Below are positions 1 to 64,000 of a DNA stretch of 64,000 nt, piece after piece; within the stretch, counting starts at the first letter, position 1; the number at the start of each line of letters is the position of its first letter. The notes beneath the pieces were generated by a model, which saw nothing but the letters and a program-made list of their open reading frames with translations, made no database searches and was not told the origin of the DNA. The translations under genes and the position numbers were made by a program. Source of the DNA: Streptomyces griseiscabiei (GTDB taxonomy: Bacteria; Actinomycetota; Actinomycetes; Streptomycetales; Streptomycetaceae); assembly GCF_020010925.1 (NCBI RefSeq), contig NZ_JAGJBZ010000006.1:186001-250000 (forward strand), in the 5' to 3' direction.

Positions 1-1
1 G

Positions 2-115
2 ACGGAGGCATGGCAGGAGGGCGAGCGCGAGGCCAGCGCTGACATCGCGGCCGGACGCACGACCTTCTACGAGGACGCGGACAGTCTGCTCGCGGACCTC
101 GGTGAGGAAAACTGA
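2..115 (+). CDS. C-terminal end of a type II antitoxin (partial)
   Basis: The reading frame runs in from the left edge and stops at TGA 113-115, giving 37 residues that begin TEAWQEGE and end LLADLGEEN. Acidic tails of this kind (a Gly-Arg turn, then an aromatic residue and a 'LLADL' helix) are usual at the end of AbrB- or Phd-type antitoxins. The stop overlaps the GTG start of the RelE-like toxin at 102, the usual translational coupling of an antitoxin-toxin pair. The DNA-binding N-terminus is outside the window, so the antitoxin family cannot be fixed. The partner gene is the main support for the call. Confidence 0.6.
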   Translation, partial: TEAWQEGEREASADIAAGRTTFYEDADSLLADLGEEN

Positions 116-455
116 CCTCGACCCCCTGGAGGCCCTATTGCCGACGTTTGAAACGACTGCCCGCTTCGACCGTGACGTGCGGAAGCTCCCTCAGCCGGAG
201 CGAGAGCGGTTCGTGGACACCGTCCGGAACAAGTTCGTACCGGACGTGACCAAAGGGCAGTTTCGGCCCGGCCTCCGTGTCAAGCCCGTCCAGGGCGTGA
301 AGGTCGCCGACGGCGAGAGTCCGGTCATGGAGATGACCTGGGCGCCTGACGGGCGCGCCACCTGGCAGTACGGGGACCAACGCCGCGAAGGCGAGCCCCA
401 TGTCATCTGGCGCAGGGTCGGTGGGCACGAGATCTTCGATCCCGGCCCCGCCTGA
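102..455 (+). CDS. RelE/ParE-like toxin of a type II toxin-antitoxin pair
   Basis: This is a 117-residue basic protein starting at GTG 102 inside the end of the antitoxin gene. The motifs FDRDVRKLP near residue 22, KPVQGV near 61, EMTWAPDGRATWQYG near 77-91 and VIWRRVGGHEIF near the C-terminus match the small RelE/ParE fold as found in Streptomyces 'RelE family toxin' proteins. Known members cleave mRNA on the ribosome or poison gyrase; which applies here cannot be told. Expression is probably autoregulated by the antitoxin upstream. Bases 456-736 after it hold no gene I can support. Confidence 0.72.
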   Translation: MRKTDLDPLEALLPTFETTARFDRDVRKLPQPERERFVDTVRNKFVPDVTKGQFRPGLRVKPVQGVKVADGESPVMEMTWAPDGRATWQYGDQRREGEPHVIWRRVGGHEIFDPGPA

Positions 456-736
456 GAGAGCACGAGCGGTCCGCCTCACTCACGTGGGCGGGCCGCTCCC
501 GTGGAGGGGGCGAGTTCGACGCAGGTGTCACCTGCCGTCGGCGCCTGAGAAGGACGGACTTCTTCCAGTACAGGGGGCCGTTCCCGGAGCCACGTGCCCT
601 CGGCCTGCCCTCCACCTGCGGGTTTCGAAGCCCGTCGAAAGCCCTGGTGCCGCCTTCCCGCACTCGGACACCCTGGTGACGTCCGTAGGACCTTGTCCTC
701 TTCGCAGGGACAAACCGTGAGTTCAGGAGGCCTTTC

Positions 737-1042
737 TTGCATGCACGTGTGAAGATCCTCGGCGCCGTGGCCGTTGCCGTGATGTCCGCGGTCGCGCTGC
801 CCGGTTCGGCGTCGGCGTCGGGAACGGCGGTCAGGGCGTGTGGCTACTACGAGACGCAGTCGGACGCGTACTACGGCCACTGCACCAGCGCGCCGGGGCC
901 GAGCAACGGCGCGTACATCAAAATCGACTGGGACTGGACGCCGTTCGACAGTTACCGGTGTGTGCGACCTGGTGAGACCCGTCTGGGCTCCACCAGTGAG
1001 ATCGACGGTGCGTACTGGACCGCGAACTGCACTCCGGCGTGA
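737..1042 (+). CDS. Small secreted protein, DUF6355-like
   Basis: The protein has 101 residues. The chosen start is TTG 737, six bases after a strong AGGAGG at 725-730; an ATG at 741 is out of frame and closes at once. Residues 1-27 are a clear Sec signal peptide (basic start, hydrophobic core, cleavage near ASA). The mature part has four cysteines in the pattern ACGYYET, YGHCTS, YRCV and ANCTPA, plus a LGST..IDGAYW motif. This resembles the family I recall as DUF6355, small exported proteins with no established biochemical role. Two disulfides in an extracytoplasmic domain are likely. It stands alone and ends before a bidirectional hairpin. Confidence 0.7.
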   Translation: MHARVKILGAVAVAVMSAVALPGSASASGTAVRACGYYETQSDAYYGHCTSAPGPSNGAYIKIDWDWTPFDSYRCVRPGETRLGSTSEIDGAYWTANCTPA

Positions 1043-1055
1043 CGTAGGGGTCTGG

Positions 1056-1090
1056 CGTGCCCCCGGCGTCCACACCTTGCCGGGGGCACG
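1056..1090. terminator. Hairpin between convergent genes
   Basis: CGTGCCCCCGGC at 1056-1067 pairs perfectly with GCCGGGGGCACG at 1079-1090 across an 11-base loop. It lies between the rightward secreted-protein gene and the stop of the leftward immunity paralogue, so it probably terminates transcription from both sides. No U-tract follows, as is normal in Streptomyces. Confidence 0.75.
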
Positions 1091-1658
1091 TCAGGCCTTC
1101 CCGAAGGACGGTCGGAGCAGGTCCGTCAGGTCCGGGCCCCGGCCGTCGATCACGTCGGGTCGCTTGATGCCGTGGCCCTCCGCGCTGCCGAAGTACGTCG
1201 GGTCGCCCGGCTCGGCGGGGACTCCCAGGAAGGTGTCCAGGGAGCGGAGGGCGGCGGAGAGGCGGGGGGCGTTCAGCAGTTCGACCAGCCGGTGTTCCCC
1301 GCGCTTCTCGCCCGTCGCGTCGATCCAGGTCCCGGAGCCCACGACGAGGATGCTCCCCACCGACGCGTCGGGGAAGCCGACGGGGCGGCTCCGCTCGACG
1401 CGCAGGGCGACCTCCTCGCCGTCCATCGGCCCCGGGAGCGACATCCGGGTGACGAGCCCCGTGCCCCCCGCTGCCGTCCACGATCCAGTGCCATTCGAGG
1501 ACGCCGGGCACGAGCAGTTCGTGTGCGCGCAGCACCGCGGACATCCGGGCCGCCACGGACAGCGCGGATACCGGGCCCGGGGTCACGCGTTCGTCGGACG
1601 CGTCGAGTTCCCACGTCCAGGACGCGCACGCCCCGGGGGAGCGGAACAGCGCGGACAC
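1091..1658 (-). pseudogene. Frameshifted immunity-protein paralogue
   Basis: Two frames together make one protein. The first, from GTG 1658, reads ASWTWELDASDERV and on to EWHWIVDGSGG. The second, ending at 1091, reads RMSLPGPMDGEEVALRVERS and on to DPTYFGSAEGHGI. They join smoothly if one G is removed from the G6 run at 1464-1469, giving VDGSGGTGLVTRMSLPG. The reconstructed product matches the intact upstream gene at its start (TWxxD..) and at NAPRLSAALRSL..DPTYFG versus NYPRLAAALRDL..DPTYFG. It is shorter than that gene and seems to lack its middle and C-terminal parts. It follows the intact copy by four bases, so it looks like a tandem duplicate now inactive, a phase-variable gene, or a one-base sequencing error. 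Confidence 0.68.
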
Positions 1659-1662
1659 CGCC

Positions 1663-2712
1663 TCAGTCGCCGTGGGTGGCGAGTTCGCGCAGGTCGGCGA
1701 GGGGGAGGGAGCGGGGCTCGGTGGCCGGGGGGACGTGGCCGGCGACCGGGTCGGCGGGGGCGCGGACGCAGGTGGTGAGCGCCTCGGCCGGCGTCAGACC
1801 GTGCTCGTAGGACTCGTGCAGGCGGTCGAGCCAGACGAGGCCCGCCTTGTACCCGTCCTCGCCGGCGCCGTCGCGGGGCTCGAAGCTCGCGGCGGAGTCG
1901 GCGTCGGAGGCCCAGAGGTAGCCGAGGACGCCGCCGTGGCCGGCGACGACCGGGACGTACCGGACCTGTCCGGCCCCGGACCGCCTGTAGCCCACGGAGT
2001 CGAAGACGGGGCCGTGCCGGAAGACCTCCGTACGCCTCGGGATCTCGAAACGCGACCACACGTCGGAGGGCGAGCCGTCCGGCTCGAAGAAGTTCTCGAC
2101 GCCCGTCTCGGTCGGCCTGCCGAAGTACGTCGGGTCGTCCGGGTCGGTCTCCGCGTCCAGGGCCTCGGAGAGGTCGCGCAGCGCCGCGGCCAGCCGTGGG
2201 TAGTTCACGGCGTGCACGTCGGCCTGCGGACGGCCCTCCAGGTCGTACGGCATCCAGGCGTCCGAGAACGTCCTGAGGTCGGCGGTGACATAGTCCAGGA
2301 ACGCCGAGGCACCGAGCACGAACAGCCGCTCCTCGTGGGCCTCGCCGCCGGTGCCGGGGATGCGTACGGCACCGCGGCAGACGATGTCGGCGTACACGGC
2401 GCCGATCTCGCCGGGGCGCAGCTCCGCCTCGATCCGGGCGGTCAGTGCCCGGACCGTGTCGGCGGTGGACGGCGTCTCACCCGGCGTCTCACCCGGCGTC
2501 TCACCGAGCAGGAGGTCGCCCTCGAAGAGGCGGTCGTCCGACCCGCCGGCCTCGTGGACGGACACATGGAGCGTCGGAGGGCCGACGGCCAGCCGGTGCC
2601 GCGCGAGAACGGCGTACGCGTCGAGCAGGGCCCGGAGGCACTCCGCGACATCATGCCCGTCCTCGGTGTCGCGCCCCCAGGTCCAGCGGGCGACAGGGGT
2701 ACTGGCGATCAC
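1663..2712 (-). CDS. Putative immunity protein for the adjacent toxin
   Basis: The 349-residue cytoplasmic-looking protein has no signal peptide or membrane segment. Its ATG at 2712 overlaps the toxin stop by four bases (ATGA), so the two are translationally coupled, the standard layout for a toxin followed by its protector. I do not recognise a named immunity family. Visible features are an acidic composition, a Gly-Glu-Thr-Pro triplicate near residues 70-80 (GETPGETPGETP), a DPTYFG motif near 200 and a C-terminal stretch rich in Ala, Pro and Asp. A degenerate paralogue follows directly. The immunity role is inferred only from position and pairing. Confidence 0.62.
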   Translation of the reverse strand: MIASTPVARWTWGRDTEDGHDVAECLRALLDAYAVLARHRLAVGPPTLHVSVHEAGGSDDRLFEGDLLLGETPGETPGETPSTADTVRALTARIEAELRPGEIGAVYADIVCRGAVRIPGTGGEAHEERLFVLGASAFLDYVTADLRTFSDAWMPYDLEGRPQADVHAVNYPRLAAALRDLSEALDAETDPDDPTYFGRPTETGVENFFEPDGSPSDVWSRFEIPRRTEVFRHGPVFDSVGYRRSGAGQVRYVPVVAGHGGVLGYLWASDADSAASFEPRDGAGEDGYKAGLVWLDRLHESYEHGLTPAEALTTCVRAPADPVAGHVPPATEPRSLPLADLRELATHGD

Positions 2713-5138
2713 AGTGCTGCCTCCGGCATGAACGTACCGTCGGGCGGGATCCGCATGACCCCGTCCTCGACACGGATGATGAACTGCACGTCGGTCTTCC
2801 CGTACACCTCGGTGAGCCGCTGTGCCGTCCGCATGGCCGCATGGTCGGCCATCGTGCCCTTCGTGTCGACCACGAACGTCTTGAAGTCGGCACCGGACTC
2901 CGCCAACTGCTGCATGTTGTCGAAGATCTTCTTGACGGTCTTCTTGGGGTTCGCGACGTCCTTGAACTGGTAGCCGTGGACGTTGCCCGCCGCGTCGCGG
3001 GCCATGACGTCCAGGTCCGTGCCCTCACCGGTCCTGACTCCGGGCTTGAGGTCGAAACCGCCCTTGACCTCGAAGGAGATGTCGCGGATGCCGCTCTCGT
3101 ACAGCCGGTTGCCCAGCCGCAGCTGCTCGATGCCGCCGGACATCTTGTCCGCGTGGGCCAGGCTGGAGACCGTCTGGTCGAAGCCCGTGGCGCCGTCGAA
3201 ACGCCCGGACGCGATGGTCTCGGCGATCTCCCGGCCGGCGGGATGACCGGCCAGGTTGTCCAGCACCCGCTCCAGGTCGCCCGGCTTGACCTTCGTCCCG
3301 CGCATCTGCTGACGGACCTGATCCTCCAGGTGGCCGCCGCGCTCGAACGGCTGAGGGTCGCCGTCCGGCCGCTCCCAGCCCCCGGGGTCGTTCGCGCCGT
3401 CGTCGCCGGCGCCCGTGCCGCCGCTCGGCGGGTCCTGCGGAGGCCCGCTCCCCGGGCCGTCGCCGCCACCGGGTCCGTCCGCACCGCCACCGCCGGGCCC
3501 GTCGGCACCGCCGCCCGGCGTCCCGCCCTGGCCGTGACCCGCCGGGGTCTCCCTGGGACCGCCGCCCGAGGGGGTGTCCGTATGCCCGCCGCCCGGTGTC
3601 TCGCCGCGACCGCCGCCGCTCGGTGTCTCATGGCTCCCGGCCGGTCCCCGGCCCAGGTCGTCGGCCCGGCCACCGGGCAGGCCGTCGTCCCCGACCCGCC
3701 CCACGGCCCCCGTGGCGCCGTCGCCCACCTTCGCGCCCGCGCCCACCAACTCCGGCTCGGGCCGGGTGACATCGACGCCGCGCTCCGCCGCCGTCCCCTC
3801 GTGCCTGATGCTGTCCAGGGACTCGCGGACCGTGCCGTCGGCGTTGTGGACGACGAGGGTCTGGGTGTCCAGGTAGACGACCTCGCCCTTGGGGGTCTCC
3901 ATACGGACGCTGTTCTCGGGGGTGAGGCCCGCCGGGAGGTCGTCCGTGATGTTCGGTGCGTCGGCGATCTGGTAGGTGCCCTCGCCGAGCTTGATGTGGG
4001 TGCCGTCGGTGATGCCGCGCAGGCTCGCCATGACGTCACCGATCTTGACCGCCGTGGCGCCGACGCCCTTGGTGAGGTACGTCATCGGGTCGACGATCTT
4101 GCCGGCCTTGCCCGCGAAGGAGATCGCCTTGGCGATGGCGCCCGCCTTGCCCGCGCCCGCCGCCGCTCCTCCGGCACCGCCGGTGAAGATGGTGGTGAGG
4201 ACGTTGAAGGTGACCGCCCCGGCCGCCCGCGACGGGTTCTTGCCCCACTCGTCGTAGGCGATGAGCGCCTTGCCGGTCTCGACGACGGCCGTGCGGGAGT
4301 CGCGCAGCCAGGACGGCAGCTTGTCGTCGGGGGCCAGCCAGTACGCCGTACCCACCACCGGTACGGCGGTGATCAGGATGCCCGTCGCCAGCTTGCCGAG
4401 GCCCACCCAGGCCTGGCCCGCCGCGTCCCAGCCGCTGAAGCCCACCAGGGTGCCGAGGCCCTTGATCGTGCCCCACACGCCGTCCACGACGAAGCCGACC
4501 GCGAAGTCCCAGACGTGTTCGTGGATGTAGTACCAGGGGTTGGACTCCTCGACCGGGTCGCCCCACGGCAGACCACCGGCGTTGTTCAGGTCCTCGCCCC
4601 GGTAGCCGTACATGTTCTCTTTGTTCGAGCCGTCGTTGACGACCAGCGCCTCGCCGCCGACCAGCGCGACGATCTTGTTGTAGCAGTCGCGTTCGGCGGC
4701 CTGGAACGCGGCGTACGCGGCGTTGATGTCGGAGCGGCGGTTGTTGTTCTCCTCGACGAGGTCACCGTCGGCCCGCCACTCGTCGTCGCCCTCGATCTTC
4801 TGGCGGAAGGCGATCGCGTCCCGGCGGAGCTGGTCGAACTTCTGCTTGAGCGGGCCCACGGCCGACGCGTACGTGTCCAGCGCCGACGCCACGGTCTCCA
4901 ACTCCGTGGCGAACTCGTCGCCCTTGGCCGCCACCGGCGCGGTCGTCGCGAACAGCGCCTCCGCCTCGGGTGCCTTGTAGTACGCGGAGAGGCCGCCGAA
5001 GCGGGTGTGGATCGCCGAGCCCGAGTCCCTCAGGGAGGTACCGGCCGAGCGGACACCCGCGATGCCCACGTCCAGCTGCTCCAGATTGCCGGTGAACTCG
5101 GGGACTTCCTCCGGGATGACGGGGATGTCGTCGCTCAC
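2709..5138 (-). CDS. WXG100/ESX-type polymorphic toxin with nuclease-like C-terminus
   Basis: The 809-residue protein starts at GTG 5138 and overlaps the small upstream gene by four bases. Residues 1-110 are helical and WXG100/LXG-like (FTGNLEQLDVGI, then ALDTYASAVGPLKQKFDQLR). Residues 180-360 hold hydrophobic and Gly/Ala-rich helices (TGILITAVPVVGTAYWL; GGAGGAAAGAGKAG). Residues 460-570 are a Gly/Pro linker. The last 220 residues form a separate globular domain with E690, D708/D710 and the pair Q724-x-K726 in GYQFKDV, the E..D..(Q/E)xK layout of PD-(D/E)xK nucleases. It is probably exported by a type VII-like route and acts on nucleic acid in rivals, with protection by the coupled downstream gene. 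No type VII core genes lie beside it; the FHA/FtsK-like ATPase is 19 kb away. Confidence 0.72.
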   Translation of the reverse strand: MSDDIPVIPEEVPEFTGNLEQLDVGIAGVRSAGTSLRDSGSAIHTRFGGLSAYYKAPEAEALFATTAPVAAKGDEFATELETVASALDTYASAVGPLKQKFDQLRRDAIAFRQKIEGDDEWRADGDLVEENNNRRSDINAAYAAFQAAERDCYNKIVALVGGEALVVNDGSNKENMYGYRGEDLNNAGGLPWGDPVEESNPWYYIHEHVWDFAVGFVVDGVWGTIKGLGTLVGFSGWDAAGQAWVGLGKLATGILITAVPVVGTAYWLAPDDKLPSWLRDSRTAVVETGKALIAYDEWGKNPSRAAGAVTFNVLTTIFTGGAGGAAAGAGKAGAIAKAISFAGKAGKIVDPMTYLTKGVGATAVKIGDVMASLRGITDGTHIKLGEGTYQIADAPNITDDLPAGLTPENSVRMETPKGEVVYLDTQTLVVHNADGTVRESLDSIRHEGTAAERGVDVTRPEPELVGAGAKVGDGATGAVGRVGDDGLPGGRADDLGRGPAGSHETPSGGGRGETPGGGHTDTPSGGGPRETPAGHGQGGTPGGGADGPGGGGADGPGGGDGPGSGPPQDPPSGGTGAGDDGANDPGGWERPDGDPQPFERGGHLEDQVRQQMRGTKVKPGDLERVLDNLAGHPAGREIAETIASGRFDGATGFDQTVSSLAHADKMSGGIEQLRLGNRLYESGIRDISFEVKGGFDLKPGVRTGEGTDLDVMARDAAGNVHGYQFKDVANPKKTVKKIFDNMQQLAESGADFKTFVVDTKGTMADHAAMRTAQRLTEVYGKTDVQFIIRVEDGVMRIPPDGTFMPEAAL

Positions 5139-5569
5139 TTCGGACCCTGCCCGCCGTTGCCGTCGACACCCGGCGGGGGCGGAACGACCGTCGCCTTCAG
5201 CGCGTTCGCCTGCTGCTCTGCCGCCATGTCCAGGTCACCGGTCACATAGGCGTTGGTGGCCTTGGCCGCGCCCTGCACGGAGTCGATGGTCCGCTGCGCC
5301 ATGTACGCCAGCTTCTGCTGACGCTCCTGGAGGTACTTGCTCAGCGCCGCCGCGACCGGTCCGACCGGCACGCGGGGGGTGCCGGCGACCACCGGCCCGA
5401 TCATCGGTCCGCTGAACTGCCCGCCCGGCACGGCCGTACCGGCCGACTCGGCCGCGCTCGCCATGTTCGACACCAGCGAGTTGGCGGCCTTCTCCAGGCC
5501 GCCCGCCGCCTCGCCCGTCGAATTCAGCGTGGTCTGCACGTTGTTCGGATCGATGTCCCAAGCCGGCAT
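5135..5569 (-). CDS. Small WXG100-like partner protein (DUF6507-like)
   Basis: The 144-residue protein starts at ATG 5569, preceded by a GGGGG stretch. It begins MPAWDIDPNNVQTTLNSTGE and continues with Ala-rich amphipathic helices and ends in a Pro/Gly-rich tail (VVPPPPGVDGNGG). This matches a family I recall as DUF6507, found just upstream of Streptomyces LXG/WXG-type toxins. It is likely a helical partner or targeting factor for the 809-aa toxin, with which it overlaps by four bases (GTGA). Upstream, two direct copies of TCTCCGCGGAAYGCCTT lie 18 bp apart (5617 and 5635) in the probable promoter region. Confidence 0.6.
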   Translation of the reverse strand: MPAWDIDPNNVQTTLNSTGEAAGGLEKAANSLVSNMASAAESAGTAVPGGQFSGPMIGPVVAGTPRVPVGPVAAALSKYLQERQQKLAYMAQRTIDSVQGAAKATNAYVTGDLDMAAEQQANALKATVVPPPPGVDGNGGQGPK

Positions 5570-5724
5570 CGTCGCTACCCCCGTAACGCCCTGTCGGACA
5601 CGTCGTACGTACGTCATCTCCGCGGAACGCCTTGTCTCCGCGGAATGCCTTTCGGCTTCCCTCAGTACACACGAGCAAACGGCACCGGACAGTTCCCGCT
5701 GCACGTCGATTCCGTCACAAAGGG

Positions 5725-6687
5725 CTATCGTCGCGCCGTCCAGCCCGCCCATGCCGACGTGATCATGTCGTCGACGCCGTACCGCGCCTTCCAGCCCAGC
5801 TCGGCGGCGATCCGGTCCGCCGAGGCGACCACGCGCGCGGGGTCTCCGGGGCGCCGGCCGACGACCACCGGCGGCAGGTCGTGCCCGGTGAGCGCGTTGA
5901 TCCGGTCGATCATCCCGCGCACCGAGACGCCGTCCCCGCGCCCGATGTTGAGGGTGAGATCCGTGCCGGGGGCCTCGCGCAGCCGCCGCGCGGTCGCCAC
6001 ATGGGCCTCCGCGAGGTCGACGACATGGATGTAGTCCCGGACGCAGGTCCCGTCGGGGGTCGGGTAGTCGGCGCCGAAGATCCGCGGCGGGGCGCCCTCG
6101 GAGAGCTTCTCGAAGACCATGGGGACGAGATTGAAGACGCCCGTGTCGGACAGCTCGGGGGTCGCGGCACCCGCCACGTTGAAGTAGCGCAGGGAGGCCG
6201 TGGACAGGCCCGTCGCCCGGCCCGTGGCCCGCACCAGCCACTCGCCGACCAGCTTGGTCTCGCCGTACGGGCTCATCGGCAGACACGGGGTGTCCTCGGA
6301 GACGAGGTCCACATCGGGCATGCCGTACACGGCGGCGGAGGACGAGAAGACGAAGGACGCGACCTGTGCGTCCGTGACGGCCGACAGCAGGGTGCGCAGG
6401 CCCTCGACGTTCTCCCGGTAGTAGTGCAGCGGCCGTTCGACGGACTCGCCGACCTGCTTCTTCGCCGCGAGATGGACGACGCCGGTGACGCTCCGGTCCC
6501 GGATCACCCGGGCCAGCCGCTCCCCGTCGAGGGTGGAACCGATCTCCAACGGCACGCCCCCGGGCACCCGTTCGGCGACCCCCGTGGAGAGATCGTCGTA
6601 GACGACGGCCTCCTCGCCCGCGTCCAGCATCGCGCGCACCACATGCGCCCCGATGTATCCGGCGCCACCGGTGATCAGCCAGGTCAT
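5725..6687 (-). CDS. galE: UDP-glucose 4-epimerase
   Basis: The 320-residue short-chain dehydrogenase-type epimerase interconverts UDP-glucose and UDP-galactose (or the N-acetyl forms) using bound NAD. The NAD motif TGGAGYIG is at residues 5-12, the catalytic SSSAAVYG region near 120 and the YGETK Tyr-Lys pair near 145; LRYFNVAGA and the C-terminal RPGDPARVVAS are also typical. The length is normal. The start is ATG 6687; a 9-bp GAGTCCTGC unit is repeated just upstream (6708-6731). It follows a glycosyltransferase on the same strand, so it may supply galactose donors for the wall glycopolymer genes to the right. Confidence 0.95.
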   Translation of the reverse strand: MTWLITGGAGYIGAHVVRAMLDAGEEAVVYDDLSTGVAERVPGGVPLEIGSTLDGERLARVIRDRSVTGVVHLAAKKQVGESVERPLHYYRENVEGLRTLLSAVTDAQVASFVFSSSAAVYGMPDVDLVSEDTPCLPMSPYGETKLVGEWLVRATGRATGLSTASLRYFNVAGAATPELSDTGVFNLVPMVFEKLSEGAPPRIFGADYPTPDGTCVRDYIHVVDLAEAHVATARRLREAPGTDLTLNIGRGDGVSVRGMIDRINALTGHDLPPVVVGRRPGDPARVVASADRIAAELGWKARYGVDDMITSAWAGWTARR

Positions 6688-6752
6688 GGACGACCTTCCC
6701 CTTGTACGAGTCCTGCGAGTCCTGCGAGTCCGGGCAATGCCATGGTCGGTCA

Positions 6753-8345
6753 TCAGTGAAGCAGGCGTTTGAGACGGCGGCGTACAACTTCGGTCAATCC
6801 TCGCCAACCGGGCGCGAGCCGGATCGCGAGCGCTCCCGCGTGGGTCGCGTACGGCTGCACCAGAAGCACTCCGTGGCGCGTGCTGAGCAGTGCGCTCCGG
6901 CGCAGCAGCCCGGCGCCCGCGACGGCGTGCGCGGTGGTCTCGCGCCGACTGCCGTCCGCGAACCGCAGCCGCAGCCGGAGGTCCCAGGTGCCGCTGCCCA
7001 ACGCGGTGAGGTCCAGCGGGACTTCGGCGGTCCAGCTGTCGAACTCGGGCTCGGGTGCGAGGAAGGCCGTACCGGCGAACCCCACCCGCCCGTCCGTCCG
7101 CTCGACGAACTCCACCCGTACGCTCTCCGGCCCCGCCTCCGCCATCCGCCCGTACAGCTCGTGCAGCCGCAGCCGGAGCACCGTCCCCCGCGCGCGTGGC
7201 CGCAGTTCCGCGTCGACGGCGGCGGGCAGCAGATGCACGGGACGGACGAGGAGGTGGTCCAGTTCCACCTGCGACAGGTCGGCGGACCAGACGGGGGAGT
7301 CGTCGCCCGCGCGCGCGTAGGGCGGGGTGAGCCGGGCGGGGCGGGCCGCGATCGCCTTGAGGCGGGCCAGGTCGCGCGGCTGCTCGGCGGCGAGGACCAC
7401 CCGGGCGACGACCCGGCCGGGCGCGGGCGCCGGCGCGAAGTCCCCCTCGTCGAAGGAGGCCAGGTACGCGCGCGTCAGGGCCCACCACTCGCGCCGGTAC
7501 TCCGCGTCGCGCAGATCCAGTTCGCGCGCGTACATCCGCAGCGAGTGGTCGAGGAAGCGGGTGCGGGTGGCGCGCGCCAGCTCCTTCTCGCCGGCGCCCG
7601 ACAGGATGTCGTGGGAGAGCCGGTCGGCGTCCGTGCGGGCCCGCCAGTTGGCGATGCCGGAGCGGTCCAGGGATATGGACAGCCGGGCCGCCGAGCGGCG
7701 TACGTGCCAGACGTACACGGGGTCGGGGACGAGCGCGACACGCGGCGCGGCGGCCAGCACGCGCGCGCCGAACACGAAGTCCTCGTACGGGAAGCGGCCC
7801 TCGGGGAAGCGGATCGCGTGGTCGCGCAGAAAGGTGGTCCGGTAGAGCTTGTTGACGCAGAGGGTGTCGTGCACCAGGCGTACGCGCCGGGACGGGTGCT
7901 CCACCAGCGTGCGCCGGTCGTACAGCTCGGGCTGCCACGGGGTCTCGCGGCGGGACGGCAGCTCCCGGCGCACGCACAGCCCCGACGCGACCGGCGCGTC
8001 ATGCTCCAGGACCGCCCCCAGCAGCGCGTCCACGGCGCCGGGCGGCAGCAGGTCGTCGCTGTCCAGGAACATCACGTACGGCGAGGTCGCGGCGTCCAGC
8101 CCGGTGTTGCGCGGGGTGCCGCAGCCGCCGCTGTTGGACGGGCGCCGTACGACCCGCAGCCGGGGCTCGTCCGCGGCCAGCCGCTCCAGCAGCTCCGCGC
8201 TGCCGTCCGTCGAGCAGTCGTCGACGGCGATCACCTCACCGACGGCCGGCCCCTGTGCGAGCGCCGAGCGCACGGCGTCCGCCACATGGGCGGCGTCGTC
8301 GTAGCCGATGACGACGACGGAGACCTGCGCCTGCTGAAGAGCCAT
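6753..8345 (-). CDS. Family 2 glycosyltransferase with a C-terminal accessory domain
   Basis: The protein has 530 residues. The GT-A domain fills residues 1-230: VSVVVIGYDD at the start, VDDCSTDGS near 40, the metal-binding DSDD near 93 and NKLYRTTFLRD near 160. The remaining 300 residues are beta-rich (VELDHLLVRPVHLL, GTWDLRLRLRF) and resemble the accessory region seen in Streptomyces wall-polymer transferases; no function is known for it. The C-terminus is basic (RRRLKRLLH), suggesting contact with the membrane surface. Unlike the three later enzymes it has no CDP-glycerol transferase domain. It is probably co-transcribed with galE downstream. Confidence 0.85.
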   Translation of the reverse strand: MALQQAQVSVVVIGYDDAAHVADAVRSALAQGPAVGEVIAVDDCSTDGSAELLERLAADEPRLRVVRRPSNSGGCGTPRNTGLDAATSPYVMFLDSDDLLPPGAVDALLGAVLEHDAPVASGLCVRRELPSRRETPWQPELYDRRTLVEHPSRRVRLVHDTLCVNKLYRTTFLRDHAIRFPEGRFPYEDFVFGARVLAAAPRVALVPDPVYVWHVRRSAARLSISLDRSGIANWRARTDADRLSHDILSGAGEKELARATRTRFLDHSLRMYARELDLRDAEYRREWWALTRAYLASFDEGDFAPAPAPGRVVARVVLAAEQPRDLARLKAIAARPARLTPPYARAGDDSPVWSADLSQVELDHLLVRPVHLLPAAVDAELRPRARGTVLRLRLHELYGRMAEAGPESVRVEFVERTDGRVGFAGTAFLAPEPEFDSWTAEVPLDLTALGSGTWDLRLRLRFADGSRRETTAHAVAGAGLLRRSALLSTRHGVLLVQPYATHAGALAIRLAPGWRGLTEVVRRRLKRLLH

Positions 8346-8499
8346 TGGTTGCCCCGCACCTATGAGAGGTATGTGTGCAATCTTCCCTTAAGGGCGGCTT
8401 CGCGGCCCCGTGGGGAAGATGGCACGCGGGAGGCTGGGGTTCCGCGCGAGGTTGTCGGATTCTGTCGATGTGCCGAGGGTTATCCGGGTGGGCGGGCGC

Positions 8500-9015
8500 T
8501 CAGCCGGCCGGCTCGGCGAGGGCCGCCTCGTCCAGTGCGGCCGTCAACCGGTCCAGGCGGTCGCGCAGTTCGCGGATCTCGTCGATCTCCAGGGTGGTCG
8601 CGGAGACGATCCGGCGCGGCACGGCCAGCGCGCGCTGCCGGAGGGCGGTGCCCTCCTCGGTCGGCCGCACCACCACCGAGCGCTCGTCGCGCGCGCTGCG
8701 CTCACGGCGCACGAGCCCGGCCGCCTCCAGGCGCTTGAGCAGCGGCGACAGGGTCCCGGAGTCGAGCCGCAGATGCTCGCCGAGCTTCTTCACGGGCAGT
8801 TCGCCCCGCTCCCACAGCACCAGCATCACCAGGTACTGGGGGTAGGTGATCCCCAGGTCCTTGAGGGCGACGCGGTAGACGCCGTTGAAGGCGCGCGAGG
8901 CGGCGTGCAGGGAGAAGCAGATCTGCCGGTCGAGACGGAGGAAGTCCTCCTCGCGGATCTGCCCGGAGACCTCCTCGGAGGTCCCCTCGGGCGTGGGGGC
9001 GGCGCTGGTGGTCAT
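8500..9015 (-). CDS. ohrR: OhrR organic-peroxide sensing MarR-family repressor
   Basis: The 171-residue winged-helix regulator is divergent from ohr. The start is set at ATG 9015 because GGAG lies just upstream; an upstream ATG at 9042 is less likely. The peroxide-sensing cysteine is C33 in [10 protein letters not shown], aligned with the single N-terminal Cys of known OhrR proteins, whose oxidation by organic hydroperoxides releases [24 protein letters not shown] is the recognition helix, and RSARDERSV forms the wing. It should repress itself and ohr through the dyad at 9054-9064. Confidence 0.92.
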
Positions 9016-9053
9016 GGCTCCAGAGTACCCCGTGTCCGCCATTTAGTTGTGGG

Positions 9054-9064
9054 CAATTGAATTG
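9054..9064. promoter_or_regulatory. OhrR operator between ohrR and ohr
   Basis: CAATTGAATTG is a perfect dyad around a central G, with the extended context GGGCAATTGAATTGTGTGC. It is AT-rich against its surroundings, lies 39 bp from the ohrR start and matches the CAATT..AATTG core known for OhrR binding sites. It sits where it can control both divergent genes. Further right, an imperfect repeat of GATCGACCT fills 9129-9160 in the ohr leader. Confidence 0.8.
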
Positions 9065-9188
9065 TGTGCTCTACTGGAGTCCGTGAACGGCGGTCGGACC
9101 GGACCGCCGGACGCGACTCGACCACCTGATCGACCTGATCGATTCGATCGACCTGACCTGCTTGACCTGTGAAAGGGATGGTTCTCCC

Positions 9189-9602
<414 letters not shown>

Positions 9603-9668
9603 TCCGGGCGGGCCGGGGAGGCCGTGTGATCCGTGTGACCTGTGAGGTCGGTGCGGCCAGAGGGCGTC

Positions 9669-11300
9669 CTAGGGAGTGATCCGCGCCAGCACCTCACCGG
9701 TCACAGGACTCCAGTCCACGACCACCGCCTCCTCCGGCACCTGCCGCCACCGGGTGAGCAGCAGCCACCTCACCCCGTATCGCCGCGCCACACCCCCACG
9801 CAGGGTCCGCGTCGACGCGGGGTCGAGGTACGCCCGGACATCGGCGAGCCGCCGCGCCCGCTCTCCCTCCGCCGCCGCCGGGTCGGGCCACGGGGGCGCC
9901 ACCAGGTCCACCCCGTGCCCCGCGATCGCCCGCCCCGCGACGGACCCGTCGGCGATCAGCACGTCTCCCGCCCGCAGATGCCGCGCCGCCCACACGTACG
10001 ACGGCCACCGCGCCGGCCGTTCCGGGCCGACGGAGTCCAGCGCGGCCGGCACGACGGCGCCCGCCTGCACGGTGAGAAGCCCCGCGCACGCCCCCGCGAC
10101 CGCCGCACCACCCAGCGCACGCCGCGCCCACCCCCAGGGCGCGGGAGCCGTCAGCTCCACCGCCAGGGCGATCTGCGCCGCCGCACCGGCGAGCCCCGCG
10201 ACCTGGACGTACGCGGGGTGCCCGGCGGCCCAGCCGTACGCCACCACCAGGCACTCCGCCGCGAACAGCGCCACGAGCGGATCCCGCGCGGAGCGGCGCC
10301 CCCGCGCCCCCAGCGCCGGCAGCCCGAGCAGCAGCGTCGGCCAGAGATACCAGAAGTGCCAGAAGTGCCAGAAGTGCCAGAGGGGCCGGTGGGCTTCCTC
10401 CGGGCCGGTGCCTCCCGCCGAGGACAGGACGTCGTAGTACGGCCACGAGACGGCGGCCAGCAGCGCCACCGCTCCCGTCAGCGCCCAGCGCACCACCAGC
10501 GGCCGGCGCCACCCGCGCTGCAGGGCCGCCACGATCGCCAGGGCCCCGGCCGCCGCGCCCACCCCCGTGACCGGGTGCACCAGCACGGTCAGCCCGTACA
10601 GCGCGCCGAGGCCGGCGTACGCCCAGCCGCTCCCGAGGCCGCTCGGCCCGACGTACCGCACCCGCCGCCCCGGAAGACCGCCGCCACGCGCGCGTGCCGC
10701 CGTCCCCGCCCAGGCCCAGAACGTCAGGGCGACGGCGCACACCGCCGGGTGGCCGAGGTCCGTCGCCAACGGCGGCAGCCCGGCACCGCCACTCCACGGG
10801 GCCCGCCCGGTGCCCCACAGCGACGTCATGAACAGCAGGGCCAGGACCGGCGCCCACGGCCGGGGCGTCAGTACGCGGACGAGACGGCCGATCCCGGTGA
10901 GCAGCACCAGCAGATTCACCGGCCCGGCGAGCTTCAGCAGCGACCAGCCGCTCAGCCCGGTCAGCCGCGCGAGGACGCCCTGCGCGACGCTGTACGGGGT
11001 GTACGCCGGGCTGCCCGCGCCCGGCAGGGCGACGGCCGGGTGGGCCGGGTCCAGGAGGTCCCGGCGCAGCCGTTCGACGGCCGCCGCGTGCAGACCGGCG
11101 TCGCAGCACAGCGGCAGCCACCAGTACGTCAGGGTCGCCACCAGCCAGAACAGCGCGCCCGCGACGAGATACGGGGTCGGCCGCCGGGTCAGCCGGGTGC
11201 GGCCGCCGCGCACGGCGGTGGCACCGGAGCCGGTCGTCGGGCGGCGACCGGAAGCGGGACCTGCGGGGACCGTCTGACCTGTCCGGACCGGCTGGGGCAT
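9669..11300 (-). CDS. Polytopic membrane protein, glycosyltransferase-39-like
   Basis: The 543-residue protein has an Arg/Pro-rich cytoplasmic start (about 40 residues) followed by roughly ten hydrophobic segments and a soluble C-terminal domain from about residue 430 (YVWAARHLRAGDVLIADGSV). The layout resembles membrane mannosyl/arabinosyl-type transferases, but I see no clear catalytic DD or DE motif, so the substrate is unknown. It sits beside another polytopic protein and the GT2/TagF fusions, suggesting a role in glycopolymer assembly or export. An odd WHFWHFWHFWYLW segment near residue 310 comes from a 9-bp tandem repeat. Confidence 0.65.
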   Translation of the reverse strand: MPQPVRTGQTVPAGPASGRRPTTGSGATAVRGGRTRLTRRPTPYLVAGALFWLVATLTYWWLPLCCDAGLHAAAVERLRRDLLDPAHPAVALPGAGSPAYTPYSVAQGVLARLTGLSGWSLLKLAGPVNLLVLLTGIGRLVRVLTPRPWAPVLALLFMTSLWGTGRAPWSGGAGLPPLATDLGHPAVCAVALTFWAWAGTAARARGGGLPGRRVRYVGPSGLGSGWAYAGLGALYGLTVLVHPVTGVGAAAGALAIVAALQRGWRRPLVVRWALTGAVALLAAVSWPYYDVLSSAGGTGPEEAHRPLWHFWHFWHFWYLWPTLLLGLPALGARGRRSARDPLVALFAAECLVVAYGWAAGHPAYVQVAGLAGAAAQIALAVELTAPAPWGWARRALGGAAVAGACAGLLTVQAGAVVPAALDSVGPERPARWPSYVWAARHLRAGDVLIADGSVAGRAIAGHGVDLVAPPWPDPAAAEGERARRLADVRAYLDPASTRTLRGGVARRYGVRWLLLTRWRQVPEEAVVVDWSPVTGEVLARITP

Positions 11301-11340
11301 CTGCCGTGTATTCCCGGTATCCGAGCCGGAGGGCGACGGC

Positions 11341-12648
11341 TCAGCGCGCGGTCACCACATCGAGTGAGTCGCGGGCGGTGGTGATCCGCTCCAGCAGCAG
11401 CGGCAGTCCCAGCACCGGCAGCAGCCAGGCCACCACGATCAGCCGGTCGCCCCAGATGGTGATGTCCGGATGCGCCGCCTGGTTGAGGACGCCCGTGCAC
11501 GCGCCCGCGAGCACGAACCAGCCGAACTCCGGCCGCTGCCGCAGCGCGCCCCACGCGCCCGCCCCGAGCGCCGCCAGGAACAACGGCTGGACCAGCTCCC
11601 GGCGCCCCCACTCCGCCCAGAACTCGGCCTGCAGCCGCAGGAACTCGGGCCAGAGCCGGGCCGGGTCCCGGTCGGGGAGCGTGAAGTGGTCGGTGAGCAG
11701 ATCCTGAAGGCTCTCCGTCGCCGCCGGGTAGTGCAGCAGCCCGGCGAGCACCGGCGTGCACACCGCCGCGCCCGCCGACACCACCCCGAGCGACCGCACC
11801 CACGGCTCCACCGGCTCCCGCGGTCCGGCCGTGCGGCGCCGGAGCGCGACCACCGCGCACGCCCCCGCCAGACACACCGCCAGGAACAGCGCCTGCGAGT
11901 GCTTCACCGTGAACAGCGCGAGCAGGCATACGCCGACCAGCGGCACCCCCGTCCGCACCCGCCCGGCCATCGCCAGCGCGCACCCCCACAGCACCGCCAG
12001 CGTCAGGGCCAGCAGCACCCCCTCCGTCATGGGCCGCACGGCGGTCGCGCCGCACGGGAGGACGTAGTACAGCGCCTGACCGGTCAGGGCGACGGGGGTG
12101 GGGGCGCGGACGGCGCGCAGGACGAGGAAGGCCAGCACACCCCCGGCCGCCGCGATCAGCACGCTCGCCAGCCACACGCCCCAGGTGACCCCGAGCGCGG
12201 CGACGAACGGGGCCAGCAGCAGCGGATACCCGGGCCGCGCCTCGAAGATCCGCAGGAACCGCTCCGAGGCGAAGGGCGCGATCGGGCCGTCCCACCGCCC
12301 GGCCGCCAGCCGCTCGTCCACCCTCTGCCACAGCTCCCGGCGGCACTCCTCGGCGACCCGCGCGGCCGGGCTCGGCTCGCGGAACCGCACCACGTCCACG
12401 CGCCGCTTGCGCTCGGCCGTCGCCGCCCGGCTCCCGCAGTAGTGGCCGATGGCCCCGGCCGCCGACTCCCGCACGCCCGCGCCGCCCAGCGTGAGGGCGT
12501 ACGACACGTAGTTCTTGGTGTCGGGAGTGGCGCGCCCGGTGACACTCGCGAACTGGAGCAGCGCGAAACCGGCGGCGAGCAGCAGCACCCACGCCCGCGC
12601 GCGCGGCGCGAACCACCGTGTGCGCCCGCCGGCCGTGGGCGCCGTCAT
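11341..12648 (-). CDS. Polytopic membrane protein in the glycopolymer cluster
   Basis: The 435-residue protein begins at ATG 12648, overlapping the upstream stop by four bases (ATGA); longer upstream starts would run inside that gene. A first membrane helix (AWVLLLAAGFALLQF) is followed by a loop with TPDTKNYVSYA and conserved-looking Arg/Glu residues, then eight or so more helices. The C-terminus ends in the cytoplasm. The fold resembles GT-C or O-antigen-type membrane enzymes. It is coupled to a GT2/TagF fusion, so it probably acts on the same polymer. The exact reaction cannot be read from sequence. Confidence 0.65.
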   Translation of the reverse strand: MTAPTAGGRTRWFAPRARAWVLLLAAGFALLQFASVTGRATPDTKNYVSYALTLGGAGVRESAAGAIGHYCGSRAATAERKRRVDVVRFREPSPAARVAEECRRELWQRVDERLAAGRWDGPIAPFASERFLRIFEARPGYPLLLAPFVAALGVTWGVWLASVLIAAAGGVLAFLVLRAVRAPTPVALTGQALYYVLPCGATAVRPMTEGVLLALTLAVLWGCALAMAGRVRTGVPLVGVCLLALFTVKHSQALFLAVCLAGACAVVALRRRTAGPREPVEPWVRSLGVVSAGAAVCTPVLAGLLHYPAATESLQDLLTDHFTLPDRDPARLWPEFLRLQAEFWAEWGRRELVQPLFLAALGAGAWGALRQRPEFGWFVLAGACTGVLNQAAHPDITIWGDRLIVVAWLLPVLGLPLLLERITTARDSLDVVTAR

Positions 12649-14882
12649 GACAACACGAGGCCCGTGCCCGGCACCGTGTCGGCGGACCTCGGCGCGGGCA
12701 CCTGGGGCGCCCCCGAACGCGGTTCCCGCTCGCCCAGCATCAGCGTCCGTACCACCCGCTCGGCCGCCCGCCCGTCGTCGAACTCGCAGTACCGCTCCCG
12801 GAACCCGGCCCGCAGCCGCGCCGACTCCGCGTCCCGCCACTGCCCGGAGTCGAACAGCCAGGCCAGCTCACGGTAGGAGCGGGAGACATGGCCGGGCGGG
12901 TCGGCGGCGATGTCCAGGTACAGGCCCCGGCTCACCGCGAACGCGTCGAGGTCGTCGGCGTGCACGACGATCGGCCGGTCCAGGTTGGCGTAGTCGAACA
13001 TCAGGGCCGAGTAGTCCGTGACCAGGACGTCGGAGGCGAGCATCACCTCCTCGACGTGCGGCTCGTCCGTCGCGTCCACGACGACCCCCCGCCGGTGCAG
13101 CTCGGCGAGCCCGAACCCGCGCGCCGGGCCGTCCGCGAGCGCCGGATGCAGCCGTACGACGAGGGTGTGCGCCTCGCCCAGACCGCCGCGCAGGTCGGCG
13201 GCGAACCGCGCGAGGTCGAAGCGCTCGACGTGACCGCCGCGCCGGTAGTCGCGGGGCGTGGGCGCGTACAGCACGACCGTGTGCCCGGCCGGGATGCCGA
13301 GCCGCGCCCGGACCGCCGCGCCGCTGTCCGGACCGGCGTTCACCAGGACGTCGTTGCGCGGGCTGCCGGTGCGCAGCGAGCCGAAACCGCACGGGTACGC
13401 CCTGCTCCACACCAGCTCCGAGTGGCGGTTGGCGACGAGCGAGTGGTCCCAGCTGTCGGCCCGGCGCAGCAGCTCGGGCACATCCGTGCCGAGCCGGGCA
13501 CCCGGCTTGTGCAGCAGGTCGGCGCCCATGAACTTCAGCGGCGTCCCCTGGTGCGTGTGGACGTGCACACTGCCCGGCCGCTTGGCGAGAGGGCCGGGCC
13601 GGCCGGCGTTGCCGACGAAGAACGCCGCCCGCGCCGCCAGCCGCAGATGGTCGGACGAGCCCGGCGTCACGTACGCGACGCCCGGCGGCAGCGCCGCCAC
13701 CCGGTCCGGCCGCACCACCCACACGCCCCGGATGTGCGGCGCGAACTCACGGGCGGCCTGGTAGACGGCCGCCGGGTCCCCGAGCACGCCCCGGTGCGAG
13801 AACGCCGAGTACAGCGCCAGGTTCGGATCCAGCGGCAGCCGCTCCTGGGCCAGCGACCAGCCGCGCCCGATCAGCCCGGCACCGGCCGCGCGAGCGCGCC
13901 CCGCGTGCGCGCCGAGCGCGTCGGCGACCCGGGTGACCAGGTGCCGCGCCCGGTACGCGGCCCAACCGCCCTCCAGCACCCGGTGCTCGGGGGCCACGGG
14001 GTCGTCGTCCGACCGGTGCTTGCGGTACAGCGCCGCCGTCCGCCCGAAGAATTCGGCCCGGTCGCCCGGCGGCATCCGGTCCGGCTCGGCGAGGATCTCC
14101 AGACACTGCGCCGCCATCCGGTTCCGCAGCGAGGGCCGCAGGCCCGCCGCCTCCGGCCGGGAGGCCAGGAAGCCGAAGACCCGCTCGTACTGGTCGTGCA
14201 GGTCGAAGGGGGCACGGCCGCCGGCGGAGGGGCCGGTGCCGCGCCGCCGCTGCCGGTGGGCGACGCAGATCCGGTCCAGCGCGGCGATCCGCCCGGCGTC
14301 GAACAGCACCGGGAACGTCCAGGCCGTGTCCTCGTGACGGCCCGGCGGGAACCGGAAACCGTGCGTCTCGACGAACTCCCGCCGGTACGCCTTGTTCCAC
14401 ACCGCCGTCGGCAGCTCAAGGATCTCCGGGCGCCCGGCGACCGTGAAGGTGTCCGGGCCGACCGCGGCCGGCACGCGCGCGTGGGCGTCCCGGCGGATCT
14501 CGCCCCAGCCGTACGCGCGGACGTGGTCGAAGAGCAGCACATCGGGATCGCCGGTCTCGTCCAGCCGGTCCGCCAGCGCACGCAGGGCACCCGGCACGAG
14601 CGTGTCGTCGCCGTCCAGGAAGAGCACGAAGTCCCCGGTGGCGTACGGCAGTCCGGCGTTGCGGGCGCGCCCGGGACCCACGTTCGCCGGCAGATGCAGC
14701 ACCCGTACCCGGGGGTCGCGGGCGGCGTAGTCGTCGAGGATCGCGCCACCGCCGTCCGGCGAGCAGTCGTCCACGGCGATCACCTCCACGTCCCGGTACG
14801 ACTGCCGGAGGACCGAGTCGAGGCACGCGCGCAGAAAGCCCCGGACCTCGAAGACGGGCACGATGACACTGAAACGGGGCAT
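12645..14882 (-). CDS. GT2 / CDP-glycerol glycerophosphotransferase fusion, copy 1
   Basis: In this 745-residue fusion, residues 1-330 are a GT2 domain with VIVPVFEVRGF, VDDCSPDGG and LFLDGDDT. Residues 350-710 are a TagF-like domain that in relatives moves polyol-phosphate onto teichoic acid chains. Visible TagF motifs are GTPLKFMG near 445, RLHP near 580 and VTDYSALMFDYANLDRP near 635. The base before GTP is Gln (HQGTP) where TagF has His (HGTP), but a His is one residue earlier. A C-terminal FDDGRAAERVV tail is shared by all three copies. It is the middle of a leftward operon and is translationally coupled to the membrane protein downstream. Confidence 0.85.
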   Translation of the reverse strand: MPRFSVIVPVFEVRGFLRACLDSVLRQSYRDVEVIAVDDCSPDGGGAILDDYAARDPRVRVLHLPANVGPGRARNAGLPYATGDFVLFLDGDDTLVPGALRALADRLDETGDPDVLLFDHVRAYGWGEIRRDAHARVPAAVGPDTFTVAGRPEILELPTAVWNKAYRREFVETHGFRFPPGRHEDTAWTFPVLFDAGRIAALDRICVAHRQRRRGTGPSAGGRAPFDLHDQYERVFGFLASRPEAAGLRPSLRNRMAAQCLEILAEPDRMPPGDRAEFFGRTAALYRKHRSDDDPVAPEHRVLEGGWAAYRARHLVTRVADALGAHAGRARAAGAGLIGRGWSLAQERLPLDPNLALYSAFSHRGVLGDPAAVYQAAREFAPHIRGVWVVRPDRVAALPPGVAYVTPGSSDHLRLAARAAFFVGNAGRPGPLAKRPGSVHVHTHQGTPLKFMGADLLHKPGARLGTDVPELLRRADSWDHSLVANRHSELVWSRAYPCGFGSLRTGSPRNDVLVNAGPDSGAAVRARLGIPAGHTVVLYAPTPRDYRRGGHVERFDLARFAADLRGGLGEAHTLVVRLHPALADGPARGFGLAELHRRGVVVDATDEPHVEEVMLASDVLVTDYSALMFDYANLDRPIVVHADDLDAFAVSRGLYLDIAADPPGHVSRSYRELAWLFDSGQWRDAESARLRAGFRERYCEFDDGRAAERVVRTLMLGEREPRSGAPQVPAPRSADTVPGTGLVLS

Positions 14883-14887
14883 GTCCG

Positions 14888-17104
14888 TCAGCTCCTCACG
14901 AGGGTCGCGGCGGCGGATGCGGGGACGTGCGCGGAGGCGTGCGCGAGGGGCGCGGCGTCGGGGGCGGGCGCCGGGGTCCGCGCGGCGAGCGGCACGACGG
15001 GCGGCAGTGCCTCCGGCCGCTCACCGAGGAACACCCGCCGTACGACCCGCTCGGCCGCCCGCCCGTCGTCGAACGGGCAGAACCGCTCCCGGAACGCCGC
15101 CCGCAGGGCGCCGGCCTCCGGGTCCGCGTACGAGCCGTCGCGGAACAGCTCCGCCAACTCCCGCTCGGTGCGCGCGACATGACCGGGCGGCTCGGCCGGC
15201 AGGTCGAAGCAGACGCCCCGGGTCTCCCGGTGGACGTCCCAGTCGTCCGCGAGGACCACGATGGGCCGGTCGAGGTTGGCGTAGTCGAACATCAGGGACG
15301 AGCGATCGGTGATCAGCGCGTCGGCGGCGAGGCAGACCTCGGCGGTGGAGGGGTGTGCGCCGACGTCGATGATCCGGCCGCCCCACCGGCGGGCCGCGCC
15401 CCGGGAGACGGGCTCCCGCAGCAGCACCACGAACTCCTCGCCGACCGCCTCGCAGAACGCCTCCAGATCGAGCCGGGCGATGTCCTGGGCGCGGTCCCGG
15501 CCGTCGGTGACGTCATCGTGCGCGGGGGCGTACAGGAGAGCCTTCCTGCCCTCGGGCACACCCAGTTCACGCCGGGCGCGCGCCACGTCCTCCGCCGTCG
15601 CCGTGCAGTGGACGTCGTTGCGCGGCAGGCCGTACTCCACCTGCTCGTAGCCGCCGGGGAGCGCCCGCTCCCAGGTCTCGGTGGAGTACCGGTCGGCGGA
15701 GAGGGCGAAGTCCCAGCGGTCCACGCGCGCGAAGAGCGCGGTGAAGTCGCCGGACGCGGCGGACGCCACCGGGTACGGTGCCCGGTCCACGCCCGTCGCC
15801 GTCAGCGGGGTGCCGCGCCGGGTCCGCAGATGGACGCCGCGGTGGCGCTTGACGATCCCGTCCGGGCCAGGAGCGTCGAGATCGGTGTCGTCGACCAGGT
15901 ACTTGGCGCGGGCGAGCACCCGCCAGTACTCGCGGCTGCCGACGACGGCGTGCTCGACGTCCCCGGGGAGCCGGTCCACCGCGTCGGGCTCGACGAGGAA
16001 CACCGAGCGCAGCCGCGGGGCGAGTTCACGGGCCTTGGCGTGGAGGGCGGCGGGGTCGCCGGTGACGTCACCGCCCCGGTGCACGCGGTACGCGACGAGG
16101 TTCGCGTCCAGCGGCAGCAGGCGCTGGAGGGCGTACAGGGCGCGGGTGAGGGGCGCGCGGGGACGGGGGAGCGCGGCGAGGGCGCCGGTCACCGCCCGGT
16201 CGGCGGCGCACAGGACCCGGAAGCCGGCGTACGAGCCGGTCGCGAGCAACCGGTGCCGCAGACCGAGGGTGCCGCCCGGCCGCCGGAAACCGGCGGGGCA
16301 GTGGAGGCGGTAGAGATGCGTGGCACGGTGGAAGAAGGCGCGGCGCCGGTGGGCGGGCAGCCGCTCCGGGTGCGCGGCGCTCCGCAGCACGACCGCGAAG
16401 AGCTGCTCGAACAGCGCCTCCGACACGCCCTGTTCGGCGGTGGCCCGGGCGAGCACCAGCTCCACCTGGTCGAGCAGTTCGAGCTGCTGCTCGCCGGGCG
16501 CGTGCAGCCGGCTGCCCTGCCGGCGCAGCAGATGCCGTACACAGACCGTGCCCCGCAGCTCGGCCGTGCGCTCGGCGGCGAGGGCGACCAGACCGCTCCA
16601 GCCGAGGTCGGTGAAGTGGCCGATCGGAAAGGTGAGCTGGCGCTCGGTGAGGAAGTCCCGGCGGTAGGCCGCGCTCCACGCCGGGGCCTGGGGGCCGGTG
16701 GGGCGCACGACGGTCGTACCGCCCTCCCACCAGTGCGCCCGCTCGTGCGCGAAGTACAGGACATCGGGGTCGCCGGCCTCGCGCAGCCGGTCCGTGATCG
16801 CCTGCAGCGCGCCCGGTGCGAGGGTGTCGTCCCCGTCCAGGAACAGGACGTACGTCCCGTGCGCCGCGGCCAGCCCCGCGTTGCGGGCGGCGCTCAGGCC
16901 CCCGGCGGGCGGGGACTCGACGGGGGCGACCCGGGTGTCCCTGGTGGCGTACGCGGTGCTGACGGCTCCCGCCGGGGAGTCCGGCGCATCATGGACCGGG
17001 ATCAGCTCGAAGTCGCCGAACGGCTGGGTGAGGACCGAGTCCAGAGCGAGGGGGAGGCGCCCTTCGACACCGTGCGTGGGGACGATGACGCTGAAGCGGG
17101 GCAT
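14888..17104 (-). CDS. GT2 / TagF-like fusion, copy 2, with altered active-site motifs
   Basis: This 738-residue paralogue has the same two-domain plan and ends five bases before copy 1 starts. The GT2 half keeps LFLDGDDT, but the first nucleotide-binding motif reads VHDAPDS instead of VDDxSPD. The TagF half keeps MFDYANLDRPIV but reads RRGTPLTATG where the family has HGTPLKxMG, TDRSS instead of TDYSS, and LLREPVSRG where the second catalytic His (RxHP) belongs. Both histidines essential in characterised TagF are thus missing. The transferase half may be inactive, structural or changed in specificity. Downstream coupling suggests it is still expressed. Confidence 0.85.
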   Translation of the reverse strand: MPRFSVIVPTHGVEGRLPLALDSVLTQPFGDFELIPVHDAPDSPAGAVSTAYATRDTRVAPVESPPAGGLSAARNAGLAAAHGTYVLFLDGDDTLAPGALQAITDRLREAGDPDVLYFAHERAHWWEGGTTVVRPTGPQAPAWSAAYRRDFLTERQLTFPIGHFTDLGWSGLVALAAERTAELRGTVCVRHLLRRQGSRLHAPGEQQLELLDQVELVLARATAEQGVSEALFEQLFAVVLRSAAHPERLPAHRRRAFFHRATHLYRLHCPAGFRRPGGTLGLRHRLLATGSYAGFRVLCAADRAVTGALAALPRPRAPLTRALYALQRLLPLDANLVAYRVHRGGDVTGDPAALHAKARELAPRLRSVFLVEPDAVDRLPGDVEHAVVGSREYWRVLARAKYLVDDTDLDAPGPDGIVKRHRGVHLRTRRGTPLTATGVDRAPYPVASAASGDFTALFARVDRWDFALSADRYSTETWERALPGGYEQVEYGLPRNDVHCTATAEDVARARRELGVPEGRKALLYAPAHDDVTDGRDRAQDIARLDLEAFCEAVGEEFVVLLREPVSRGAARRWGGRIIDVGAHPSTAEVCLAADALITDRSSLMFDYANLDRPIVVLADDWDVHRETRGVCFDLPAEPPGHVARTERELAELFRDGSYADPEAGALRAAFRERFCPFDDGRAAERVVRRVFLGERPEALPPVVPLAARTPAPAPDAAPLAHASAHVPASAAATLVRS

Positions 17105-17164
17105 TCTTTCCTTTCGAAGGGTGCGATGTCGTGTGTGGCCGGGTGCGTGGTCGGGTGCGGGTGG

Positions 17165-17240
17165 GTGGGGCTTCTCGCGCAGTTCCCCGCGCCCCTGAAA
17201 GACCAGGCCCCTGCGCGACCAGCCCCCACCGGACCCGCAC
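17165..17240. repeat. Palindromic repeat family, copy A
   Basis: This partial copy lies between fusion copies 2 and 3. It reads GGGGCTTCTCGCGCAGTTCC, continues CCGCGCCCCT, then GAAAGACCAGGCCCCTGCG and CGCGACCAGCCCCCACC. It lacks the inner AAAAGCACGGGG hairpin of full copies. It may act as a stem-loop in the mRNA. Confidence 0.85.
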
Positions 17241-17255
17241 CCGAAGACGGAACGC

Positions 17256-19499
17256 CTACGTACCCAGCACGTCGTCCGCGCCGCCCGGATGGGCCGCCGC
17301 CGCGGACGGGACGGGGTGGCGGTCGGGCAGGGGGACGAAGTCGACCGGCGACGGGTCGCCCAGCACGACCCGCCGTACCACCCGCTCCGCCGCCCGCCCG
17401 TCGTCGTACTGGCAGAACCGGTCCCGGAACGCCGCCCGCAGCTGCGCCGACCGCGACCCCCGCCAGTGCCCGGTCGCGAAGATGTCGATCAGCTCGTCCT
17501 CGCTGCGCGCGACCGCGCCCGGCGGGAAGGACCGCAGATCGAAGTACGTCCCGCGCGCCGCCTCGTACGCCTCCCAGTCCTCCGCGTGGATCACGATCGG
17601 GCGGTCGAGGTTGGCGTAGTCGAACATCAGGGAGGAGTAGTCGGTGACCAGCGCGTCCGAGGCGAGACACAGGGCCTCCACGCTCGGGTGGTCGGTCACG
17701 TCCAGCAGCCGGCCGTGCGCCAGGTCCGAGAGCCGGGAGCCGTACGCGTGGTGCGCGCGGGCCAGGATCACGAAGCGCGGCCCGAGCTTGCGCAGCATCC
17801 GCTCCAGATCGAGGTGGGCGCGCTGCGAGTGCCGGTAGTCCCGGTGGGTCGGCGCGTACAGGACGGCGACCGCGCCCTCGGGGACGCCGAGGTTCTCGCG
17901 GATCCGGGCCACGTCCGACGAATTCGCCCGCAGGAACACGTCGTTGCGCGGGGAGCCGTGTTCGAGGGTCGTGTACGCGGACGGGAAGACCCGCTCCCAG
18001 ACGAGCGTGGAGTGCCGGTTGCCCGACAGGACGAAGTCCCACTGGTCGCTGCCGCGCAGCGCCGCCGCGAAGTCGGTGCCGCGCGCCGCAGCCGGCCGGT
18101 CCCGGAGGTCGAGACCCATGTGCTTGAGCGGGGTGCCGTGCTGGGTCTGCAGCAGGACCTGACCGTTCCGCTTGACCAGGCGCCGGTCGAAGTCCGTGTT
18201 GTTCACCAGGTACTTGGAGCGGGCGAGCGCCGTCCAGTACGCCATCGAGCCGGGCAGCACCCGCCGGGTCGCCACCGGGAGCGTGTGGTGGTGCTCGGGG
18301 CGCGCGATCCATGCCGTACGCATCTTGGGGACGTATGTACGGAACGCGTTCTCCAGCGCGGCCGGGCTGCACACATAGCCCCGGCCGTCGTACGCGGCGA
18401 ACACCGCCCGGTCGGCCCGCAGCGGCAGGAGGCGCTGGACGCGGTAGTGCGCGCGGAGCCCGCCGGCGCGCAGCAGCCGGGCCAGACCCCGGGCCAGGCG
18501 CCCGGCGCTCCGGCCCAGCCGGGCCAGGGCCCACAGTGCCCGGTACGTGCGCTGGCTGCCGAGTCGCAGGAGCGCGTGCCGCACGCGGGCGCGGGCGTGG
18601 ATGGGCGCGCCGGGGGTGCGATAGCGGGCGCAGTGCGCGCGGACCGTCCGCAGGAACTCGGCGCGCGCCTCGCGCGGCAGCCGGTGGCGCCGGGAGAACA
18701 CGGAGGTGAGGTGGTCGAGCATGCGCCGGAACAGCACCGGGCGCCACTGCGCCAGCTCCGGGCGCTCGTCGATGTACGCGAACACCCGGTCGTACTGCTC
18801 GAACACGTCGAAGTGGGCGCGGCCGGTCGCCCCGAGCAGGCTGCCGTGGCGGCGCCGGCGCTGGTGGACACAGACCCGGTCGAGGGTGGCGACGGACTCG
18901 GCGGTCATCAGGACGGGGTACGTCCAGGCCATGTCCTCGTAGATGCCGGACGGGAACCGGAAGTCGTGGTCCTCGACGAACTCCCGTTTGCAGGCCTTGT
19001 TCCACACCACCGGGCGGATGTTCAGCAGGCCCGGACGGTCGTCGAGGCGGAACGGGGCCGGGCCCTGCTCGGTGAGCCGGGGGTCGTGCGCGTCACCGGC
19101 CGGCTCGCCCGACCAGGAGACGCGGGCGAAGTCGTGGACGAGGACGTCCGGTTCGCCGGTCTCCTTGACGCGGTCGGCGATCGCCTGGAGCGCGCCCGGC
19201 GTGAACGTGTCGTCGCCGTCGAGGAAGAGGAGGTAGTCGCCCCTGGCGTACTCCATCCCCTTGTTGCGGGCGGCACCCGGGCCCGCGTTCTCCCGCAGGC
19301 GCACGGTACGGCGTACGCGCGGGTCGCGCGCGGCGATCTCGTCGGCGATCGCTCCGCAGTTGTCGGGGGAGGCGTCGTCGACGACGATCAGTTCGAGGTC
19401 GGTGAAGGACTGGGACAGCACGGAATCCAGGCATTCGTGCAGGTACGCCTGAACCTTGTACGCGGGAACGATGACACTGAACCTGGGCAAGGAGGACAT
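17256..19499 (-). CDS. GT2 / CDP-glycerol glycerophosphotransferase fusion, copy 3
   Basis: The 747-residue fusion is the most canonical of the three. Its start is set at ATG 19499 (MSSLPRFSVIVPAYKV); the ribosome site is poor and longer frames run into a palindromic repeat. The GT2 half has VVDDASPDNCG and LFLDGDDTF. The TagF half has the classical QHGTPLKHMGLDL near residue 455, LARAHH near 590 and VTDYSSLMFDYANLDRP near 640. In wall teichoic acid synthesis such enzymes polymerise glycerol-phosphate on the cytoplasmic face of the membrane. As the first gene of the three it probably carries the operon promoter. Confidence 0.88.
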   Translation of the reverse strand: MSSLPRFSVIVPAYKVQAYLHECLDSVLSQSFTDLELIVVDDASPDNCGAIADEIAARDPRVRRTVRLRENAGPGAARNKGMEYARGDYLLFLDGDDTFTPGALQAIADRVKETGEPDVLVHDFARVSWSGEPAGDAHDPRLTEQGPAPFRLDDRPGLLNIRPVVWNKACKREFVEDHDFRFPSGIYEDMAWTYPVLMTAESVATLDRVCVHQRRRRHGSLLGATGRAHFDVFEQYDRVFAYIDERPELAQWRPVLFRRMLDHLTSVFSRRHRLPREARAEFLRTVRAHCARYRTPGAPIHARARVRHALLRLGSQRTYRALWALARLGRSAGRLARGLARLLRAGGLRAHYRVQRLLPLRADRAVFAAYDGRGYVCSPAALENAFRTYVPKMRTAWIARPEHHHTLPVATRRVLPGSMAYWTALARSKYLVNNTDFDRRLVKRNGQVLLQTQHGTPLKHMGLDLRDRPAAARGTDFAAALRGSDQWDFVLSGNRHSTLVWERVFPSAYTTLEHGSPRNDVFLRANSSDVARIRENLGVPEGAVAVLYAPTHRDYRHSQRAHLDLERMLRKLGPRFVILARAHHAYGSRLSDLAHGRLLDVTDHPSVEALCLASDALVTDYSSLMFDYANLDRPIVIHAEDWEAYEAARGTYFDLRSFPPGAVARSEDELIDIFATGHWRGSRSAQLRAAFRDRFCQYDDGRAAERVVRRVVLGDPSPVDFVPLPDRHPVPSAAAAHPGGADDVLGT

Positions 19500-19670
19500 C
19501 CATGGGTCGGCGCGGGCATACTGCCCGGAAACGGCCGATGGGATGATTTGGTTACGGTGCGTGTTCCATACGGGGGATTTCTGGGGGAGTTGGGGGCGCG
19601 CGGGTGTGAATTCGGGTGCGGGGTGCGCCGGTTGGCTCTGCGGGGTGGGGTGCGTTGTCGTCCGCGGCCG

Positions 19671-19800
19671 GGTGGGGCTTCTCGCGCAGTTCCCCGCGCC
19701 CCTAAAAGACCAGGCCCCTGCGGGCCTGAAAAGCACGGGGCGCAGCCCGTGCTTTTCAGGGGCGCGGGGAACTGCGCGAGAAGCCCCCACGCACCCGCAC
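19671..19800. repeat. Palindromic repeat family, copy B (full length)
   Basis: This is the cleanest full copy. A 26-bp arm at 19678-19703 is the exact reverse complement of 19758-19783, enclosing an inner hairpin whose TGAAAAGCACGGG at 19727-19739 pairs with CCCGTGCTTTTCA at 19746-19758. The whole can fold into a two-level cruciform. It fills most of the 346-bp gap between the first GT fusion gene and the end of the ABC permease gene, with no gene visible. Confidence 0.92.
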
Positions 19801-19845
19801 CCGCCAACACGCCCCACACCCCCACCCCATGAGGCGCCCTTGGTA

Positions 19846-20751
19846 CTACTTCACCGCTCCCGCCATCACCCCCGACACGAACTGCCTCTGGAACGCGAAG
19901 AACACGGCCAGTGGGATCACCATCGAGATGAACGCGCCCGGCGCGAGGATCTCGATGTTGCTGCCGAACTGCCGTACCTGCTGCTGGAGTGCGACCGTCA
20001 GCGGCTGGGAGTCGGAGCTGGAGAAGACCAGCGCGACCAGCATGTCGTTCCACACCCACAGGAACTGGAAGATCCCGAGGGACGCCAACGCCGGTGCGGC
20101 GAGCGGCAGTACGACGGTCGCGAACAGCCGTACCTCACCGGCCCCGTCCAGCCGCGCCGCCTCCAGCAGCTCCCGCGGGATCTCCGCGAAGAAGTTGCGC
20201 AACAGGAAGATCGCGAACGGCAGTCCGAAGCCGACGTGGAAGAGGACGACCCCGATGATGTCGCCGAAGATCCCGAGGTCCCGGAAGAGACCGGACAGCG
20301 GGATCAGCGCCACCTGCACCGGCACCACCAGCAGCCCCACCACGCCCATGAACCACCAGTCACGGCCCTTGAAGTCCAGCCAGGCGAAGGCGTATCCGGC
20401 CATCGCGCCGATCAGGACGACCAGCAGGGTCGCCGGCACCGTGATCCAGACCGTGTTGAAGAGGGCGCTGGTGATGTCGTCGTTCTCCAGGAGCGACTGG
20501 TAGCTCTTGGTGGTGAGTTGGGCCGGAGCGGAGAACACCTTCCACCACCCCGAGGTGGAGATGTCGGTCGGATCACGGAACGACGAGACCAGCAGCCCGA
20601 ACGTCGGCACCAGCCAGAACAGCGCCACAAGGAGCAGAAACACCCGCAGTGCGCCCCCGGCCGCGCCGCTCGCGAGCCGGGAGGCGACGGAGCGTTTCCC
20701 GACGGTCCCGACGGTCTTGGCAGCCGCGGGGCGTTCCTCGACAGTCGTCAC
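19846..20751 (-). CDS. Carbohydrate ABC transporter permease, MalG type
   Basis: The 301-residue inner-membrane permease begins at GTG 20751, overlapping the upstream permease stop (GTGA). Six membrane helices are visible, starting at LRVFLLLVALFWLVPTFGLL. The EAA loop that docks the ATPase reads ELLEAARLDGAGEVRLFATVVLP. The C-terminal QFVSGVMAGAVK is a MalG-family signature. It works with the next two genes. No ATPase gene is nearby, so a shared MsiK-type ATPase elsewhere in the genome is likely, as is usual in Streptomyces. Confidence 0.92.
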   Translation of the reverse strand: MTTVEERPAAAKTVGTVGKRSVASRLASGAAGGALRVFLLLVALFWLVPTFGLLVSSFRDPTDISTSGWWKVFSAPAQLTTKSYQSLLENDDITSALFNTVWITVPATLLVVLIGAMAGYAFAWLDFKGRDWWFMGVVGLLVVPVQVALIPLSGLFRDLGIFGDIIGVVLFHVGFGLPFAIFLLRNFFAEIPRELLEAARLDGAGEVRLFATVVLPLAAPALASLGIFQFLWVWNDMLVALVFSSSDSQPLTVALQQQVRQFGSNIEILAPGAFISMVIPLAVFFAFQRQFVSGVMAGAVK

Positions 20752-22115
20752 CGCTGGCGCTCCTTCCTGAGGCGCCGGATGTTGACCCACATCACCGGCA
20801 GCACGAGCAGCAGCAGGACCACACCGATCGCGCTGCCGAGACCGAAGTCGCCCCCACCGCCGTACGACACCAAGTAGAGCTGCAGGGCGAGGACGTTGGC
20901 CTCGTCCTGGGTGGGCTGGGGGGCGATGATGTAGACGAGGTCGAACACCTTCATCACGTTGATCATCAGCGTGACGAGGACGACGACCAGGACCGGCGCC
21001 AGCAGCGGCACGGTGACCTTGCGGAACACCTGCCACTCGTTCGCCCCGTCCACCCGGGCCGCCTCCAGCAGATTGCGGTCGACCCCGGCGAGCCCCGCCG
21101 CGATCAGCACCATCGCGAAGCCCGCCCACATCCAGATGTACGAGCCGATCACGGCCGGGGTGACGAGCGTCGGGCCGAGCCAGTCGATGCCGTTGTAGGG
21201 CGCCGCGAAGTTCGAGCCGGGCAGCCGCAGTTGGGCTCCGTCGGCCGACGCCGGGAGGCTGAACGTGCCGTCGGCGCCGCTGCTCGTGGAGGCGACGACC
21301 CTGCCGTCCTTCACCGCCTCGACCTCGACGCCCTTCAGCCCCTTCTCGCCCGGGTCGACGGCCCCCTTCTCACCGCCGCCGCCGAGCCGGAAGTCCAGCC
21401 AGACGGTCCCGGTGACACCGTCACCCTCGGCGGTGGCCGCCTTCGCGTCCCGGGCGTCGCCGGGCAGGCTGTTCGGGGCGATCCCGACGAGGGGGAGGAG
21501 CGCCGGGGTGCCCGCCCGCACGGTCCCCTCCGTGGTGAACGACCCGCCGCCGGACGCCTTCAGATCGCTCACCTGGGCATTGGGCCGGGCCTTCGGATAC
21601 ACCGACTCGTCCACGAACACGTCGTGCACGGAGGTCACGACCGCGTTGGCGACCCCCTGGTCCGGGTCCTGCTCGTACACCAGCCGGAAGATGATGCCCG
21701 CGGCCAGCATCGAGATCGCCATCGGCATGAAGACGATCAGCTTGAACGCCGTTCCCCAGCGCACCCGTTCGGTGAGCACCGCGAAGATCAGCCCGAGCGC
21801 GGTGACGAGCGCCGGGGCCACCGCGACCCAGATCGCGGTGTTGCGTACGGCGACGAGGGTGGCGTCGTCGGTGAAGATCTCCGCGTAGTTGTCGAGGCCG
21901 ACGAAGCCCGAGCCGTCCGCGTCGAACAGGCTCCGCCAGACCGAGTACCCGATCGGGTAGACCACGAGCGCGCCGAGCAGCACCAGCGCGGGCAGCAGGA
22001 ACAGCACCGCCACCCACAGCCGGGTGCCCGTCACGCTCTTGCGCGATGCGGCGGGGGAAGCCGGCGGTTCACCGGCGCCCCCCGCCGTCTTCGTCCTTGT
22101 CCCGGCGGACGGCAT
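20748..22115 (-). CDS. Carbohydrate ABC transporter permease, MalF type, with inserted extracellular domain
   Basis: The 455-residue permease is about 150 residues longer than usual. The start is ATG 22115, ten bases after the lipoprotein stop. Helices and the EAA loop (NLLEAARVDGANEWQVFRKV) are normal. Between an early helix (FRLVYEQDPDQG) and YNGIDWLGPTLV lies an insert at about residues 145-280 that is Gly/Asp-rich and beta-stranded, with GTVWLDFRLGG, GVEVEAVKDGR and GADGTFSLPASADG. This resembles an SdrD-B or carboxypeptidase-regulatory Ig-like repeat and should sit outside the membrane. Its role is unknown; contact with the binding protein is one possibility. Confidence 0.9.
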   Translation of the reverse strand: MPSAGTRTKTAGGAGEPPASPAASRKSVTGTRLWVAVLFLLPALVLLGALVVYPIGYSVWRSLFDADGSGFVGLDNYAEIFTDDATLVAVRNTAIWVAVAPALVTALGLIFAVLTERVRWGTAFKLIVFMPMAISMLAAGIIFRLVYEQDPDQGVANAVVTSVHDVFVDESVYPKARPNAQVSDLKASGGGSFTTEGTVRAGTPALLPLVGIAPNSLPGDARDAKAATAEGDGVTGTVWLDFRLGGGGEKGAVDPGEKGLKGVEVEAVKDGRVVASTSSGADGTFSLPASADGAQLRLPGSNFAAPYNGIDWLGPTLVTPAVIGSYIWMWAGFAMVLIAAGLAGVDRNLLEAARVDGANEWQVFRKVTVPLLAPVLVVVLVTLMINVMKVFDLVYIIAPQPTQDEANVLALQLYLVSYGGGGDFGLGSAIGVVLLLLVLPVMWVNIRRLRKERQR

Positions 22116-22125
22116 GGGGTCGCCG

Positions 22126-23574
22126 TCAGCCGTTCCCGTAGGCCTTCGCCGCGTCGGTCTCCAGCTGTTTCTGGGCACCGGCCACGTCGTCGGGGTCCTT
22201 CAGGAAGTCCTGGAGGTCCTTCCACTCACCCGTGCCCTGGGTGCCGCCGAACGCCGCCGGGGCCTGGTCGGACATGTCGAAGCGGAAGTCGTCGCCCGCC
22301 GCGTGCAGCGCCCCCGCGATCTCCCGGGTGACGTCGTCCTTGTAACTGGCCTGGTCCATCTCCTTGTTGGGGGAGAGGTAGCCGCCCTGTGCCGCCCAGA
22401 TCTCCGCCGCGTCGGTCGAGGCGAGGAAGGTCAGCAGCGCCTGCGCGCCCTTGCCGTCCTTCAGCGCCACGGCCGCGTCACCGCCGGTGACCACGGGGGA
22501 GGCGTCGCCGACCGCCGGGAACGGGAACACCTTGGCGTCCGTGCCGATCTTCGCGTCCGTGTCGCCGTTGACGGTGACGGCCACGAAGTCGCCCTCGAAG
22601 ACCATGCCGGCCGGGGTGTCCCCGGTGAAGGTGTTGGTGATCGACTTGATGTAGTCGGTCTGCAGCGCGCCCGAGGAGCCGCCCGCGAGCAGGTCGTCCT
22701 TGCCCCACAGCTCGGCGAGCGTGGTCAGGGCGTCCTTGACCGAGGGGTCCGTCCACTTGATCTCGTGCTTGGCGAGCTGGTCGTACTTCTCCGGGCCCGC
22801 CTGCGAGAGATAGACGTTCTCGAACCAGTCGGTGAGCGTCCAGCCGTCGGCGCCGCCCACGGACACGGCCGGTGAACCGGCGTCCGACAGCGTCTGCGCG
22901 GTCTGCAGGAAGTCGTCCCAGGTCTTCGGCTCCTCGGTGATCCCCGCCGCCTCGAAGGCCGCGGTGTTGTACCAGACCAGGGACTTGTTGGCGGCCTTGG
23001 CGTACACGCCGTACTGCTTGCCCTCGTAGGCGCCGAGGTCCTTCCAGCCGTCCGAGAAGTTCTTGTCCAACTGGGCCTGGGCCTCGGCCCCGAGCGGTTT
23101 CACCCAGCCCTTCTCGGCGAACTGGTGCAACACGCCGACCTGGGGCAGGAACGCGACGTCCGGCGGCTTGCCGCCCTCGATCTTCGTCCCGAGGAACGTG
23201 GACGTGTTGTTGCCGGTGGGGACGAACGTCACCGAGGCGCCGGTGCGCTTCTCGAACTCGTCCAGCACCTTCTGGAAGTTGGCCAGTTCCGGGCCGGTGA
23301 AGACCGCCGCGACCTCCAGCTTCTGGCCGTCCAGCTCGGGGAGTTGGACGGTGGCCTCGTTGCCGCCGGTACCTCCTGTGCCGCCCTCGTCGCCGCTGTC
23401 GTCGTCACCGCCGCCGCAGGCGGTGAGGGAGAGGGCGAGGGCGCCGACGGCGAGGGCCGCGAGGGCTTTGTGTGTGGGGGGAGAGGTGGTGGGGCGGGTG
23501 GGGGGATTGGGCTGGTGTGTGCCATATGTACCGAGCATGCGAAGAGTGTGACGAATGCGGTGGTTCTTGCGCAT
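22126..23574 (-). CDS. Carbohydrate ABC transporter substrate-binding lipoprotein
   Basis: The 482-residue protein starts at ATG 23574. A twin-basic start and a hydrophobic helix end in a lipobox, LSLTACGGG, with the lipidated Cys near residue 53, followed by an Asp/Gly linker. The rest is a type I sugar-binding fold: VFTGPELANFQKVLDEFEKRTG, KPPDVAFLPQ and WYNTAAFEAAGI are typical of oligosaccharide-binding proteins. It delivers sugar to the two permeases downstream. The substrate cannot be named and no glycosidase is linked. It is first in the operon, so the promoter lies in 23575-23745. Confidence 0.93.
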   Translation of the reverse strand: MRKNHRIRHTLRMLGTYGTHQPNPPTRPTTSPPTHKALAALAVGALALSLTACGGGDDDSGDEGGTGGTGGNEATVQLPELDGQKLEVAAVFTGPELANFQKVLDEFEKRTGASVTFVPTGNNTSTFLGTKIEGGKPPDVAFLPQVGVLHQFAEKGWVKPLGAEAQAQLDKNFSDGWKDLGAYEGKQYGVYAKAANKSLVWYNTAAFEAAGITEEPKTWDDFLQTAQTLSDAGSPAVSVGGADGWTLTDWFENVYLSQAGPEKYDQLAKHEIKWTDPSVKDALTTLAELWGKDDLLAGGSSGALQTDYIKSITNTFTGDTPAGMVFEGDFVAVTVNGDTDAKIGTDAKVFPFPAVGDASPVVTGGDAAVALKDGKGAQALLTFLASTDAAEIWAAQGGYLSPNKEMDQASYKDDVTREIAGALHAAGDDFRFDMSDQAPAAFGGTQGTGEWKDLQDFLKDPDDVAGAQKQLETDAAKAYGNG

Positions 23575-23745
23575 CACTGACCCCGTTCTCCGTGCGTCGT
23601 CGAACGTCGAGCGCTGTCCCGTGCGCTCTGGTCTACGCCGGGTGGGAGGGGGCGGCAAGGGCGCCTGCCGGGTGTACGTCTTGATCGTGACCGCGTCGTG
23701 ACCATGGGCTCGGCGGTGGGCTCCGCGATCGGCTCCGCCGTGGGG

Positions 23746-24077
23746 CCGGGTGCCTGATCGCCGTCGGGGTGTCTCGTCGTTGGCGGGTGGCCGGTCCGTC
23801 GTGGTTGCTCGCGCAGTTCCCCGCGCCCCTGGAGGGGAGGGGCCTGCGGCCACCTCTCCTCCGTCTTCCCCCGTCCCCCGCTTCTGCTGCGGGCCGCCGT
23901 GCCGCCGAGTCGCGCGGCCCATCCCCCGGCGCGCCTGGCCACCGGGTGCCTGATCGCCGTTGGGGTGCCTTGTCGTTGGCGGGTGGCCGGTCCGTCGTGG
24001 TTGCTCGCGCAGTTCCCCGCGCCCCTGGAGGGGAGGGGCCTGCGGCCGACTCCCCTCCGTCTTCCCGCGTCCCCCTG
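23746..24077. repeat. Tandem duplication carrying palindromic repeat copies C1 and C2
   Basis: A segment of about 137 bp is present twice, at 23746-23883 and 23942-24077, 196 bp apart and nearly identical. Each copy contains TTGGCGGGTGGCCGGTCCGT followed by the family arm CGCGCAGTTCCCCGCGCCCC and GAGGGGAGGGGCCTGCGGCC. This fills the 517-bp gap between the sugar-binding gene and the FHA protein gene. I see no gene in that gap. Confidence 0.88.
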
Positions 24078-24091
24078 CCTCGCTCCTTCGG

Positions 24092-27000
24092 TTACAGCAG
24101 GGACGGTACGTTCGTCGCCGAGACCTCTCGGGCCGCGCGGTCCAAGGCGCTGGCCAGGAGGGCCAGGTCCGTGGGGCCGTTGCCCAGTTCGCGGACGGGG
24201 CGGCGGGCGGGGGGGTCGCCCATGCGGGCCCAGTCGAGGGGGACGACGGTCGGGCGGAGTGTGGCCGTGCGGGGGATGCGTCCGGTGACGCGGCCCGCCT
24301 GGAACGCGGTCGTACGGTCACCCTCGCCCAGCAACTCCCCCCGCCCGGGGGCGGGTTCCTCCGGTCCCGGCACGGGCGCGCTCAGCACGACCCGCCCACC
24401 GGCCGCACGCGCCAGCTCACCCTCGCCCGTGCGCCCCCCGACACCGGTCGTGGCGACGAGATGCACCCCGAGCCGCTCACCCTCCCGGGCCACCGCCTCC
24501 AGGGCCCGTACGACCGATCCGGCGGCGGGCCGGCCGGTGGAACCCAGCGGCGGTGACAGCAGGGCGTCGAGGTCGTCGACGACGACGACGAGCCGGGGCA
24601 GCTCCGAGGCGGGGTTCGTCCCGGCCGCCCCCCTGCCGTCCTGGTCGGCGGTTCTGCGGCTCGCCGCCGGTCGCAGCCGCAGGGTGGAACTGGACGACGA
24701 GTCGAGATCGGCGGCCCCGGCCGGTCCGGACCCCGTGCCCGAGGCTCCCGAGGGCGCCGAACGCTGCGGGACGATACGCCCCGAGACCGCCCGCCGGGTG
24801 TGCCACTCCCCGAACCCCAGCCCGCCCAGCAGCTCGTACCGCCGCTTCAGCTCGGAGATCAGCGACTGCGCGAACTCCCGCATCCGGACCGGGTCGTTGG
24901 CCGTGAGATGCGTCCCCACATGGGGCAGGTCCGTACAGACCGCCAGCCCCTCGGCGGCACGTCCCCCACCGGCCCCGGCGGCGCCACCGGCACCGCCGTC
25001 CCGTCCGTCCACCAGGGCGATGCCCAGCCGGTCGGGCCGCTCGGCGGCGGCGAGCGAGGCGGCCACGGACCGCAGCAGCTCCGTACGGCCGCTGCCCACC
25101 GGCCCCTCGATCAGGAGGTGGGGGCCCTCGGCGACCAGGTCCACGGAGACCGGTCCGCGCGGCCCGGCGCCGAGCACGGCCCAGGCGCGCCCGCCGAGCG
25201 CCGTCGTGTCGTCGGCCGCGTCCGCCCAGCGGGCCATCAGCGACGCGGGGGTGGCCCGCGCCAGCCCCAACTCGTCCAGCAGCCGCGCCGACTGCGGCAG
25301 CGGCGCCGACACCCGCGCCTGCCGGTCCCCGGCCGCTCCGTCCGTCCGCAGCGGCGCGAGCGCCCGCGCGAACCGCTCCGCCCACGCCGCCGACACGGCG
25401 TCCAGCACGGCCACCGTGCCGTGGTTCAGCAGTCCGGGTGCGTCGGCCGCGTCGCTCGCGTCCAGCGCGGGGATGTCCTGGGTGCCGGGGTGCGTCCGCT
25501 CGTCGGCTCCGGAGCGCGCGCCCCGCGCGAGGTCGATATGGGTGTGCGTACGGCTCGACGAGGCGCCGGTGTCCGCACCGCGCGCGTGACCGGCGGAGGG
25601 AGCGGGGGCGTGATCGGGGGCGGGGGACGCGGCGCGCGCGCCCTCCGTACGGCCGGGTCCCGTCTGTTCCGAAGCTCCGGAGCCGCCCCCCGTGACGTGC
25701 CCGGCGGAGGTGACCCGCAGCAGCCGCAGCGCCGTGGCGACGTCACCGCTGAGCAGGGCGACGGCCCCGCAGGCGCGGAACGCGGGCGAGACCTCGCAGG
25801 CCGCCGTGTACGTCTCCGTCACCGGTGAGGAGGGTGACGCGGACTCCGTCTCGGCGAGGCACACCACATGGATCCCGGCGAGCGGCCCCTCCTGGGCCAG
25901 CCGCACCACGGCCTCCCGCACATCGGCGCCCCCGGGGTCCCCGTCCACGATCACCACCGTGTACGGCCCCGCGAAGCCCTCGCCCGCCGGTCCGTCCTCC
26001 CGGGCCCACGACGGCCTCCGCACGGCCCGCCGCCCCGAGACTCCGGCTCCGTCCCCGGGCCCCGAGAGCCCTCCGGCGCCCGCCGCACGACTCCCGCCCG
26101 GCGTACGCCCGTTGCCCGCGCCCGGCGTGCTTCCGGGGGCATGGCCCGCCGTGTCCGCCGCGTGGTCCTCGACGCGGCGCAGCAGTTCGTCCAGCCGGGC
26201 CGTCGTCTGCTCGCGGTCGTAGGCGAGGAGGAGCCGGCAGTCCTGGCCGTGGGAGGGGCGGAGGTGGGGGAGCCAGCCGAGCCAGGACCAGTCGGCGGCG
26301 CGCTCCTCGGCGGAACGGGAGCGGTCCGCGCTGATCAGGACCAGCTCCAGGGCATCGGGGGAGTGCAGCGCGGCGAGCTGCGCCACGACCGCGCGGGTCA
26401 GCCCCGTCAGCCGGGGGCGCGGCCCGGCCAGCCCCAGCGCGCCGACCTCGCGCAGCCCGGTGGTCACCGGCACCGCCGGCAGCAGCCCCGAGCCGTCCGG
26501 CGCCGCCCGGTCCGCCGTGCCCAGCCGCACCGTCAGCGCCTCCGGGTGCCCGGGCCCCCGCTCCCACAGCCGGGCGCCCGGACCGAGCGCGGTCAGCAGC
26601 AGCGCCGCCGGATCCGGCCAGGTCTCCGGCAGCCGCTCACCGGCCGCCGGGAGCACCGAGGCCATCGCCCCGCGCTCGTCCTCGTCGTCCTCCGCGTCGT
26701 ACTCGTACGGGTCGTACTCGGCCCCCGCCTGCCCCCGCCCGCCGGTCAGCCGCCGGGCCCAGGCTCCGAACCCGCCCCGCTTGCGCACCCCGCGCGGTAC
26801 GTCCGTCCCCCGGAGGGGTGTGCCCTTGCGGGTGCCGGACTCGGGGGCCTCGCCGCCGTCCCCGAAACCGTCGCCCCCGAAGCCACCGTCCCTTCCGTCG
26901 CCGTCACCGGGCGCGGCGTCGGCGGCGCGGGAACCCCGGGCGGCGCCGGGCGGGTCGTGGGCGTCGCGGAGACGGCCATGGGTCTGCGCTTCCGGCTCGC

Positions 27001-27976
27001 CCACGCCGTTCTCGTCGGCGCCCTGGTGCACCGGCTCCCGGCCGGCACCGGGCGCGGCCCCGCGCCCCGCGCCCCCGGTCGCGCCGGACCCCGCGCTCCC
27101 CGTCGTCCGCTCGATGCCGGGCACCCCGCCCTGCCCCGGCACCGTCCGCCGCTCGGCCCGCTCCTGCCCGGAACCCCCGGCCCCCGGCGCGCCCGAACCC
27201 CCGCGGGCCACTCCGCCGAGACCGGAAGCGGGCCCCGAGCCCGCCCCGCAACCCTCGGAACCCCCGGAATTCCCGGAGCCTGAGCCCGCCCCCGCTCCGA
27301 CCGCCACGCGGACGTGACCCTCTCCGTCGGGTGCCGTCGTGATCCCCCGGGCCCCGGAGGACGAGGCCAGGCGGAGGGCGGACTCGCCGATGCGCAGGAG
27401 GGCGCCCGGGGCCAGGCGGACCGGGCGGTCGCCGACGCGGGTGCCGTCGAGGGTGGTGCCGTTGGTGGAGCCCAGGTCGACGACGGAGACCCGGCCGTCG
27501 GCGGCGAGGGTGACCGCGCAGTGCAGGCGGGAGACGTCCGGGTCGTCGAGGGGGACGTCGGCGTCGGCGGAGCGGCCGATATGGATCTTGCCGCCGTGCA
27601 GCAGATGGACACCGCCCGCGTCGGGGCCGGCCACGACATGGAGCTGCGCGGCGGCCTCGTCGACCTCGGGACCCGCTTCGGAGGGGGCGCCCAGGGAGAG
27701 CACGGCGCCGTCGATGAGGGGCGGCTCGCCCAGCGTGCAGCGCTGGGCGTCGAGGCGCTCGGCACCGGCGTACAGCACGACCTGCCCGGCGCCGGTCTCC
27801 CGGCTGCGCTCGAGACGCTCCGCGCCGCCCTCGCCGACGGCGGAGGCGAGGCCCGAGGCCACGGCCGCCAGGGCCGTCCCGGCGGGCGCCGTGACCAGCA
27901 CGTCGCAGGCCGTGGCACGTCCTCGCGGCTCGGAGGTCGGTCCCAGCGGGTCTACGACGGTCAGCCGGATCTGCAT
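24092..27976 (-). CDS. FHA-domain FtsK/SpoIIIE-like (EccC-type) ATPase
   Basis: The 1294-residue protein starts at ATG 27976. Residues 112-205 are an FHA phosphothreonine-binding domain with IHIGRSADADVPL, SRLHC and GSTNGTTLDG. A disordered Gly/Pro region follows to about 420, and the rest resembles EccC/FtsK chains with one recognisable P-loop, GPVGSGRTELL at about 958-968, and Walker B VVVVDDLDALL near 1131. The first ATPase-like part (LELVLISADRS) seems degenerate. It is divergent from two Ser/Thr kinase genes, which could phosphorylate threonines its FHA domain binds. It may work as a type VII-like secretion motor, but no EccB, EccD or MycP gene is adjacent. Confidence 0.8.
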   Translation of the reverse strand: MQIRLTVVDPLGPTSEPRGRATACDVLVTAPAGTALAAVASGLASAVGEGGAERLERSRETGAGQVVLYAGAERLDAQRCTLGEPPLIDGAVLSLGAPSEAGPEVDEAAAQLHVVAGPDAGGVHLLHGGKIHIGRSADADVPLDDPDVSRLHCAVTLAADGRVSVVDLGSTNGTTLDGTRVGDRPVRLAPGALLRIGESALRLASSSGARGITTAPDGEGHVRVAVGAGAGSGSGNSGGSEGCGAGSGPASGLGGVARGGSGAPGAGGSGQERAERRTVPGQGGVPGIERTTGSAGSGATGGAGRGAAPGAGREPVHQGADENGVGEPEAQTHGRLRDAHDPPGAARGSRAADAAPGDGDGRDGGFGGDGFGDGGEAPESGTRKGTPLRGTDVPRGVRKRGGFGAWARRLTGGRGQAGAEYDPYEYDAEDDEDERGAMASVLPAAGERLPETWPDPAALLLTALGPGARLWERGPGHPEALTVRLGTADRAAPDGSGLLPAVPVTTGLREVGALGLAGPRPRLTGLTRAVVAQLAALHSPDALELVLISADRSRSAEERAADWSWLGWLPHLRPSHGQDCRLLLAYDREQTTARLDELLRRVEDHAADTAGHAPGSTPGAGNGRTPGGSRAAGAGGLSGPGDGAGVSGRRAVRRPSWAREDGPAGEGFAGPYTVVIVDGDPGGADVREAVVRLAQEGPLAGIHVVCLAETESASPSSPVTETYTAACEVSPAFRACGAVALLSGDVATALRLLRVTSAGHVTGGGSGASEQTGPGRTEGARAASPAPDHAPAPSAGHARGADTGASSSRTHTHIDLARGARSGADERTHPGTQDIPALDASDAADAPGLLNHGTVAVLDAVSAAWAERFARALAPLRTDGAAGDRQARVSAPLPQSARLLDELGLARATPASLMARWADAADDTTALGGRAWAVLGAGPRGPVSVDLVAEGPHLLIEGPVGSGRTELLRSVAASLAAAERPDRLGIALVDGRDGGAGGAAGAGGGRAAEGLAVCTDLPHVGTHLTANDPVRMREFAQSLISELKRRYELLGGLGFGEWHTRRAVSGRIVPQRSAPSGASGTGSGPAGAADLDSSSSSTLRLRPAASRRTADQDGRGAAGTNPASELPRLVVVVDDLDALLSPPLGSTGRPAAGSVVRALEAVAREGERLGVHLVATTGVGGRTGEGELARAAGGRVVLSAPVPGPEEPAPGRGELLGEGDRTTAFQAGRVTGRIPRTATLRPTVVPLDWARMGDPPARRPVRELGNGPTDLALLASALDRAAREVSATNVPSLL

Positions 27977-28493
27977 CGCCGTCAGCGATCCCTTCCGCGC
28001 GGGCACCCGCGACGACGAGGACGAGACCGCGCGGTCCCCACCGCGGACTTCCCCCACCACGCACGGGCACGTCGGCCAGTAGCTGGAGGCATCCTCGCAC
28101 CTGCCACTGACAACACGCCCGCCGCCCACCGTCAAGTGATCTTGATTGGTCGGCTCTGCCCCCAAAAGTGCCTGACCAGTGCCCGGTAGTTGATCACTTG
28201 AGATCGGTCACGTCCGTATCGCGTCCGCATTCGGGATCGGTCACGTCCGCATCCGGAACCCCGGCCACCCCCGCGCGGCAACCAACCGCCCGTCGGGGAG
28301 CGTCTTTCCATCGAACGCACACGGGTACCCGTACGTACTCAAGCCACAGCAAGCGGACAGAGTGGGCAGGAAGAGTCGGGAAGTGAACAGCCCGGTCCCG
28401 TGGACGGCCGCACTACAGTGGTCGGAACGTCCGCAGGACTCCAGGGCGTGACCAGGCAAGCAGCAGGCAGGCAAGCAACAGGGAGTGCATGAC
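27977..28493. promoter_or_regulatory. Divergent control region with paired repeats
   Basis: No gene is visible in this 517-bp region between the FHA protein and the first kinase. It holds an inverted pair, TCAAGTGATC at 28132-28141 and GATCACTTGA at 28192-28201, exactly 60 bp centre to centre. Next to it is a direct pair of GATCGGTCACGTCCG starting at 28202 and 28235, 33 bp apart, about three helical turns. Such spacing suggests cooperative binding of a regulator that serves both directions. Confidence 0.55.
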
Positions 28494-30221
28494 GTGCGGC
28501 CGGTAGGCAGTAAGTACCTCCTTGAGGAGCCGATTGGACGCGGCGCCACAGGCACTGTCTGGCGCGCCCGCCAGCGGGAGACCGCGGGAGCCGAGGCGGC
28601 CGTGCCCGGCCACCCCGGCGAGACCGTGGCGATCAAGGTCCTCAAGGAAGAGCTCGCGAGCGACGCGGACATCGTGATGCGGTTCCTGCGGGAGCGCTCC
28701 GTGCTGCTCCGGCTCACCCATCCGAACGTCGTGCGGGTGCGGGACCTCGTCGTCGAGGGTGATCTGCTGGCCCTGGTCATGGACCTGGTCGAGGGCCCCG
28801 ACCTGCACCGCTACCTCCGGGAGAACGGCCCCCTCTCGCCGGTCGGCGCGGCCCTGATGACCGCCCAGATCGCCGACGCGCTCGCCGCCAGCCACGCCGA
28901 CGGCGTCGTCCACCGCGATCTGAAGCCCGCGAACGTCCTGCTCAAGCAGGACGGCGGCGAGATGCACCCGATGCTGACGGACTTCGGCATCGCCCGTCTC
29001 GCCGACTCCCCGGGCCTCACCCGGACCAGCGAGTTCGTCGGCACGCCCGCGTACGTCGCCCCCGAGTCCGCCGAGGGCCAGCCGCAGACCTCCGCCGTCG
29101 ACATCTACGGCGCCGGCATCCTCATGTACGAACTGGTCACCGGACGCCCGCCGTTCAACGGCCAGTCCGCGCTGGAGGTGCTGCACCAGCACCTCAGTGC
29201 CGAGCCGCGCCGCCCGTCCACCGTCCCCGACCCGCTGTGGACGATCATCGAGCGCTGTCTGCGCAAGAACCCGCGCGAGCGGCCCAGCGCCGTCAACCTC
29301 GCCCGCGCGCTCCGTATCGTCGCCGAGGGCGTCGGGGTGCACGCGAACTCGATGCAGATCGCCGCCGCCGAGGGCGTGGGCCACATCCTCGCCCCCGACC
29401 CGGCCCCGGCGCAGGTGCCGGGCGCCGCCCCGGACGCGTTCGGCTCGGCCGATCCGACCCAGGTGCTGCCGCACGGCGCCGGCGCGTACGACCCGAACGC
29501 CGCGACCAGCGTGCTCCCGCACACCTCCGGTCCGGCGGGCTCGGGCGACGCCACGACCGTGCTGCCGCACACCTCCGGCGCCGACCCGACGTCCGTGATG
29601 CCGCCGGTGCCGTCGCACGACCCCGGCGGGCAGCAGCCCGAGCAGCCGCACCCCTGGCAGAACCAGCTCCGCGCGGCCCGCGACCGCAACGAGCAGACGC
29701 AGGTCCAGTACCTCGACCCGAACGAGGACCCGCTGCGGCGCCGGCCGCAGCGGCAGGTCAACCGGCCGCAGCAGGCTCCGCAGCAGCCGCCGCGACAGCC
29801 GCAGCAGCAGCCGCCGCGCCGGCAGCAGCGGGCGCCTCAGGGAGGCCCCGGTCCGGGGTACGGCCAGCCGCAGCAGCAACAGCAGTACGCGCCCCCGCCC
29901 GCGCCACAGCCGCAGCGGCGGCAGCCGGAGCGGTACGCGCCCGCGCCGCAGCAGCCCGCTCCGCGGCCTCAGCGGGAGCCCCGGCCGCCGCGCGAGCCGC
30001 GGCAGCGCAGTGCCAACCCGATGCGGATTCCGGGGCTCGGGTGCCTCAAGGGGTGCCTGTTCATGATCGTGCTGCTCTTCGTGGGTGGTTGGCTCATCTG
30101 GGAGTTCACGCCGCTTCAGGGGTGGGTCGGCACGGGGAAGAGCTGGTGGGGCCAGCTGTCCGACTGGGTCGGCCAAGTGGGCAAGTGGATCGGGGAACTG
30201 GACAACGGCTCGGGTAAGTAG
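28494..30221 (+). CDS. pkaA: Membrane Ser/Thr protein kinase, PkaA-like
   Basis: The 575-residue kinase is given the start GTG 28494, eight bases after GGGAG; GTG 28485 is an alternative. The Hanks domain (about 1-270) has the Gly loop GRGATGTVW, AIKVLKEEL, VHRDLKPANVLL, TDFGIARL and APESAEG, so it should be active. A long Pro/Gln/Arg-rich linker follows, with repeats of LPHTSG and ATxVLPH, potential phosphosites. One membrane helix (LFMIVLLFVGGWLIW) lies near residue 525, leaving a short Trp-rich external tail. The pkaA name rests on remembered synteny (kinase pair before prfB) and on length. PASTA repeats are absent. Confidence 0.85.
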   Translation: MRPVGSKYLLEEPIGRGATGTVWRARQRETAGAEAAVPGHPGETVAIKVLKEELASDADIVMRFLRERSVLLRLTHPNVVRVRDLVVEGDLLALVMDLVEGPDLHRYLRENGPLSPVGAALMTAQIADALAASHADGVVHRDLKPANVLLKQDGGEMHPMLTDFGIARLADSPGLTRTSEFVGTPAYVAPESAEGQPQTSAVDIYGAGILMYELVTGRPPFNGQSALEVLHQHLSAEPRRPSTVPDPLWTIIERCLRKNPRERPSAVNLARALRIVAEGVGVHANSMQIAAAEGVGHILAPDPAPAQVPGAAPDAFGSADPTQVLPHGAGAYDPNAATSVLPHTSGPAGSGDATTVLPHTSGADPTSVMPPVPSHDPGGQQPEQPHPWQNQLRAARDRNEQTQVQYLDPNEDPLRRRPQRQVNRPQQAPQQPPRQPQQQPPRRQQRAPQGGPGPGYGQPQQQQQYAPPPAPQPQRRQPERYAPAPQQPAPRPQREPRPPREPRQRSANPMRIPGLGCLKGCLFMIVLLFVGGWLIWEFTPLQGWVGTGKSWWGQLSDWVGQVGKWIGELDNGSGK

Positions 30222-30226
30222 GAGCG

Positions 30227-30395
30227 CCTGACAGTTCGGGGATGCGGGTTCTTCGGCGGGTGCGGCTCCGGTGGGGGCTGGTCGCGCCGTTCCCCGCGCC
30301 CCTGAAAGACCAGGCCCCTGCGGGCCTGAAAAGCACGGGGCGCGGCCCCTGCTTCTCAGGGGCGCGGGGAACTGCGCGAGAAGCCCCACCGGGCC
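30227..30395. repeat. Palindromic repeat family, copy D (full length)
   Basis: This copy fills most of the gap between the two kinase genes. It begins with GCGCCTGACAGTTCGGGG, a leader also found in copies E and H, then GGTCGCGCCGTTCCCCGCG, AAAGACCAGGCCCCTGCGG, the inner AAAGCACGGGGCGCGG hairpin and the return arm GGGGCGCGGGGAACTGCGCG. The left arm has CGCGCCG for CGCGCAG. Confidence 0.9.
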
Positions 30396-30562
30396 CGCGG
30401 TCGACAACGCACCCCAGCCACCCCCCACCCCGTCCGCGCACCCCGGCGGAGCCCCACGTTGGGGACTTGTCGACATCTGAGGGGTGATTTCCGCCTCGGC
30501 GGTGAAGGTTGGGGTCCGGGGCGCGTAGCTTTGTCGCCAACACGCGGCCTGTAGGAGCAGTC

Positions 30563-31804
30563 TTGGGACGGAAGATCGGAAGCCGGTACACCGCGAACCA
30601 GATTCTGGGGCGGGGCAGCGCCGGCACGGTGTGGCTGGGTGAGGGCCCGGAGGGCCCCGTCGCCATCAAGCTGCTGCGCGAGGACCTCTCGTCCGACCAG
30701 GAACTCGTCAGCCGCTTCGTCCAGGAGCGCACCGCGCTGCTGGGCCTCGACCACCCGAACGTGGTCTCCGTCCGCGACCTCGTCGTCGACGGCAACGACC
30801 TCGCCCTCGTCATGGACCTCGTCCGGGGCACCGACCTGCGCACCCGCCTCGACCGGGAGCGCCGTATGGCCCCCGAGTCGGCGGTCGCCATAGTGGCCGA
30901 CATCGCCGACGGCCTCGCGGCGGCGCACGCGGCCGGGGTCGTCCACCGGGACGTCAAGCCGGAGAACGTGCTGCTGGACATGCAGGGCCCGCTCGGCCCC
31001 GGCGGCGCCCACCCGGCCCTCCTCACCGACTTCGGCGTCGCCAAGCTGATCGACTCCCCCCGCCGCACCCGTGCCACGAAGATCATCGGTACGCCGGACT
31101 ATCTCGCCCCCGAGATCGTCGAGGGCCTGCCGCCCCGCGCGGCCGTGGACATCTACGCCCTCGCGACCGTGCTGTACGAGCTGCTGGCCGGGTTCACCCC
31201 GTTCGGCGGCGGGCACCCCGGGGCCGTACTGCGCCGCCATGTCACCGAGACCGTCGTCCCGCTGCCCGGTATCCCCGAGGAGCTGTGGCAGCTGCTCGTG
31301 CAGTGCCTCGCCAAGGCGCCGGCCTCCCGGCTGCGCGCGTCCGAGCTGGCGGCCCGGCTGCGGGAGCAGCTGCCGCTGCTGGCCGGGATGCCGCCGCTGG
31401 ACGTCGACGAGCCCGGGACCGAGTCCGGCGACGGATACGAGGAGGAGCCCGCCGAGGCCGCCGCCGCGCCGCGTGAGCGGGTACGGCGGGGGGCGGTGCC
31501 GCTGGTGCCGGGCGCCAAGCCGGACTCCAACCGGGACACGCACACGTCGATGCGGGTGCCGGGGCCGGACGAGCTGGCCGGGGGTGCGCGGGGGACCGCG
31601 CGGGTGCCCCGGGCGGCGGGGGCGCCGCGGCCCGGTTCCGCGCGGAACCGGGGGAGCGTGGTGCGGCGGCGCCGGATCACCCTGGGTGCGGCGGCGGTGG
31701 CTCTGATCGCGGCGGTGGGGGTGGGGGCGTACGCGGCCAGCTCGGGGGACGGGGACGGTGGGGCGCCGTCCGACACGAGGAATTCTGCGCCGGGGAATCC
31801 CTGA
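30563..31804 (+). CDS. pkaB: Membrane Ser/Thr protein kinase, PkaB-like
   Basis: The kinase has 413 residues. The start is set at TTG 30563, five bases after a strong AGGAG; the longer frame from 30509 would run through that ribosome site. Kinase motifs are GRGSAGTVWLG, AIKLLREDL, VHRDVKPENVLL, TDFGVAKL and APEIVEG, all intact. A short linker leads to one membrane helix (ITLGAAAVALIAAVGVGAYAA) near the C-terminus with a small external tail. The length agrees with my memory of S. coelicolor PkaB. It follows PkaA on the same strand, with a large hairpin between that may separate or attenuate transcripts. Confidence 0.85.
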   Translation: MGRKIGSRYTANQILGRGSAGTVWLGEGPEGPVAIKLLREDLSSDQELVSRFVQERTALLGLDHPNVVSVRDLVVDGNDLALVMDLVRGTDLRTRLDRERRMAPESAVAIVADIADGLAAAHAAGVVHRDVKPENVLLDMQGPLGPGGAHPALLTDFGVAKLIDSPRRTRATKIIGTPDYLAPEIVEGLPPRAAVDIYALATVLYELLAGFTPFGGGHPGAVLRRHVTETVVPLPGIPEELWQLLVQCLAKAPASRLRASELAARLREQLPLLAGMPPLDVDEPGTESGDGYEEEPAEAAAAPRERVRRGAVPLVPGAKPDSNRDTHTSMRVPGPDELAGGARGTARVPRAAGAPRPGSARNRGSVVRRRRITLGAAAVALIAAVGVGAYAASSGDGDGGAPSDTRNSAPGNP

Positions 31805-31920
31805 GGGCGCCTGACAGCTCGGGGGGTGGGGTTCGTCGGCGGGGACGGGTCCGGTGGGGCTGCTCGCGCAGTTCCCCGCGCCCCTGAAAAGCCGGGGCTG
31901 CGCCCCGTGCTTTTCACCCC
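31801..31920. repeat. Palindromic repeat family, copy E (partial)
   Basis: Leader GGGCGCCTGACAGCTCGGGG, then GGTCCGGTGGGGCTGCTCGCG and the arm GCAGTTCCCCGCGCCCCTG, then a short AAAAGCCGGGGCTGCGCCCC hairpin. The return arm is missing. It lies between pkaB and prfB and overlaps the pkaB stop. Confidence 0.85.
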
Positions 31921-31970
31921 GCCCACCCGCGGCCGAAGAACCCGCCCGGCGGAGCCGTTACGCTGGAGCC

Positions 31971-33074
31971 GTGGCAGTCGTCGATGTATCCGAAGAGCTG
32001 AAGTCCCTCTCCTCGACCATGGAGTCGATCGAGGCCGTTTTGGACCTCGACAAGCTGAGGGCAGACATCGCCGTGCTCGAGGAGCAGGCGGCCGCGCCGT
32101 CCCTGTGGGACAACCCGGACGAGGCGCAGAAGATCACCAGCAAGCTCTCCCACCTCCAGGCCGAGGTCAGGAAGGCGGAGGCGTTGCGCGGTCGTATCGA
32201 CGACCTCGGTGTCCTCTTCGAGATGGCCGAGGAGGAGGACGACCCCGACACCCGCGCCGAGGCCGAGTCGGAGCTGGCCTCCGTCCGGAAGGCGCTGGAC
32301 GAGATGGAGGTCCGTACCCTCCTGTCCGGCGAGTACGACTCCCGTGAGGCCCTCGTCAACATCCGCGCCGAGGCCGGTGGCGTCGACGCCGCCGACTTCG
32401 CCGAGAAGCTGCAGCGGATGTACCTGCGCTGGGCCGAGCAGAAGGGCTACAAGACCGAGGTGTACGAGACCTCGTACGCGGAGGAGGCGGGCATCAAGTC
32501 CACCACCTTCGCCGTACAGGTGCCGTACGCCTACGGCACGCTCTCCGTCGAGCAGGGCACCCACCGGCTCGTCCGGATCTCGCCCTTCGACAACCAGGGG
32601 CGCCGGCAGACCTCGTTCGCCGGTGTCGAGATCCTGCCCGTGGTGGAGACGACCGACCACATCGAGATCGACGAGTCCGAGCTGCGGGTGGACGTCTACC
32701 GGTCCTCCGGTCCCGGCGGCCAGGGCGTCAACACCACCGACTCCGCGGTGCGGTTGACCCACCTCCCCACCGGCATCGTCGTCTCCTGCCAGAACGAGCG
32801 GTCGCAGATCCAGAACAAGGCCACCGCCATGAACGTCCTCCAGGCGAAGCTGCTGGAGCGGCAGCGCCAGGAGGAGCGGGCCAAGATGGACGCCCTCAAG
32901 GACGGCGGCAGTTCCTGGGGCAACCAGATGCGTTCGTACGTCCTGCACCCGTACCAGATGGTCAAGGACCTCCGCACCGAGCACGAAGTCGGCAACCCCG
33001 AGGCCGTGTTCAACGGCGAGATCGACGGCTTCCTGGAGGCCGGAATTCGCTGGCGCAAGCAGCAGGAGAAGTAA
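31971..33074 (+). CDS. prfB: Peptide chain release factor 2
   Basis: The 367-residue factor reads UGA and UAA stops and triggers peptide release. The GTG 31971 start follows TGGAG. RF2-specific marks are SPF in [10 protein letters not shown], the stop-reading tripeptide, and GGQ in [16 protein letters not shown], the catalytic loop. The coiled N-terminus is normal. The gene is one unbroken frame; the in-frame UGA that controls prfB by +1 frameshifting in many bacteria is absent. A strong hairpin follows at 33101-33137. Confidence 0.97.
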
Positions 33075-33100
33075 CGGCGCGAAGTTCGGCGCTTTGTCGA

Positions 33101-33137
33101 CAAGGCAACTGCCTTCCACCGGAAGGCGGTTGCCTTG
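33101..33137 (+). terminator. Terminator after prfB
   Basis: A 17-bp stem (CAAGGCAACTGCCTTCC with GGAAGGCGGTTGCCTTG, one G-U pair) with a three-base loop, followed by TTCGTTG. It lies 26 bp after the prfB stop. Bases 33138-33397 hold the upstream region of the next gene; no other gene is supported there. Confidence 0.88.
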
Positions 33138-33397
33138 TTCGTTGTCTCGTCTGTGCGGGGATGTCTGGGTCTTACGTCACACTCACATGTCGGTGGCGAG
33201 GTCAAATGCGGTGAACGGGACATCGCGTACGCAACGACCTTGACGTTGCTGCGAAAACTGGGAAGGCTGGCGCGTGGCATGCGCATTACTGGGGCGCATG
33301 TGAACCGGGGGACTTCGACCCAACCGACTGCTCCCGTTGATCGCGGCCCCGGGCGCTCTGCTCCATTTACTGATGAGCTACTGGGGGTAGCAGCCAT

Positions 33398-34228
33398 ATG
33401 ACGAAGAAGACGCGGATCCGCGTGGCGCGAATAGCCGCGGGTGCTGTGATCGCCGCCGGCGCGTCGCTGACCGCCGCGGGTGCCGCTTCCGCGCTGGACC
33501 TCGGCGTCGGCGTCGGTGTCAGCACCGACGACGGCGGTTCGGTCGAGGCCGATGTCTCGGTCCAGACGGGCAACGACACCGAGGGCAACACCATCATCGG
33601 TGCGACCACCGGCGAGACGACCGGTGAGACCACGACCGGCGAGACCACGACCGGTGACGTGACCACCACGACCACGACCGGTGACCCCACCACCACGAGC
33701 ACCACGGGCGACCCGACCACCACCAGCACGACCGGTGACCCGACGACCACCAGCACCACCGGTGATCCGACCACCACCAGCACGACCGGTGACCCCACCA
33801 CGACCAGCACCACGGGCGACCCGACCACCACCAGCACCACCGGTGACCCCACCACCACGAGCACCTCGGGCGATCCCAGCACCAGCACGACCAGCACCAG
33901 CACCACCGGCAACCCGGGCACCAGCGGCACCAGCACCACCGGTGACGCCAGCAGCACGGGCGGCGGCAGCTCCACCGACGGCGGTTCCACCTCCGGTGGC
34001 ACCGAGCCCGACGGCGGCAACGACGAGAGCGTCCAGCAGGAGGGCTCCTCGGCCCTCACGGACACCGGCTCGGAGACCGAGGCCCAGGGCGCCGGCAGCG
34101 GCGAGCTGGCCGAGACGGGTGCCGCCGAGACCACGTTCCTGCTGGTCGGCGCGGCCACGATGATCGTCGGCGGTATCGGCTTCCGGCTGCTTCCCCGCCT
34201 GATGGTGGGCCGCGGCGCCACCGCCTGA
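33398..34228 (+). CDS. Sortase-anchored Thr-rich repeat surface protein
   Basis: The protein has 276 residues. A signal peptide (MTKKTRIRVARIAAGAVIAA, cleavage near ASA) is followed by an LDLGVGVGVS segment, then a Thr/Ser/Gly stalk built on the 9-residue unit GDPTTTSTT, seven copies at 33680-33868, with related GETT units before. The C-terminus has LAETGA, then a hydrophobic helix (FLLVGAATMIVGGIGF) and Arg/Lys, a full cell-wall sorting signal of the LAxTG type used by Streptomyces class E sortases. It is probably a wall-anchored, O-glycosylated stalk with no enzymatic domain. Repeat number may vary between strains. Confidence 0.85.
   Translation: MTKKTRIRVARIAAGAVIAAGASLTAAGAASALDLGVGVGVSTDDGGSVEADVSVQTGNDTEGNTIIGATTGETTGETTTGETTTGDVTTTTTTGDPTTTSTTGDPTTTSTTGDPTTTSTTGDPTTTSTTGDPTTTSTTGDPTTTSTTGDPTTTSTSGDPSTSTTSTSTTGNPGTSGTSTTGDASSTGGGSSTDGGSTSGGTEPDGGNDESVQQEGSSALTDTGSETEAQGAGSGELAETGAAETTFLLVGAATMIVGGIGFRLLPRLMVGRGATA
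33680..33868 (+). repeat. 27-bp tandem repeat inside the surface protein gene
   Basis: Seven units of 27 bp in phase with codons encode GDPTTTST(T/S). Third positions vary (GGTGACCCC, GGCGACCCG, GGTGATCCG), so the array is old enough to have gathered silent changes. It is coding and has no spacers, so it is not a CRISPR array. Confidence 0.93.
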
Positions 34229-34265
34229 CCGCTCACGGTGAGGCACGGCCACGCATAGTCACGAC

Positions 34266-34296
34266 GAAGGCCCGGGGCAGCCAGCCCCGGGCCTTC
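34266..34296. terminator. Bidirectional terminator
   Basis: GAAGGCCCGGGGC pairs with GCCCCGGGCCTTC over a five-base loop. It separates the surface-protein gene from the convergent small zinc-ribbon gene. Confidence 0.88.
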
Positions 34297-34327
34297 CTCG
34301 TACGTCCGTACCGCTCCGTACCGCTCT

Positions 34328-34522
34328 CTATGCCGCCGTCTGGTGCGCCAGCAGGGCCACCGCCGCTATCAGGATCGCCAGGAGGGCGATCAGCGTCATG
34401 GGGCTCAGGCCCGCGAAGGGGTTCTCCTGCTGGAGTCGCTCGCGGCTGGCCCGGCAGACATGGCAGCGGCCCTCGGCGACGGGGGACGCGCAGTTCGCGC
34501 ACACCAACCGGTCGTACGTCAT
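34328..34522 (-). CDS. Small zinc-ribbon membrane protein
   Basis: The 64-residue protein starts at ATG 34522, with AAGGAGG at 34529-34535 as ribosome site. The N-terminal half has two Cys pairs, CANC and CHVC, spaced as a zinc ribbon. The C-terminal half has one membrane helix (MTLIALLAILIAAVALLA). The function is unknown. Conserved small proteins of this type occur in actinobacteria; this one lies between the surface protein and ftsE. Confidence 0.72.
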   Translation of the reverse strand: MTYDRLVCANCASPVAEGRCHVCRASRERLQQENPFAGLSPMTLIALLAILIAAVALLAHQTAA

Positions 34523-34647
34523 GCGCCTCGCCCTCCTTGCAATGGCCTCACACATACCTCAACGCTTCGTGGAACCGGACCGTTCCTCCCCACCACTGTG
34601 CCAGGTTCCTCCGGAGGTTGCGCGAGGGCCTCGGAATAGGGGTGGGT

Positions 34648-34725
34648 GCGGTTGTCGGGGGGCTGCGGGCCGGTGGGGGCTCGTCGCGCAGTTCCCCGCG
34701 CCCCTGATCGGGCTGCGCCCTCTCA
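34648..34725. repeat. Palindromic repeat family, copy F (partial)
   Basis: GGGCCGGTGGGGGCTCGTCGC followed by GCAGTTCCCCGCGCCCCTGA, then GGGCTGCGCCCTC. One arm only. It lies upstream of ftsE, within its likely leader or promoter region. Confidence 0.82.
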
Positions 34726-34782
34726 AGGAACACGGCGCGGTACAGTCTCGTCCATCCATTCCCGACGGCTTGTGGTGCATCC

Positions 34783-35472
34783 GTGATCCGATTCGACAAC
34801 GTGTCCAAGGTCTACCCCAAGCAGACCCGCCCCGCACTCAGGGATGTGTCCCTGGAGGTCGAGAAGGGCGAGTTCGTGTTCCTCGTGGGGTCCTCCGGCT
34901 CCGGAAAGTCCACGTTCCTGCGGCTGATCCTGCGGGAGGAGCGGTGCAGCCAGGGGCAGGTGCACGTCCTCGGCAAGGATCTCGCGCGCCTGTCCAACTG
35001 GAAGGTGCCGCAGATGCGCCGCCAGCTCGGGACGGTGTTCCAGGACTTCCGGCTGCTGCCGAACAAGACGGTCGGCGAGAACGTCGCCTTCGCCCAGGAG
35101 GTCATCGGCAAGTCGCGCGGCGAGATCCGCAAGTCCGTGCCACAGGTGCTGGAACTGGTCGGCCTCGGCGGCAAGGAGGAGCGCATGCCGGGCGAACTGT
35201 CCGGTGGTGAGCAGCAGCGCGTGGCCATCGCGCGGGCCTTCGTGAACCGGCCCAAGCTCCTGATCGCGGACGAGCCCACCGGCAACCTCGACCCGCAGAC
35301 CTCCGTCGGCATCATGAAGCTGCTCGACCGGATCAACCGGACGGGCACCACCGTGGTGATGGCGACCCACGACCAGAACATCGTGGACCAGATGCGCAAG
35401 CGCGTCATCGAGCTGGAGAAGGGCCGCCTCGTCCGCGACCAGGCACGCGGCGTCTACGGCTACCAGCACTGA
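34783..35472 (+). CDS. ftsE: Cell division ATP-binding protein FtsE
   Basis: The 229-residue ABC ATPase pairs with FtsX at the membrane to control peptidoglycan hydrolases at division or growth sites. Motifs: Walker [10 protein letters not shown] (residues 37-45), Q-loop [13 protein letters not shown], signature LSGGEQQR, Walker [13 protein letters not shown] and H-loop THD. The start is GTG 34783. ftsX follows after 40 bp on the same strand. Confidence 0.97.
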
Positions 35473-35512
35473 CCGCCCCCGCCCCCGTCCACGAAAGGCC
35501 CAACGAGACGCC

Positions 35513-36430
35513 ATGCAGGCCCAGTTCGTCCTGTCGGAGATCGGTGTCGGTCTCCGCCGCAACCTCACGATGACCTTCGCGGTCGTCGTCTCCGTCGCCC
35601 TCTCCCTCGCCCTGTTCGGCGGATCGCTGCTGATGAGCGACCAGGTCAGCCAGATGAAGGGCTACTGGTACGACAAGGTCAACGTGTCGATCTTCCTCTG
35701 CAACAAGAGCGACGCGGAGTCCGACCCCAACTGCGCCAAGGGCGCCGTCACGACCGAGCAGAAGAACCAGATCAAGTCCGACCTGGGCAAGATGGCGGTC
35801 GTCGAGAACGTCGCCCACGAGTCCCAGGACGAGGCGTACAAGCACTACAAGGAGCAGTTCGGCGACTCCCCGCTGGCCAGCAGCCTCACCCCGGACCAGA
35901 TGCAGGAGTCGTACCGCATCAAGCTGAAGGACCCGGAGAAGTACACGGTCATCGCCAGCGCCTTCAACGGCCGTGACGGTGTGCAGTCGGTGCAGGACCA
36001 GAAGGGCATCCTGGACAACCTGTTCCGGCTCCTCGGCTATCTCAGCTGGGCGGCGCGCGGTGTGATGGCGATCATGCTGATCGTGGCGCTGCTGCTGATC
36101 GTCAACACGGTGCGTGTGTCGGCGTTCAGCCGTCGTCGTGAGATCGGCATCATGCGGCTGGTGGGCGCCTCGGGCTTCTACATCCAGGCGCCGTTCATCA
36201 TGGAGGCGGCCGTCGCCGGTGTCATCGGCGGGGTGATCGCCTGCGCCTTCCTCGCGCTCGGCCAGTACTTCGTGATCGACAACGGCGTATCGCTGTCCCA
36301 GAACCTGCCGTTGATCAATTTCGTCGGCTGGGACGCGGTCCTCGTCAAGCTCCCGCTGATCCTCATGGTGAGCTTCCTGATGCCGGCGCTGGCGGCGTTC
36401 GTCGCGCTGCGCAAGTACCTGAAGGTGTGA
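35513..36430 (+). CDS. ftsX: Cell division protein FtsX
   Basis: The 305-residue membrane partner of FtsE has a first helix near residues 20-40 (MTFAVVVSVALSLALFGGSL), then a large external domain of about 130 residues containing two cysteines (FLCNKSD and PNCAKG), which in actinobacterial FtsX can form a disulfide. Three more helices follow at about 175-300, with RRREIGIMRLVGAS between them, the cytoplasmic coupling segment. The external domain is expected to bind a NlpC/P60-type hydrolase or its partner. A hairpin ends the unit at 36443. Confidence 0.96.
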   Translation: MQAQFVLSEIGVGLRRNLTMTFAVVVSVALSLALFGGSLLMSDQVSQMKGYWYDKVNVSIFLCNKSDAESDPNCAKGAVTTEQKNQIKSDLGKMAVVENVAHESQDEAYKHYKEQFGDSPLASSLTPDQMQESYRIKLKDPEKYTVIASAFNGRDGVQSVQDQKGILDNLFRLLGYLSWAARGVMAIMLIVALLLIVNTVRVSAFSRRREIGIMRLVGASGFYIQAPFIMEAAVAGVIGGVIACAFLALGQYFVIDNGVSLSQNLPLINFVGWDAVLVKLPLILMVSFLMPALAAFVALRKYLKV

Positions 36431-36442
36431 CGCATGCCCCTG

Positions 36443-36472
36443 GGGCCGTACCGGCAAGGGCCGGTGCGGCCC
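36443..36472 (+). terminator. Terminator after ftsEX
   Basis: GGGCCGTACCGG at 36443-36454 pairs with CCGGTGCGGCCC at 36461-36472 (one G-U pair) over a six-base loop, 13 bp after the ftsX stop. Confidence 0.82.
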
Positions 36473-36497
36473 TTCGCCTTGTCCTAGACTCGCCGAC

Positions 36498-37700
36498 ATG
36501 TCAGGCCGCGACCTGTTCTCTCCGCCCCGCCGCATCCGCCGCGGGGCCGCCCTGACATTGGTCTTCGCCAGCGTCCTCGCCACGGGCGCCGCGACCGGCT
36601 CCTTCGAGGCGACCGGGCGCGGGACGACCGCCGCCGCGAAGCCCTCCCGCTCCGCCCCCGCCGCGGACAGGGAGCAGGACGTCGCCGACGCCGCCGCCGA
36701 GGCCATGGCCGAGGGCGAGTCCCCCGTGGAGGCCGCCGAGCGCGCCGTCAGCCGCAGCGGCGACCGCTGGGGCGCGGTCTACTCCGAGGGCGAGTACGAG
36801 CAGTTCGAGGAGGCCCTCGACGGCGAGTACACCGGCGTCGGCCTCTGGACCCGGCTGCGCCGCGACGGCCGCGTCGAGGTGACCCGGGTGCAGGACGGCT
36901 CGCCGGCCGCCGGTGCCGGGATCGTCGCGGGCGACCGGCTGGTCCGGGTCGACGGCGAGAAGGTCGACGGCCGCCCGGTCACCGAGGTCGTCTCCTTACT
37001 CCGCGGCGACGCGATCGACGAGGGCACCGGGAGCACCGGCGCCCCCGGGAGCGCGGCCGCCGGTACGAAGGTGTCGCTGGAGCTGCGGCGCGGCTCCCGG
37101 ACCTGGCACCAGACCCTGCGCCGGGCCCGGCTGTCCACCGAGGACGTGACCGTGAGCCGTACCGCGGGCGGGGTCAGCGTCATCACGGTCGACGCGTTCA
37201 CCAAGGGCTCCGGCGATCTGGTGAGGGCCGCCGTCGAGCAGTCCGCCGACGCCGCCGGCTTCGTCCTCGACCTGCGCGGCAACTCCGGCGGTCTGGTCTC
37301 CGAGGCCGTCACCGCCGCCTCCGCCTTCCTCGACGGCGGCCTCGTCGCCACGTACGACGTCAAGGGCGAGCAGCGGGCCCTGCACGCGCAACCCGGCGGC
37401 GACACCACCAGACCCCTGGTCGCGCTCGTCGACGGCGGCACGATGAGCGCGGCCGAGCTGCTCACCGGGGCCCTCCAGGACCGGGGGCGCGCGGTGGTCG
37501 TGGGCTCCCGCACCTTCGGCAAGGGCTCGGTGCAGATGCCGAGCCGCCTCCCCGGCGGTTCCGTCGCCGAGCTGACCGTCGGCCACTACCGCACCCCCTC
37601 CGGCCGGGGTGTCGACGGCCGGGGCATCACCCCCGACCTCGACGCGGACGAGGACGCCCTGAGCCGGGCCGAGACGGTGCTGACCGGCCTCGGCCGGTGA
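36498..37700 (+). CDS. S41-family carboxy-terminal processing protease
   Basis: The 400-residue exported protease has a signal or anchor helix at residues 17-37, a PDZ domain near 110-200 (TGVGLWTRL, AGIVAGDRLVRVDGE) and an S41 catalytic domain with GNSGGLV, the serine in GGTMSAAELLTGAL and the lysine in TFGKGSVQ. The Ser-Lys dyad is thus complete. It is conserved after ftsEX in Streptomyces and may process envelope proteins linked to division, though no substrate is shown. The start is ATG 36498, close after a terminator. Confidence 0.93.
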   Translation: MSGRDLFSPPRRIRRGAALTLVFASVLATGAATGSFEATGRGTTAAAKPSRSAPAADREQDVADAAAEAMAEGESPVEAAERAVSRSGDRWGAVYSEGEYEQFEEALDGEYTGVGLWTRLRRDGRVEVTRVQDGSPAAGAGIVAGDRLVRVDGEKVDGRPVTEVVSLLRGDAIDEGTGSTGAPGSAAAGTKVSLELRRGSRTWHQTLRRARLSTEDVTVSRTAGGVSVITVDAFTKGSGDLVRAAVEQSADAAGFVLDLRGNSGGLVSEAVTAASAFLDGGLVATYDVKGEQRALHAQPGGDTTRPLVALVDGGTMSAAELLTGALQDRGRAVVVGSRTFGKGSVQMPSRLPGGSVAELTVGHYRTPSGRGVDGRGITPDLDADEDALSRAETVLTGLGR

Positions 37701-37775
37701 ACCGCCCGCGCCGCTGCCGCTTCTCCGGCCGCACCCGTTAATCGGCTTCCCCCGCACCCCCTCCGTAGTGCGAAA

Positions 37776-38339
37776 ATGGACAGCACTATGAGCAAGGGAA
37801 TGTACGTACCGAAGGAGTCCCAGCCCAAGCAGGGCGGGGCGGCCGTCAAGGGCCGGGACGGCGAGAAGGGCGGCAAGAAGAAGATCGTCGCCCAGAACAA
37901 GAAGGCCCGGCACGACTACGCGATCATCGACACCTACGAGGCCGGGCTCGTCCTCATGGGCACCGAGGTCAAGTCGCTGCGCGAGGGGCGGACCTCGCTG
38001 ACCGACGGCTTCGTCCAGATCGACGGGGGCGAGGCGTGGCTGCACAACGCCCATATCCCCGAGTACCACCAGGGCAGCTGGACCAACCACTCCGCGCGCC
38101 GCAAGCGGAAGCTGCTGCTGCACCGCGAGGAGATCGACAAGCTGGAGGCCAAGGCGCAGGAGACGGGTCACACGATCGTGCCCCTCGCCCTGTACTTCAA
38201 GGACGGCCGGGCCAAGGCGGAGATCGCCCTCGCGCGCGGCAAGAAGGAGTTCGACAAGCGGCAGACGCTGCGGGAGAAGCAGGACCGGCGGGAGTCGGAC
38301 CGCGCGATCGCGGCGGCCAAGCGGAAGCAGCGCGCCTAG
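37776..38339 (+). CDS. smpB: SsrA-binding protein SmpB
   Basis: The protein has 187 residues if ATG 37776 is used; ATG 37788 (MSKGMYVP) is equally likely. It binds tmRNA and delivers it to stalled ribosomes. Motifs: [43 protein letters not shown] and HNAHIPEY, and a basic tail ending KRKQRA that enters the mRNA channel. The first 30 residues are extra relative to most SmpB proteins. The tmRNA gene lies 126 bp downstream on the same strand. Confidence 0.96.
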
Positions 38340-38465
38340 CCCTCCGGCCCCGGGCCGGGCCGCCGCGCGGAATACGGTGGCATGCGCTCGCGTTGGTCCC
38401 GTACGATGGCTCTGCACCTCACAGCGGGTGCGTGAGGCCCTTTCGGGGGTTTGAAAAAACAACAT

Positions 38466-38864
38466 GGGGATGATCGGTTTCGACAGCGGATGTCGAGGCA
38501 GGGGAAGCGTGTCGAGGAAGCGGCCATGATCTCGTAAACCACAGGCCGAAAAAAATAATCGCCACTATCAAGAGCGATTCTCCGCAGCAGCAGTTCTCCC
38601 TCGCCGCCTGATCTCAGGTAGCTAAGAGACTGCTCCTGCACTAAGGAGTGTCAGCCCGGGGCTGTTCCCGACCCGGTTCCTGGCATCAACTAGGGGACTA
38701 AACCTTGATCCCGGTCACGGGGTGAAGAGGGAAATCAAACAGTGACTGAGCCCGTCGGCGACTTGTTCGCGTGATCGCCGGGGCTGAGAAAATCACAGCG
38801 AACTGCACACGGAGAAGCCCTGGTTCCGCACCGTTGGACGCGGGTTCGATTCCCGCCATCTCCA
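38466..38864 (+). ncRNA. ssrA: tmRNA (SsrA)
   Basis: The 5' acceptor strand GGGGAUG at 38466-38472 pairs with CAUCUCC at 38857-38863 with A as discriminator; CCA is not encoded. GATCGGTTTCGACAGCGG is the conserved D-loop side, and GCGGGTTCGATTCCCGC at 38840-38856 the T arm. The tag frame runs from about 38561 (GCC) or 38564 (ACT) to TGA 38609-38611 and encodes TIKSDSPQQQFSLAA, ending in LAA as proteolysis tags do. The tmRNA-borne Ala precedes it. The length of 399 nt is normal for one-piece tmRNA. Confidence 0.95.
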
Positions 38865-38884
38865 CAATTCCCATGTGGGCGAGG

Positions 38885-38908
38885 CCCCGCTGCCGTACGG
38901 CAGCGGGG
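38885..38908. terminator. Terminator after tmRNA
   Basis: CCCCGCTGCCG and CGGCAGCGGGG form a perfect 11-bp stem over TA, followed by CTTTGTC. It lies between tmRNA and the convergent LacI gene. Confidence 0.9.
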
Positions 38909-38920
38909 CTTTGTCATGTC

Positions 38921-39934
38921 TCACCCCGCCGCCCGGCGGGCCGTGCTCGCGCGGACCGTCAGCCGGGGCGGCAGAAGCGTGGACTCGGGCACGGGAGCGC
39001 CGTCCAGCTTCTTCATCAGGAGCGCGACCGCCTGTTCGCCGATCTCCGTCGCCGGGAGGGCGATCGAGGTGAGGGGGACGCGGAGGCTCGTGGCGTGGGT
39101 GTCCGGGCAGAGGGCCGTGAGGGAGAGATCGGCCGGGACACGCAGGCCCAGGTGCTCGAAGGCATCGACCAGGGGGGCGAGGATCGCCTCGTTGTGGATC
39201 ACCACCCCGGTCAGGGCCGGCTGCTCGCGGAGCAGGCCTTCGGCCACCGCGCGGGCCGCCGCCGGGGTCGCCTCACAGGGGTGGACCGTGGAGGACATGC
39301 CGTTGCGGGTGGCGGCGGAGGTGAAGCCCTGGACCACACGCTGGGCGAAGGACGTCCGGCGGACGTAGACCTCGGGCGGGGAGCCGATCAGCCCCACCAC
39401 ACGATGGCCCAGCCCGGCCAGATGCTCCACGCACAGCTCGCCCGCCGTCCTGAAGTCCAGGTCGATGCAGGTCAGACCGGTGGGGTCGGCGGGGAAGCCG
39501 ATCAGGACCGACGGCCGGTCCAGTGCGCGGAGCAACGGCAGCCTGGGGTCGTGGAGTTGGACGTCCATCACGATCAGCGCGTCCACCAGGGCCGAGTCCG
39601 CGACCCGCCGCAGCCCCTCCTCGCCCTCCTCCTGCGTCAGCAGCAGGACGTCGTGGTCGTGCGCACGGGCCGAGGTCACCGCCGACACGGCGAACTGCAT
39701 CACCACCGGCACATCGATCCCGGCCCGTAACGGCACCACCATCGCCAGCACGTTGGATCTGCTGCTCGCCAGGGCGCGGGCGCCCGCGTGCGGGCGGTAG
39801 CCCAGCTCGCGGACGGACGCCTCGACCCGGGCCCGGGTCTCCGCCGAGATCGGGCGCTTGCCGCTCAGCGCGTACGAGACGGTGCTCGGGGAGACGCCCG
39901 CGTGCCGGGCCACGTCCGTGATCCTCACCGTCAC
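38921..39934 (-). CDS. LacI-family repressor of the alpha-xylosidase operon
   Basis: The 337-residue regulator starts at GTG 39934, overlapping the xylosidase stop (GTGA). The N-terminal LacI helix-turn-helix reads ITDVARHAGVSPSTVSYAL, and the hinge helix ARALASSRSN is complete. The effector domain has the usual VDALIVMD, HLAGLGHRVVGLIG and TSIALPATEIGEQAV. It lies downstream in the same operon and should bind the two palindromes at 42290-42328 to control itself and the xylosidase. The inducer is presumably a xylosylated oligosaccharide. Confidence 0.93.
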   Translation of the reverse strand: MTVRITDVARHAGVSPSTVSYALSGKRPISAETRARVEASVRELGYRPHAGARALASSRSNVLAMVVPLRAGIDVPVVMQFAVSAVTSARAHDHDVLLLTQEEGEEGLRRVADSALVDALIVMDVQLHDPRLPLLRALDRPSVLIGFPADPTGLTCIDLDFRTAGELCVEHLAGLGHRVVGLIGSPPEVYVRRTSFAQRVVQGFTSAATRNGMSSTVHPCEATPAAARAVAEGLLREQPALTGVVIHNEAILAPLVDAFEHLGLRVPADLSLTALCPDTHATSLRVPLTSIALPATEIGEQAVALLMKKLDGAPVPESTLLPPRLTVRASTARRAAG

Positions 39935-42261
39935 ACCGGCCTCGATTCCGCGGGGTCCGACTCCTCGTCCTGCCCGTCCTGCTCGTCCGTCCCGTCCAGG
40001 TCCATCGTCAGAAAGCCGGTGCCCGCCTCCGCCCGGACCTCCCGGCCCCCGGCCGCGAGCCCCCACGGCGACCGCGGGTCAGCGCACGACGCCCGCAGCA
40101 CCCGGCCCTCCCGTACGACGGTGAAGGTCATCTCGCCCACCGGCACGGTGACCCGGGCCCCGTGCGCGAGGCGGTACGCCCGCAGCGTGACCCCGTCGGC
40201 GTGGTCGTAGTCCGGCCGGTCGGTCACCGCGCCGACCGGGACGACCGCGCCCGGACGGACCAGGAGCGGCACGCTGGTGAAGTCGTGCCGTTCACGGACC
40301 CAGCGCGGGCCGGTGACCGTCCCGTCGTCGTCACTGTCGCCGCCGTCCGGGAAGCGGGTCCAGGTGCCCTCGGGCACGTAGTACGTGACGTCGCCCTCGT
40401 CGCTGAGGACGGGGGCCACGAGGAGATCGGGGCCGAGCATGTACTGCCGTTCCAGATGCGCGCAGCCCGGGTCGTCCGGGAACTCCAGCACCATCGCCCG
40501 CATCACCGGCACGCCCTCGGTGTGCGCCGTGCGCGCGGCCCCGTACAGGTACGGCATCAGGCTCAGCTTGAGCCGGGTGAACTTCCGCAGCACGTCCACC
40601 GATTCGTCGTCGAAGAGCCAGGGGACCCGGTACGACGACGAGCCGTGCAGGCGGCTGTGGGAGGAGAGCAGACCGAAGGCGATCCACCGTTTGAAGAGCG
40701 CGGGCGTCGGGGTGCCCTCGAAGCCGCCGATGTCATGGCTCCAGAACCCGAAGCCCGACAGCCCCAGGGACAGCCCGCCGCGCAGCGACTCGGCCATCGC
40801 CTCGTACGTCGACTCGCAGTCGCCGCCCCAGTGCACGGGGAAGCGCTGGCCGCCCGCCGTCGCCGAGCGGGCGAAGAGCACCGCCTCGCCCTCGCCCCGG
40901 TGTTTGCGCAGGACGTCGAAGACCGTGCGGTTGTAGAGGTGGGTGTAGTGGTTGTGCATCCGCTCCGGGTCCGAGCCGTCGGACCAGGCCACCTCCAGGG
41001 GCACCCGCTCGCCGAAGTCGGTCTTGAAGCAGTCGACGCCCTGGGCGAGCAGCGCCTGAAGTTTCGACGCGTACCACTCGCGGGCCGCCGGGCTGGTGAA
41101 GTCCACCAGCGCCATACCGGGCTGCCACAGGTCCCACTGCCACACGTCGCCGTCCGGCCGGCGCAGCAGATGGCCGAGGTCCCTGCCCTCCGCGAAGAGC
41201 GGGGAGCGCTGGGCGATGTACGGGTTGATCCACACGGAGATCCGCAGGCCCCGGCGTTTGAGGCGGGCCAGCATGCCTTCCGGGTCCGGGAAGACGCGCG
41301 AGTCCCATGTGAAGTCGCACCACTGGAACTCGCGCATCCAGAAGCAGTCGAAGTGGAACACGGACAGCGGCAGCCGGCGCTCCCGCATGCCCTCGATGAA
41401 CGAGGTCACCGTCTCCTCGTCGTAGGAGGTGGTGAAGGAGGTCGACAGCCACAGACCGAACGACCAGGCGGGCGGCAGCGCCGGGCGGCCGGTGAGGGCC
41501 GTGTACTTGCGGAGGATGTCCTTCGGGGTCGGGCCGTAGACGACGTAGTACGTCAACCGCTGGGTCTCCGCGCTGAACTGGACCTTCGACACGGCCTCCG
41601 AGGCGACCTCGAAGGACACCCTGCCGGGGTGGTCGACGAAGACGCCGTAGCCCGCGTCGGTGAGATAGAACGGCACGTTCTTGTACGCCTGTTCGGTGGC
41701 TGTGCCGCCGTCGGCGTTCCAGATGTCCACCACCTGGCCGTTCTTGACCAGCGGGCCGAAGCGTTCGCCGAGGCCGTACACCGAGGTGCCGACGCCCAGG
41801 GCGAGTTGTTCGCGGAGGTGGTGGGCGCCGGACGCCTCGCGCATGATGCCCATCGATCTGGGACCGCTGGTGGTGAGGGTGCGGCCGTGGGCGAGGAAGT
41901 CGACCCGCCAGGGGCCGGTGCGGGCGACCCGGACCGACAGCTCTCCGGCGGTGAGGGTGGCGTGGTCGTCGTCGTAGGCGATGTGCGGGGTGAACTCCTC
42001 GGCCGTCAGCTCGAATCGGGGGCCGCGCGGCCGTTCGCCCTCGAAGTGGGTGAAGGTGACGCCGATGACGTCGGGCATCGGGGCGTGGGCGTCGATCGTC
42101 ACGACCGGTCCCTTCAGCAGGTCGCCGCGGTGGCGGACGGGCTGGGTGGGGGCATGGACGCGCAGGGTGCCACCGTCCGTGGCGGTGACGTCGAGGACCT
42201 CGGCCGGGTACGCCGCGGTGACGCCCTCACGGAGCAGCCAGTAGCCGTCGGTGAACTTCAT
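39931..42261 (-). CDS. GH31 alpha-xylosidase (YicI type)
   Basis: The 776-residue cytoplasmic glycosidase has no signal peptide. It removes alpha-1,6-xylose from xyloglucan oligosaccharides or isoprimeverose in characterised relatives. The catalytic nucleophile is Asp in DCFKTDFGERVP near residue 415, and the acid/base Asp is in HWGGDCESTYEAM near 480. GFGFWSHDIGGFEG and HGSSSYRVPW are typical of the YicI branch. The N-terminal beta-sandwich begins MKFTDGYWLLREGV. The start is ATG 42261 after AAGGA. The linked LacI gene and operators imply substrate induction. No xylo-oligosaccharide transporter lies beside it. Confidence 0.95.
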   Translation of the reverse strand: MKFTDGYWLLREGVTAAYPAEVLDVTATDGGTLRVHAPTQPVRHRGDLLKGPVVTIDAHAPMPDVIGVTFTHFEGERPRGPRFELTAEEFTPHIAYDDDHATLTAGELSVRVARTGPWRVDFLAHGRTLTTSGPRSMGIMREASGAHHLREQLALGVGTSVYGLGERFGPLVKNGQVVDIWNADGGTATEQAYKNVPFYLTDAGYGVFVDHPGRVSFEVASEAVSKVQFSAETQRLTYYVVYGPTPKDILRKYTALTGRPALPPAWSFGLWLSTSFTTSYDEETVTSFIEGMRERRLPLSVFHFDCFWMREFQWCDFTWDSRVFPDPEGMLARLKRRGLRISVWINPYIAQRSPLFAEGRDLGHLLRRPDGDVWQWDLWQPGMALVDFTSPAAREWYASKLQALLAQGVDCFKTDFGERVPLEVAWSDGSDPERMHNHYTHLYNRTVFDVLRKHRGEGEAVLFARSATAGGQRFPVHWGGDCESTYEAMAESLRGGLSLGLSGFGFWSHDIGGFEGTPTPALFKRWIAFGLLSSHSRLHGSSSYRVPWLFDDESVDVLRKFTRLKLSLMPYLYGAARTAHTEGVPVMRAMVLEFPDDPGCAHLERQYMLGPDLLVAPVLSDEGDVTYYVPEGTWTRFPDGGDSDDDGTVTGPRWVRERHDFTSVPLLVRPGAVVPVGAVTDRPDYDHADGVTLRAYRLAHGARVTVPVGEMTFTVVREGRVLRASCADPRSPWGLAAGGREVRAEAGTGFLTMDLDGTDEQDGQDEESDPAESRPV

Positions 42262-42289
42262 CTGTGGGGGGATCCTTACCGCCGGGCGG

Positions 42290-42305
42290 GTCGAATCGAT
42301 TCGAC
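42290..42305. promoter_or_regulatory. LacI operator 1
   Basis: GTCGAATCGATTCGAC is a perfect 16-bp palindrome 29 bp upstream of the xylosidase ATG. The CG-free half-site layout and perfect symmetry fit a LacI-family site. Confidence 0.88.
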
Positions 42306-42312
42306 GAAGTGT

Positions 42313-42328
42313 GTCGAAGCGCTTCGAC
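42313..42328. promoter_or_regulatory. LacI operator 2
   Basis: GTCGAAGCGCTTCGAC is a second perfect palindrome sharing GTCGAA..TTCGAC with operator 1. The centres are 23 bp apart, about two helical turns, so two repressor dimers could bind on the same face. Confidence 0.88.
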
Positions 42329-42355
42329 GGAAGGTAAGGGTGGGCTCACAGCGAG

Positions 42356-43735
42356 TCAATGGGTGGGACGGGAAAACGTCGCGATCAGCAGGGCCAGGGC
42401 TGCCGCGGCCACCGGGACCGCGAAGCCCGCCGTGCCGGAGGAGATGCCGGCGGCGGAGGTCGCGGTGGTGGCCGTGGCGGCTCCGGGGCCGTGTTCGGCC
42501 ACCCAGCCGCCGAGGGCCGAGCCGCCCGCTGTCCCGCCGAGGAGGCCGGTGACCGCGAGGGTCATGCCCTCGTTCAACTGTCCCTCGGGGGTGCGCTGTT
42601 GGACCAGGGACATGGCGGTGACCATGGTCGGGGCGGTGGCCGTGCCGGCGAGGAGGAGGGCCGGGGCGAGCAGCAGGAGCGAACCGGTGGCGGTGGCGGC
42701 GAGCCAGGGGAGGGCCATCAGGGCGGTCATCGCGGCCAGACAGCGGCGGAAGCGGCGCTCGGCGGGGCCCGTCACCCGCAGCGCGCCGTAGGCGAGGCCC
42801 GCCGCGAAGGAACCGGCCGCCTGGAGACCGAGGATCACACCCGACGCGGCGGCGTGGCCCCGGGCGTCCGCGTAGGCGACGGTGACGACCTCCAGGGAGC
42901 CGAAGACCGCGCCGGTGGCGAGGAGGACGATGAGCAGGGGCGCGATGCCGGGGCTGCGGAGCGGCGACCTCGTGGTCGTACGGCCGGAGGGCGGGGGCTC
43001 GGTGGCGCGTTGGGCGGCGAGGACCAGGACGCCGGTCATGCACAGGAGACCGCCGATCAGGGTGCCGGCCTCGGGGAACAGGGCGGTGCAGAGGAAGGCG
43101 GCGGCGACCGGGCCCAGCATGAAGCAGAGTTCGTCCACCGCCTGTTCGAAGGAGTTGGCGGTGTGCAGGGCGGCCGGGTCGTCCTTGAGGAGGTGGGTCC
43201 AGCGGGCGCGGGCCATTCCGCCGGTGTTGGGGGTCGTGGCGGTGGCCGCGTAGGAGGCGAACAGGGTCCAGACGGGGGCGTTCCAGTGGACGCAGGCGAT
43301 CAGGGAGAGGGTGCCGAGGAGGGCGGCGGCGGTGGCGGGTACGGCGACTCGCGCCTGGCCGTGGCGGTCGACCAGGCGGGCGGTCCAGGGGGCGACCAGG
43401 GCGGTGGCGGCGAGGCCCGTCGCGACGACGGCGCCGGCGAGGGCGTAGGAGCCGTGGGAGTCGGCGATCATGAGGATCGCGCTCACGCCGAACATGCCCA
43501 TGGGGAGGCGGGCGAGGATGCCTCCGGCGGTGAAGCGGAGGGTGTGGGGGTTTTGGAAGAGGGCGCGGTAGGGGGTGGGGGTGGTTGTGCGTCGGCGGGT
43601 GCGGGTTCGTTGTGGCTTGTCGCGCAGTTCCCCGCGCCCCTTGAGTTGGCGGGGGCGGAAGTCTGCTGCGACGAGTGTGTCGGCGGTGACGGTGAGCAGG
43701 GGTGGGTGGTGGTGGTCGGGGTCGGGGGTCGGCAT
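42356..43735 (-). CDS. Major facilitator superfamily transporter
   Basis: About 400 residues of twelve-helix MFS protein are clear from YRALFQNPHTLRFTAGG onward, with GLAATALVAPWTARLVDRHGQ as motif A region and GSLEVVTVAYADARGHAA in the second half. The type resembles small-molecule exporters. The start is uncertain. The only in-frame start before the first helix is ATG 43735, but the 60 codons after it run through palindromic repeat copy G (GRGELRDKPQR). Starting later at MGMFGVSAIL would lose most of helix 1. It is divergent from a broken LysR gene that may once have regulated it. Confidence 0.85.
   Translation of the reverse strand: MPTPDPDHHHPPLLTVTADTLVAADFRPRQLKGRGELRDKPQRTRTRRRTTTPTPYRALFQNPHTLRFTAGGILARLPMGMFGVSAILMIADSHGSYALAGAVVATGLAATALVAPWTARLVDRHGQARVAVPATAAALLGTLSLIACVHWNAPVWTLFASYAATATTPNTGGMARARWTHLLKDDPAALHTANSFEQAVDELCFMLGPVAAAFLCTALFPEAGTLIGGLLCMTGVLVLAAQRATEPPPSGRTTTRSPLRSPGIAPLLIVLLATGAVFGSLEVVTVAYADARGHAAASGVILGLQAAGSFAAGLAYGALRVTGPAERRFRRCLAAMTALMALPWLAATATGSLLLLAPALLLAGTATAPTMVTAMSLVQQRTPEGQLNEGMTLAVTGLLGGTAGGSALGGWVAEHGPGAATATTATSAAGISSGTAGFAVPVAAAALALLIATFSRPTH
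43591..43645. repeat. Palindromic repeat family, copy G, inside the MFS 5' region
   Basis: GCGGGTGCGGGTTCGTTGTG, then GGCTTGTCGCGCAGTTCCCC and GCGCCCC. One arm only. It falls inside the apparent reading frame of the MFS gene, between its only upstream ATG and the first membrane helix. Confidence 0.85.
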
Positions 43736-43819
43736 GTGACCTACCGTCGCCCCTTGCTTGATCCACCGTCCAACACCTACTCCGTCGCCATTCACGCGCC
43801 CCGGTTGTAAATTCGCCTG

Positions 43820-44750
43820 ATGTCCGCTGTTCCGCATGTTCCGTCCGTGCCGTACGCCGTCGACCCCCGGCTTCTGCGGGGGTTTCTCGCGGTCGCCGAG
43901 GAGCTGCACTTCACCCGGGCCGCCGCACGGCTGCATGTCGCTCAGCAGGCGTTGAGCCGGGATGTGCGGCGACTGGAGCGGGAGTTGGGCGTGGAGCTGT
44001 TCGTGCGGAGCACCCGGCAGGTGGGGCTGAGGGGGACGGGGGCGCCTAATAGCTCGGGAGGAGCGGTTCGTGGGCGGGTGCGGGTCCGGTGGGGCTTCTC
44101 GCGCAGTTCCCCGCGCCCCTAAAAGATCAGGCCCCTGCGGGCCTGAAATACCACGGCTCTGCGGGCCTGGAACGTGGTGGCCGGAGGCGGCGGTCGGCGG
44201 GCCGAAAAGCATGGGGCGTAGCCCCTGCTTTTCAGGGGCGCGGGGAACTGCGCGACCAGCCCCCACCGGGCCCGTACTCCGCGACGAGACCGCACCGCCC
44301 CTGACCCTTCCGGTCCTCGATGAGCCGCGGCTTCCGCTTGGGGCTGTTCGGCCTGTGGCACACCGGGTTCATCAGGTGTGTCGGCGAGGGCGGCCACGCC
44401 GACCAGCGCCTGATGCATCCAGCGGCGCCGACTCGGGCATCGAGGTCGCCGCGCCCGCACCGCTGGCCGTGGCGGAGGAGGAGTTCCGGCGGATCATGGC
44501 GAAGACCAGGTCGCCGGTGCTGGCGGTGGCGGACTTCCCGGCCATGCCGGGGACGGTGGCGCGGCCGATTGTCGACCCCGTGCCGTTGTCACCCGTGTCG
44601 TTGGTGTGGCGGAAGGGGCTCAGGCATCCCGGACTCGACGCGTTGCGGCGGGCCGCCGTCGAGTTGGCGGAGGCGGAAGTATGGCTATCACATCCGGAGG
44701 ACGGGTGGATTCCGGCCAGAGATGCACTCATCATGATGACCTTCACCTGA
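43820..44750 (+). pseudogene. LysR-family regulator broken by a palindromic repeat
   Basis: The N-terminal part is intact: [36 protein letters not shown] and [11 protein letters not shown], a full LysR helix-turn-helix, to about 44030. The frame then enters repeat copy H (44035-44280) and stops. C-terminal LysR sequence resumes in another frame from about 44430 (SGIEVAAPAPLAVAEEEFRR, SPVLAVADFPAMPG, VSLVWRKGLRHPGLDALR) to 44750, with further frameshifts before it. About 300 bp of the effector domain is missing. The gene is therefore dead as a regulator, although a short HTH peptide could still be made. Confidence 0.85.
44035..44280. repeat. Palindromic repeat family, copy H (full, extended)
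   Basis: Leader GGGCGCCTAATAGCTCGGGA, left arm CTTCTCGCGCAGTTCCCCGC, a duplicated GGCCCCTGCGGGCCTG block, an inner AAAGCATGGGGCGTAGCCCC hairpin and right arm GGGGCGCGGGGAACTGCGCG, ending CAGCCCCCACCGGGCCCG. It replaces the middle of the LysR gene, so the element borders can be read against coding sequence. Confidence 0.92.
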
Positions 44751-44909
44751 CATCCCACACATAGACATCTCTCCCACCCCTACATTCGGGGCCCGGGTGC
44801 GTGTGAGGGGCGGGGCGCCCCGGATCGGGTGGGGGCTCGGTCCGGTACAGGAAAGTGCGACCGCCCGGCATCGAACACGCACCCGGAACGATCCCGTGGG
44901 GGGAAGTGC

Positions 44910-45995
44910 GTGCACGTCGAGAACTGGCCCAACGGCAGCCGGCCGAAGGGTGTCGAGCCACAGGGCTCTCAGTCGCAGGGCTCTGGGTCGCAGGGCGTCC
45001 GGTCGCAGGGTTTTCCGTCGCCGCTGACCGGTGGCGAGGGTGAAGGCCCCGGTCGAGGCCGTGGTGGCGGCAGGGGTGTCGGGGACGAGGTGGTCTGGCC
45101 CGAGGCCGCCGGCAGAACGGGAGCGGTGCCGAGGCAGCCGGGAGTCGCCCCGGCGGCGCCCTGGGAGCAGCCCGATCAGCCGGGCCGTAATCACGATCCG
45201 CACGAGGTGACCGTGCAACTCGACGGTGTGGGGCGCGAAGTGGACGAGGGATCGGGCCGGCACGCCGGCAGGAACGGGGACACGGCCGGCGCCGGACAGG
45301 ACTCCGACGGGCCCGTCTTCGTCGACGAGTCGGGCCGGCGCCGGAACCTCTACCGCAAGCTCGGTATCGCCGTGGGCACCGCCTGCGCCGCGTACGCCGT
45401 GGTCATCGTCGGCACGCTGGTGTCCGGCAACTCGGACGCGCCCTGGCTGCCGGTGCCGATGCAGAAGGACGACAAGCCGGCCGGCCAGGTGGACACCCCT
45501 CCGCTGCCGGACGAGTCGGACGACCGGACCGACGAGGCCGACGGCTTCGTACCCGACTCCGGTCCGGGCGGCGGCCGTACGGGGGCCTCGTCCTCGCCGG
45601 GTGCCAAGTCACCGACCGGCTCCTCGGGGAAGGCCAAGCAGCCGGAGAAGTCGGCGAGCGCCGAGCCGTCGGCCAGGCCCAGCGCCGGTGCGACGCCGGG
45701 GCCGAAGCCCACCGTCGGCGTGAAGGACCCCGAGCCGTCCGCCTCGGCGCCCGAGCCGCCGAAGGTCGACCCCACCCCCTCGGCCTCGCCGCCCGCCTCG
45801 CCCACGCCCTCCGAGACCGGGTCCGCCGGCCCCGCTCCGGGCTCCGGCGGTTCGGACAACGTCGCCGGCGGACCGGCGTCCCCGGCGCCCGTCCAGTCCG
45901 TCGAGCCCGCCCCGTCCTCCACGCCGGACGGCTCGCCGAGCGCGCAGGAGCCGTCGGGTCCGTCGAGCCCGCAGAACCCGGAGAGCCCCGCCTGA
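44910..45995 (+). CDS. matA: MatA-like membrane protein of the mycelial aggregation locus
   Basis: The 361-residue protein starts at GTG 44910 after GGGGGGAAG. A Gly/Gln-rich cytoplasmic N-terminus of about 145 residues (repeats of QGSQSQGSGSQG) is followed by one membrane helix (IAVGTACAAYAVVIVGTLV) and a long Pro/Ser/Ala-rich external tail. It has no enzymatic domain. It overlaps matB by one base, so the two are co-translated. Position before the NodB/GT2 fusion and near smpB matches what I recall of S. coelicolor/S. lividans matA, needed with matB for a PNAG-like polysaccharide that holds pellets together. Confidence 0.75.
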   Translation: MHVENWPNGSRPKGVEPQGSQSQGSGSQGVRSQGFPSPLTGGEGEGPGRGRGGGRGVGDEVVWPEAAGRTGAVPRQPGVAPAAPWEQPDQPGRNHDPHEVTVQLDGVGREVDEGSGRHAGRNGDTAGAGQDSDGPVFVDESGRRRNLYRKLGIAVGTACAAYAVVIVGTLVSGNSDAPWLPVPMQKDDKPAGQVDTPPLPDESDDRTDEADGFVPDSGPGGGRTGASSSPGAKSPTGSSGKAKQPEKSASAEPSARPSAGATPGPKPTVGVKDPEPSASAPEPPKVDPTPSASPPASPTPSETGSAGPAPGSGGSDNVAGGPASPAPVQSVEPAPSSTPDGSPSAQEPSGPSSPQNPESPA

Positions 45996-48352
45996 TGACC
46001 CGCTCCGAGCACGGCGGCACGCCCTCGCGTGCCGCCGCCAATCGCCGTACCCGCTCCACGCGTTCGACACCCGCCTCCGAGGGCGGCACCAGCGGCGCCG
46101 GTGCCATGTCCGGCGGCACCGCCCCCGGCGGCCCGACGCGCCCGTCCGCGAAGCGCTCGCGCAAGAGCCCGAAGAAGCGTTCCGCGCGGCGGCGGGTGCC
46201 GCTGCGCCAGGTGCTGCCCTGTGTGCTGCTCCTCGCCCTGATGGCCATGCTGATGCTGCGCGGCTATGTGCACAGCGAGATCCTCGCGGACCACCGCGTC
46301 GGGCCGCTGGTCTCGAACGACGAAGTGCCGAAGAAGATACTGAAGGGCGGGCCCGTCATCGACACCCGCTCCGGACGGCAGCTCGCCCTCGACGTCCCCG
46401 ACTACGAGCTGGTGCTGACCTTCGACGACGGGCCGGACCCCGAGTGGACCCCCAAGGTCCTCGACATGCTGAAGAAGCACGACGCCAAGGCCGTCTTCTT
46501 CATCACCGGCACCATGGCCTCCCGCTACCCGGACCTGGTCCAGCGGATGGTCGACGAGGGCCACGAGATCGGCCTGCACACCTTCAACCACCCTGATCTC
46601 TCCCTGCAGTCCAAGGACCGCATCGACTGGGAGCTGTCCCAGAACCAGCTGGCCCTCGCGGGCGCGGCGGGCATCCGCACCTCGCTGTTCCGGCCGCCCT
46701 ACTCGTCGTTCTCGGCGCGCATGGACAACCGGACCTGGCCGGTGACGCAGTACATCGGCGGTCGCGGCTACATCACCGTCGTCAGCGACACCGACAGCCA
46801 GGACTGGCAGCGGCCGGGGGTCGACGAGATCATCCGCCGGGCCACGCCCGAGCGCGGTGACGGCACGATCGTGCTGATGCACGACTCCGGCGGCGACCGC
46901 TCGCAGACCGTCGCCGCGCTGGACCGGTACATCCCCCGACTCCAGGTCAAGGGCTACAAGTTCGACACCCTGACCGGCGCGCTGAAGGCGCCCAGCGCGC
47001 ACACCCCGGTCACCGGCCTCGGCCTGGTGAAGGGCAAGGTCTGGGTGACGCTGGTGCAGGTCTCCGAGAAGACGACCAGCGTCCTCGTCGTCGCCCTCGC
47101 CGTCGTCGGTGTCCTCGTCCTCGCCCGCTTCGGCCTGATGCTGGTCCTGTCGCTCGTCCACGCCCGCAAGGTCAGGCGGCGCGGCTTCCGCTGGGGGCCG
47201 GACGGGCCCGTCACCGAACCGGTGTCGGTGCTCGTGCCGGCCTACAACGAGGCCAAGTGCATCGAGAAGACGGTCCGTTCGCTGGTGGCGAGCGACCATC
47301 CCATCGAGGTGCTGGTCATCGACGACGGCTCCAGCGACGGCACGGCCGGCATCGTCGAGGAACTGGGCAAGGACCTGCCGGGCGTCCGCGTCGTACGGCA
47401 GCTGAACGCGGGCAAGCCCGCCGCCCTCAACCGGGGCATCGCCAACGCGCGGCACGAGATCATCGTCATGATGGACGGCGACACGGTCTTCGAACGGTCC
47501 ACCGTCCGTGAGCTGGTCCAGCCCTTCGCCGACCCCCGCGTCGGCGCGGTCGCGGGCAACGCCAAGGTCGGCAACCGCGACACCATGATCGGTGCCTGGC
47601 AGCACATCGAGTACGTGATGGGCTTCAACCTCGACCGCCGGATGTACGACATCCTGCGCTGCATGCCGACGATCCCCGGCGCGGTCGGGGCGTTCCGTCG
47701 CACGGCCCTCGAACGGGTCGGCGGGATGAGCGAGGACACCCTCGCCGAGGACACCGACATCACCATGGCCATGCACCGCGACGGCTGGCACGTCGTCTAC
47801 GCCGAGAACGCGCGCGCCTGGACCGAGGCCCCGGAATCCGTCCAGCAGCTGTGGTCCCAGCGCTACCGCTGGTCGTACGGCACCATGCAGGCGATCTGGA
47901 AGCACCGGGGCTCCCTCTTCGACCGGGGCGCCTCGGGCCGCTTCGGCCGGGTGGGCCTGCCGCTGGTCTCCCTCTTCATGGTCGTGGCCCCGCTGCTGGC
48001 CCCGCTCATCGACGTGTTCCTGCTCTACGGGCTGGTCTTCGGGCCGACCGAGAAGACGATCGGCGCCTGGCTGGGCGTCCTGGCCGTCCAAGTGGTGTGC
48101 GCGGCCCTCGCGTTCCGCCTGGACAAGGAACGCATGACCCATCTGATCTCGCTCCCGCTGCAGCAGATCCTGTACCGGCAGCTCATGTACGTGGTCCTGC
48201 TCCAGTCCTGGATCACCGCCCTCACCGGCGGCCGGCTGCGCTGGCAGAAGCTGCGGCGGACGGGGGCCGTGGGGCTGCCGGGCGCGCCGGACGGGGCGGC
48301 CGTGCCCCCGCAGACGGCGGGGCACGCGGGAGAGCGGAGGCCGGTCGGATGA
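45995..48352 (+). CDS. matB: MatB-like polysaccharide deacetylase / glycosyltransferase fusion
   Basis: In this 785-residue fusion, a basic N-terminus and one helix (VLLLALMAMLMLRGY) lead to an external NodB deacetylase domain with LTFDDGPDPEWTP, GLHTFNHPDL and RPPYSSFSARM. Two helices follow, then a cytoplasmic processive GT2 domain with VIDDGSSDGT, MMDGDTVFE, EDTDITMAMHRDGW and QRYRW, then C-terminal helices. The plan makes and partly de-acetylates poly-beta-1,6-N-acetylglucosamine-type chains in one protein, as reported for MatB. It overlaps the next gene by four bases. Confidence 0.9.
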   Translation: MTRSEHGGTPSRAAANRRTRSTRSTPASEGGTSGAGAMSGGTAPGGPTRPSAKRSRKSPKKRSARRRVPLRQVLPCVLLLALMAMLMLRGYVHSEILADHRVGPLVSNDEVPKKILKGGPVIDTRSGRQLALDVPDYELVLTFDDGPDPEWTPKVLDMLKKHDAKAVFFITGTMASRYPDLVQRMVDEGHEIGLHTFNHPDLSLQSKDRIDWELSQNQLALAGAAGIRTSLFRPPYSSFSARMDNRTWPVTQYIGGRGYITVVSDTDSQDWQRPGVDEIIRRATPERGDGTIVLMHDSGGDRSQTVAALDRYIPRLQVKGYKFDTLTGALKAPSAHTPVTGLGLVKGKVWVTLVQVSEKTTSVLVVALAVVGVLVLARFGLMLVLSLVHARKVRRRGFRWGPDGPVTEPVSVLVPAYNEAKCIEKTVRSLVASDHPIEVLVIDDGSSDGTAGIVEELGKDLPGVRVVRQLNAGKPAALNRGIANARHEIIVMMDGDTVFERSTVRELVQPFADPRVGAVAGNAKVGNRDTMIGAWQHIEYVMGFNLDRRMYDILRCMPTIPGAVGAFRRTALERVGGMSEDTLAEDTDITMAMHRDGWHVVYAENARAWTEAPESVQQLWSQRYRWSYGTMQAIWKHRGSLFDRGASGRFGRVGLPLVSLFMVVAPLLAPLIDVFLLYGLVFGPTEKTIGAWLGVLAVQVVCAALAFRLDKERMTHLISLPLQQILYRQLMYVVLLQSWITALTGGRLRWQKLRRTGAVGLPGAPDGAAVPPQTAGHAGERRPVG

Positions 48353-49533
48353 GCACACTCACCCAGGACTCCACGCCTGCGCCGCCGACCCCACCGGCCG
48401 CGCAACCCGCGGGCCGGGACCGGTACTTCGACTTCCTCCGGGGCCTCGCCATCTTCCGGGTGGTGCTCTACCACCTGGCCGGCTGGAGCTGGCTGCCGCT
48501 CGTCTTCCCCTCCATGGGCGTGATGTTCGCGCTCGGCGGCAACCTGATGGCGCGCTCGCTCAAGCGCCCCGCGGCGGACGTCATCAGGGGCCGGCTCCGC
48601 CGGCTGCTGCCGCCGGTGTGGCTGCTGGGCGTCGTCGGGGTGACGGGGATGGTGGCCCAGGGCTGGAGCCCCGACCCGTACTGGCATCCCCTGTGGTGGT
48701 GGTTCCACCTCGCGTTCTGGATCCTCCCGATCAGCGAACCGCCGTACGCCGACGGCCTGCCCGCCGTGCAGGGCTTCATCGGCGCCGACTGGGCCGTGCA
48801 ACTGGCCGGGCCCCTCTGGTACGTCCGCACGTACATCTGGTTCGTCGTGCTCTCCCCGCTGCTGCTGCGCGCGCTGCGGAAGCTGCCGGTGGTGACGGTC
48901 CTCACGCCGCTCGTGCTGGCCGGGCTGTTCGAACTGGGGCTCGTGGAGCTGCTGCCGGGCGAGCGGCTCGTCTCGGGGCTGACGGACTTCACCACCTTCG
49001 GCGCCTGCTGGATCCTCGGCATGGCCCACCAGGAGGGCATCCTCCAGCGCCTCCCGAGGTACGTCGTGCCGTCCGTGGCCCCGGTGGTCGCCCTGGTCGG
49101 CCTCTGGTACGCCCTGCGCGGCGACTACGCCCCCGGCCACGACCTGGACGACATGCCGTTCGCCCAGTCCCTGTGGTCGGTCGCGACGGTGGCGCTGCTG
49201 CTGCACTTCAGTCCGTCGTGGTCCGAGTGGCCGCCCCGGCTGCGGCGCCTCGACGGGGTGATCACCTTCCTCAACTCCCGTGCGGTGACGATCTATCTCT
49301 GGCACACCACCTGCATCATGATCGCCTCGACCCAGTGGGACCGGCTGTGGGACGTGGTGTTCCTCGAACAGCACGCGCCGTGGCTCCTGGAGAGCGTCTG
49401 GCCCGTGCTGGTCCTGACCTGGCTGCTGGTCATCGCCTGTGTCGTCGCGTTCGGATGGGCCGAGGATCTGGCGGCCCGCCGCAGGCCACGGCTGTGGCCG
49501 GTCCGCCGTGGGCGCCGTGTACTGACCCCGTAA
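48349..49533 (+). CDS. Membrane acyltransferase (acyltransferase 3 family)
   Basis: The 394-residue integral membrane protein has about ten helices. RDRYFDFLRGLAIFRVVLYH near residue 22 holds the family's Arg and His motif, and VMFALGGNLMARSL follows. Such enzymes O-acylate exported polysaccharides. Its ATG at 48349 overlaps the matB stop (ATGA), so it very likely modifies the MatAB glucan. Confidence 0.87.
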   Translation: MSTLTQDSTPAPPTPPAAQPAGRDRYFDFLRGLAIFRVVLYHLAGWSWLPLVFPSMGVMFALGGNLMARSLKRPAADVIRGRLRRLLPPVWLLGVVGVTGMVAQGWSPDPYWHPLWWWFHLAFWILPISEPPYADGLPAVQGFIGADWAVQLAGPLWYVRTYIWFVVLSPLLLRALRKLPVVTVLTPLVLAGLFELGLVELLPGERLVSGLTDFTTFGACWILGMAHQEGILQRLPRYVVPSVAPVVALVGLWYALRGDYAPGHDLDDMPFAQSLWSVATVALLLHFSPSWSEWPPRLRRLDGVITFLNSRAVTIYLWHTTCIMIASTQWDRLWDVVFLEQHAPWLLESVWPVLVLTWLLVIACVVAFGWAEDLAARRRPRLWPVRRGRRVLTP

Positions 49534-49651
49534 CCAACCGGGATACGCACTTGCGTACGACTGAGCGAGTGGTGGATGTTGGGCTGGCTGGAGGCAGGTG
49601 TTCCGCGCACGTCCCGCCTCGTCGAAGCGACCCAAGGAGTGACACCCGCCG

Positions 49652-50479
49652 ATGACTCAGCCTCCCGGCCAGCCGCCGTACGACGGTTACGGCGCCCAGC
49701 CGCCGCAGCAGCCGCCGTACCCGGGGCAGTACCCGGCCCCGGGGCAGTATCCGCCTCCGGGGCAGGCGCCCGGCCAGCCGCCGAACCCGTACGCGACGGC
49801 ACCGCAGCAGCCGTACGGGGCGCCGGGGATGCCGGGGGCTCCGGGTGCGCCGGGGGCGCCCAACTACGGTCCCCAGTACGGGGGTTATCCGCCGCCCCCG
49901 CCGCCCTCCGGTGGTAGCGGAGGCAAAGTCGCGCTCATCATCGTGGCCGCGGTGGCGGCGCTCGCGGTGCTCGGCGGGGGCGTCTTCCTGCTCACGAGCG
50001 ACTCGGACGACTCCGACACGGCCCGGCCCGGCCCGGGCGTGTCGGCGTCGGCGAGCGATTCCGGGAGCCCGTCCGAGGAAGCCTCGGACGAGGCCACGGA
50101 GGAGGTCTCCGACACCCCCGACGGCGGCCTGGACGACGGCGGTTCGAGCGTCGCGCCCGCCAAGGGCGTCGAGGGCCAGTGGCAGGACGACGAGGCCCGC
50201 ACCCTGACCATCGGCGCCGAGCAGACCACCGGCGAGGCCAAGGGCCAGCACCCGCTGTCCTACATCGACATGGTCGGCGGCAAGGGCATCATGACCGGCG
50301 TCGGCAAGTACCGCGACGACAACAACTTCCGTATGGCCCTCACCCCCATGGCCTCCAAGGACGTCAGCGACGACGACATCACCTTCGCCACGGTCCGCCG
50401 CTCCGGCGACGACGTCGTCATCACCTGGGAGGCGGGCGGCACGGACACGCTCAGCTACGTGGGCGAGTCGTCGAGCTGA
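49652..50479 (+). CDS. Proline/glycine-rich single-pass membrane protein
   Basis: The 275-residue protein has its start at ATG 49652 after AAGGAG. The first 90 residues are a disordered Pro/Gln/Tyr-rich cytoplasmic tail (PGQYPAPGQYPPPGQ). One helix follows (VALIIVAAVAALAVLGGGVF), then an acidic Ser/Asp linker and a C-terminal domain of about 110 residues with EGQWQDDEARTLTIG and GGKGIMTGVGKYRDDNNFRMAL, which looks like a small beta-barrel. I do not recognise a family with known function. It is the last chromosomal gene before the phage-tail region, with a terminator between. Confidence 0.82.
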   Translation: MTQPPGQPPYDGYGAQPPQQPPYPGQYPAPGQYPPPGQAPGQPPNPYATAPQQPYGAPGMPGAPGAPGAPNYGPQYGGYPPPPPPSGGSGGKVALIIVAAVAALAVLGGGVFLLTSDSDDSDTARPGPGVSASASDSGSPSEEASDEATEEVSDTPDGGLDDGGSSVAPAKGVEGQWQDDEARTLTIGAEQTTGEAKGQHPLSYIDMVGGKGIMTGVGKYRDDNNFRMALTPMASKDVSDDDITFATVRRSGDDVVITWEAGGTDTLSYVGESSS

Positions 50480-50485
50480 CCCGTC

Positions 50486-50520
50486 GCCGGGGGTGGGCGG
50501 GGGAGCCACCCACCCCCGGC
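50486..50520. terminator. Terminator at the chromosome / tail-operon border
   Basis: GCCGGGGGTGGG at 50486-50497 pairs perfectly with CCCACCCCCGGC at 50509-50520. It separates the rightward membrane-protein gene from the end of the leftward tail operon, and its right arm abuts the stop codon of the last phage gene. Confidence 0.88.
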
Positions 50521-50781
50521 CTACTTCCCGGTCGTCGCCGACCAGAGGGTGACCGCCAGCGCCGTGCACGAGGTCAGGGCGGCCAGGGACGGGAGGGGCC
50601 AGCGGGAGCGTTCCAGGGTGTCCAGACGGTCCTCGTGGTCGGAGAGGGTCTTGTCGGTCTGGTCGGCTCGCTGGAGGAGGAGGGCGAGGTCGCCGCGGGT
50701 GGTGGCGAAGCCGACGTCCACGGCGCGGCGCAGGCGCTCCAGCTCCAGGGCCACGGTGGCGCGTTCGTCACTGCTCACCAT
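50521..50781 (-). CDS. Small coiled-coil holin-like protein
   Basis: The 86-residue protein has an N-terminal helical part with heptad character (ALELERLRRAVDVGFATTRG, then LLLQRADQTDKTLSDHEDRL) and a C-terminal membrane helix (LPSLAALTSCTALAVTLW). This is the plan of phage XhlA-type and similar lysis accessory proteins. It overlaps the holin gene by 14 bases and is last in the tail operon. A role in lysis or particle release is inferred from position. Confidence 0.68.
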   Translation of the reverse strand: MVSSDERATVALELERLRRAVDVGFATTRGDLALLLQRADQTDKTLSDHEDRLDTLERSRWPLPSLAALTSCTALAVTLWSATTGK

Positions 50782-51004
50782 CGGCGCCCCCTTCGGGCTC
50801 GCGTCGCCTCAGCCAGCCGGGCAGCAGGCGTTCCACCGAGGGCAGCGACATCAGCCGGCTCAGCGCCGTGGCGGCGGCCACGAGGGTGGCGCAGAAGGGG
50901 AGTTCGGCGACCCCGGGGGTGTCGGCCAGCAGCGGGACGGCGGCGGCCACCGCCAACAGCGCCTGGAACGCCGTACGCAGGGCTCTGCGGTTCGAGTCGG
51001 TCAT
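50768..51004 (-). CDS. Phage holin-like membrane protein
   Basis: The 78-residue protein starts at ATG 51004. Two hydrophobic segments (FQALLAVAAAVPLLA and FCATLVAAATALSRL) are followed by a basic tail (LPGWLRRREPEGG). The size and layout fit actinophage holins, which pierce the membrane to let the amidase reach the wall. It lies right after the amidase gene. Confidence 0.75.
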   Translation of the reverse strand: MTDSNRRALRTAFQALLAVAAAVPLLADTPGVAELPFCATLVAAATALSRLMSLPSVERLLPGWLRRREPEGGADGEQ

Positions 51005-51024
51005 GGTCGGTTCACGGGGTCCTT

Positions 51025-51888
51025 TCAGGTGCGGGGGACGCGGAGCTTCGCCCAGCTCGTGGCGCCGGGGACGCCGTCCGCGTCGGTGCCGGAGTAGCCG
51101 AGCTTGTGCTGCCAGGCGGCGTAGGAGCGGCGGTCGGCGGCGGTCCAGGACGGGCCGGGGCCCACCTCGTACCGGCCGCAGCCCTCGGCGACCAGCCGTC
51201 TGCCCATGGCGGTGACGATCGCGCTGCGGCGGCCGGTGGTGAAGAACGCGGCCCCCGGGAAGGGCTCGTAGGAGCCCGGGGCAGGACGGGTGCCTCCGGT
51301 CGGCGCCGCGCCGAGGCGGTTCGCGATCCGTGTGCGCATGCCCGCCATCGAGAACGTCGGGTCGATCTTGCGGGTCGTCCACTCCTTGTGGCCGATGACC
51401 CGGCCCGCGCTCCAGCCGTGGGCGCGGCACACCGCCGCCGCGACCCTCTCCACCGCCGCCAGCTGTGCGTCGGGGTACGGGTCGCGGCCGTTGCCGAGGT
51501 TCTCGATCTCGAAGCCGTAGAAGTGGGCGTTGCCGTCGACCGCGTCCGCGCCGGGGCGGGAGGGGATCGTCGTCGTGTTCCGTACGGCGTTGTAGGTGGC
51601 CGTCGCGCCGCGGCCGGCGTGGTTGGTGCGGCCGTAGCCGACCAGGTGGACCGTGCCGTCCTTCGCGATGACCGCGATGCACAGGGGGCCCGGGAGGTTC
51701 GTCATGCCGGCGCGGCACAGGGCGACGCTGTCGCGGCCCGCCGTGTGGTGCAGCATCACGCCCTGCGCCGGGCCCCAGGCGCCGACGGTGTTGCGGTTGT
51801 GGGTGGACCAGCCGGTGTGCTCGTCGAGCGTGACGCCTTCGGCGCGCAGGGCCGCCTCGAACGCGGCGGCGGAGAGGGGTGTGGCCAT
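51025..51888 (-). CDS. N-acetylmuramoyl-L-alanine amidase (endolysin)
   Basis: In this 287-residue protein, residues 30-190 are an Amidase_2/PGRP zinc domain with MLHHTAG, YGFEIENLGNG and VIGHKEWTTRKIDP, giving the His ligands and the catalytic Lys/Asp region. Residues 225-285 are a peptidoglycan-binding module (TAADRRSYAAWQHKLGYSGT, GVPGATSWAKL). No signal peptide is present, so export needs the holins. It cuts the amide bond between MurNAc and L-Ala. A strong terminator lies upstream, so it may be expressed separately from the fibre genes. Confidence 0.9.
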   Translation of the reverse strand: MATPLSAAAFEAALRAEGVTLDEHTGWSTHNRNTVGAWGPAQGVMLHHTAGRDSVALCRAGMTNLPGPLCIAVIAKDGTVHLVGYGRTNHAGRGATATYNAVRNTTTIPSRPGADAVDGNAHFYGFEIENLGNGRDPYPDAQLAAVERVAAAVCRAHGWSAGRVIGHKEWTTRKIDPTFSMAGMRTRIANRLGAAPTGGTRPAPGSYEPFPGAAFFTTGRRSAIVTAMGRRLVAEGCGRYEVGPGPSWTAADRRSYAAWQHKLGYSGTDADGVPGATSWAKLRVPRT

Positions 51889-51916
51889 GGGGTTGAGGTC
51901 CTTTCGGGCAGAGGAA

Positions 51917-51957
51917 AGCCCCGGTGCGCCGCGAGGGAAGCGCGGCGCACCGGGGCT
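51917..51957 (-). terminator. Terminator between fibre and lysis genes
   Basis: A perfect 17-bp stem (AGCCCCGGTGCGCCGCG with its reverse complement) over a seven-base loop. It lies after the fibre gene at 52010 and 29 bp before the amidase start, separating structural from lysis genes. Confidence 0.88.
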
Positions 51958-52009
51958 GCGGTGAACGGGATCGGTGGGTGGGATCGGTGGGTGGGATCAG
52001 TGGGCGGGG

Positions 52010-52666
52010 TCAGTGGATCGGGTCGATCCTGATGAAGCGGTTGTCGTAGGCGACGGTGTTGGCGGTGGGGGTGGCGACGGAGGACCAGTAGGTCGGGGTC
52101 GCCGAGTACACCGTGCCGGGCGTGAGGCCCGTGACGAGGAACTGGCTGGAGACCGAGGAGCGGTCGGTGTTGTAGACGTTGGCGGCCCGGTCGATCGTGG
52201 ACGCCAGGTACACCGAGCCGTCCGAGACCTTCCTGACCGTCGCGCCCATGTACCCGTTGGCGGCGACCGAGTTGTGCATCCAGCAGCCCACCGTGACGAT
52301 CACCCGGCCCGTCGCCGGCGCAGTGAAGGCGGCCACCACCGGGTCGCCGGTCGCCCCCGACAGGGTCTCGGCCGGGGTCGTGGACGTCGTCGTACCGGCG
52401 TCGTTGTTGAAGAGGAACACCGGGACGGCGGCCACCGGCAGCCACCCCGCGCCGGTGTAGTGGGTGAGCTGGCCGGGGGTGTCGAGCCAGGCGACCATGC
52501 CGCGGACCGGGGTGGTGACCGCCGCGTCACGGGCGGCGGCGGTCGCGTGGTGCAGGATCGTGCGGCCGTCCACGGCCTCCGCGAGGGACCGCACGTGCAG
52601 GGGGATGTCGGCCGTGTCCGTGGGCTGGGGGTAGGGGAGGCCGTTGAGGGGTGTGTAGGCGGTCAT
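52010..52666 (-). CDS. Tail fibre / receptor-binding protein 1
   Basis: The 218-residue protein begins MTAYTPLNGLPYPQPTDTAD, and its first 75 residues match the second fibre protein at 59954 closely (shared PLxGLPYPQPTDTA, VDGRT, GMVAWL and the HYTG/YYTG motif). The rest is a different beta-rich domain (VVAAFTAPATGRVIVTVGCW, SSVSSQFLVTGLTPGTVYSA). The shared part is probably the particle-binding foot and the distal part binds the target cell surface. The start overlaps the preceding gene's stop by four bases. Confidence 0.72.
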   Translation of the reverse strand: MTAYTPLNGLPYPQPTDTADIPLHVRSLAEAVDGRTILHHATAAARDAAVTTPVRGMVAWLDTPGQLTHYTGAGWLPVAAVPVFLFNNDAGTTTSTTPAETLSGATGDPVVAAFTAPATGRVIVTVGCWMHNSVAANGYMGATVRKVSDGSVYLASTIDRAANVYNTDRSSVSSQFLVTGLTPGTVYSATPTYWSSVATPTANTVAYDNRFIRIDPIH

Positions 52667-52971
52667 GCCGTCTCCGTCTCTGTTTCCGTCTCTGTTTCCG
52701 ATTCCGCGGCGTCGGGGTCGGCCTCCTGGTCTTCCTCGGGCTGTGGGGTGCCGGGGTCCGCGCCCGCCGGGCCGGTGGCGGGTGTCGGCTGGACGACGAC
52801 CTCCTCCGGCTCGTCCGGAGTCTCGGGGGACTCCGGCTCTTCCGGCTGCTCCTGCGGCTCGGGCAGGGTCACCGTCACCTCGGCGGGCCAGGCGATGCCG
52901 GGCCCGGGGGCGATGTCGTCGACCGGCTCCGCCGCCGGTTCCGGTGCCGGCTCGGGCGTCGTCTCAGACAT
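52663..52971 (-). CDS. Acidic Pro/Glu-rich tail-operon protein
   Basis: The 102-residue low-complexity protein is made mostly of Pro, Glu, Asp, Thr and Ala, with EPAPEPAAEP at the start and alternating ETETETETETA at the end. It has no fold that I recognise. It is coupled on both sides (eight-base and four-base overlaps) between the tail-tip and fibre genes, a place where phages often keep a linker or assembly protein. The function is unknown. Confidence 0.68.
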   Translation of the reverse strand: MSETTPEPAPEPAAEPVDDIAPGPGIAWPAEVTVTLPEPQEQPEEPESPETPDEPEEVVVQPTPATGPAGADPGTPQPEEDQEADPDAAESETETETETETA

Positions 52972-55324
52972 ACGCGGACTCCTTCAGCTCGCCGTAGGTG
53001 AACCCGGCGGCGGTCAGCGCGCCCAGGGTCGGGAAGGCCGCGGTCAGCTGCGCGTACGTCGACAGGGTCACCACCACCGGGTCCGCCGGGGTGTCCGGGG
53101 TGAGACCGGTGTCGGAGGGCGTCCCGTTGGGCTGGGTGCCGCGCAGGGTGAGCGTCTGGCGTACGCCACCGTCCGCGACGGCCGTCGTGTTCACCCCGAT
53201 CACCCAGGCCAGGGTGTCCAGCCGGGTGCCCGAGGTGTCGGTGAGCCGGACGACGTCGCCGAGCTGCACACGCGGGTCGTACAGCACCTCGACGTCACCG
53301 ATCACCGGCACCGGGTACTGGCCGGCGTCGTGGAGCGCGTCGGCGATGCCCTGGGCCGAGGCCAGGTCCTGGATCCAGTCCGTGGTCTCGCCGGTGTGCT
53401 CCTGACGGCCGTAGAACCGCTCGCTGTCGGTGTTCGGGACGTAGGCGGTGGCCGGCCGTTCGACAGGGTCCGCCTTCGGCTTCAGCGTCATCAGGAAGAC
53501 GGACGGCGTCCCGGTCTTGGTGGCCGTGTACAGCGGCTGGGCGGTGCGGTTGCTGAACCGCACGACCAGATAGCCGTCCTCACGGCGGGTCAGCACGTCG
53601 ACCGCGCCCTTGACCGCCGTCGTGCCGGCCGCGGTGGTCGCGAAGCGGACCTGGGAGCCCGCCGTGACCACCGAGTCGTCGTCCGAGGTCGGCGGACCGA
53701 TGTCGAACTCCTCCTCCGCCATCACGTACGACACCGTCAGCGTCCCGTTCGCCGGGATCGTGCGGACGACCGTGTCGGTGTACGTGGTGCCGGCCGCGGC
53801 CCCGAAGTCCTCCCACACCTTGGCGGGCTGGACGACGTAGTTGCGGCAGGCGTCGATCTCCTCCGTGAGGGTCAGCGAGGCGATGTCCCGGACCGAGGTG
53901 AGCGTGAGGTCGGCCTCGGTGGGCGGCGCGCCGAACCGGGTGTGGTTGCGCCACCGGAAGATGCCGCGCTCGTCGAACTCGGCCGTCGACATACCGGCCT
54001 TGGCGATCTGCCCGATGGCCTCCCACTGCGATCCGGAGACCCGGGGGATCGCGTACAGCGGGAGGATCGCGTCATCCAGCTGGGCGCCCTTGGTCCAGGT
54101 GCCGGTCTGCGCGAAGACCGCCGACGTCGGCATGCCCGACAGCCCGCTGGTGAGCTGGACGCCCTCCACGGCCATGTCGGTGGTGAGCTTCAACTCCCGC
54201 AGCTCGGAGGCGTACTGCAGCCCGTAGGTCTCGACGTACGTGCCGACGCCGCCCAGGTAGTGGGTGCCGTCGGGGCCGGTCAGCCGGGGCTGCACGGTCG
54301 GGTAGACCGAGGTGCCGGTGGAGCCGGTGGTGTCGAACAGGGCGCCGATGTGCCACGGTCCCTTGAGGCCGCGCACCCCGGGCCAGTACCACTGGAAGTA
54401 CCAGTACGCGCCGTCCACGGTCGCCGAGACCATCCGTACGGTGCCCTCCGCGAAGTTCACCTCCATGCGCAGCGAGCCGCGCGCGGTGCCGGTGCGGTCC
54501 AGCAGGAGTTCCAGGGTGACCGTGTCGCCGGGGCCGAGGGCCGGGTTGACCCAGGCCTCCGCGAACAGCCTGGTCCCGGGCACGGTGACCCGGGAGCGCG
54601 GGAACCAGCTCGCGGTGACCCCGGTCTGCTTCGGCAGCAGCGCCATCTCGTGCGGGGCGCCGTCCCGGGTCCAGGAGTACGCGGACGCGGGCGGCAGCAC
54701 CTCCGGCTGGCCGTACGGCGCGGCGAAGCCGCCGTGCAGACTCGCGTGGACCAGGGTCAGCGGCTGGCCCTCGACGAAGCCCGGGTGGCGGGCCGGCGGC
54801 GCGGTGAGCACGCCCGCCTGGCGCAGCAGCTCGTCCACGCACCAGGTGGCGGTGGCGACCGGCCGCCCGTAGTTGAACCCGGCGTACGGCTTGGGCAGTT
54901 GGGCCGGGCCGCGCAGCCGCTCGGCGCCGTCCAGCGCCGTGAGCTGCACGGTGTCGGTGCCGGCCTGCGCGGAGCGGGAGCGGACGGTGCCCCGGAAGGC
55001 CGGCAGGGTGCTCGGGCCGACCCCGCCCCGGTGCACCACGGACTGCCCCGGGCGGGCGAGGTCGCCGGTGGTGTGCAGCGCCCAGGGGGCGTACAGCTCG
55101 GGCGCCGACACCCCGCCCCTGCCGGACAGCTGCACCTGGAGCTGGGCGGCGGAGGAGCCGGAGAAGGCCCGCATCGCGGCCGGCAGGTCGGTCGCGTACG
55201 TCCGCTCCAGCTGCCACGACTGGACCTGCGCGGAGACGTCCTTGCCGCCGAGGCGGGTGGTGTGGACGGTGGTGCGCTCACCGGCCGCGAGCGCGGACTC
55301 GGTGGCGTCGTCAGCCTGCTGCAC
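52964..55324 (-). CDS. Tail-tip / minor tail protein
   Basis: The 786-residue protein starts at GTG 55324, overlapping the distal-tail gene by 14 bases. Residues 10-150 resemble a tail-tip base (ERTTVHTTRLGGKDVSAQVQ, then TDTVQLTALDGAERLRGP). A central beta-sandwich near 270-390 looks like a LamG/jelly-roll carbohydrate-binding part (GSLRMEVNFAEGTVRMVS, WHIGALFDTTGS). Residues 560-720 return to gpD/Tal-like sequence (VEVLYDPRVQLGDVVRLTDT). The position after the distal tail protein and before the fibre fits the Tal protein of siphoviruses. No glycanase or peptidase motif was seen. Confidence 0.78.
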   Translation of the reverse strand: MQQADDATESALAAGERTTVHTTRLGGKDVSAQVQSWQLERTYATDLPAAMRAFSGSSAAQLQVQLSGRGGVSAPELYAPWALHTTGDLARPGQSVVHRGGVGPSTLPAFRGTVRSRSAQAGTDTVQLTALDGAERLRGPAQLPKPYAGFNYGRPVATATWCVDELLRQAGVLTAPPARHPGFVEGQPLTLVHASLHGGFAAPYGQPEVLPPASAYSWTRDGAPHEMALLPKQTGVTASWFPRSRVTVPGTRLFAEAWVNPALGPGDTVTLELLLDRTGTARGSLRMEVNFAEGTVRMVSATVDGAYWYFQWYWPGVRGLKGPWHIGALFDTTGSTGTSVYPTVQPRLTGPDGTHYLGGVGTYVETYGLQYASELRELKLTTDMAVEGVQLTSGLSGMPTSAVFAQTGTWTKGAQLDDAILPLYAIPRVSGSQWEAIGQIAKAGMSTAEFDERGIFRWRNHTRFGAPPTEADLTLTSVRDIASLTLTEEIDACRNYVVQPAKVWEDFGAAAGTTYTDTVVRTIPANGTLTVSYVMAEEEFDIGPPTSDDDSVVTAGSQVRFATTAAGTTAVKGAVDVLTRREDGYLVVRFSNRTAQPLYTATKTGTPSVFLMTLKPKADPVERPATAYVPNTDSERFYGRQEHTGETTDWIQDLASAQGIADALHDAGQYPVPVIGDVEVLYDPRVQLGDVVRLTDTSGTRLDTLAWVIGVNTTAVADGGVRQTLTLRGTQPNGTPSDTGLTPDTPADPVVVTLSTYAQLTAAFPTLGALTAAGFTYGELKESAYV

Positions 55325-56150
55325 CGGACACCTCCACGAGGTCGAGGCTGAAGTTGCGGAACGGGAGCGGCCGGCCGGGGGTGTCGCTGTAGCCGGTCAC
55401 GGACATCGGCGGCAGCCCGTCGCCGGGGACGCCGTCCGCCGCCGTACCGCCGTAGGTGAGGCAGGCACCGGCGAGGGAGTAGGTGCCCGCCGTGCCCGGC
55501 TTGGCGGTCGGGGTGACGAACGCGGCGCCGGCCGGGACGGTGCCGGTGACCAGCGGGCCGGTGGCGGAGACCGTGCTGAGGTAGGTGCCGGTGGGCCCCT
55601 TGAAGTCGAGGCCCACGCTCTCCGTGGCGAGCGCGGCGATCGCGGTCGGCGCCTGGAAGGAGACCTGGAGGCCGGGCGCGACCGGGAAGTTGCCGACGGT
55701 GCCGGCGCAGCGCCAGGCCAGGGCGCTGTTGACGTCCGCCGCGGTGAAGGTGAACGTGCCGGGGGCCGTGAGACTCTCGGTGACCGCGCCGGTCGAGGTG
55801 GTGAACCACTGGGCGAGCCCGGTGATGTCGGTGGCCTTGGCCGTGCCCCGGCCGAGGGCCTGGGCGGCGGTGAGGACGTTGCCGGAGGCCGGGTCCACGA
55901 GGAACACGGTCGGCGCGAGCGAGCTGTCCACGCGCCGGGCGATCCGGTCGAGCGCGCGGGCGTGCGCCGGCGGCAGCAGGTCCCAGGCCAGCTTGACGCG
56001 GCGTACGGGCGCGAGGTTGCGGGTGACGGTGACCCGGCCGCCGAGCGACTTGAACTCGCTGACGCCCAGGTCGGCGGTGCGGTCGAAGGACTTGGCGGCC
56101 TGATCGATCTCGTACATGGAACCGGGCGGGCCGATCCACAGGTTTCCCAT
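55311..56150 (-). CDS. Distal tail (Dit-like) protein
   Basis: The 279-residue protein starts at ATG 56150 after AGGGGAC; the longer upstream frame lacks a ribosome site. It begins MGNLWIGPPGSMYEIDQAA, then KSLGGRVTVTRNLAPVRRVKL, as in actinophage minor tail proteins that follow the tape measure. The C-terminal half is beta-rich and ends with PFRNFSLDLVEVSG. The role is to form the hub joining tube and tip. The name is inferred from gene order. Confidence 0.72.
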   Translation of the reverse strand: MGNLWIGPPGSMYEIDQAAKSFDRTADLGVSEFKSLGGRVTVTRNLAPVRRVKLAWDLLPPAHARALDRIARRVDSSLAPTVFLVDPASGNVLTAAQALGRGTAKATDITGLAQWFTTSTGAVTESLTAPGTFTFTAADVNSALAWRCAGTVGNFPVAPGLQVSFQAPTAIAALATESVGLDFKGPTGTYLSTVSATGPLVTGTVPAGAAFVTPTAKPGTAGTYSLAGACLTYGGTAADGVPGDGLPPMSVTGYSDTPGRPLPFRNFSLDLVEVSGAAG

Positions 56151-56240
56151 GATGTCCCCTGGTGGGTGTGGGCGGGCGGGCGGATGGGCGGTTGCGGGCA
56201 TGAAAAAAGCCGATGGCGGCGGACTGCCGAATGCCATCGA

Positions 56241-56276
<36 letters not shown>

Positions 56277-56318
56277 GTCGGGTCGTCGGCGGCGGTGCTG
56301 CCGGGCCCCGGTGTGCGG

Positions 56319-57377
56319 TTACCGTCGGGCGAGCTGCCGCTGGCCGAGGAACACCGCGCGGGCGATCTCCTGGGAGTCGACCTGGATGACGACGGGCCGG
56401 TCGGCGAGGCGCTCCACGGCGGAGGCGAGGGTGCGCAGGCCCCCGCCGGAGCCGAGCATCCGCTCCAGCTTGGAGAGCGGGATGACGGCCTCGTGCTCAC
56501 CGGCCTCACCGAGCAGCGCGAGCGTGCCGCCGGAACGGGCCTGCACGATGCCGCCCTTGGCGAGCTGCGGGACGGGGAGCGTCGGCAGGTTGAACTGGAA
56601 CCCCTTGCCGCCGATCACCGGCACCCAGTCCGGCACCTTGATCTTGACCCGGTTCAGCGAGCCGATCAGCGCGTTCAGGCCCCGGATCAGCATCCGCGAC
56701 GGCAGCATGAACCCGTTGACGACGCCCTTGAACAGCGGCCCGAGCATCTTCGCCGCCGACGACGAGGCGCTCTTGATGGCGCTCCACGCGGCGACGAGCC
56801 CGCGCTTCACCAGGGCGGCGACCTTGTCCATGTTGACGAACTGGGCGATCAGCGGACCGAGCAGAGTCATGATCAGCCCGAACGGACTCGCCGCCATGGC
56901 CAGGTTCAGCCCCTTCTGAGCGAGCGAGGCCCCCTTGAGCCCCTTGCCCAGGCTGCCCATCGACTTCCCGCCCTTGTCGGCGTTCTTCCCCGCCCTGCCG
57001 ACGGACTTCTCGACGGCGTCGGCCTGCTGCTTGACGCCCTGGAGAGCGGTCTTGGTCTTGTCGGCGGACGACTTGAGCCTGTCGAGCGAGGACTTGAGCC
57101 GGTCGCTGCCCGTCCTCGCCTTTCCGACCCCGGTGTTGACCAGGCCCGCCTGGGACTTGAGTCTGCCGAGTGAACCGTCCAGCTTGTCCGTGCTGCCCTT
57201 CGCCTTCAGCAGGGCGGAGTCGACACCCGCGGCGGACGACCGAATCCTGCTCACCGCACTGTTGGCCCCGCCCGAGGAATCCTTGAGACCCTTCAATCCG
57301 GATGACGCCTGAGTGACTGCGGTGCGCATTCTCGTAAGACTTGAATGGGCCGAATTAATCGATTTGGTGAGGCTCAT
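56319..57377 (-). CDS. Short tail tape-measure protein
   Basis: In this 352-residue protein, residues 1-150 are a Ser/Lys/Gly-rich helical repeat (LKGLKDSSGG, RLKSSLDRLKSSADKTKTAL). Hydrophobic helices follow near 155-205 (NLAMAASPFGLIMTLLGPLI), and then a typical tape-measure C-terminus with QLAKGGIVQARSGGTLALLG and EHEAVIPLSKLERM. Tape measures set tail length at about 1.5 angstroms per residue, so this protein would specify a tube of only about 50 nm. Most actinophage tape measures are two to five times longer. The start is ATG 57377 after GAGGAG. Confidence 0.85.
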   Translation of the reverse strand: MSLTKSINSAHSSLTRMRTAVTQASSGLKGLKDSSGGANSAVSRIRSSAAGVDSALLKAKGSTDKLDGSLGRLKSQAGLVNTGVGKARTGSDRLKSSLDRLKSSADKTKTALQGVKQQADAVEKSVGRAGKNADKGGKSMGSLGKGLKGASLAQKGLNLAMAASPFGLIMTLLGPLIAQFVNMDKVAALVKRGLVAAWSAIKSASSSAAKMLGPLFKGVVNGFMLPSRMLIRGLNALIGSLNRVKIKVPDWVPVIGGKGFQFNLPTLPVPQLAKGGIVQARSGGTLALLGEAGEHEAVIPLSKLERMLGSGGGLRTLASAVERLADRPVVIQVDSQEIARAVFLGQRQLARR

Positions 57378-57399
57378 TTTTTTCGTTTCTCCTCAGAGT

Positions 57400-58128
57400 C
57401 TAGCCGAGGGATTCGGAGAGCTGGCGGACGCTGTTCTTGAGCTCGTTCTGCCTCTGCTTCAGCCCTTCCAGGGAACTGGTGATCTTCTTGACGCTCTCAT
57501 CGGTCTCCTTCTTCGCCCGTTCGACCTGCTTCTCCTCGCTGTCGGCCTTCCGCTTCTGCTCCTGGATGGCCTGGAGGGTCCTGTCCAGCTTCTTCTTCTG
57601 TTTCTCAGCCTCCGTGTACGCCTCGCGGGCCAGTTTCTCGGCTCGCACCGCCTGGTCGGTGAGGAGTTTCGCGGACGTGGAGAGGTTGCCGCCGGCGCCT
57701 CCGGGGGAGCTGTTCGCCGCCGCGGCCGTCCGATTGGCGAGACGCAAGGTGTCGGCGGCGGTCTCATAGCGACGCTCGGCGGTCCTGAAGGCGCTCTCCG
57801 CCCGCAGGACCTTGGCCTCCAGCTTCCTGTCGCCGCGTTCCTCGTCGTCCCGCGCGTGCGGCCAGATGAACTTCTGCCGTCCCAGGAACGAGATGCCCTT
57901 CTCGTCGATCTTGAACGCCGTGAAATCGGCCTTGAAGAGCGTGAGACCGAGAGCCACGCCGGCGATCGCCGCCTTCGCGCCCTCCAGGTCCGCCTTGAGA
58001 CCGGTGACCGAATGGCTCGCTCCCACGGCGATTTTCTTCACCCACTGACCTTCGTCCTGGGTGAAGTAGGTGTTCACGCCGAGGAATTTTGCGGGATCAT
58101 CCCCGGTCGCATACTTTGCGCCTGCCAT
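57400..58128 (-). CDS. Coiled-coil tail-operon protein
   Basis: The 242-residue protein starts at ATG 58128 with GGAG upstream. The first 90 residues are mixed (GQWVKKIAVGASHSVTGLKA, VALGLTLFKADFTAFKI). Residues 110-240 are a long charged coiled coil (KLAREAYTEAEKQKKKLDRT, EEKQVERAKKETDESVKKI). It ends 22 bp before the tape measure. It may be a separated N-terminal piece of a longer tape measure or a tail scaffold. I recognise no named family. Confidence 0.7.
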   Translation of the reverse strand: MAGAKYATGDDPAKFLGVNTYFTQDEGQWVKKIAVGASHSVTGLKADLEGAKAAIAGVALGLTLFKADFTAFKIDEKGISFLGRQKFIWPHARDDEERGDRKLEAKVLRAESAFRTAERRYETAADTLRLANRTAAAANSSPGGAGGNLSTSAKLLTDQAVRAEKLAREAYTEAEKQKKKLDRTLQAIQEQKRKADSEEKQVERAKKETDESVKKITSSLEGLKQRQNELKNSVRQLSESLG

Positions 58129-58230
58129 AACGCAGTCTCCTCTCCTGATGGTGTATCCGAAGGTTGTCCGGCGGCGATGACCGCGCTAGTGTGCTGCTCC
58201 CTGACTGTCACGCCGGGAAGGGGTTCGACT

Positions 58231-58641
58231 GTGCATCCGGCCATCTGGATAGTTGGAATTCTGGCTATTTCTCCTCTCCTTTTCCTGCCGTTCGCCTCGT
58301 GGCCGCTCGTCGTCCGAAGGAATCTGCGCCGACGTGGTGTCACGGTCCCAGGGAAATGCGTACGTGTCGTCTCGGACGAGGGCGCCTATTTCTCTGTCTA
58401 CGAGTATTCGCCGGAAGGGCAGGAGAAGCGCCTGCGAGGCCGGACCGAGGGACGCGGCTGGCCGTTCGCCGACGAAGGGGACGAGGTCGAGGTCATCTAC
58501 GACCGTTCCGATCCCCGGAGTTCACGGCTGTCGGTGGAACTCGGCGATGTCACCGGCTGGCGTTTCGCGACTTATTCGATCATCGCCTGGCTCGTTCTCT
58601 TCGTACCGCTGGAGATATACACCGTCATCTACTACGGCTGA
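58231..58641 (+). CDS. DUF3592-type membrane protein, probable moron gene
   Basis: The 136-residue protein starts at GTG 58231 after GAAGGGG. Two membrane helices, one at each end (AIWIVGILAISPLLFLPF; FATYSIIAWLVLFVPLEIYT), flank an external or cytoplasmic beta domain with VSDEGAYFSVYEYSPEGQ and GDEVEVIYDRSDPRSSRL, the DUF3592 pattern. It is transcribed against the tail operon, which it interrupts. Base composition is lower in GC than the flanks. The function is unknown. Confidence 0.75.
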   Translation: MHPAIWIVGILAISPLLFLPFASWPLVVRRNLRRRGVTVPGKCVRVVSDEGAYFSVYEYSPEGQEKRLRGRTEGRGWPFADEGDEVEVIYDRSDPRSSRLSVELGDVTGWRFATYSIIAWLVLFVPLEIYTVIYYG

Positions 58642-58711
58642 TGAGCCGGAGCGCCTGTGCGCCTGTGCGCTGTGCCGGAATGATTTCGCACACGACCTCA
58701 AACACCTTGCG

Positions 58712-58740
58712 GTGAAATGTACTTACTTCACAATTTACAT
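58712..58740. promoter_or_regulatory. AT-rich dyad upstream of the second rightward gene
   Basis: GTGAA at 58712-58716 and TTCAC at 58727-58731 are inverted, and ATGTA at about 58717-58721 matches TACAT at 58736-58740. The segment is much richer in A and T than its surroundings. It looks like a repressor site and promoter for the gene at 58893. Bases 58642-58892 hold no other supported gene. Confidence 0.45.
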
Positions 58741-58892
58741 GCGTGACGGACACAGCTTCGTCGAGTATCCTCCGCTTGCCCGAAACTCGCTGGTCAGTGT
58801 CGCTTTAGCGGAGAGGTGGCGAGAGGGCACCGGTTCTGCCGGTACGGGGATGAAGTGGCCTTCTTCGGGAGGCGGCGTGACGGGGGTAGTGC

Positions 58893-59339
58893 GTGGACGG
58901 GGAGCGCGGTACGGAGGTTGAGACGGGCGGGGCGGCTCCGGAGGTGGATGTCGCGTTACTCGTCGACGAGTTGGTCAGGCTGGTGCGGGCGCACGGCGGA
59001 TCGGAAGTCGTGCTGTTCACCGCGGCCGAGATGGAACGGCGGGAGTTCGCCGCCTATGCGCATGGCTGGAACGATGCCCTGGCGTCGTTGCCCGCGCAGT
59101 TGCGGCGGCCCGAACTGACGCTGCTGGAAGGCGGCGTGATCATTCCCTTTCCGGGGGAGCCGGACGCCGGCGATGCCGAGGGCGCCGGACAGGGGGTGGC
59201 CGGGAATCCCGCCCCACCGCCCCGGAAACGGCGGCCCCGATTCGTCGAGAAGAGCGCTCGATCGAAGTCGCCGACCATCCCGAAGCTCGAACGTGGGTCA
59301 TCCCGGCGGCCGGACCGCCGGGATTTTTTTGACCACTGA
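58893..59339 (+). CDS. Small protein of a tail-linked family, copy 1
   Basis: The 148-residue protein starts at GTG 58893. Residues 15-75 are helical with LFTAAEMERREFAAYAHGWN, shared with the convergent gene at 59439 (TEIEKREFKAYGQGW). The tail is basic and Pro-rich (PPRKRRPRF). The last codons run through a T-rich terminator hairpin at 59302-59328, which is unusual. I do not recognise the family. It is one of two rightward genes interrupting the tail operon. Confidence 0.65.
   Translation: MDGERGTEVETGGAAPEVDVALLVDELVRLVRAHGGSEVVLFTAAEMERREFAAYAHGWNDALASLPAQLRRPELTLLEGGVIIPFPGEPDAGDAEGAGQGVAGNPAPPPRKRRPRFVEKSARSKSPTIPKLERGSSRRPDRRDFFDH
59302..59328 (+). terminator. Classical terminator with T-run
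   Basis: CCCGGCGG and CCGCCGGG form a stem over CCGGA, followed by ATTTTTTT. A T-tract of this length is rare in Streptomyces and typical of phage or imported genes. It overlaps the last 12 codons of the gene before it. Confidence 0.88.
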
Positions 59340-59438
59340 CATGTGTGGCCGCCGCCGGACCGTGGACGCGTGTGCGTCCGTGTGCCGTTCGCTCGGCTCG
59401 CTCGGTTCGTTCCGTCCGCTCCGTCTGCTCCGTCCGCT

Positions 59439-59813
59439 CTACAGGTCGTCGTCCGACGGGTGGGGGCGGGCGGACGGCGGGTGCGGGTGCGGATGGGGGT
59501 GCGGGTGTGATGGCGCGGCCGGCGGGGGCGTCTGCTGCGGGAACGGCAGGATCTTGCCACCGGGGTCGCGGTGGGGTGGCGCGCCGGGGCTGCGCAGGGC
59601 GGCGGACCGGCGGCGCTGGTCCTCGTGCTCGCCCCGGTCCCGCCAGCCCTGCCCGTACGCCTTGAACTCGCGCTTCTCGATCTCGGTCCGGGTGGTGACG
59701 ACCAGGTCTGCCGGGACGGCCCGTTGCATGCGTACGGCAAGGACCTGTCGCAGTTCGGCCTCGGCCCTGTCCAGCTCGACGCCGCCCCACGGCTCGCCCT
59801 CGTTGTTCGTCAC
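59439..59813 (-). CDS. Small protein of a tail-linked family, copy 2
   Basis: The 124-residue protein is given the start GTG 59813 after a GGGGAGTGGGGG stretch. The helical core VTTRTEIEKREFKAYGQGWR matches copy 1 across the convergent gap. The C-terminus is Pro-rich with a His-Pro run (HPHPHPHPHP) that could bind metal, and it ends in SDDDL. The function is unknown. The gap 59340-59438 holds a run of CTCGGTTCGTTCCGTCCG-like imperfect repeats. Confidence 0.65.
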   Translation of the reverse strand: MTNNEGEPWGGVELDRAEAELRQVLAVRMQRAVPADLVVTTRTEIEKREFKAYGQGWRDRGEHEDQRRRSAALRSPGAPPHRDPGGKILPFPQQTPPPAAPSHPHPHPHPHPPSARPHPSDDDL

Positions 59814-59953
59814 TCGGCCCCCACTCCCCGCAGACTTCACACACATGCTTCGAACATATGCTCGATAACACCTCGCAGAATACCCGAAGTGCCTGTGGTG
59901 GCCAGGACAAAACGGAGGCGGTTCCCGGCCACCTCGCGCCGTCCGGCCGCGGC

Positions 59954-60604
59954 TCACGCGACCTCGTACGAACCCCCGATGCGGATGACGTTGCCGTTCG
60001 CCCAGGCCGCGCCCAGCACTCCGCCGGAGCCGAGCTGGGAGAGATGGGAGGTCGAGGTCGCGGCCGGGCCCCACAGGGTGTAGGTCGTCGCGTTGGTACT
60101 GGCGGCCGGCTGGCAGCTGATCACCGCGCGGCCGTTCGGGCTGGTCCCCACCCCCTGGTGCTGGGGCAGCCCGCCCAGCGCGCCCGCCTGGACCGGGTAG
60201 GAGAGGTGGTAGTTGCCGCTGCCGTACGTCGTGGTGGACCCGAACTGCATGAGCAGCGTGAAGTGGCAGGTCCTGCCGACGATCGCGTACTTGCCGGTCA
60301 GACTGCCGTTGCCGATCGCCGGGTTGGTCGTCTCGGCCGTCCAGACCGGGGTGTACGCGGTCCAGGCGCCCATCGCCACCCACGCCGAGCCGGTGTAGTA
60401 GCTGAGCGTGCCGGGGCTGGTCAGCCAGGCGACCATGCCGGTGGCCGGGGTGGTGATCGTGGCGTCCCGCTCGGCAGCGGTCGCGTACCGCAGGACCGTA
60501 CGGCCGTCGACGCCCTCGGCCAGGGACTGGAGGTGCAGGGGGATGTTCGCGGTGTCGGTGGGCTGCGGGTACGGCAGTCCGCCGAGGGGCGTGTGGAGGG
60601 TCAT
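59954..60604 (-). CDS. Tail fibre / receptor-binding protein 2
   Basis: The 216-residue protein starts at ATG 60604. Its first 75 residues match fibre 1 (PLGGLPYPQPTDTANIPLHL, GMVAWLTSPG) and the remainder is unrelated: WTAYTPVWTAETTNPAIGNG, then TGKYAIVGRTCHFTLLMQF and GSGNYHLSYPVQA, a beta-rich pattern seen in phage fibre heads. It sits 7 kb from fibre 1, between the chaperone and the small protein genes, so the operon carries two alternative binding heads on one kind of foot. Confidence 0.72.
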   Translation of the reverse strand: MTLHTPLGGLPYPQPTDTANIPLHLQSLAEGVDGRTVLRYATAAERDATITTPATGMVAWLTSPGTLSYYTGSAWVAMGAWTAYTPVWTAETTNPAIGNGSLTGKYAIVGRTCHFTLLMQFGSTTTYGSGNYHLSYPVQAGALGGLPQHQGVGTSPNGRAVISCQPAASTNATTYTLWGPAATSTSHLSQLGSGGVLGAAWANGNVIRIGGSYEVA

Positions 60605-60624
60605 GGGACGGGATCACTCCTCGG

Positions 60625-61092
60625 TCAACGGAAGAACTGGACGAGTTCGACGGCCGACGGATTCCGTACCGGCTCGGCGGCCGAGGTCGCCGGCGACGAC
60701 GCCGACGACGGCGGTGGCCCATCGGCCGACGGGGGCGACGCGGTGGCCGACGGCTCCGCGTCCCCGGGCAGCGGGCGCGGTACCGGCGTCGGATAGTCCA
60801 GCGGGTCCGCGTCCTCGTCCCGGTTCACCGTGGCGAACATCCAGTTCGCCTCCGCGAGCTGGTCGACGACGGACGCCAGCAGATGGTCGGCGACGGACCA
60901 GTGAGCGGCCTCGCCGTGGAGTTCCTGGAGGGTCGCGCTGTCGCGTGGCAGATGCTTCACCAGCACCGCGAGCCGGCGGGAGGAGAGCCGGCCGCGGTGC
61001 CAGTCGAGCAGGTCCACGCCGTAGTGGCGGAGCAGGTCCGCTTCGAGGGCCTCGGCGTGTTCGTCGACGAACTCGCCGAGGCTCAGCCTTCC
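60625..61092 (-). CDS. Tail assembly chaperone, frameshift extension (gpT-like)
   Basis: This frame has no ribosome site of its own at its upstream end and reads from the slip site: GRLSLGEFVDEHAEALEADL, then RHYGVDLLDWHRGRL and LAVLVKHLPRDSATLQ, typical of the C-terminal half of actinophage tail chaperones. It ends in a Pro/Ser-rich tail at 60625. GTG 61017 could start a shorter form. It should be made as a fusion to the upstream 95-aa protein by -1 frameshifting. The long form probably binds the tape measure during tail assembly. Confidence 0.75.
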   Translation of the reverse strand, partial: GRLSLGEFVDEHAEALEADLLRHYGVDLLDWHRGRLSSRRLAVLVKHLPRDSATLQELHGEAAHWSVADHLLASVVDQLAEANWMFATVNRDEDADPLDYPTPVPRPLPGDAEPSATASPPSADGPPPSSASSPATSAAEPVRNPSAVELVQFFR

Positions 61093-61370
61093 CCCAGGCC
61101 GAGCCCGGTCTCCTTGCCGTACGCCTCCATGATCGCGGCGATGTCCTGCATGGTGACGTCGAGACGGTCGAAGCGCTCGAACTGGGCGTCGCCCAGCAGC
61201 GCGCGCAGCAGACCGTCCACGTCGTTGTCGTCGAGGTCGCGCAGGGTGCGCGCGGTCTTGCGGGACAGCTCGGTGGGGAGCGTGAAGGTGTCCCCCTCGA
61301 CGGTGAAGGACCAGGCGCGACCGAGCGCCTCCTGCCGCTGGGCACGGGCGGCGCCGACGTCGAATGCCAT
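61083..61370 (-). CDS. Tail assembly chaperone, short form (gpG-like)
   Basis: The 95-residue protein starts at ATG 61370 after AGGAG. It contains FTVEGDTFTLPTELSRKTAR and DVTMQDIAAIMEAYGKETGL, the usual form of the short chaperone next to the tail tube gene. It ends at TGA 61083, directly after the slip site GGGGGAA. The short form coats the tape measure before tube assembly. Confidence 0.8.
   Translation of the reverse strand: MAFDVGAARAQRQEALGRAWSFTVEGDTFTLPTELSRKTARTLRDLDDNDVDGLLRALLGDAQFERFDRLDVTMQDIAAIMEAYGKETGLGLGEG
61089..61095 (-). other. Slippery site for -1 ribosomal frameshift
   Basis: On the coding strand the heptamer is G GGG GAA (0-frame codons CTG GGG GAA GGC TGA). Slipping back one base gives GGA AGG CTG AGC and opens the 155-codon extension. 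Slippage at this point in the tail chaperone pair is conserved in lambda-like and actinobacterial siphophages. The A-site re-pairing (GAA to GGA) is imperfect, so single-tRNA slippage on GGG may be what happens. Confidence 0.68.
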
Positions 61371-61434
61371 GGAACGACTCCTCTTGGTGTGGTGGAGATT
61401 GATGCAGATGGGTGGAGAGGGACGTGCGAGAGGT

Positions 61435-61478
61435 ACCGGGCGGGGCCGGGGGAGGGGGAGGTCCCGGCCCCGCCCGGT
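61435..61478 (-). terminator. Hairpin after the tail tube gene
   Basis: ACCGGGCGGGGCCGGG pairs perfectly with CCCGGCCCCGCCCGGT over a 12-base loop, 14 bp past the tail-tube stop. It probably lowers read-through into the chaperone genes, so that the tube protein is made in excess. Confidence 0.8.
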
Positions 61479-61491
61479 GGGGGAGGGTGGA

Positions 61492-62070
61492 TCAGGAGGC
61501 GGTGCCGTACGCCGGGTCCTTCATCAGGAAGGTGGCCAGCGGCTTGGTGTTGTCGACGGCCAGCGCGGTGAAGGTGACACCGAGCTTGATGGAGGCCGTA
61601 CGGGTCAGCGACAGTTCCTCGGTCTCGGTGACCTGGCCGCGCGAGACGACGAAGCGGTACGTGATGTCCGTACCGTCGCTGAACTCGATGCCCATCGCCT
61701 TCTCGTTGAACTTCGGGTCGGCGGCCAGCTCGTACTTGTAGACGCCGGAGCCGGTGGTGGTCTCCGCGACGGCGTCACCGCCCATGAAGAACGGCAGCGT
61801 GTCCTCGTTGAGCTGGAGCAGCTGGAACTTCACCGTCAGGTCGCGGTCCGAGTAGATGAACCGGGCCGGGGAGACGGACTGCCAGGTCTCCACCGGGTCG
61901 AGCTTGTCCTTCTTCGCCAGCTTGATGCCGTCCTGCGAGGTGTAGCCGAGGTCCTTCCAGCCGGACCCCCACGCGGAGGTGACATCGGTCGGCGCGGTCG
62001 TCCCGACCGGGGCGACCAGAATCCGCCCGGTACCGGCGACACGGATCTCGTTGGCGTTGCTGCCTGCCAT
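61492..62070 (-). CDS. Major tail tube protein
   Basis: The 192-residue protein has the fold of siphovirus tube proteins: IRVAGTGRILVAPVGTTAPT, then SAWGSGWKDLGYTSQDGI, IYSDRDLTVKFQLLQLNE and GTDITYRFVVSRGQVTETEE. The C-terminal half holds the expected beta strands with Thr-rich ends. The tube would be built of stacked hexamers, with length set by the tape measure. The start is ATG 62070. No second (sheath) protein follows, so the tail is non-contractile. Confidence 0.85.
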   Translation of the reverse strand: MAGSNANEIRVAGTGRILVAPVGTTAPTDVTSAWGSGWKDLGYTSQDGIKLAKKDKLDPVETWQSVSPARFIYSDRDLTVKFQLLQLNEDTLPFFMGGDAVAETTTGSGVYKYELAADPKFNEKAMGIEFSDGTDITYRFVVSRGQVTETEELSLTRTASIKLGVTFTALAVDNTKPLATFLMKDPAYGTAS

Positions 62071-62107
62071 GCGTACTCCTTGGGAGAGAGGAAAGTGAGG
62101 GGTACTG

Positions 62108-62165
62108 CCGCGCCCTCAGGGGCGCGGGGAACTGCGCGATCAGCCACGAACGACCCGCACCCGCG
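62108..62165. repeat. Palindromic repeat family, copy I (partial)
   Basis: CCTCAGGGGCGCGGGGAACT, then GCGCGATCAGCCACGAACG. A right-arm-only copy in the gap between tail terminator and tube genes. It shows that the repeat family has also entered the phage-derived region. Confidence 0.85.
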
Positions 62166-62217
62166 AACCGGCCTGCCCGACCGAGCTCATAGGCGGACCG
62201 GCCCCCGAGGCGGAGCC

Positions 62218-62625
62218 CTACGCGGGGCGGATGTGCAGTCGGACCGTCGCGTAGTAGCGATTGGCCGCGGACCGGTTCCAGTCCGGCAGCCAGCGGGGTC
62301 CGTCCGCCTCGACCACGTCGGAGACGACCGCGCCCCCGTACGTCGCCCCCCGCAGCGCGAGCACCGCGGAGCGGACCGTCAGGGCCAGCGTGTGCGCCGC
62401 CGTCTTGGTCGGCCCGTAGACCTCCAGGTCCACGAGCGGCTGGTCGAGGTGCAGGTCGTCCACCCAGGCCCCGCCGGCGCGGGAGACCAGGACGACCCGC
62501 TGGGTGCCGTCGAACCCGCCGGGCGGCACGTTGTCCACGGTCGCGGTGGAGAGTTCGGGGCGGTCGGTCAGGAAGTCGACGACGAGTCGTTCGACATCCG
62601 GGAAGGTGACCGTCGGTTCGGCCAC
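62218..62625 (-). CDS. Tail terminator-like / head-tail joining protein
   Basis: The 135-residue protein starts at GTG 62625 after GGGAGG. It reads PDVERLVVDFLTDRPELSTA, RVVLVSRAGGAWVDDLHLDQ, VDLEVYGPTKTAAHTLAL and then a strand-rich end, the pattern of the small proteins encoded just before the tail tube gene in siphophages (gpU-like). It would cap the tube. It is the first structural gene of the operon, with an untranslated leader of about 100 bp containing the shared dyad. Confidence 0.72.
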   Translation of the reverse strand: MAEPTVTFPDVERLVVDFLTDRPELSTATVDNVPPGGFDGTQRVVLVSRAGGAWVDDLHLDQPLVDLEVYGPTKTAAHTLALTVRSAVLALRGATYGGAVVSDVVEADGPRWLPDWNRSAANRYYATVRLHIRPA

Positions 62626-62715
62626 GGTGAGACCTCCCTTCTTGGTCGGAGGTATGCGAAACGGCGGGGCCGTGTCCCTGGGGGCACAGCTCCGCCGCTG
62701 CACCAACTGTGACAC

Positions 62716-62733
62716 GTTGCGAGCGCGCGCGCA
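62716..62733 (-). promoter_or_regulatory. Dyad element upstream of the tail operon
   Basis: On the operon strand the site reads GTTGCGCGCGCTCGCAAC followed by GTGTCA. The arms GTTGCG and CGCAAC are inverted. A related site precedes the regulatory unit at 63922-63941. It lies about 90 bp before the first tail gene and just after the preceding terminator, so it is likely the promoter/operator of the tail operon. Confidence 0.6.
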
Positions 62734-62765
62734 ACTATGAGTTTGTCGGGACCCCAGGAAACGCA

Positions 62766-62803
62766 CATCGCCCCGTCACACCGAGTGGTGTGACGGGGCG
62801 ATG
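62766..62803 (-). terminator. Terminator closing the regulatory unit
   Basis: A perfect 17-bp stem, CATCGCCCCGTCACACC with its reverse complement, over GAGT, 8 bp past the HTH gene stop. It isolates the regulatory unit from the tail operon. Confidence 0.92.
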
Positions 62804-62810
62804 AGGTGCC

Positions 62811-63041
62811 CTAGCCGCGCCGCCGATTGCCGCCCCCGCGCCCCCGCGTGGCCCGCTCCGCCGCGAACACGTCCTCCAGCCGGTAGAGATGGGTCCGCCC
62901 CTGCCGCCCGGCGGCCTCCAGGTGGCCCAGCTGAACCCATTTCCGTACGGTCGCGGGGGCCACGCCCGCCTCCGCCGCGGCGGCGGCGCCGGTCACCAGC
63001 GTGGGGGACGAACCGGTCGGCCCCGCCAGGGAGTTGCCCAT
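62811..63041 (-). CDS. Small helix-turn-helix protein (excisionase/MerR-like)
   Basis: The 76-residue protein starts at ATG 63041, overlapping the upstream stop by one base. It holds an N-terminal HTH (LVTGAAAAAEAGVAPATVRK, then WVQLGHLEAAGRQGRTHLYR) like phage excisionases and MerR-type winged helices, with a very basic Arg/Gly tail. It is probably a DNA-binding regulator acting at the two dyads. Confidence 0.78.
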   Translation of the reverse strand: MGNSLAGPTGSSPTLVTGAAAAAEAGVAPATVRKWVQLGHLEAAGRQGRTHLYRLEDVFAAERATRGRGGGNRRRG

Positions 63042-63799
63042 CAGGCGGCCCCCGCCTCGGCCGGGCCGTCGCACTCGTCCGCGTCGTCGACCAGCGCGGC
63101 GATCTCGTCCGCGTCGGCCCCCGAGTCCGCCGCGAGCTGCGCCCAGCCGGTCTCCGTCCAGCTGTGCCGGTGGGCGGCGTTGTCCGCGCACGGGCACTCC
63201 TCGTCGGCGCACCGGCACCCCGGGTTGACGCACAGGACCGTACGCCAGGCCGGCATGGCCCGCAGCGACACCGAATCGCACCACGGGCAGCGGCCGTTGA
63301 CGCGGACCAGGGTCTCGGGGTCGCCGAGGGTGCGGCCGCAGCGGCGGGCCATCCGGCGGCACTCGTCGAGGACGTGCCGGGCCAGGACCGGATGCCCGGC
63401 GACGTCGTCGAGCAGCGCGGCGATCCGGCCCAGCCGCCGCGGCACGTCCGCGCGCGGGGGGCGGCCGAGCCCGAGCTTCTCCCGGACCGCCTCCTCCAGT
63501 TCGACCACCCCGTCGGTGACGTCCCGTACGGCGTCGGAGACATGGAGGCGGATCGGGGCGGTGCCCGCGCCCAGCGGGGCGAGGCCGTGCTGCTCGCCGA
63601 GCAGGGCCTCGGCGCGCTCCGCGGCGTCCCGTTCGCCGAGGGCGCGGAGGGCGGCCGGGCCCAGTGGCGGGCGGGAACGGGTCCCGCCGCCCGGTCGGCC
63701 CGGGGCCAACTCCTGGAGCAATTCAGGGAATTGGCGGCGCAGGATGTCGATCCAGCGGGCGGCGCGGGCGGTGTGCTGCGCGGCGAGGCCTGAGGACAT
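63041..63799 (-). CDS. Cys-rich phage protein of unknown function
   Basis: The 252-residue protein starts at ATG 63799, ten bases after GGAG; ATG 63826 is an alternative. The N-terminal 140 residues are helical. The middle has a Cys/His cluster (CPWCDSVSLRAMP, then CVNPGCRCADEECPCADNAAHRH) that should bind one or two zinc ions, and the end is acidic. Proteins of this kind occur beside structural genes in Streptomyces prophages; no function is known. It is first in a two-gene unit with the HTH protein, with a matching dyad upstream. Confidence 0.68.
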   Translation of the reverse strand: MSSGLAAQHTARAARWIDILRRQFPELLQELAPGRPGGGTRSRPPLGPAALRALGERDAAERAEALLGEQHGLAPLGAGTAPIRLHVSDAVRDVTDGVVELEEAVREKLGLGRPPRADVPRRLGRIAALLDDVAGHPVLARHVLDECRRMARRCGRTLGDPETLVRVNGRCPWCDSVSLRAMPAWRTVLCVNPGCRCADEECPCADNAAHRHSWTETGWAQLAADSGADADEIAALVDDADECDGPAEAGAA

Positions 63800-63921
63800 G
63801 GTGGACACACTCCGATCTGGGGCCATCAGAAGCCCTTCGACGGCAACCAAGAGCTGGGGCGGCGGCAACTGAAGGGAAAGGAGAGTCTCCTGTTGTTGCG
63901 AGCCCGCACACAGCTTCACAT

Positions 63922-63941
63922 GTTGCGATCTCGCGCGCAAC
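63922..63941 (-). promoter_or_regulatory. Dyad element upstream of the regulatory unit
   Basis: On the coding strand the site reads GTTGCGCGCGAGATCGCAAC followed by ATGTGA. It shares GTTGCGCGCG..TCGCAACRTGT with the site at 62716-62733 and lies about 120 bp before the gene starting at 63799. To the right, 63942-64000 shows nothing I can name. Confidence 0.58.
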
Positions 63942-64000
63942 GGAGATCGAGGATCACCTCGACGGACGGAAGGGGTCGCGTCGAGAATCGGCCAACGGCC

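What the first reader, a model, noticed from the sequence alone, without database searches (positions are those of the whole stretch)
50521..63799. Headless siphovirus-type tail operon, possibly an F-type tailocin-like particle
Gene order is tail terminator, tube, frameshifting chaperone, tape measure, distal tail, tail tip, fibre, amidase and two holin-like genes. No capsid, protease, portal or terminase gene is present within the window. In phages, head-tail connector and capsid genes normally lie directly before the tail terminator. Here that place is taken by a regulatory unit closed by a perfect 17-bp terminator, and the tail operon seems to start from its own promoter region. The tail set is complete for building and releasing a non-contractile tube. 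This suggests a domesticated bacteriocin or signalling particle in Streptomyces.
Basis: partly seen in the sequence, partly recalled or inferred. Interest (0 to 1): 0.78.

Follow-up and report, generated by a model that had tools for sequence, protein, structure and literature searches.

The report
Headless phage tail with swappable cargo
Streptomyces bacteria carry a long-conserved, headless phage-tail gene cluster in which one exchangeable gene pair looks like a delivered effector and its matching immunity protein, which suggests how such tails may harm rivals and spare their maker.

Summary
Window 50521-63799 (minus strand) encodes a complete non-contractile tail without head genes; none were found to the right, and the own genome has no TerL or portal match.

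It is not a stray tail. The tip protein is full-length in 13 of 247 Streptomyces genomes. On the tip tree, 42 headless loci form one clade beside 10 prophages, 9 with homologous capsid, protease and connector. The headless clade has a shortened tape measure, shared chromosomal sites and purifying selection.

E and I families match independently of the tail phylogeny (partial Mantel 0.49, 0 of 2000; ARI 0.59, 0 of 5000). Near-identical tails carry unrelated E/I with sharp junctions.

Best reading: an F-type tailocin-like particle with exchangeable effector-immunity cassettes. Headlessness and conservation are shown; particle, delivery, killing and immunity are inferred.

The parts
63041..63799 (-). 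'reg': 252-aa zinc-ribbon-like protein, first gene of the regulatory unit
   Evidence: four cysteines invariant in 42 of 42 aligned sequences, 6 of which are duplicates; weak match to phrog_7575, E 2.5e-4; present in 12 of 12 relatives fetched by handle, in one of them inverted on the other side of the tail
62811..63041 (-). 'hth': MerR/excisionase-like DNA-binding protein
   Evidence: phrog_2474 E 7e-17
63922..63941 (.). operator-like dyad GTTGCG-N8-CGCAAC in the R641/reg promoter region
   Evidence: 2 exact matches in 64 kb, 0.02 expected, 0 of 100 shuffles with 2; also in other loci at this position
62716..62735 (.). same dyad in front of the tail operon
   Evidence: a dyad with identical half-sites and spacing is shared by both intergenic regions in 7 of 33 loci against 4 of 660 shuffles
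62766..62803 (.). 17-bp perfect inverted repeat, 4-nt loop, between regulators and tail operon (terminator-like)
62218..62625 (-). tail terminator, 135 aa
   Evidence: phrog_123 E 3e-23
61492..62070 (-). tail tube protein
   Evidence: PF25681 E 9e-67
61083..61370 (-). tail assembly chaperone, 0-frame product
   Evidence: phrog_10551 E 6e-25
61089..61095 (-). GGGGGAA slip heptamer for -1 frameshift
   Evidence: present with -1 offset in 40 of 40 loci
60625..61089 (-). chaperone -1-frame extension
   Evidence: phrog_5813 E 1e-26
59954..60604 (-). second fibre-like protein; N-terminus like fib2, different C-terminus
   Evidence: phrog_16452 E 3e-17; sequences printed
59439..59813 (-). conserved small ORF of unknown function
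   Evidence: same ORF in G218, G244, G103, L073, L074 and L091
58893..59339 (+). conserved small opposite-strand ORF of unknown function
   Evidence: same ORF in G103, L073, L074, L091
58231..58641 (+). gene I: 136-aa membrane protein with DUF3592, opposite strand; proposed cognate immunity/exclusion protein
   Evidence: PF12158 27.5 bits, cut-off 25.3; two TM-like segments, at its two ends; I families covary with E
57400..58128 (-). gene E: 242-aa hypervariable protein with C-terminal coiled coil; proposed tail-borne effector
   Evidence: E/I span is the lowest-GC 1.2-kb spot of the window, 0.629 against 0.722; the protein search found 2 relatives besides itself; E families are exchanged between near-identical tails
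56319..57377 (-). tape measure protein, 352 aa
   Evidence: PHROGs tape-measure families, best 1.8e-12; hydrophobic segment in 39 of 40 loci; 795-796 aa in 9 of 10 prophage relatives
55311..56237 (-). distal-tail-like protein (Dit position)
   Evidence: no family match; homologous to and syntenic with the prophage gene
52964..55324 (-). tail tip / hub with inserted lectin- or CBM-like sandwich (residues about 184-411)
52663..52971 (-). 102-aa acidic proline-rich protein
   Evidence: no family
52010..52666 (-). tail fibre (fib2)
   Evidence: phrog_16452 E 9e-13
51025..51888 (-). amidase endolysin
   Evidence: PF01510 E 7e-20; phrog_880 E 3e-64
50768..51004 (-). holin-like small protein
   Evidence: phrog_4316 E 7e-15 (unknown function), phrog_443 holin only 0.041; hydrophobic segment
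50521..50781 (-). small protein with a C-terminal hydrophobic segment, holin-accessory-like by position
   Evidence: phrog_5225 E 4e-25, unknown function

Best explanation
A chromosomal, domesticated, headless siphovirus-type tail particle (F-type tailocin-like). A Cro/C1-type repressor, together with a zinc-ribbon protein and a MerR-like protein, keeps it off. When derepressed, the operon builds a short non-contractile tube whose tip hub and fibres bind the surface of a related bacterium; amidase and holin-like proteins lyse the producing compartment to release it. Instead of DNA, the tube carries E with the short tape measure. E is exchangeable between strains and is proposed to act on the target on ejection. 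I, usually on the opposite strand and so outside the tail operon, is proposed to protect producer and kin. Shown: gene set, headlessness within the families searched, one headless clade, selection, frameshift site, shared operator dyads, E-I covariation and cassette exchange. Inferred: regulation, particle formation, release, delivery, E toxicity, I immunity.
For: Complete tail set. Own genome without PF03354 TerL (the control rings in 3 of 14 genomes) and without phrog_104 portal; portal absent in 12 of 13 headless genomes, the 13th (G150) has two on other contigs, both prophage control genomes ring. 42 headless loci monophyletic against 10 prophage loci. Tip in 0 of 50,697 phage and 0 of 72,556 plasmid records at E 0.01. 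dN/dS of core genes 0-0.61 in ten close pairs, apart from one 1.13 at dS 0.02 and two not computable. GC of E below the tip in 40 of 40 loci. E similarity is unrelated to tip identity (rho 0.03) but correlated with I (partial Mantel 0.49, 0 of 2000). Hand-curated E and I families: ARI 0.59, 0 of 5000. G121 against L094: 95.0-95.6% DNA identity up to chapB, no blastn match across I/E, 95.6% again from 187 nt inside the tape measure; homology also resumes 115-255 nt inside it in five other pairs. E covaries with the first 60 aa of the tape measure (partial 0.24, 0 of 1000), not clearly with the rest (0.08, 102 of 1000). G121 keeps an extra I 95% identical over 105 aa to that of L096. Prophage relatives lack the cassette: chapB-to-tape-measure gap -11 to +6 nt in 9 of 10 (L103, poorly matched, 857), against 902-5270 nt in 40 headless loci.
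Against: No particle, killing or toxicity data. E has no toxin-family match; its hydrophobic segment is weak (19-residue mean of 1.6 or more in 10 of 40, against 7.6% of shuffled E), and the N-terminal part of its AF2 model is below pLDDT 50. 5 of 40 loci have no clear opposite-strand I before E: L095 none, G103 a fragment, L077 none clear, L099 behind E, L112 on the same strand. The two largest E families share one I family at 40 bits; G218 carries an I unlike the others of its E family; L084 shares E but not I with L102 and L107. In family EC (6 loci) I is not a membrane protein. Permutations do not fully model shared ancestry. Some loci look damaged or incomplete: L100 and L112 short tips, L102 and L087 no clear tip start, L107 without tube and terminator match, L099 without amidase match. 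Only 13 of 247 Streptomyces genomes carry the full tip.
Confidence: 0.6

Rival explanations
1. Headless tail particle as above, but E is structural (a split or second tape measure, or a tape-measure partner) and I is a superinfection-exclusion protein aimed at incoming tails or phages, as HK97 gp15 is described (recalled; recalled also that gp15 sits between chaperone and tape measure).
For: E lies directly before the tape measure, has a coiled coil and covaries with its first 60 residues; 28 of 35 curated I have TM-like segments; tape measure of the prophage relatives 795 aa against about 240 + 350 aa here.
Against: A structural part should follow the tail phylogeny; E does not (rho 0.03), and unrelated E families sit in near-identical tails. 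Exclusion and immunity are mechanistically close, so this rival overlaps the main reading.
Confidence: 0.25
2. Headless particle used for the producer's own development or programmed lysis rather than against rivals, as proposed for Streptomyces contractile systems.
For: Published Streptomyces CIS are reported to act in the producer's cell death and life cycle (PMC10066040, PMC10020575; search listings and abstract starts only); the cluster lies in core chromosome, for example beside matAB.
Against: Fibres, a carbohydrate-binding-like tip insertion and lysis genes fit an exported particle; a matched hypervariable E/I pair fits conflict; 17 of 18 genes checked in frame have no TTA codon, the one with it being the small ORF 58893-59339, unlike the bldA-dependent CIS regulator (PMC8910223, passages read).
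Confidence: 0.08
3. Decaying prophage remnant that kept its tail.
For: A few loci look damaged or incomplete.
Against: One clade in many species with similar ORF lengths in most loci, dN/dS mostly well under 0.5, slip site intact in 40 of 40, shared insertion sites.
Confidence: 0.04
4. Tail module of a gene-transfer agent or satellite that borrows heads encoded elsewhere.
For: The short tape measure is in the range recalled for gene-transfer agents.
Against: Own genome: no PF03354 TerL, no phrog_104 portal, only weak hits of the phrog_212 capsid model (E 5e-6 and 5e-4, in 480- and 623-aa frames, against about 1e-89 in the two control genomes). Other TerL, portal and capsid families were not searched.
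Confidence: 0.03

Closest known systems
F-type tailocins (F-pyocins, monocin)
   Different: Lies in Streptomyces and Kitasatospora; very short tape measure; exchangeable E/I cassette. I know of no effector or immunity gene in F-type tailocins (recalled); [quoted passage not shown]
Sle1- and Tme-type effectors of Streptomyces contractile systems (PMC13277306: abstract, passages and one section read; PMC11126660: search listing and abstract start only)
   Same: Tape-measure-related coiled-coil cargo with a variable functional domain; one Micromonospora example has an adjacent protein that relieves its toxicity
   Different: Those sit in contractile clusters with a sheath; Sle1 has the coiled coil at the N-terminus and the functional part at the C-terminus, the reverse of what the E model suggests; here no sheath was found and E accompanies a separate tape measure
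HK97 gp15 superinfection-exclusion protein (recalled)
   Same: Small membrane protein encoded between tail chaperone and tape measure
   Different: Here on the opposite strand, DUF3592-like and family-matched to a second variable gene
Clade-B Streptomyces prophages (L104, L108, L111 and seven more)
   Same: Same tail order, homologous tube, dit and tip; terminator and amidase also in most
   Different: Head genes precede the tail (capsid, protease and connector homologues in 9 of 10; L103 has another capsid family); 795-796-aa tape measure in 9 of 10; no E/I; a primase downstream in L108

Membership tests
F-type tailocin | complete non-contractile tail gene set | tested here: met
   Dit by position and synteny only
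F-type tailocin | no head or packaging genes | tested here: met
   limited to the families and ORFs searched
F-type tailocin | own lysis genes | tested here: met
   amidase clear; holins only by position and hydrophobicity
F-type tailocin | maintained by selection rather than decaying | tested here: met
F-type tailocin | bactericidal headless particle observed | not testable with these tools
   needs microscopy and killing assays
contractile injection system / R-type tailocin | sheath protein | tested here: not met
   no sheath family among the operon proteins scanned
temperate prophage | capsid, portal and terminase next to the tail | tested here: not met
temperate prophage | integrase and attachment sites | not tested
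   no integrase among the few flanking proteins scanned; no dedicated search was run
gene-transfer agent | capsid and terminase in the genome | tested here: inconclusive
   one TerL, one portal and one capsid family searched in the own genome
effector-immunity pair | linked genes whose types match and move together | tested here: met
   exceptions listed under evidence against
effector-immunity pair | E toxic, I neutralises it | not testable with these tools
   needs expression assays
Sle1/Tme-type CIS effector | encoded in a contractile cluster | tested here: not met
   no sheath family found

The most novel reading that the evidence does not exclude
A non-contractile phage tail has been turned into a protein-delivery weapon: with the head lost, the tube carries, behind a halved tape measure, a modular effector that is swapped between strains as one cassette with its own immunity gene, giving eight E types (40-bit linkage, two of them single loci) on one conserved tail.
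Probability: 0.45. Interest if true: 0.87.

Novelty: new variant of a known kind. Interest (0 to 1): 0.77.

Why it matters
How F-type tailocins kill and how producers escape are open questions (PMC8910223, passages read, for the first). This lineage offers a natural experiment: near-identical tails that differ in a bounded cassette (G121 against L094), plus a sister clade of intact prophages showing what was lost and gained. If E is delivered, a phage tube can carry protein cargo without a contractile sheath. Ten literature searches listed no paper whose title or abstract start describes a non-contractile tailocin of Streptomyces; several lists were capped at 15 to 25 papers, and the library lacks preprints and most subscription journals.

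Tried and rejected
Considered and dropped: tmRNA as integration site (about 12 kb away, with a GH31 enzyme gene and matAB between); simple prophage remnant; carriage on known phages or plasmids; a helper head in the genome (one search had no positive control, hence). A bldA/TTA link was not found. The fibre showed only a mild N- to C-terminal drop in identity (0.64 to 0.54, n = 28), so it gives no strong host-range signal. The E model was too weak to search. The tip profile had no PDB sequence match. In a class-wide survey 5 of 394 genomes matched: own, one strong hit in another family (G463, not followed) and three partial. The operator dyad is exact in both regions in only 7 of 33 loci; other lineages have diverged or lack it. 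Rows dropped: two tip fragments (G154, G184); six named loci that I judged duplicates of handle genomes (L083, L086, L088, L093, L097, L106); L075 and L076 from the E/I counts because they are cut off before the chaperone. 'Bportal' in the scripts is in fact the protease gene; portals rest on L104 and the genomes of L108 and L111. Three E calls (G096, L077, G022) were corrected by hand.
Full report
WHAT IS THERE. The window is G000:C6:186001-250000 of a 10.6-Mb genome in 8 contigs; its nearest named relatives are Streptomyces, with tips 91-93% identical in S. adelaidensis and S. europaeiscabiei. The tail operon runs on the minus strand from 62625 to 50521 and holds terminator, tube, frameshifted chaperone, a variable block, tape measure, Dit-like protein, tip hub, a small acidic protein, fibre, amidase and two holin-like genes. 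Upstream lie a zinc-ribbon protein, a MerR-like protein and, divergent just beyond the window, a Cro/C1-type repressor (PF01381; phrog_3949). Further right come an AfsA homologue, a TetR regulator and an NRPS-type cluster, not head genes.

HEADLESSNESS. No match for TerL (PF03354) in the own genome. The portal family phrog_104 is absent in 12 of 13 headless genomes; G150 has two copies on other contigs; both prophage control genomes ring. The capsid model phrog_212 gave only weak hits (best per genome 7e-5 to 1e-7) in all 13, against about 1e-89 in the controls. Other head families were not searched.

RELATIVES. In 247 Streptomyces genomes the tube family PF25681 occurs in 77 and the tip in 15, of which 13 are full length including the own. 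All 12 others carry terminator, tube, chaperone with extension, tape measure, dit, tip, amidase, the second small gene and the three regulators around it. Among 45 named loci, 10 are prophages: homologues of the L108 capsid, protease and connector lie before the tail in 9 of the 10, and L103 has a different capsid family; a portal was identified in L104 and in the genomes of L108 and L111. The other 35 show no such genes, with flanks of at most 10 kb and several cut at contig ends. After removing 6 duplicates and adding the handle genomes, 42 headless loci form one clade against the 10 prophages (midpoint root; support 0.87 and 1.0 on the two sides of the root). IMG/VR gave 13 relatives, all of the prophage type: all 13 match the long tape measure, 12 carry capsid, protease and connector, none the regulatory unit. 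The tip is absent from the phage and plasmid records searched.

MAINTENANCE. dN/dS of core genes on ten close pairs is 0-0.61, apart from one 1.13 at dS 0.02 and two not computable; E, where related, gives 0.28-0.72 in five pairs. The slip site is invariant. 31 of 42 loci fall into six groups with shared flanking genes: matAB, a dnaK/hspR-type cluster, rpoC (two groups), a dcd-type neighbourhood, and one more; 11 could not be assigned, partly at contig ends. L073 is counted with matAB on one shared gene. Site names were read by eye from translated neighbours, except matB. The tape measure is 288-408 aa in the headless clade and 795-796 aa in 9 of 10 prophages (L103, weakly matched, 752).

THE CASSETTE. 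Between chaperone and tape measure 9 of 10 prophages have essentially no gap, while the 40 headless loci have 0.9-5.3 kb. In all 40 that could be scored there is a gene E directly before the tape measure, 155-257 aa as called. 35 of 40 have an opposite-strand gene I before it (hand-curated; analysed). E and the 500 nt before it are lower in GC than the tip in 40 and 39 of 40 loci. E forms seven groups in the automatic set and eight in the curated set. The smaller E families mostly go with their own I family (6 of 6, 3 of 3, 2 of 2); the two largest share a DUF3592-like family; G218 and L084 are exceptions. The match is far beyond permutation, although permutations do not fully model shared ancestry. 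E similarity is unrelated to tip identity (rho 0.03). In six close pairs DNA homology stops before I or E and resumes 115-255 nt inside the tape measure; the upstream border is at the end of the chaperone extension in two pairs, after further small genes in three, and after a retained I in one; E is unrelated in five pairs and a 34%-identical member of the same family in the sixth, G000/L074. So the exchanged unit is at least E with the adjoining I and the tape measure's first 40-85 residues. G121 retains a former I next to its new pair, as expected if protection against the old type is useful.

KNOWN SYSTEMS. It works like an F-type tailocin and meets the features tested; the particle itself is untested. 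The E idea is close to tape-measure-related CIS effectors (PMC13277306), one of which has an immunity partner, but those belong to contractile systems. A full-text search for DUF3592 together with 'immunity' gave no paper.

Noticed in passing
L080:2769-6451 (S. inusitatus): A headless locus carries an extra phage-type dit and tip (63% to the L108 prophage tip) inserted between chaperone and E/I; the inserted tip groups inside the prophage clade.
   Followed up: partly
window coordinates 67509-68597 (-) and 69097-69744 (-), in the right flank L003: AfsA homologue and TetR regulator, a butyrolactone-type signalling pair, beside an NRPS-type cluster that begins about 72.4 kb.
   Followed up: partly
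window 38466-38867 (+): tmRNA gene with tag ATIKSDSPQQQFSLAA; not used as an integration site by the tail cluster.
   Followed up: no
G108 and L109 loci (L087 is cut off): The regulatory unit lies inverted on the far side of the tail operon instead of directly upstream; these loci lie next to rpoC.
   Followed up: partly
G463:C1:21422-23587: A strong tip relative (E 9e-125) in a genome of another family of the class; head genes there not checked.
   Followed up: no
G031 locus 16238-16561 and 16885-17283: Two related I copies in tandem, one shortened.
   Followed up: no
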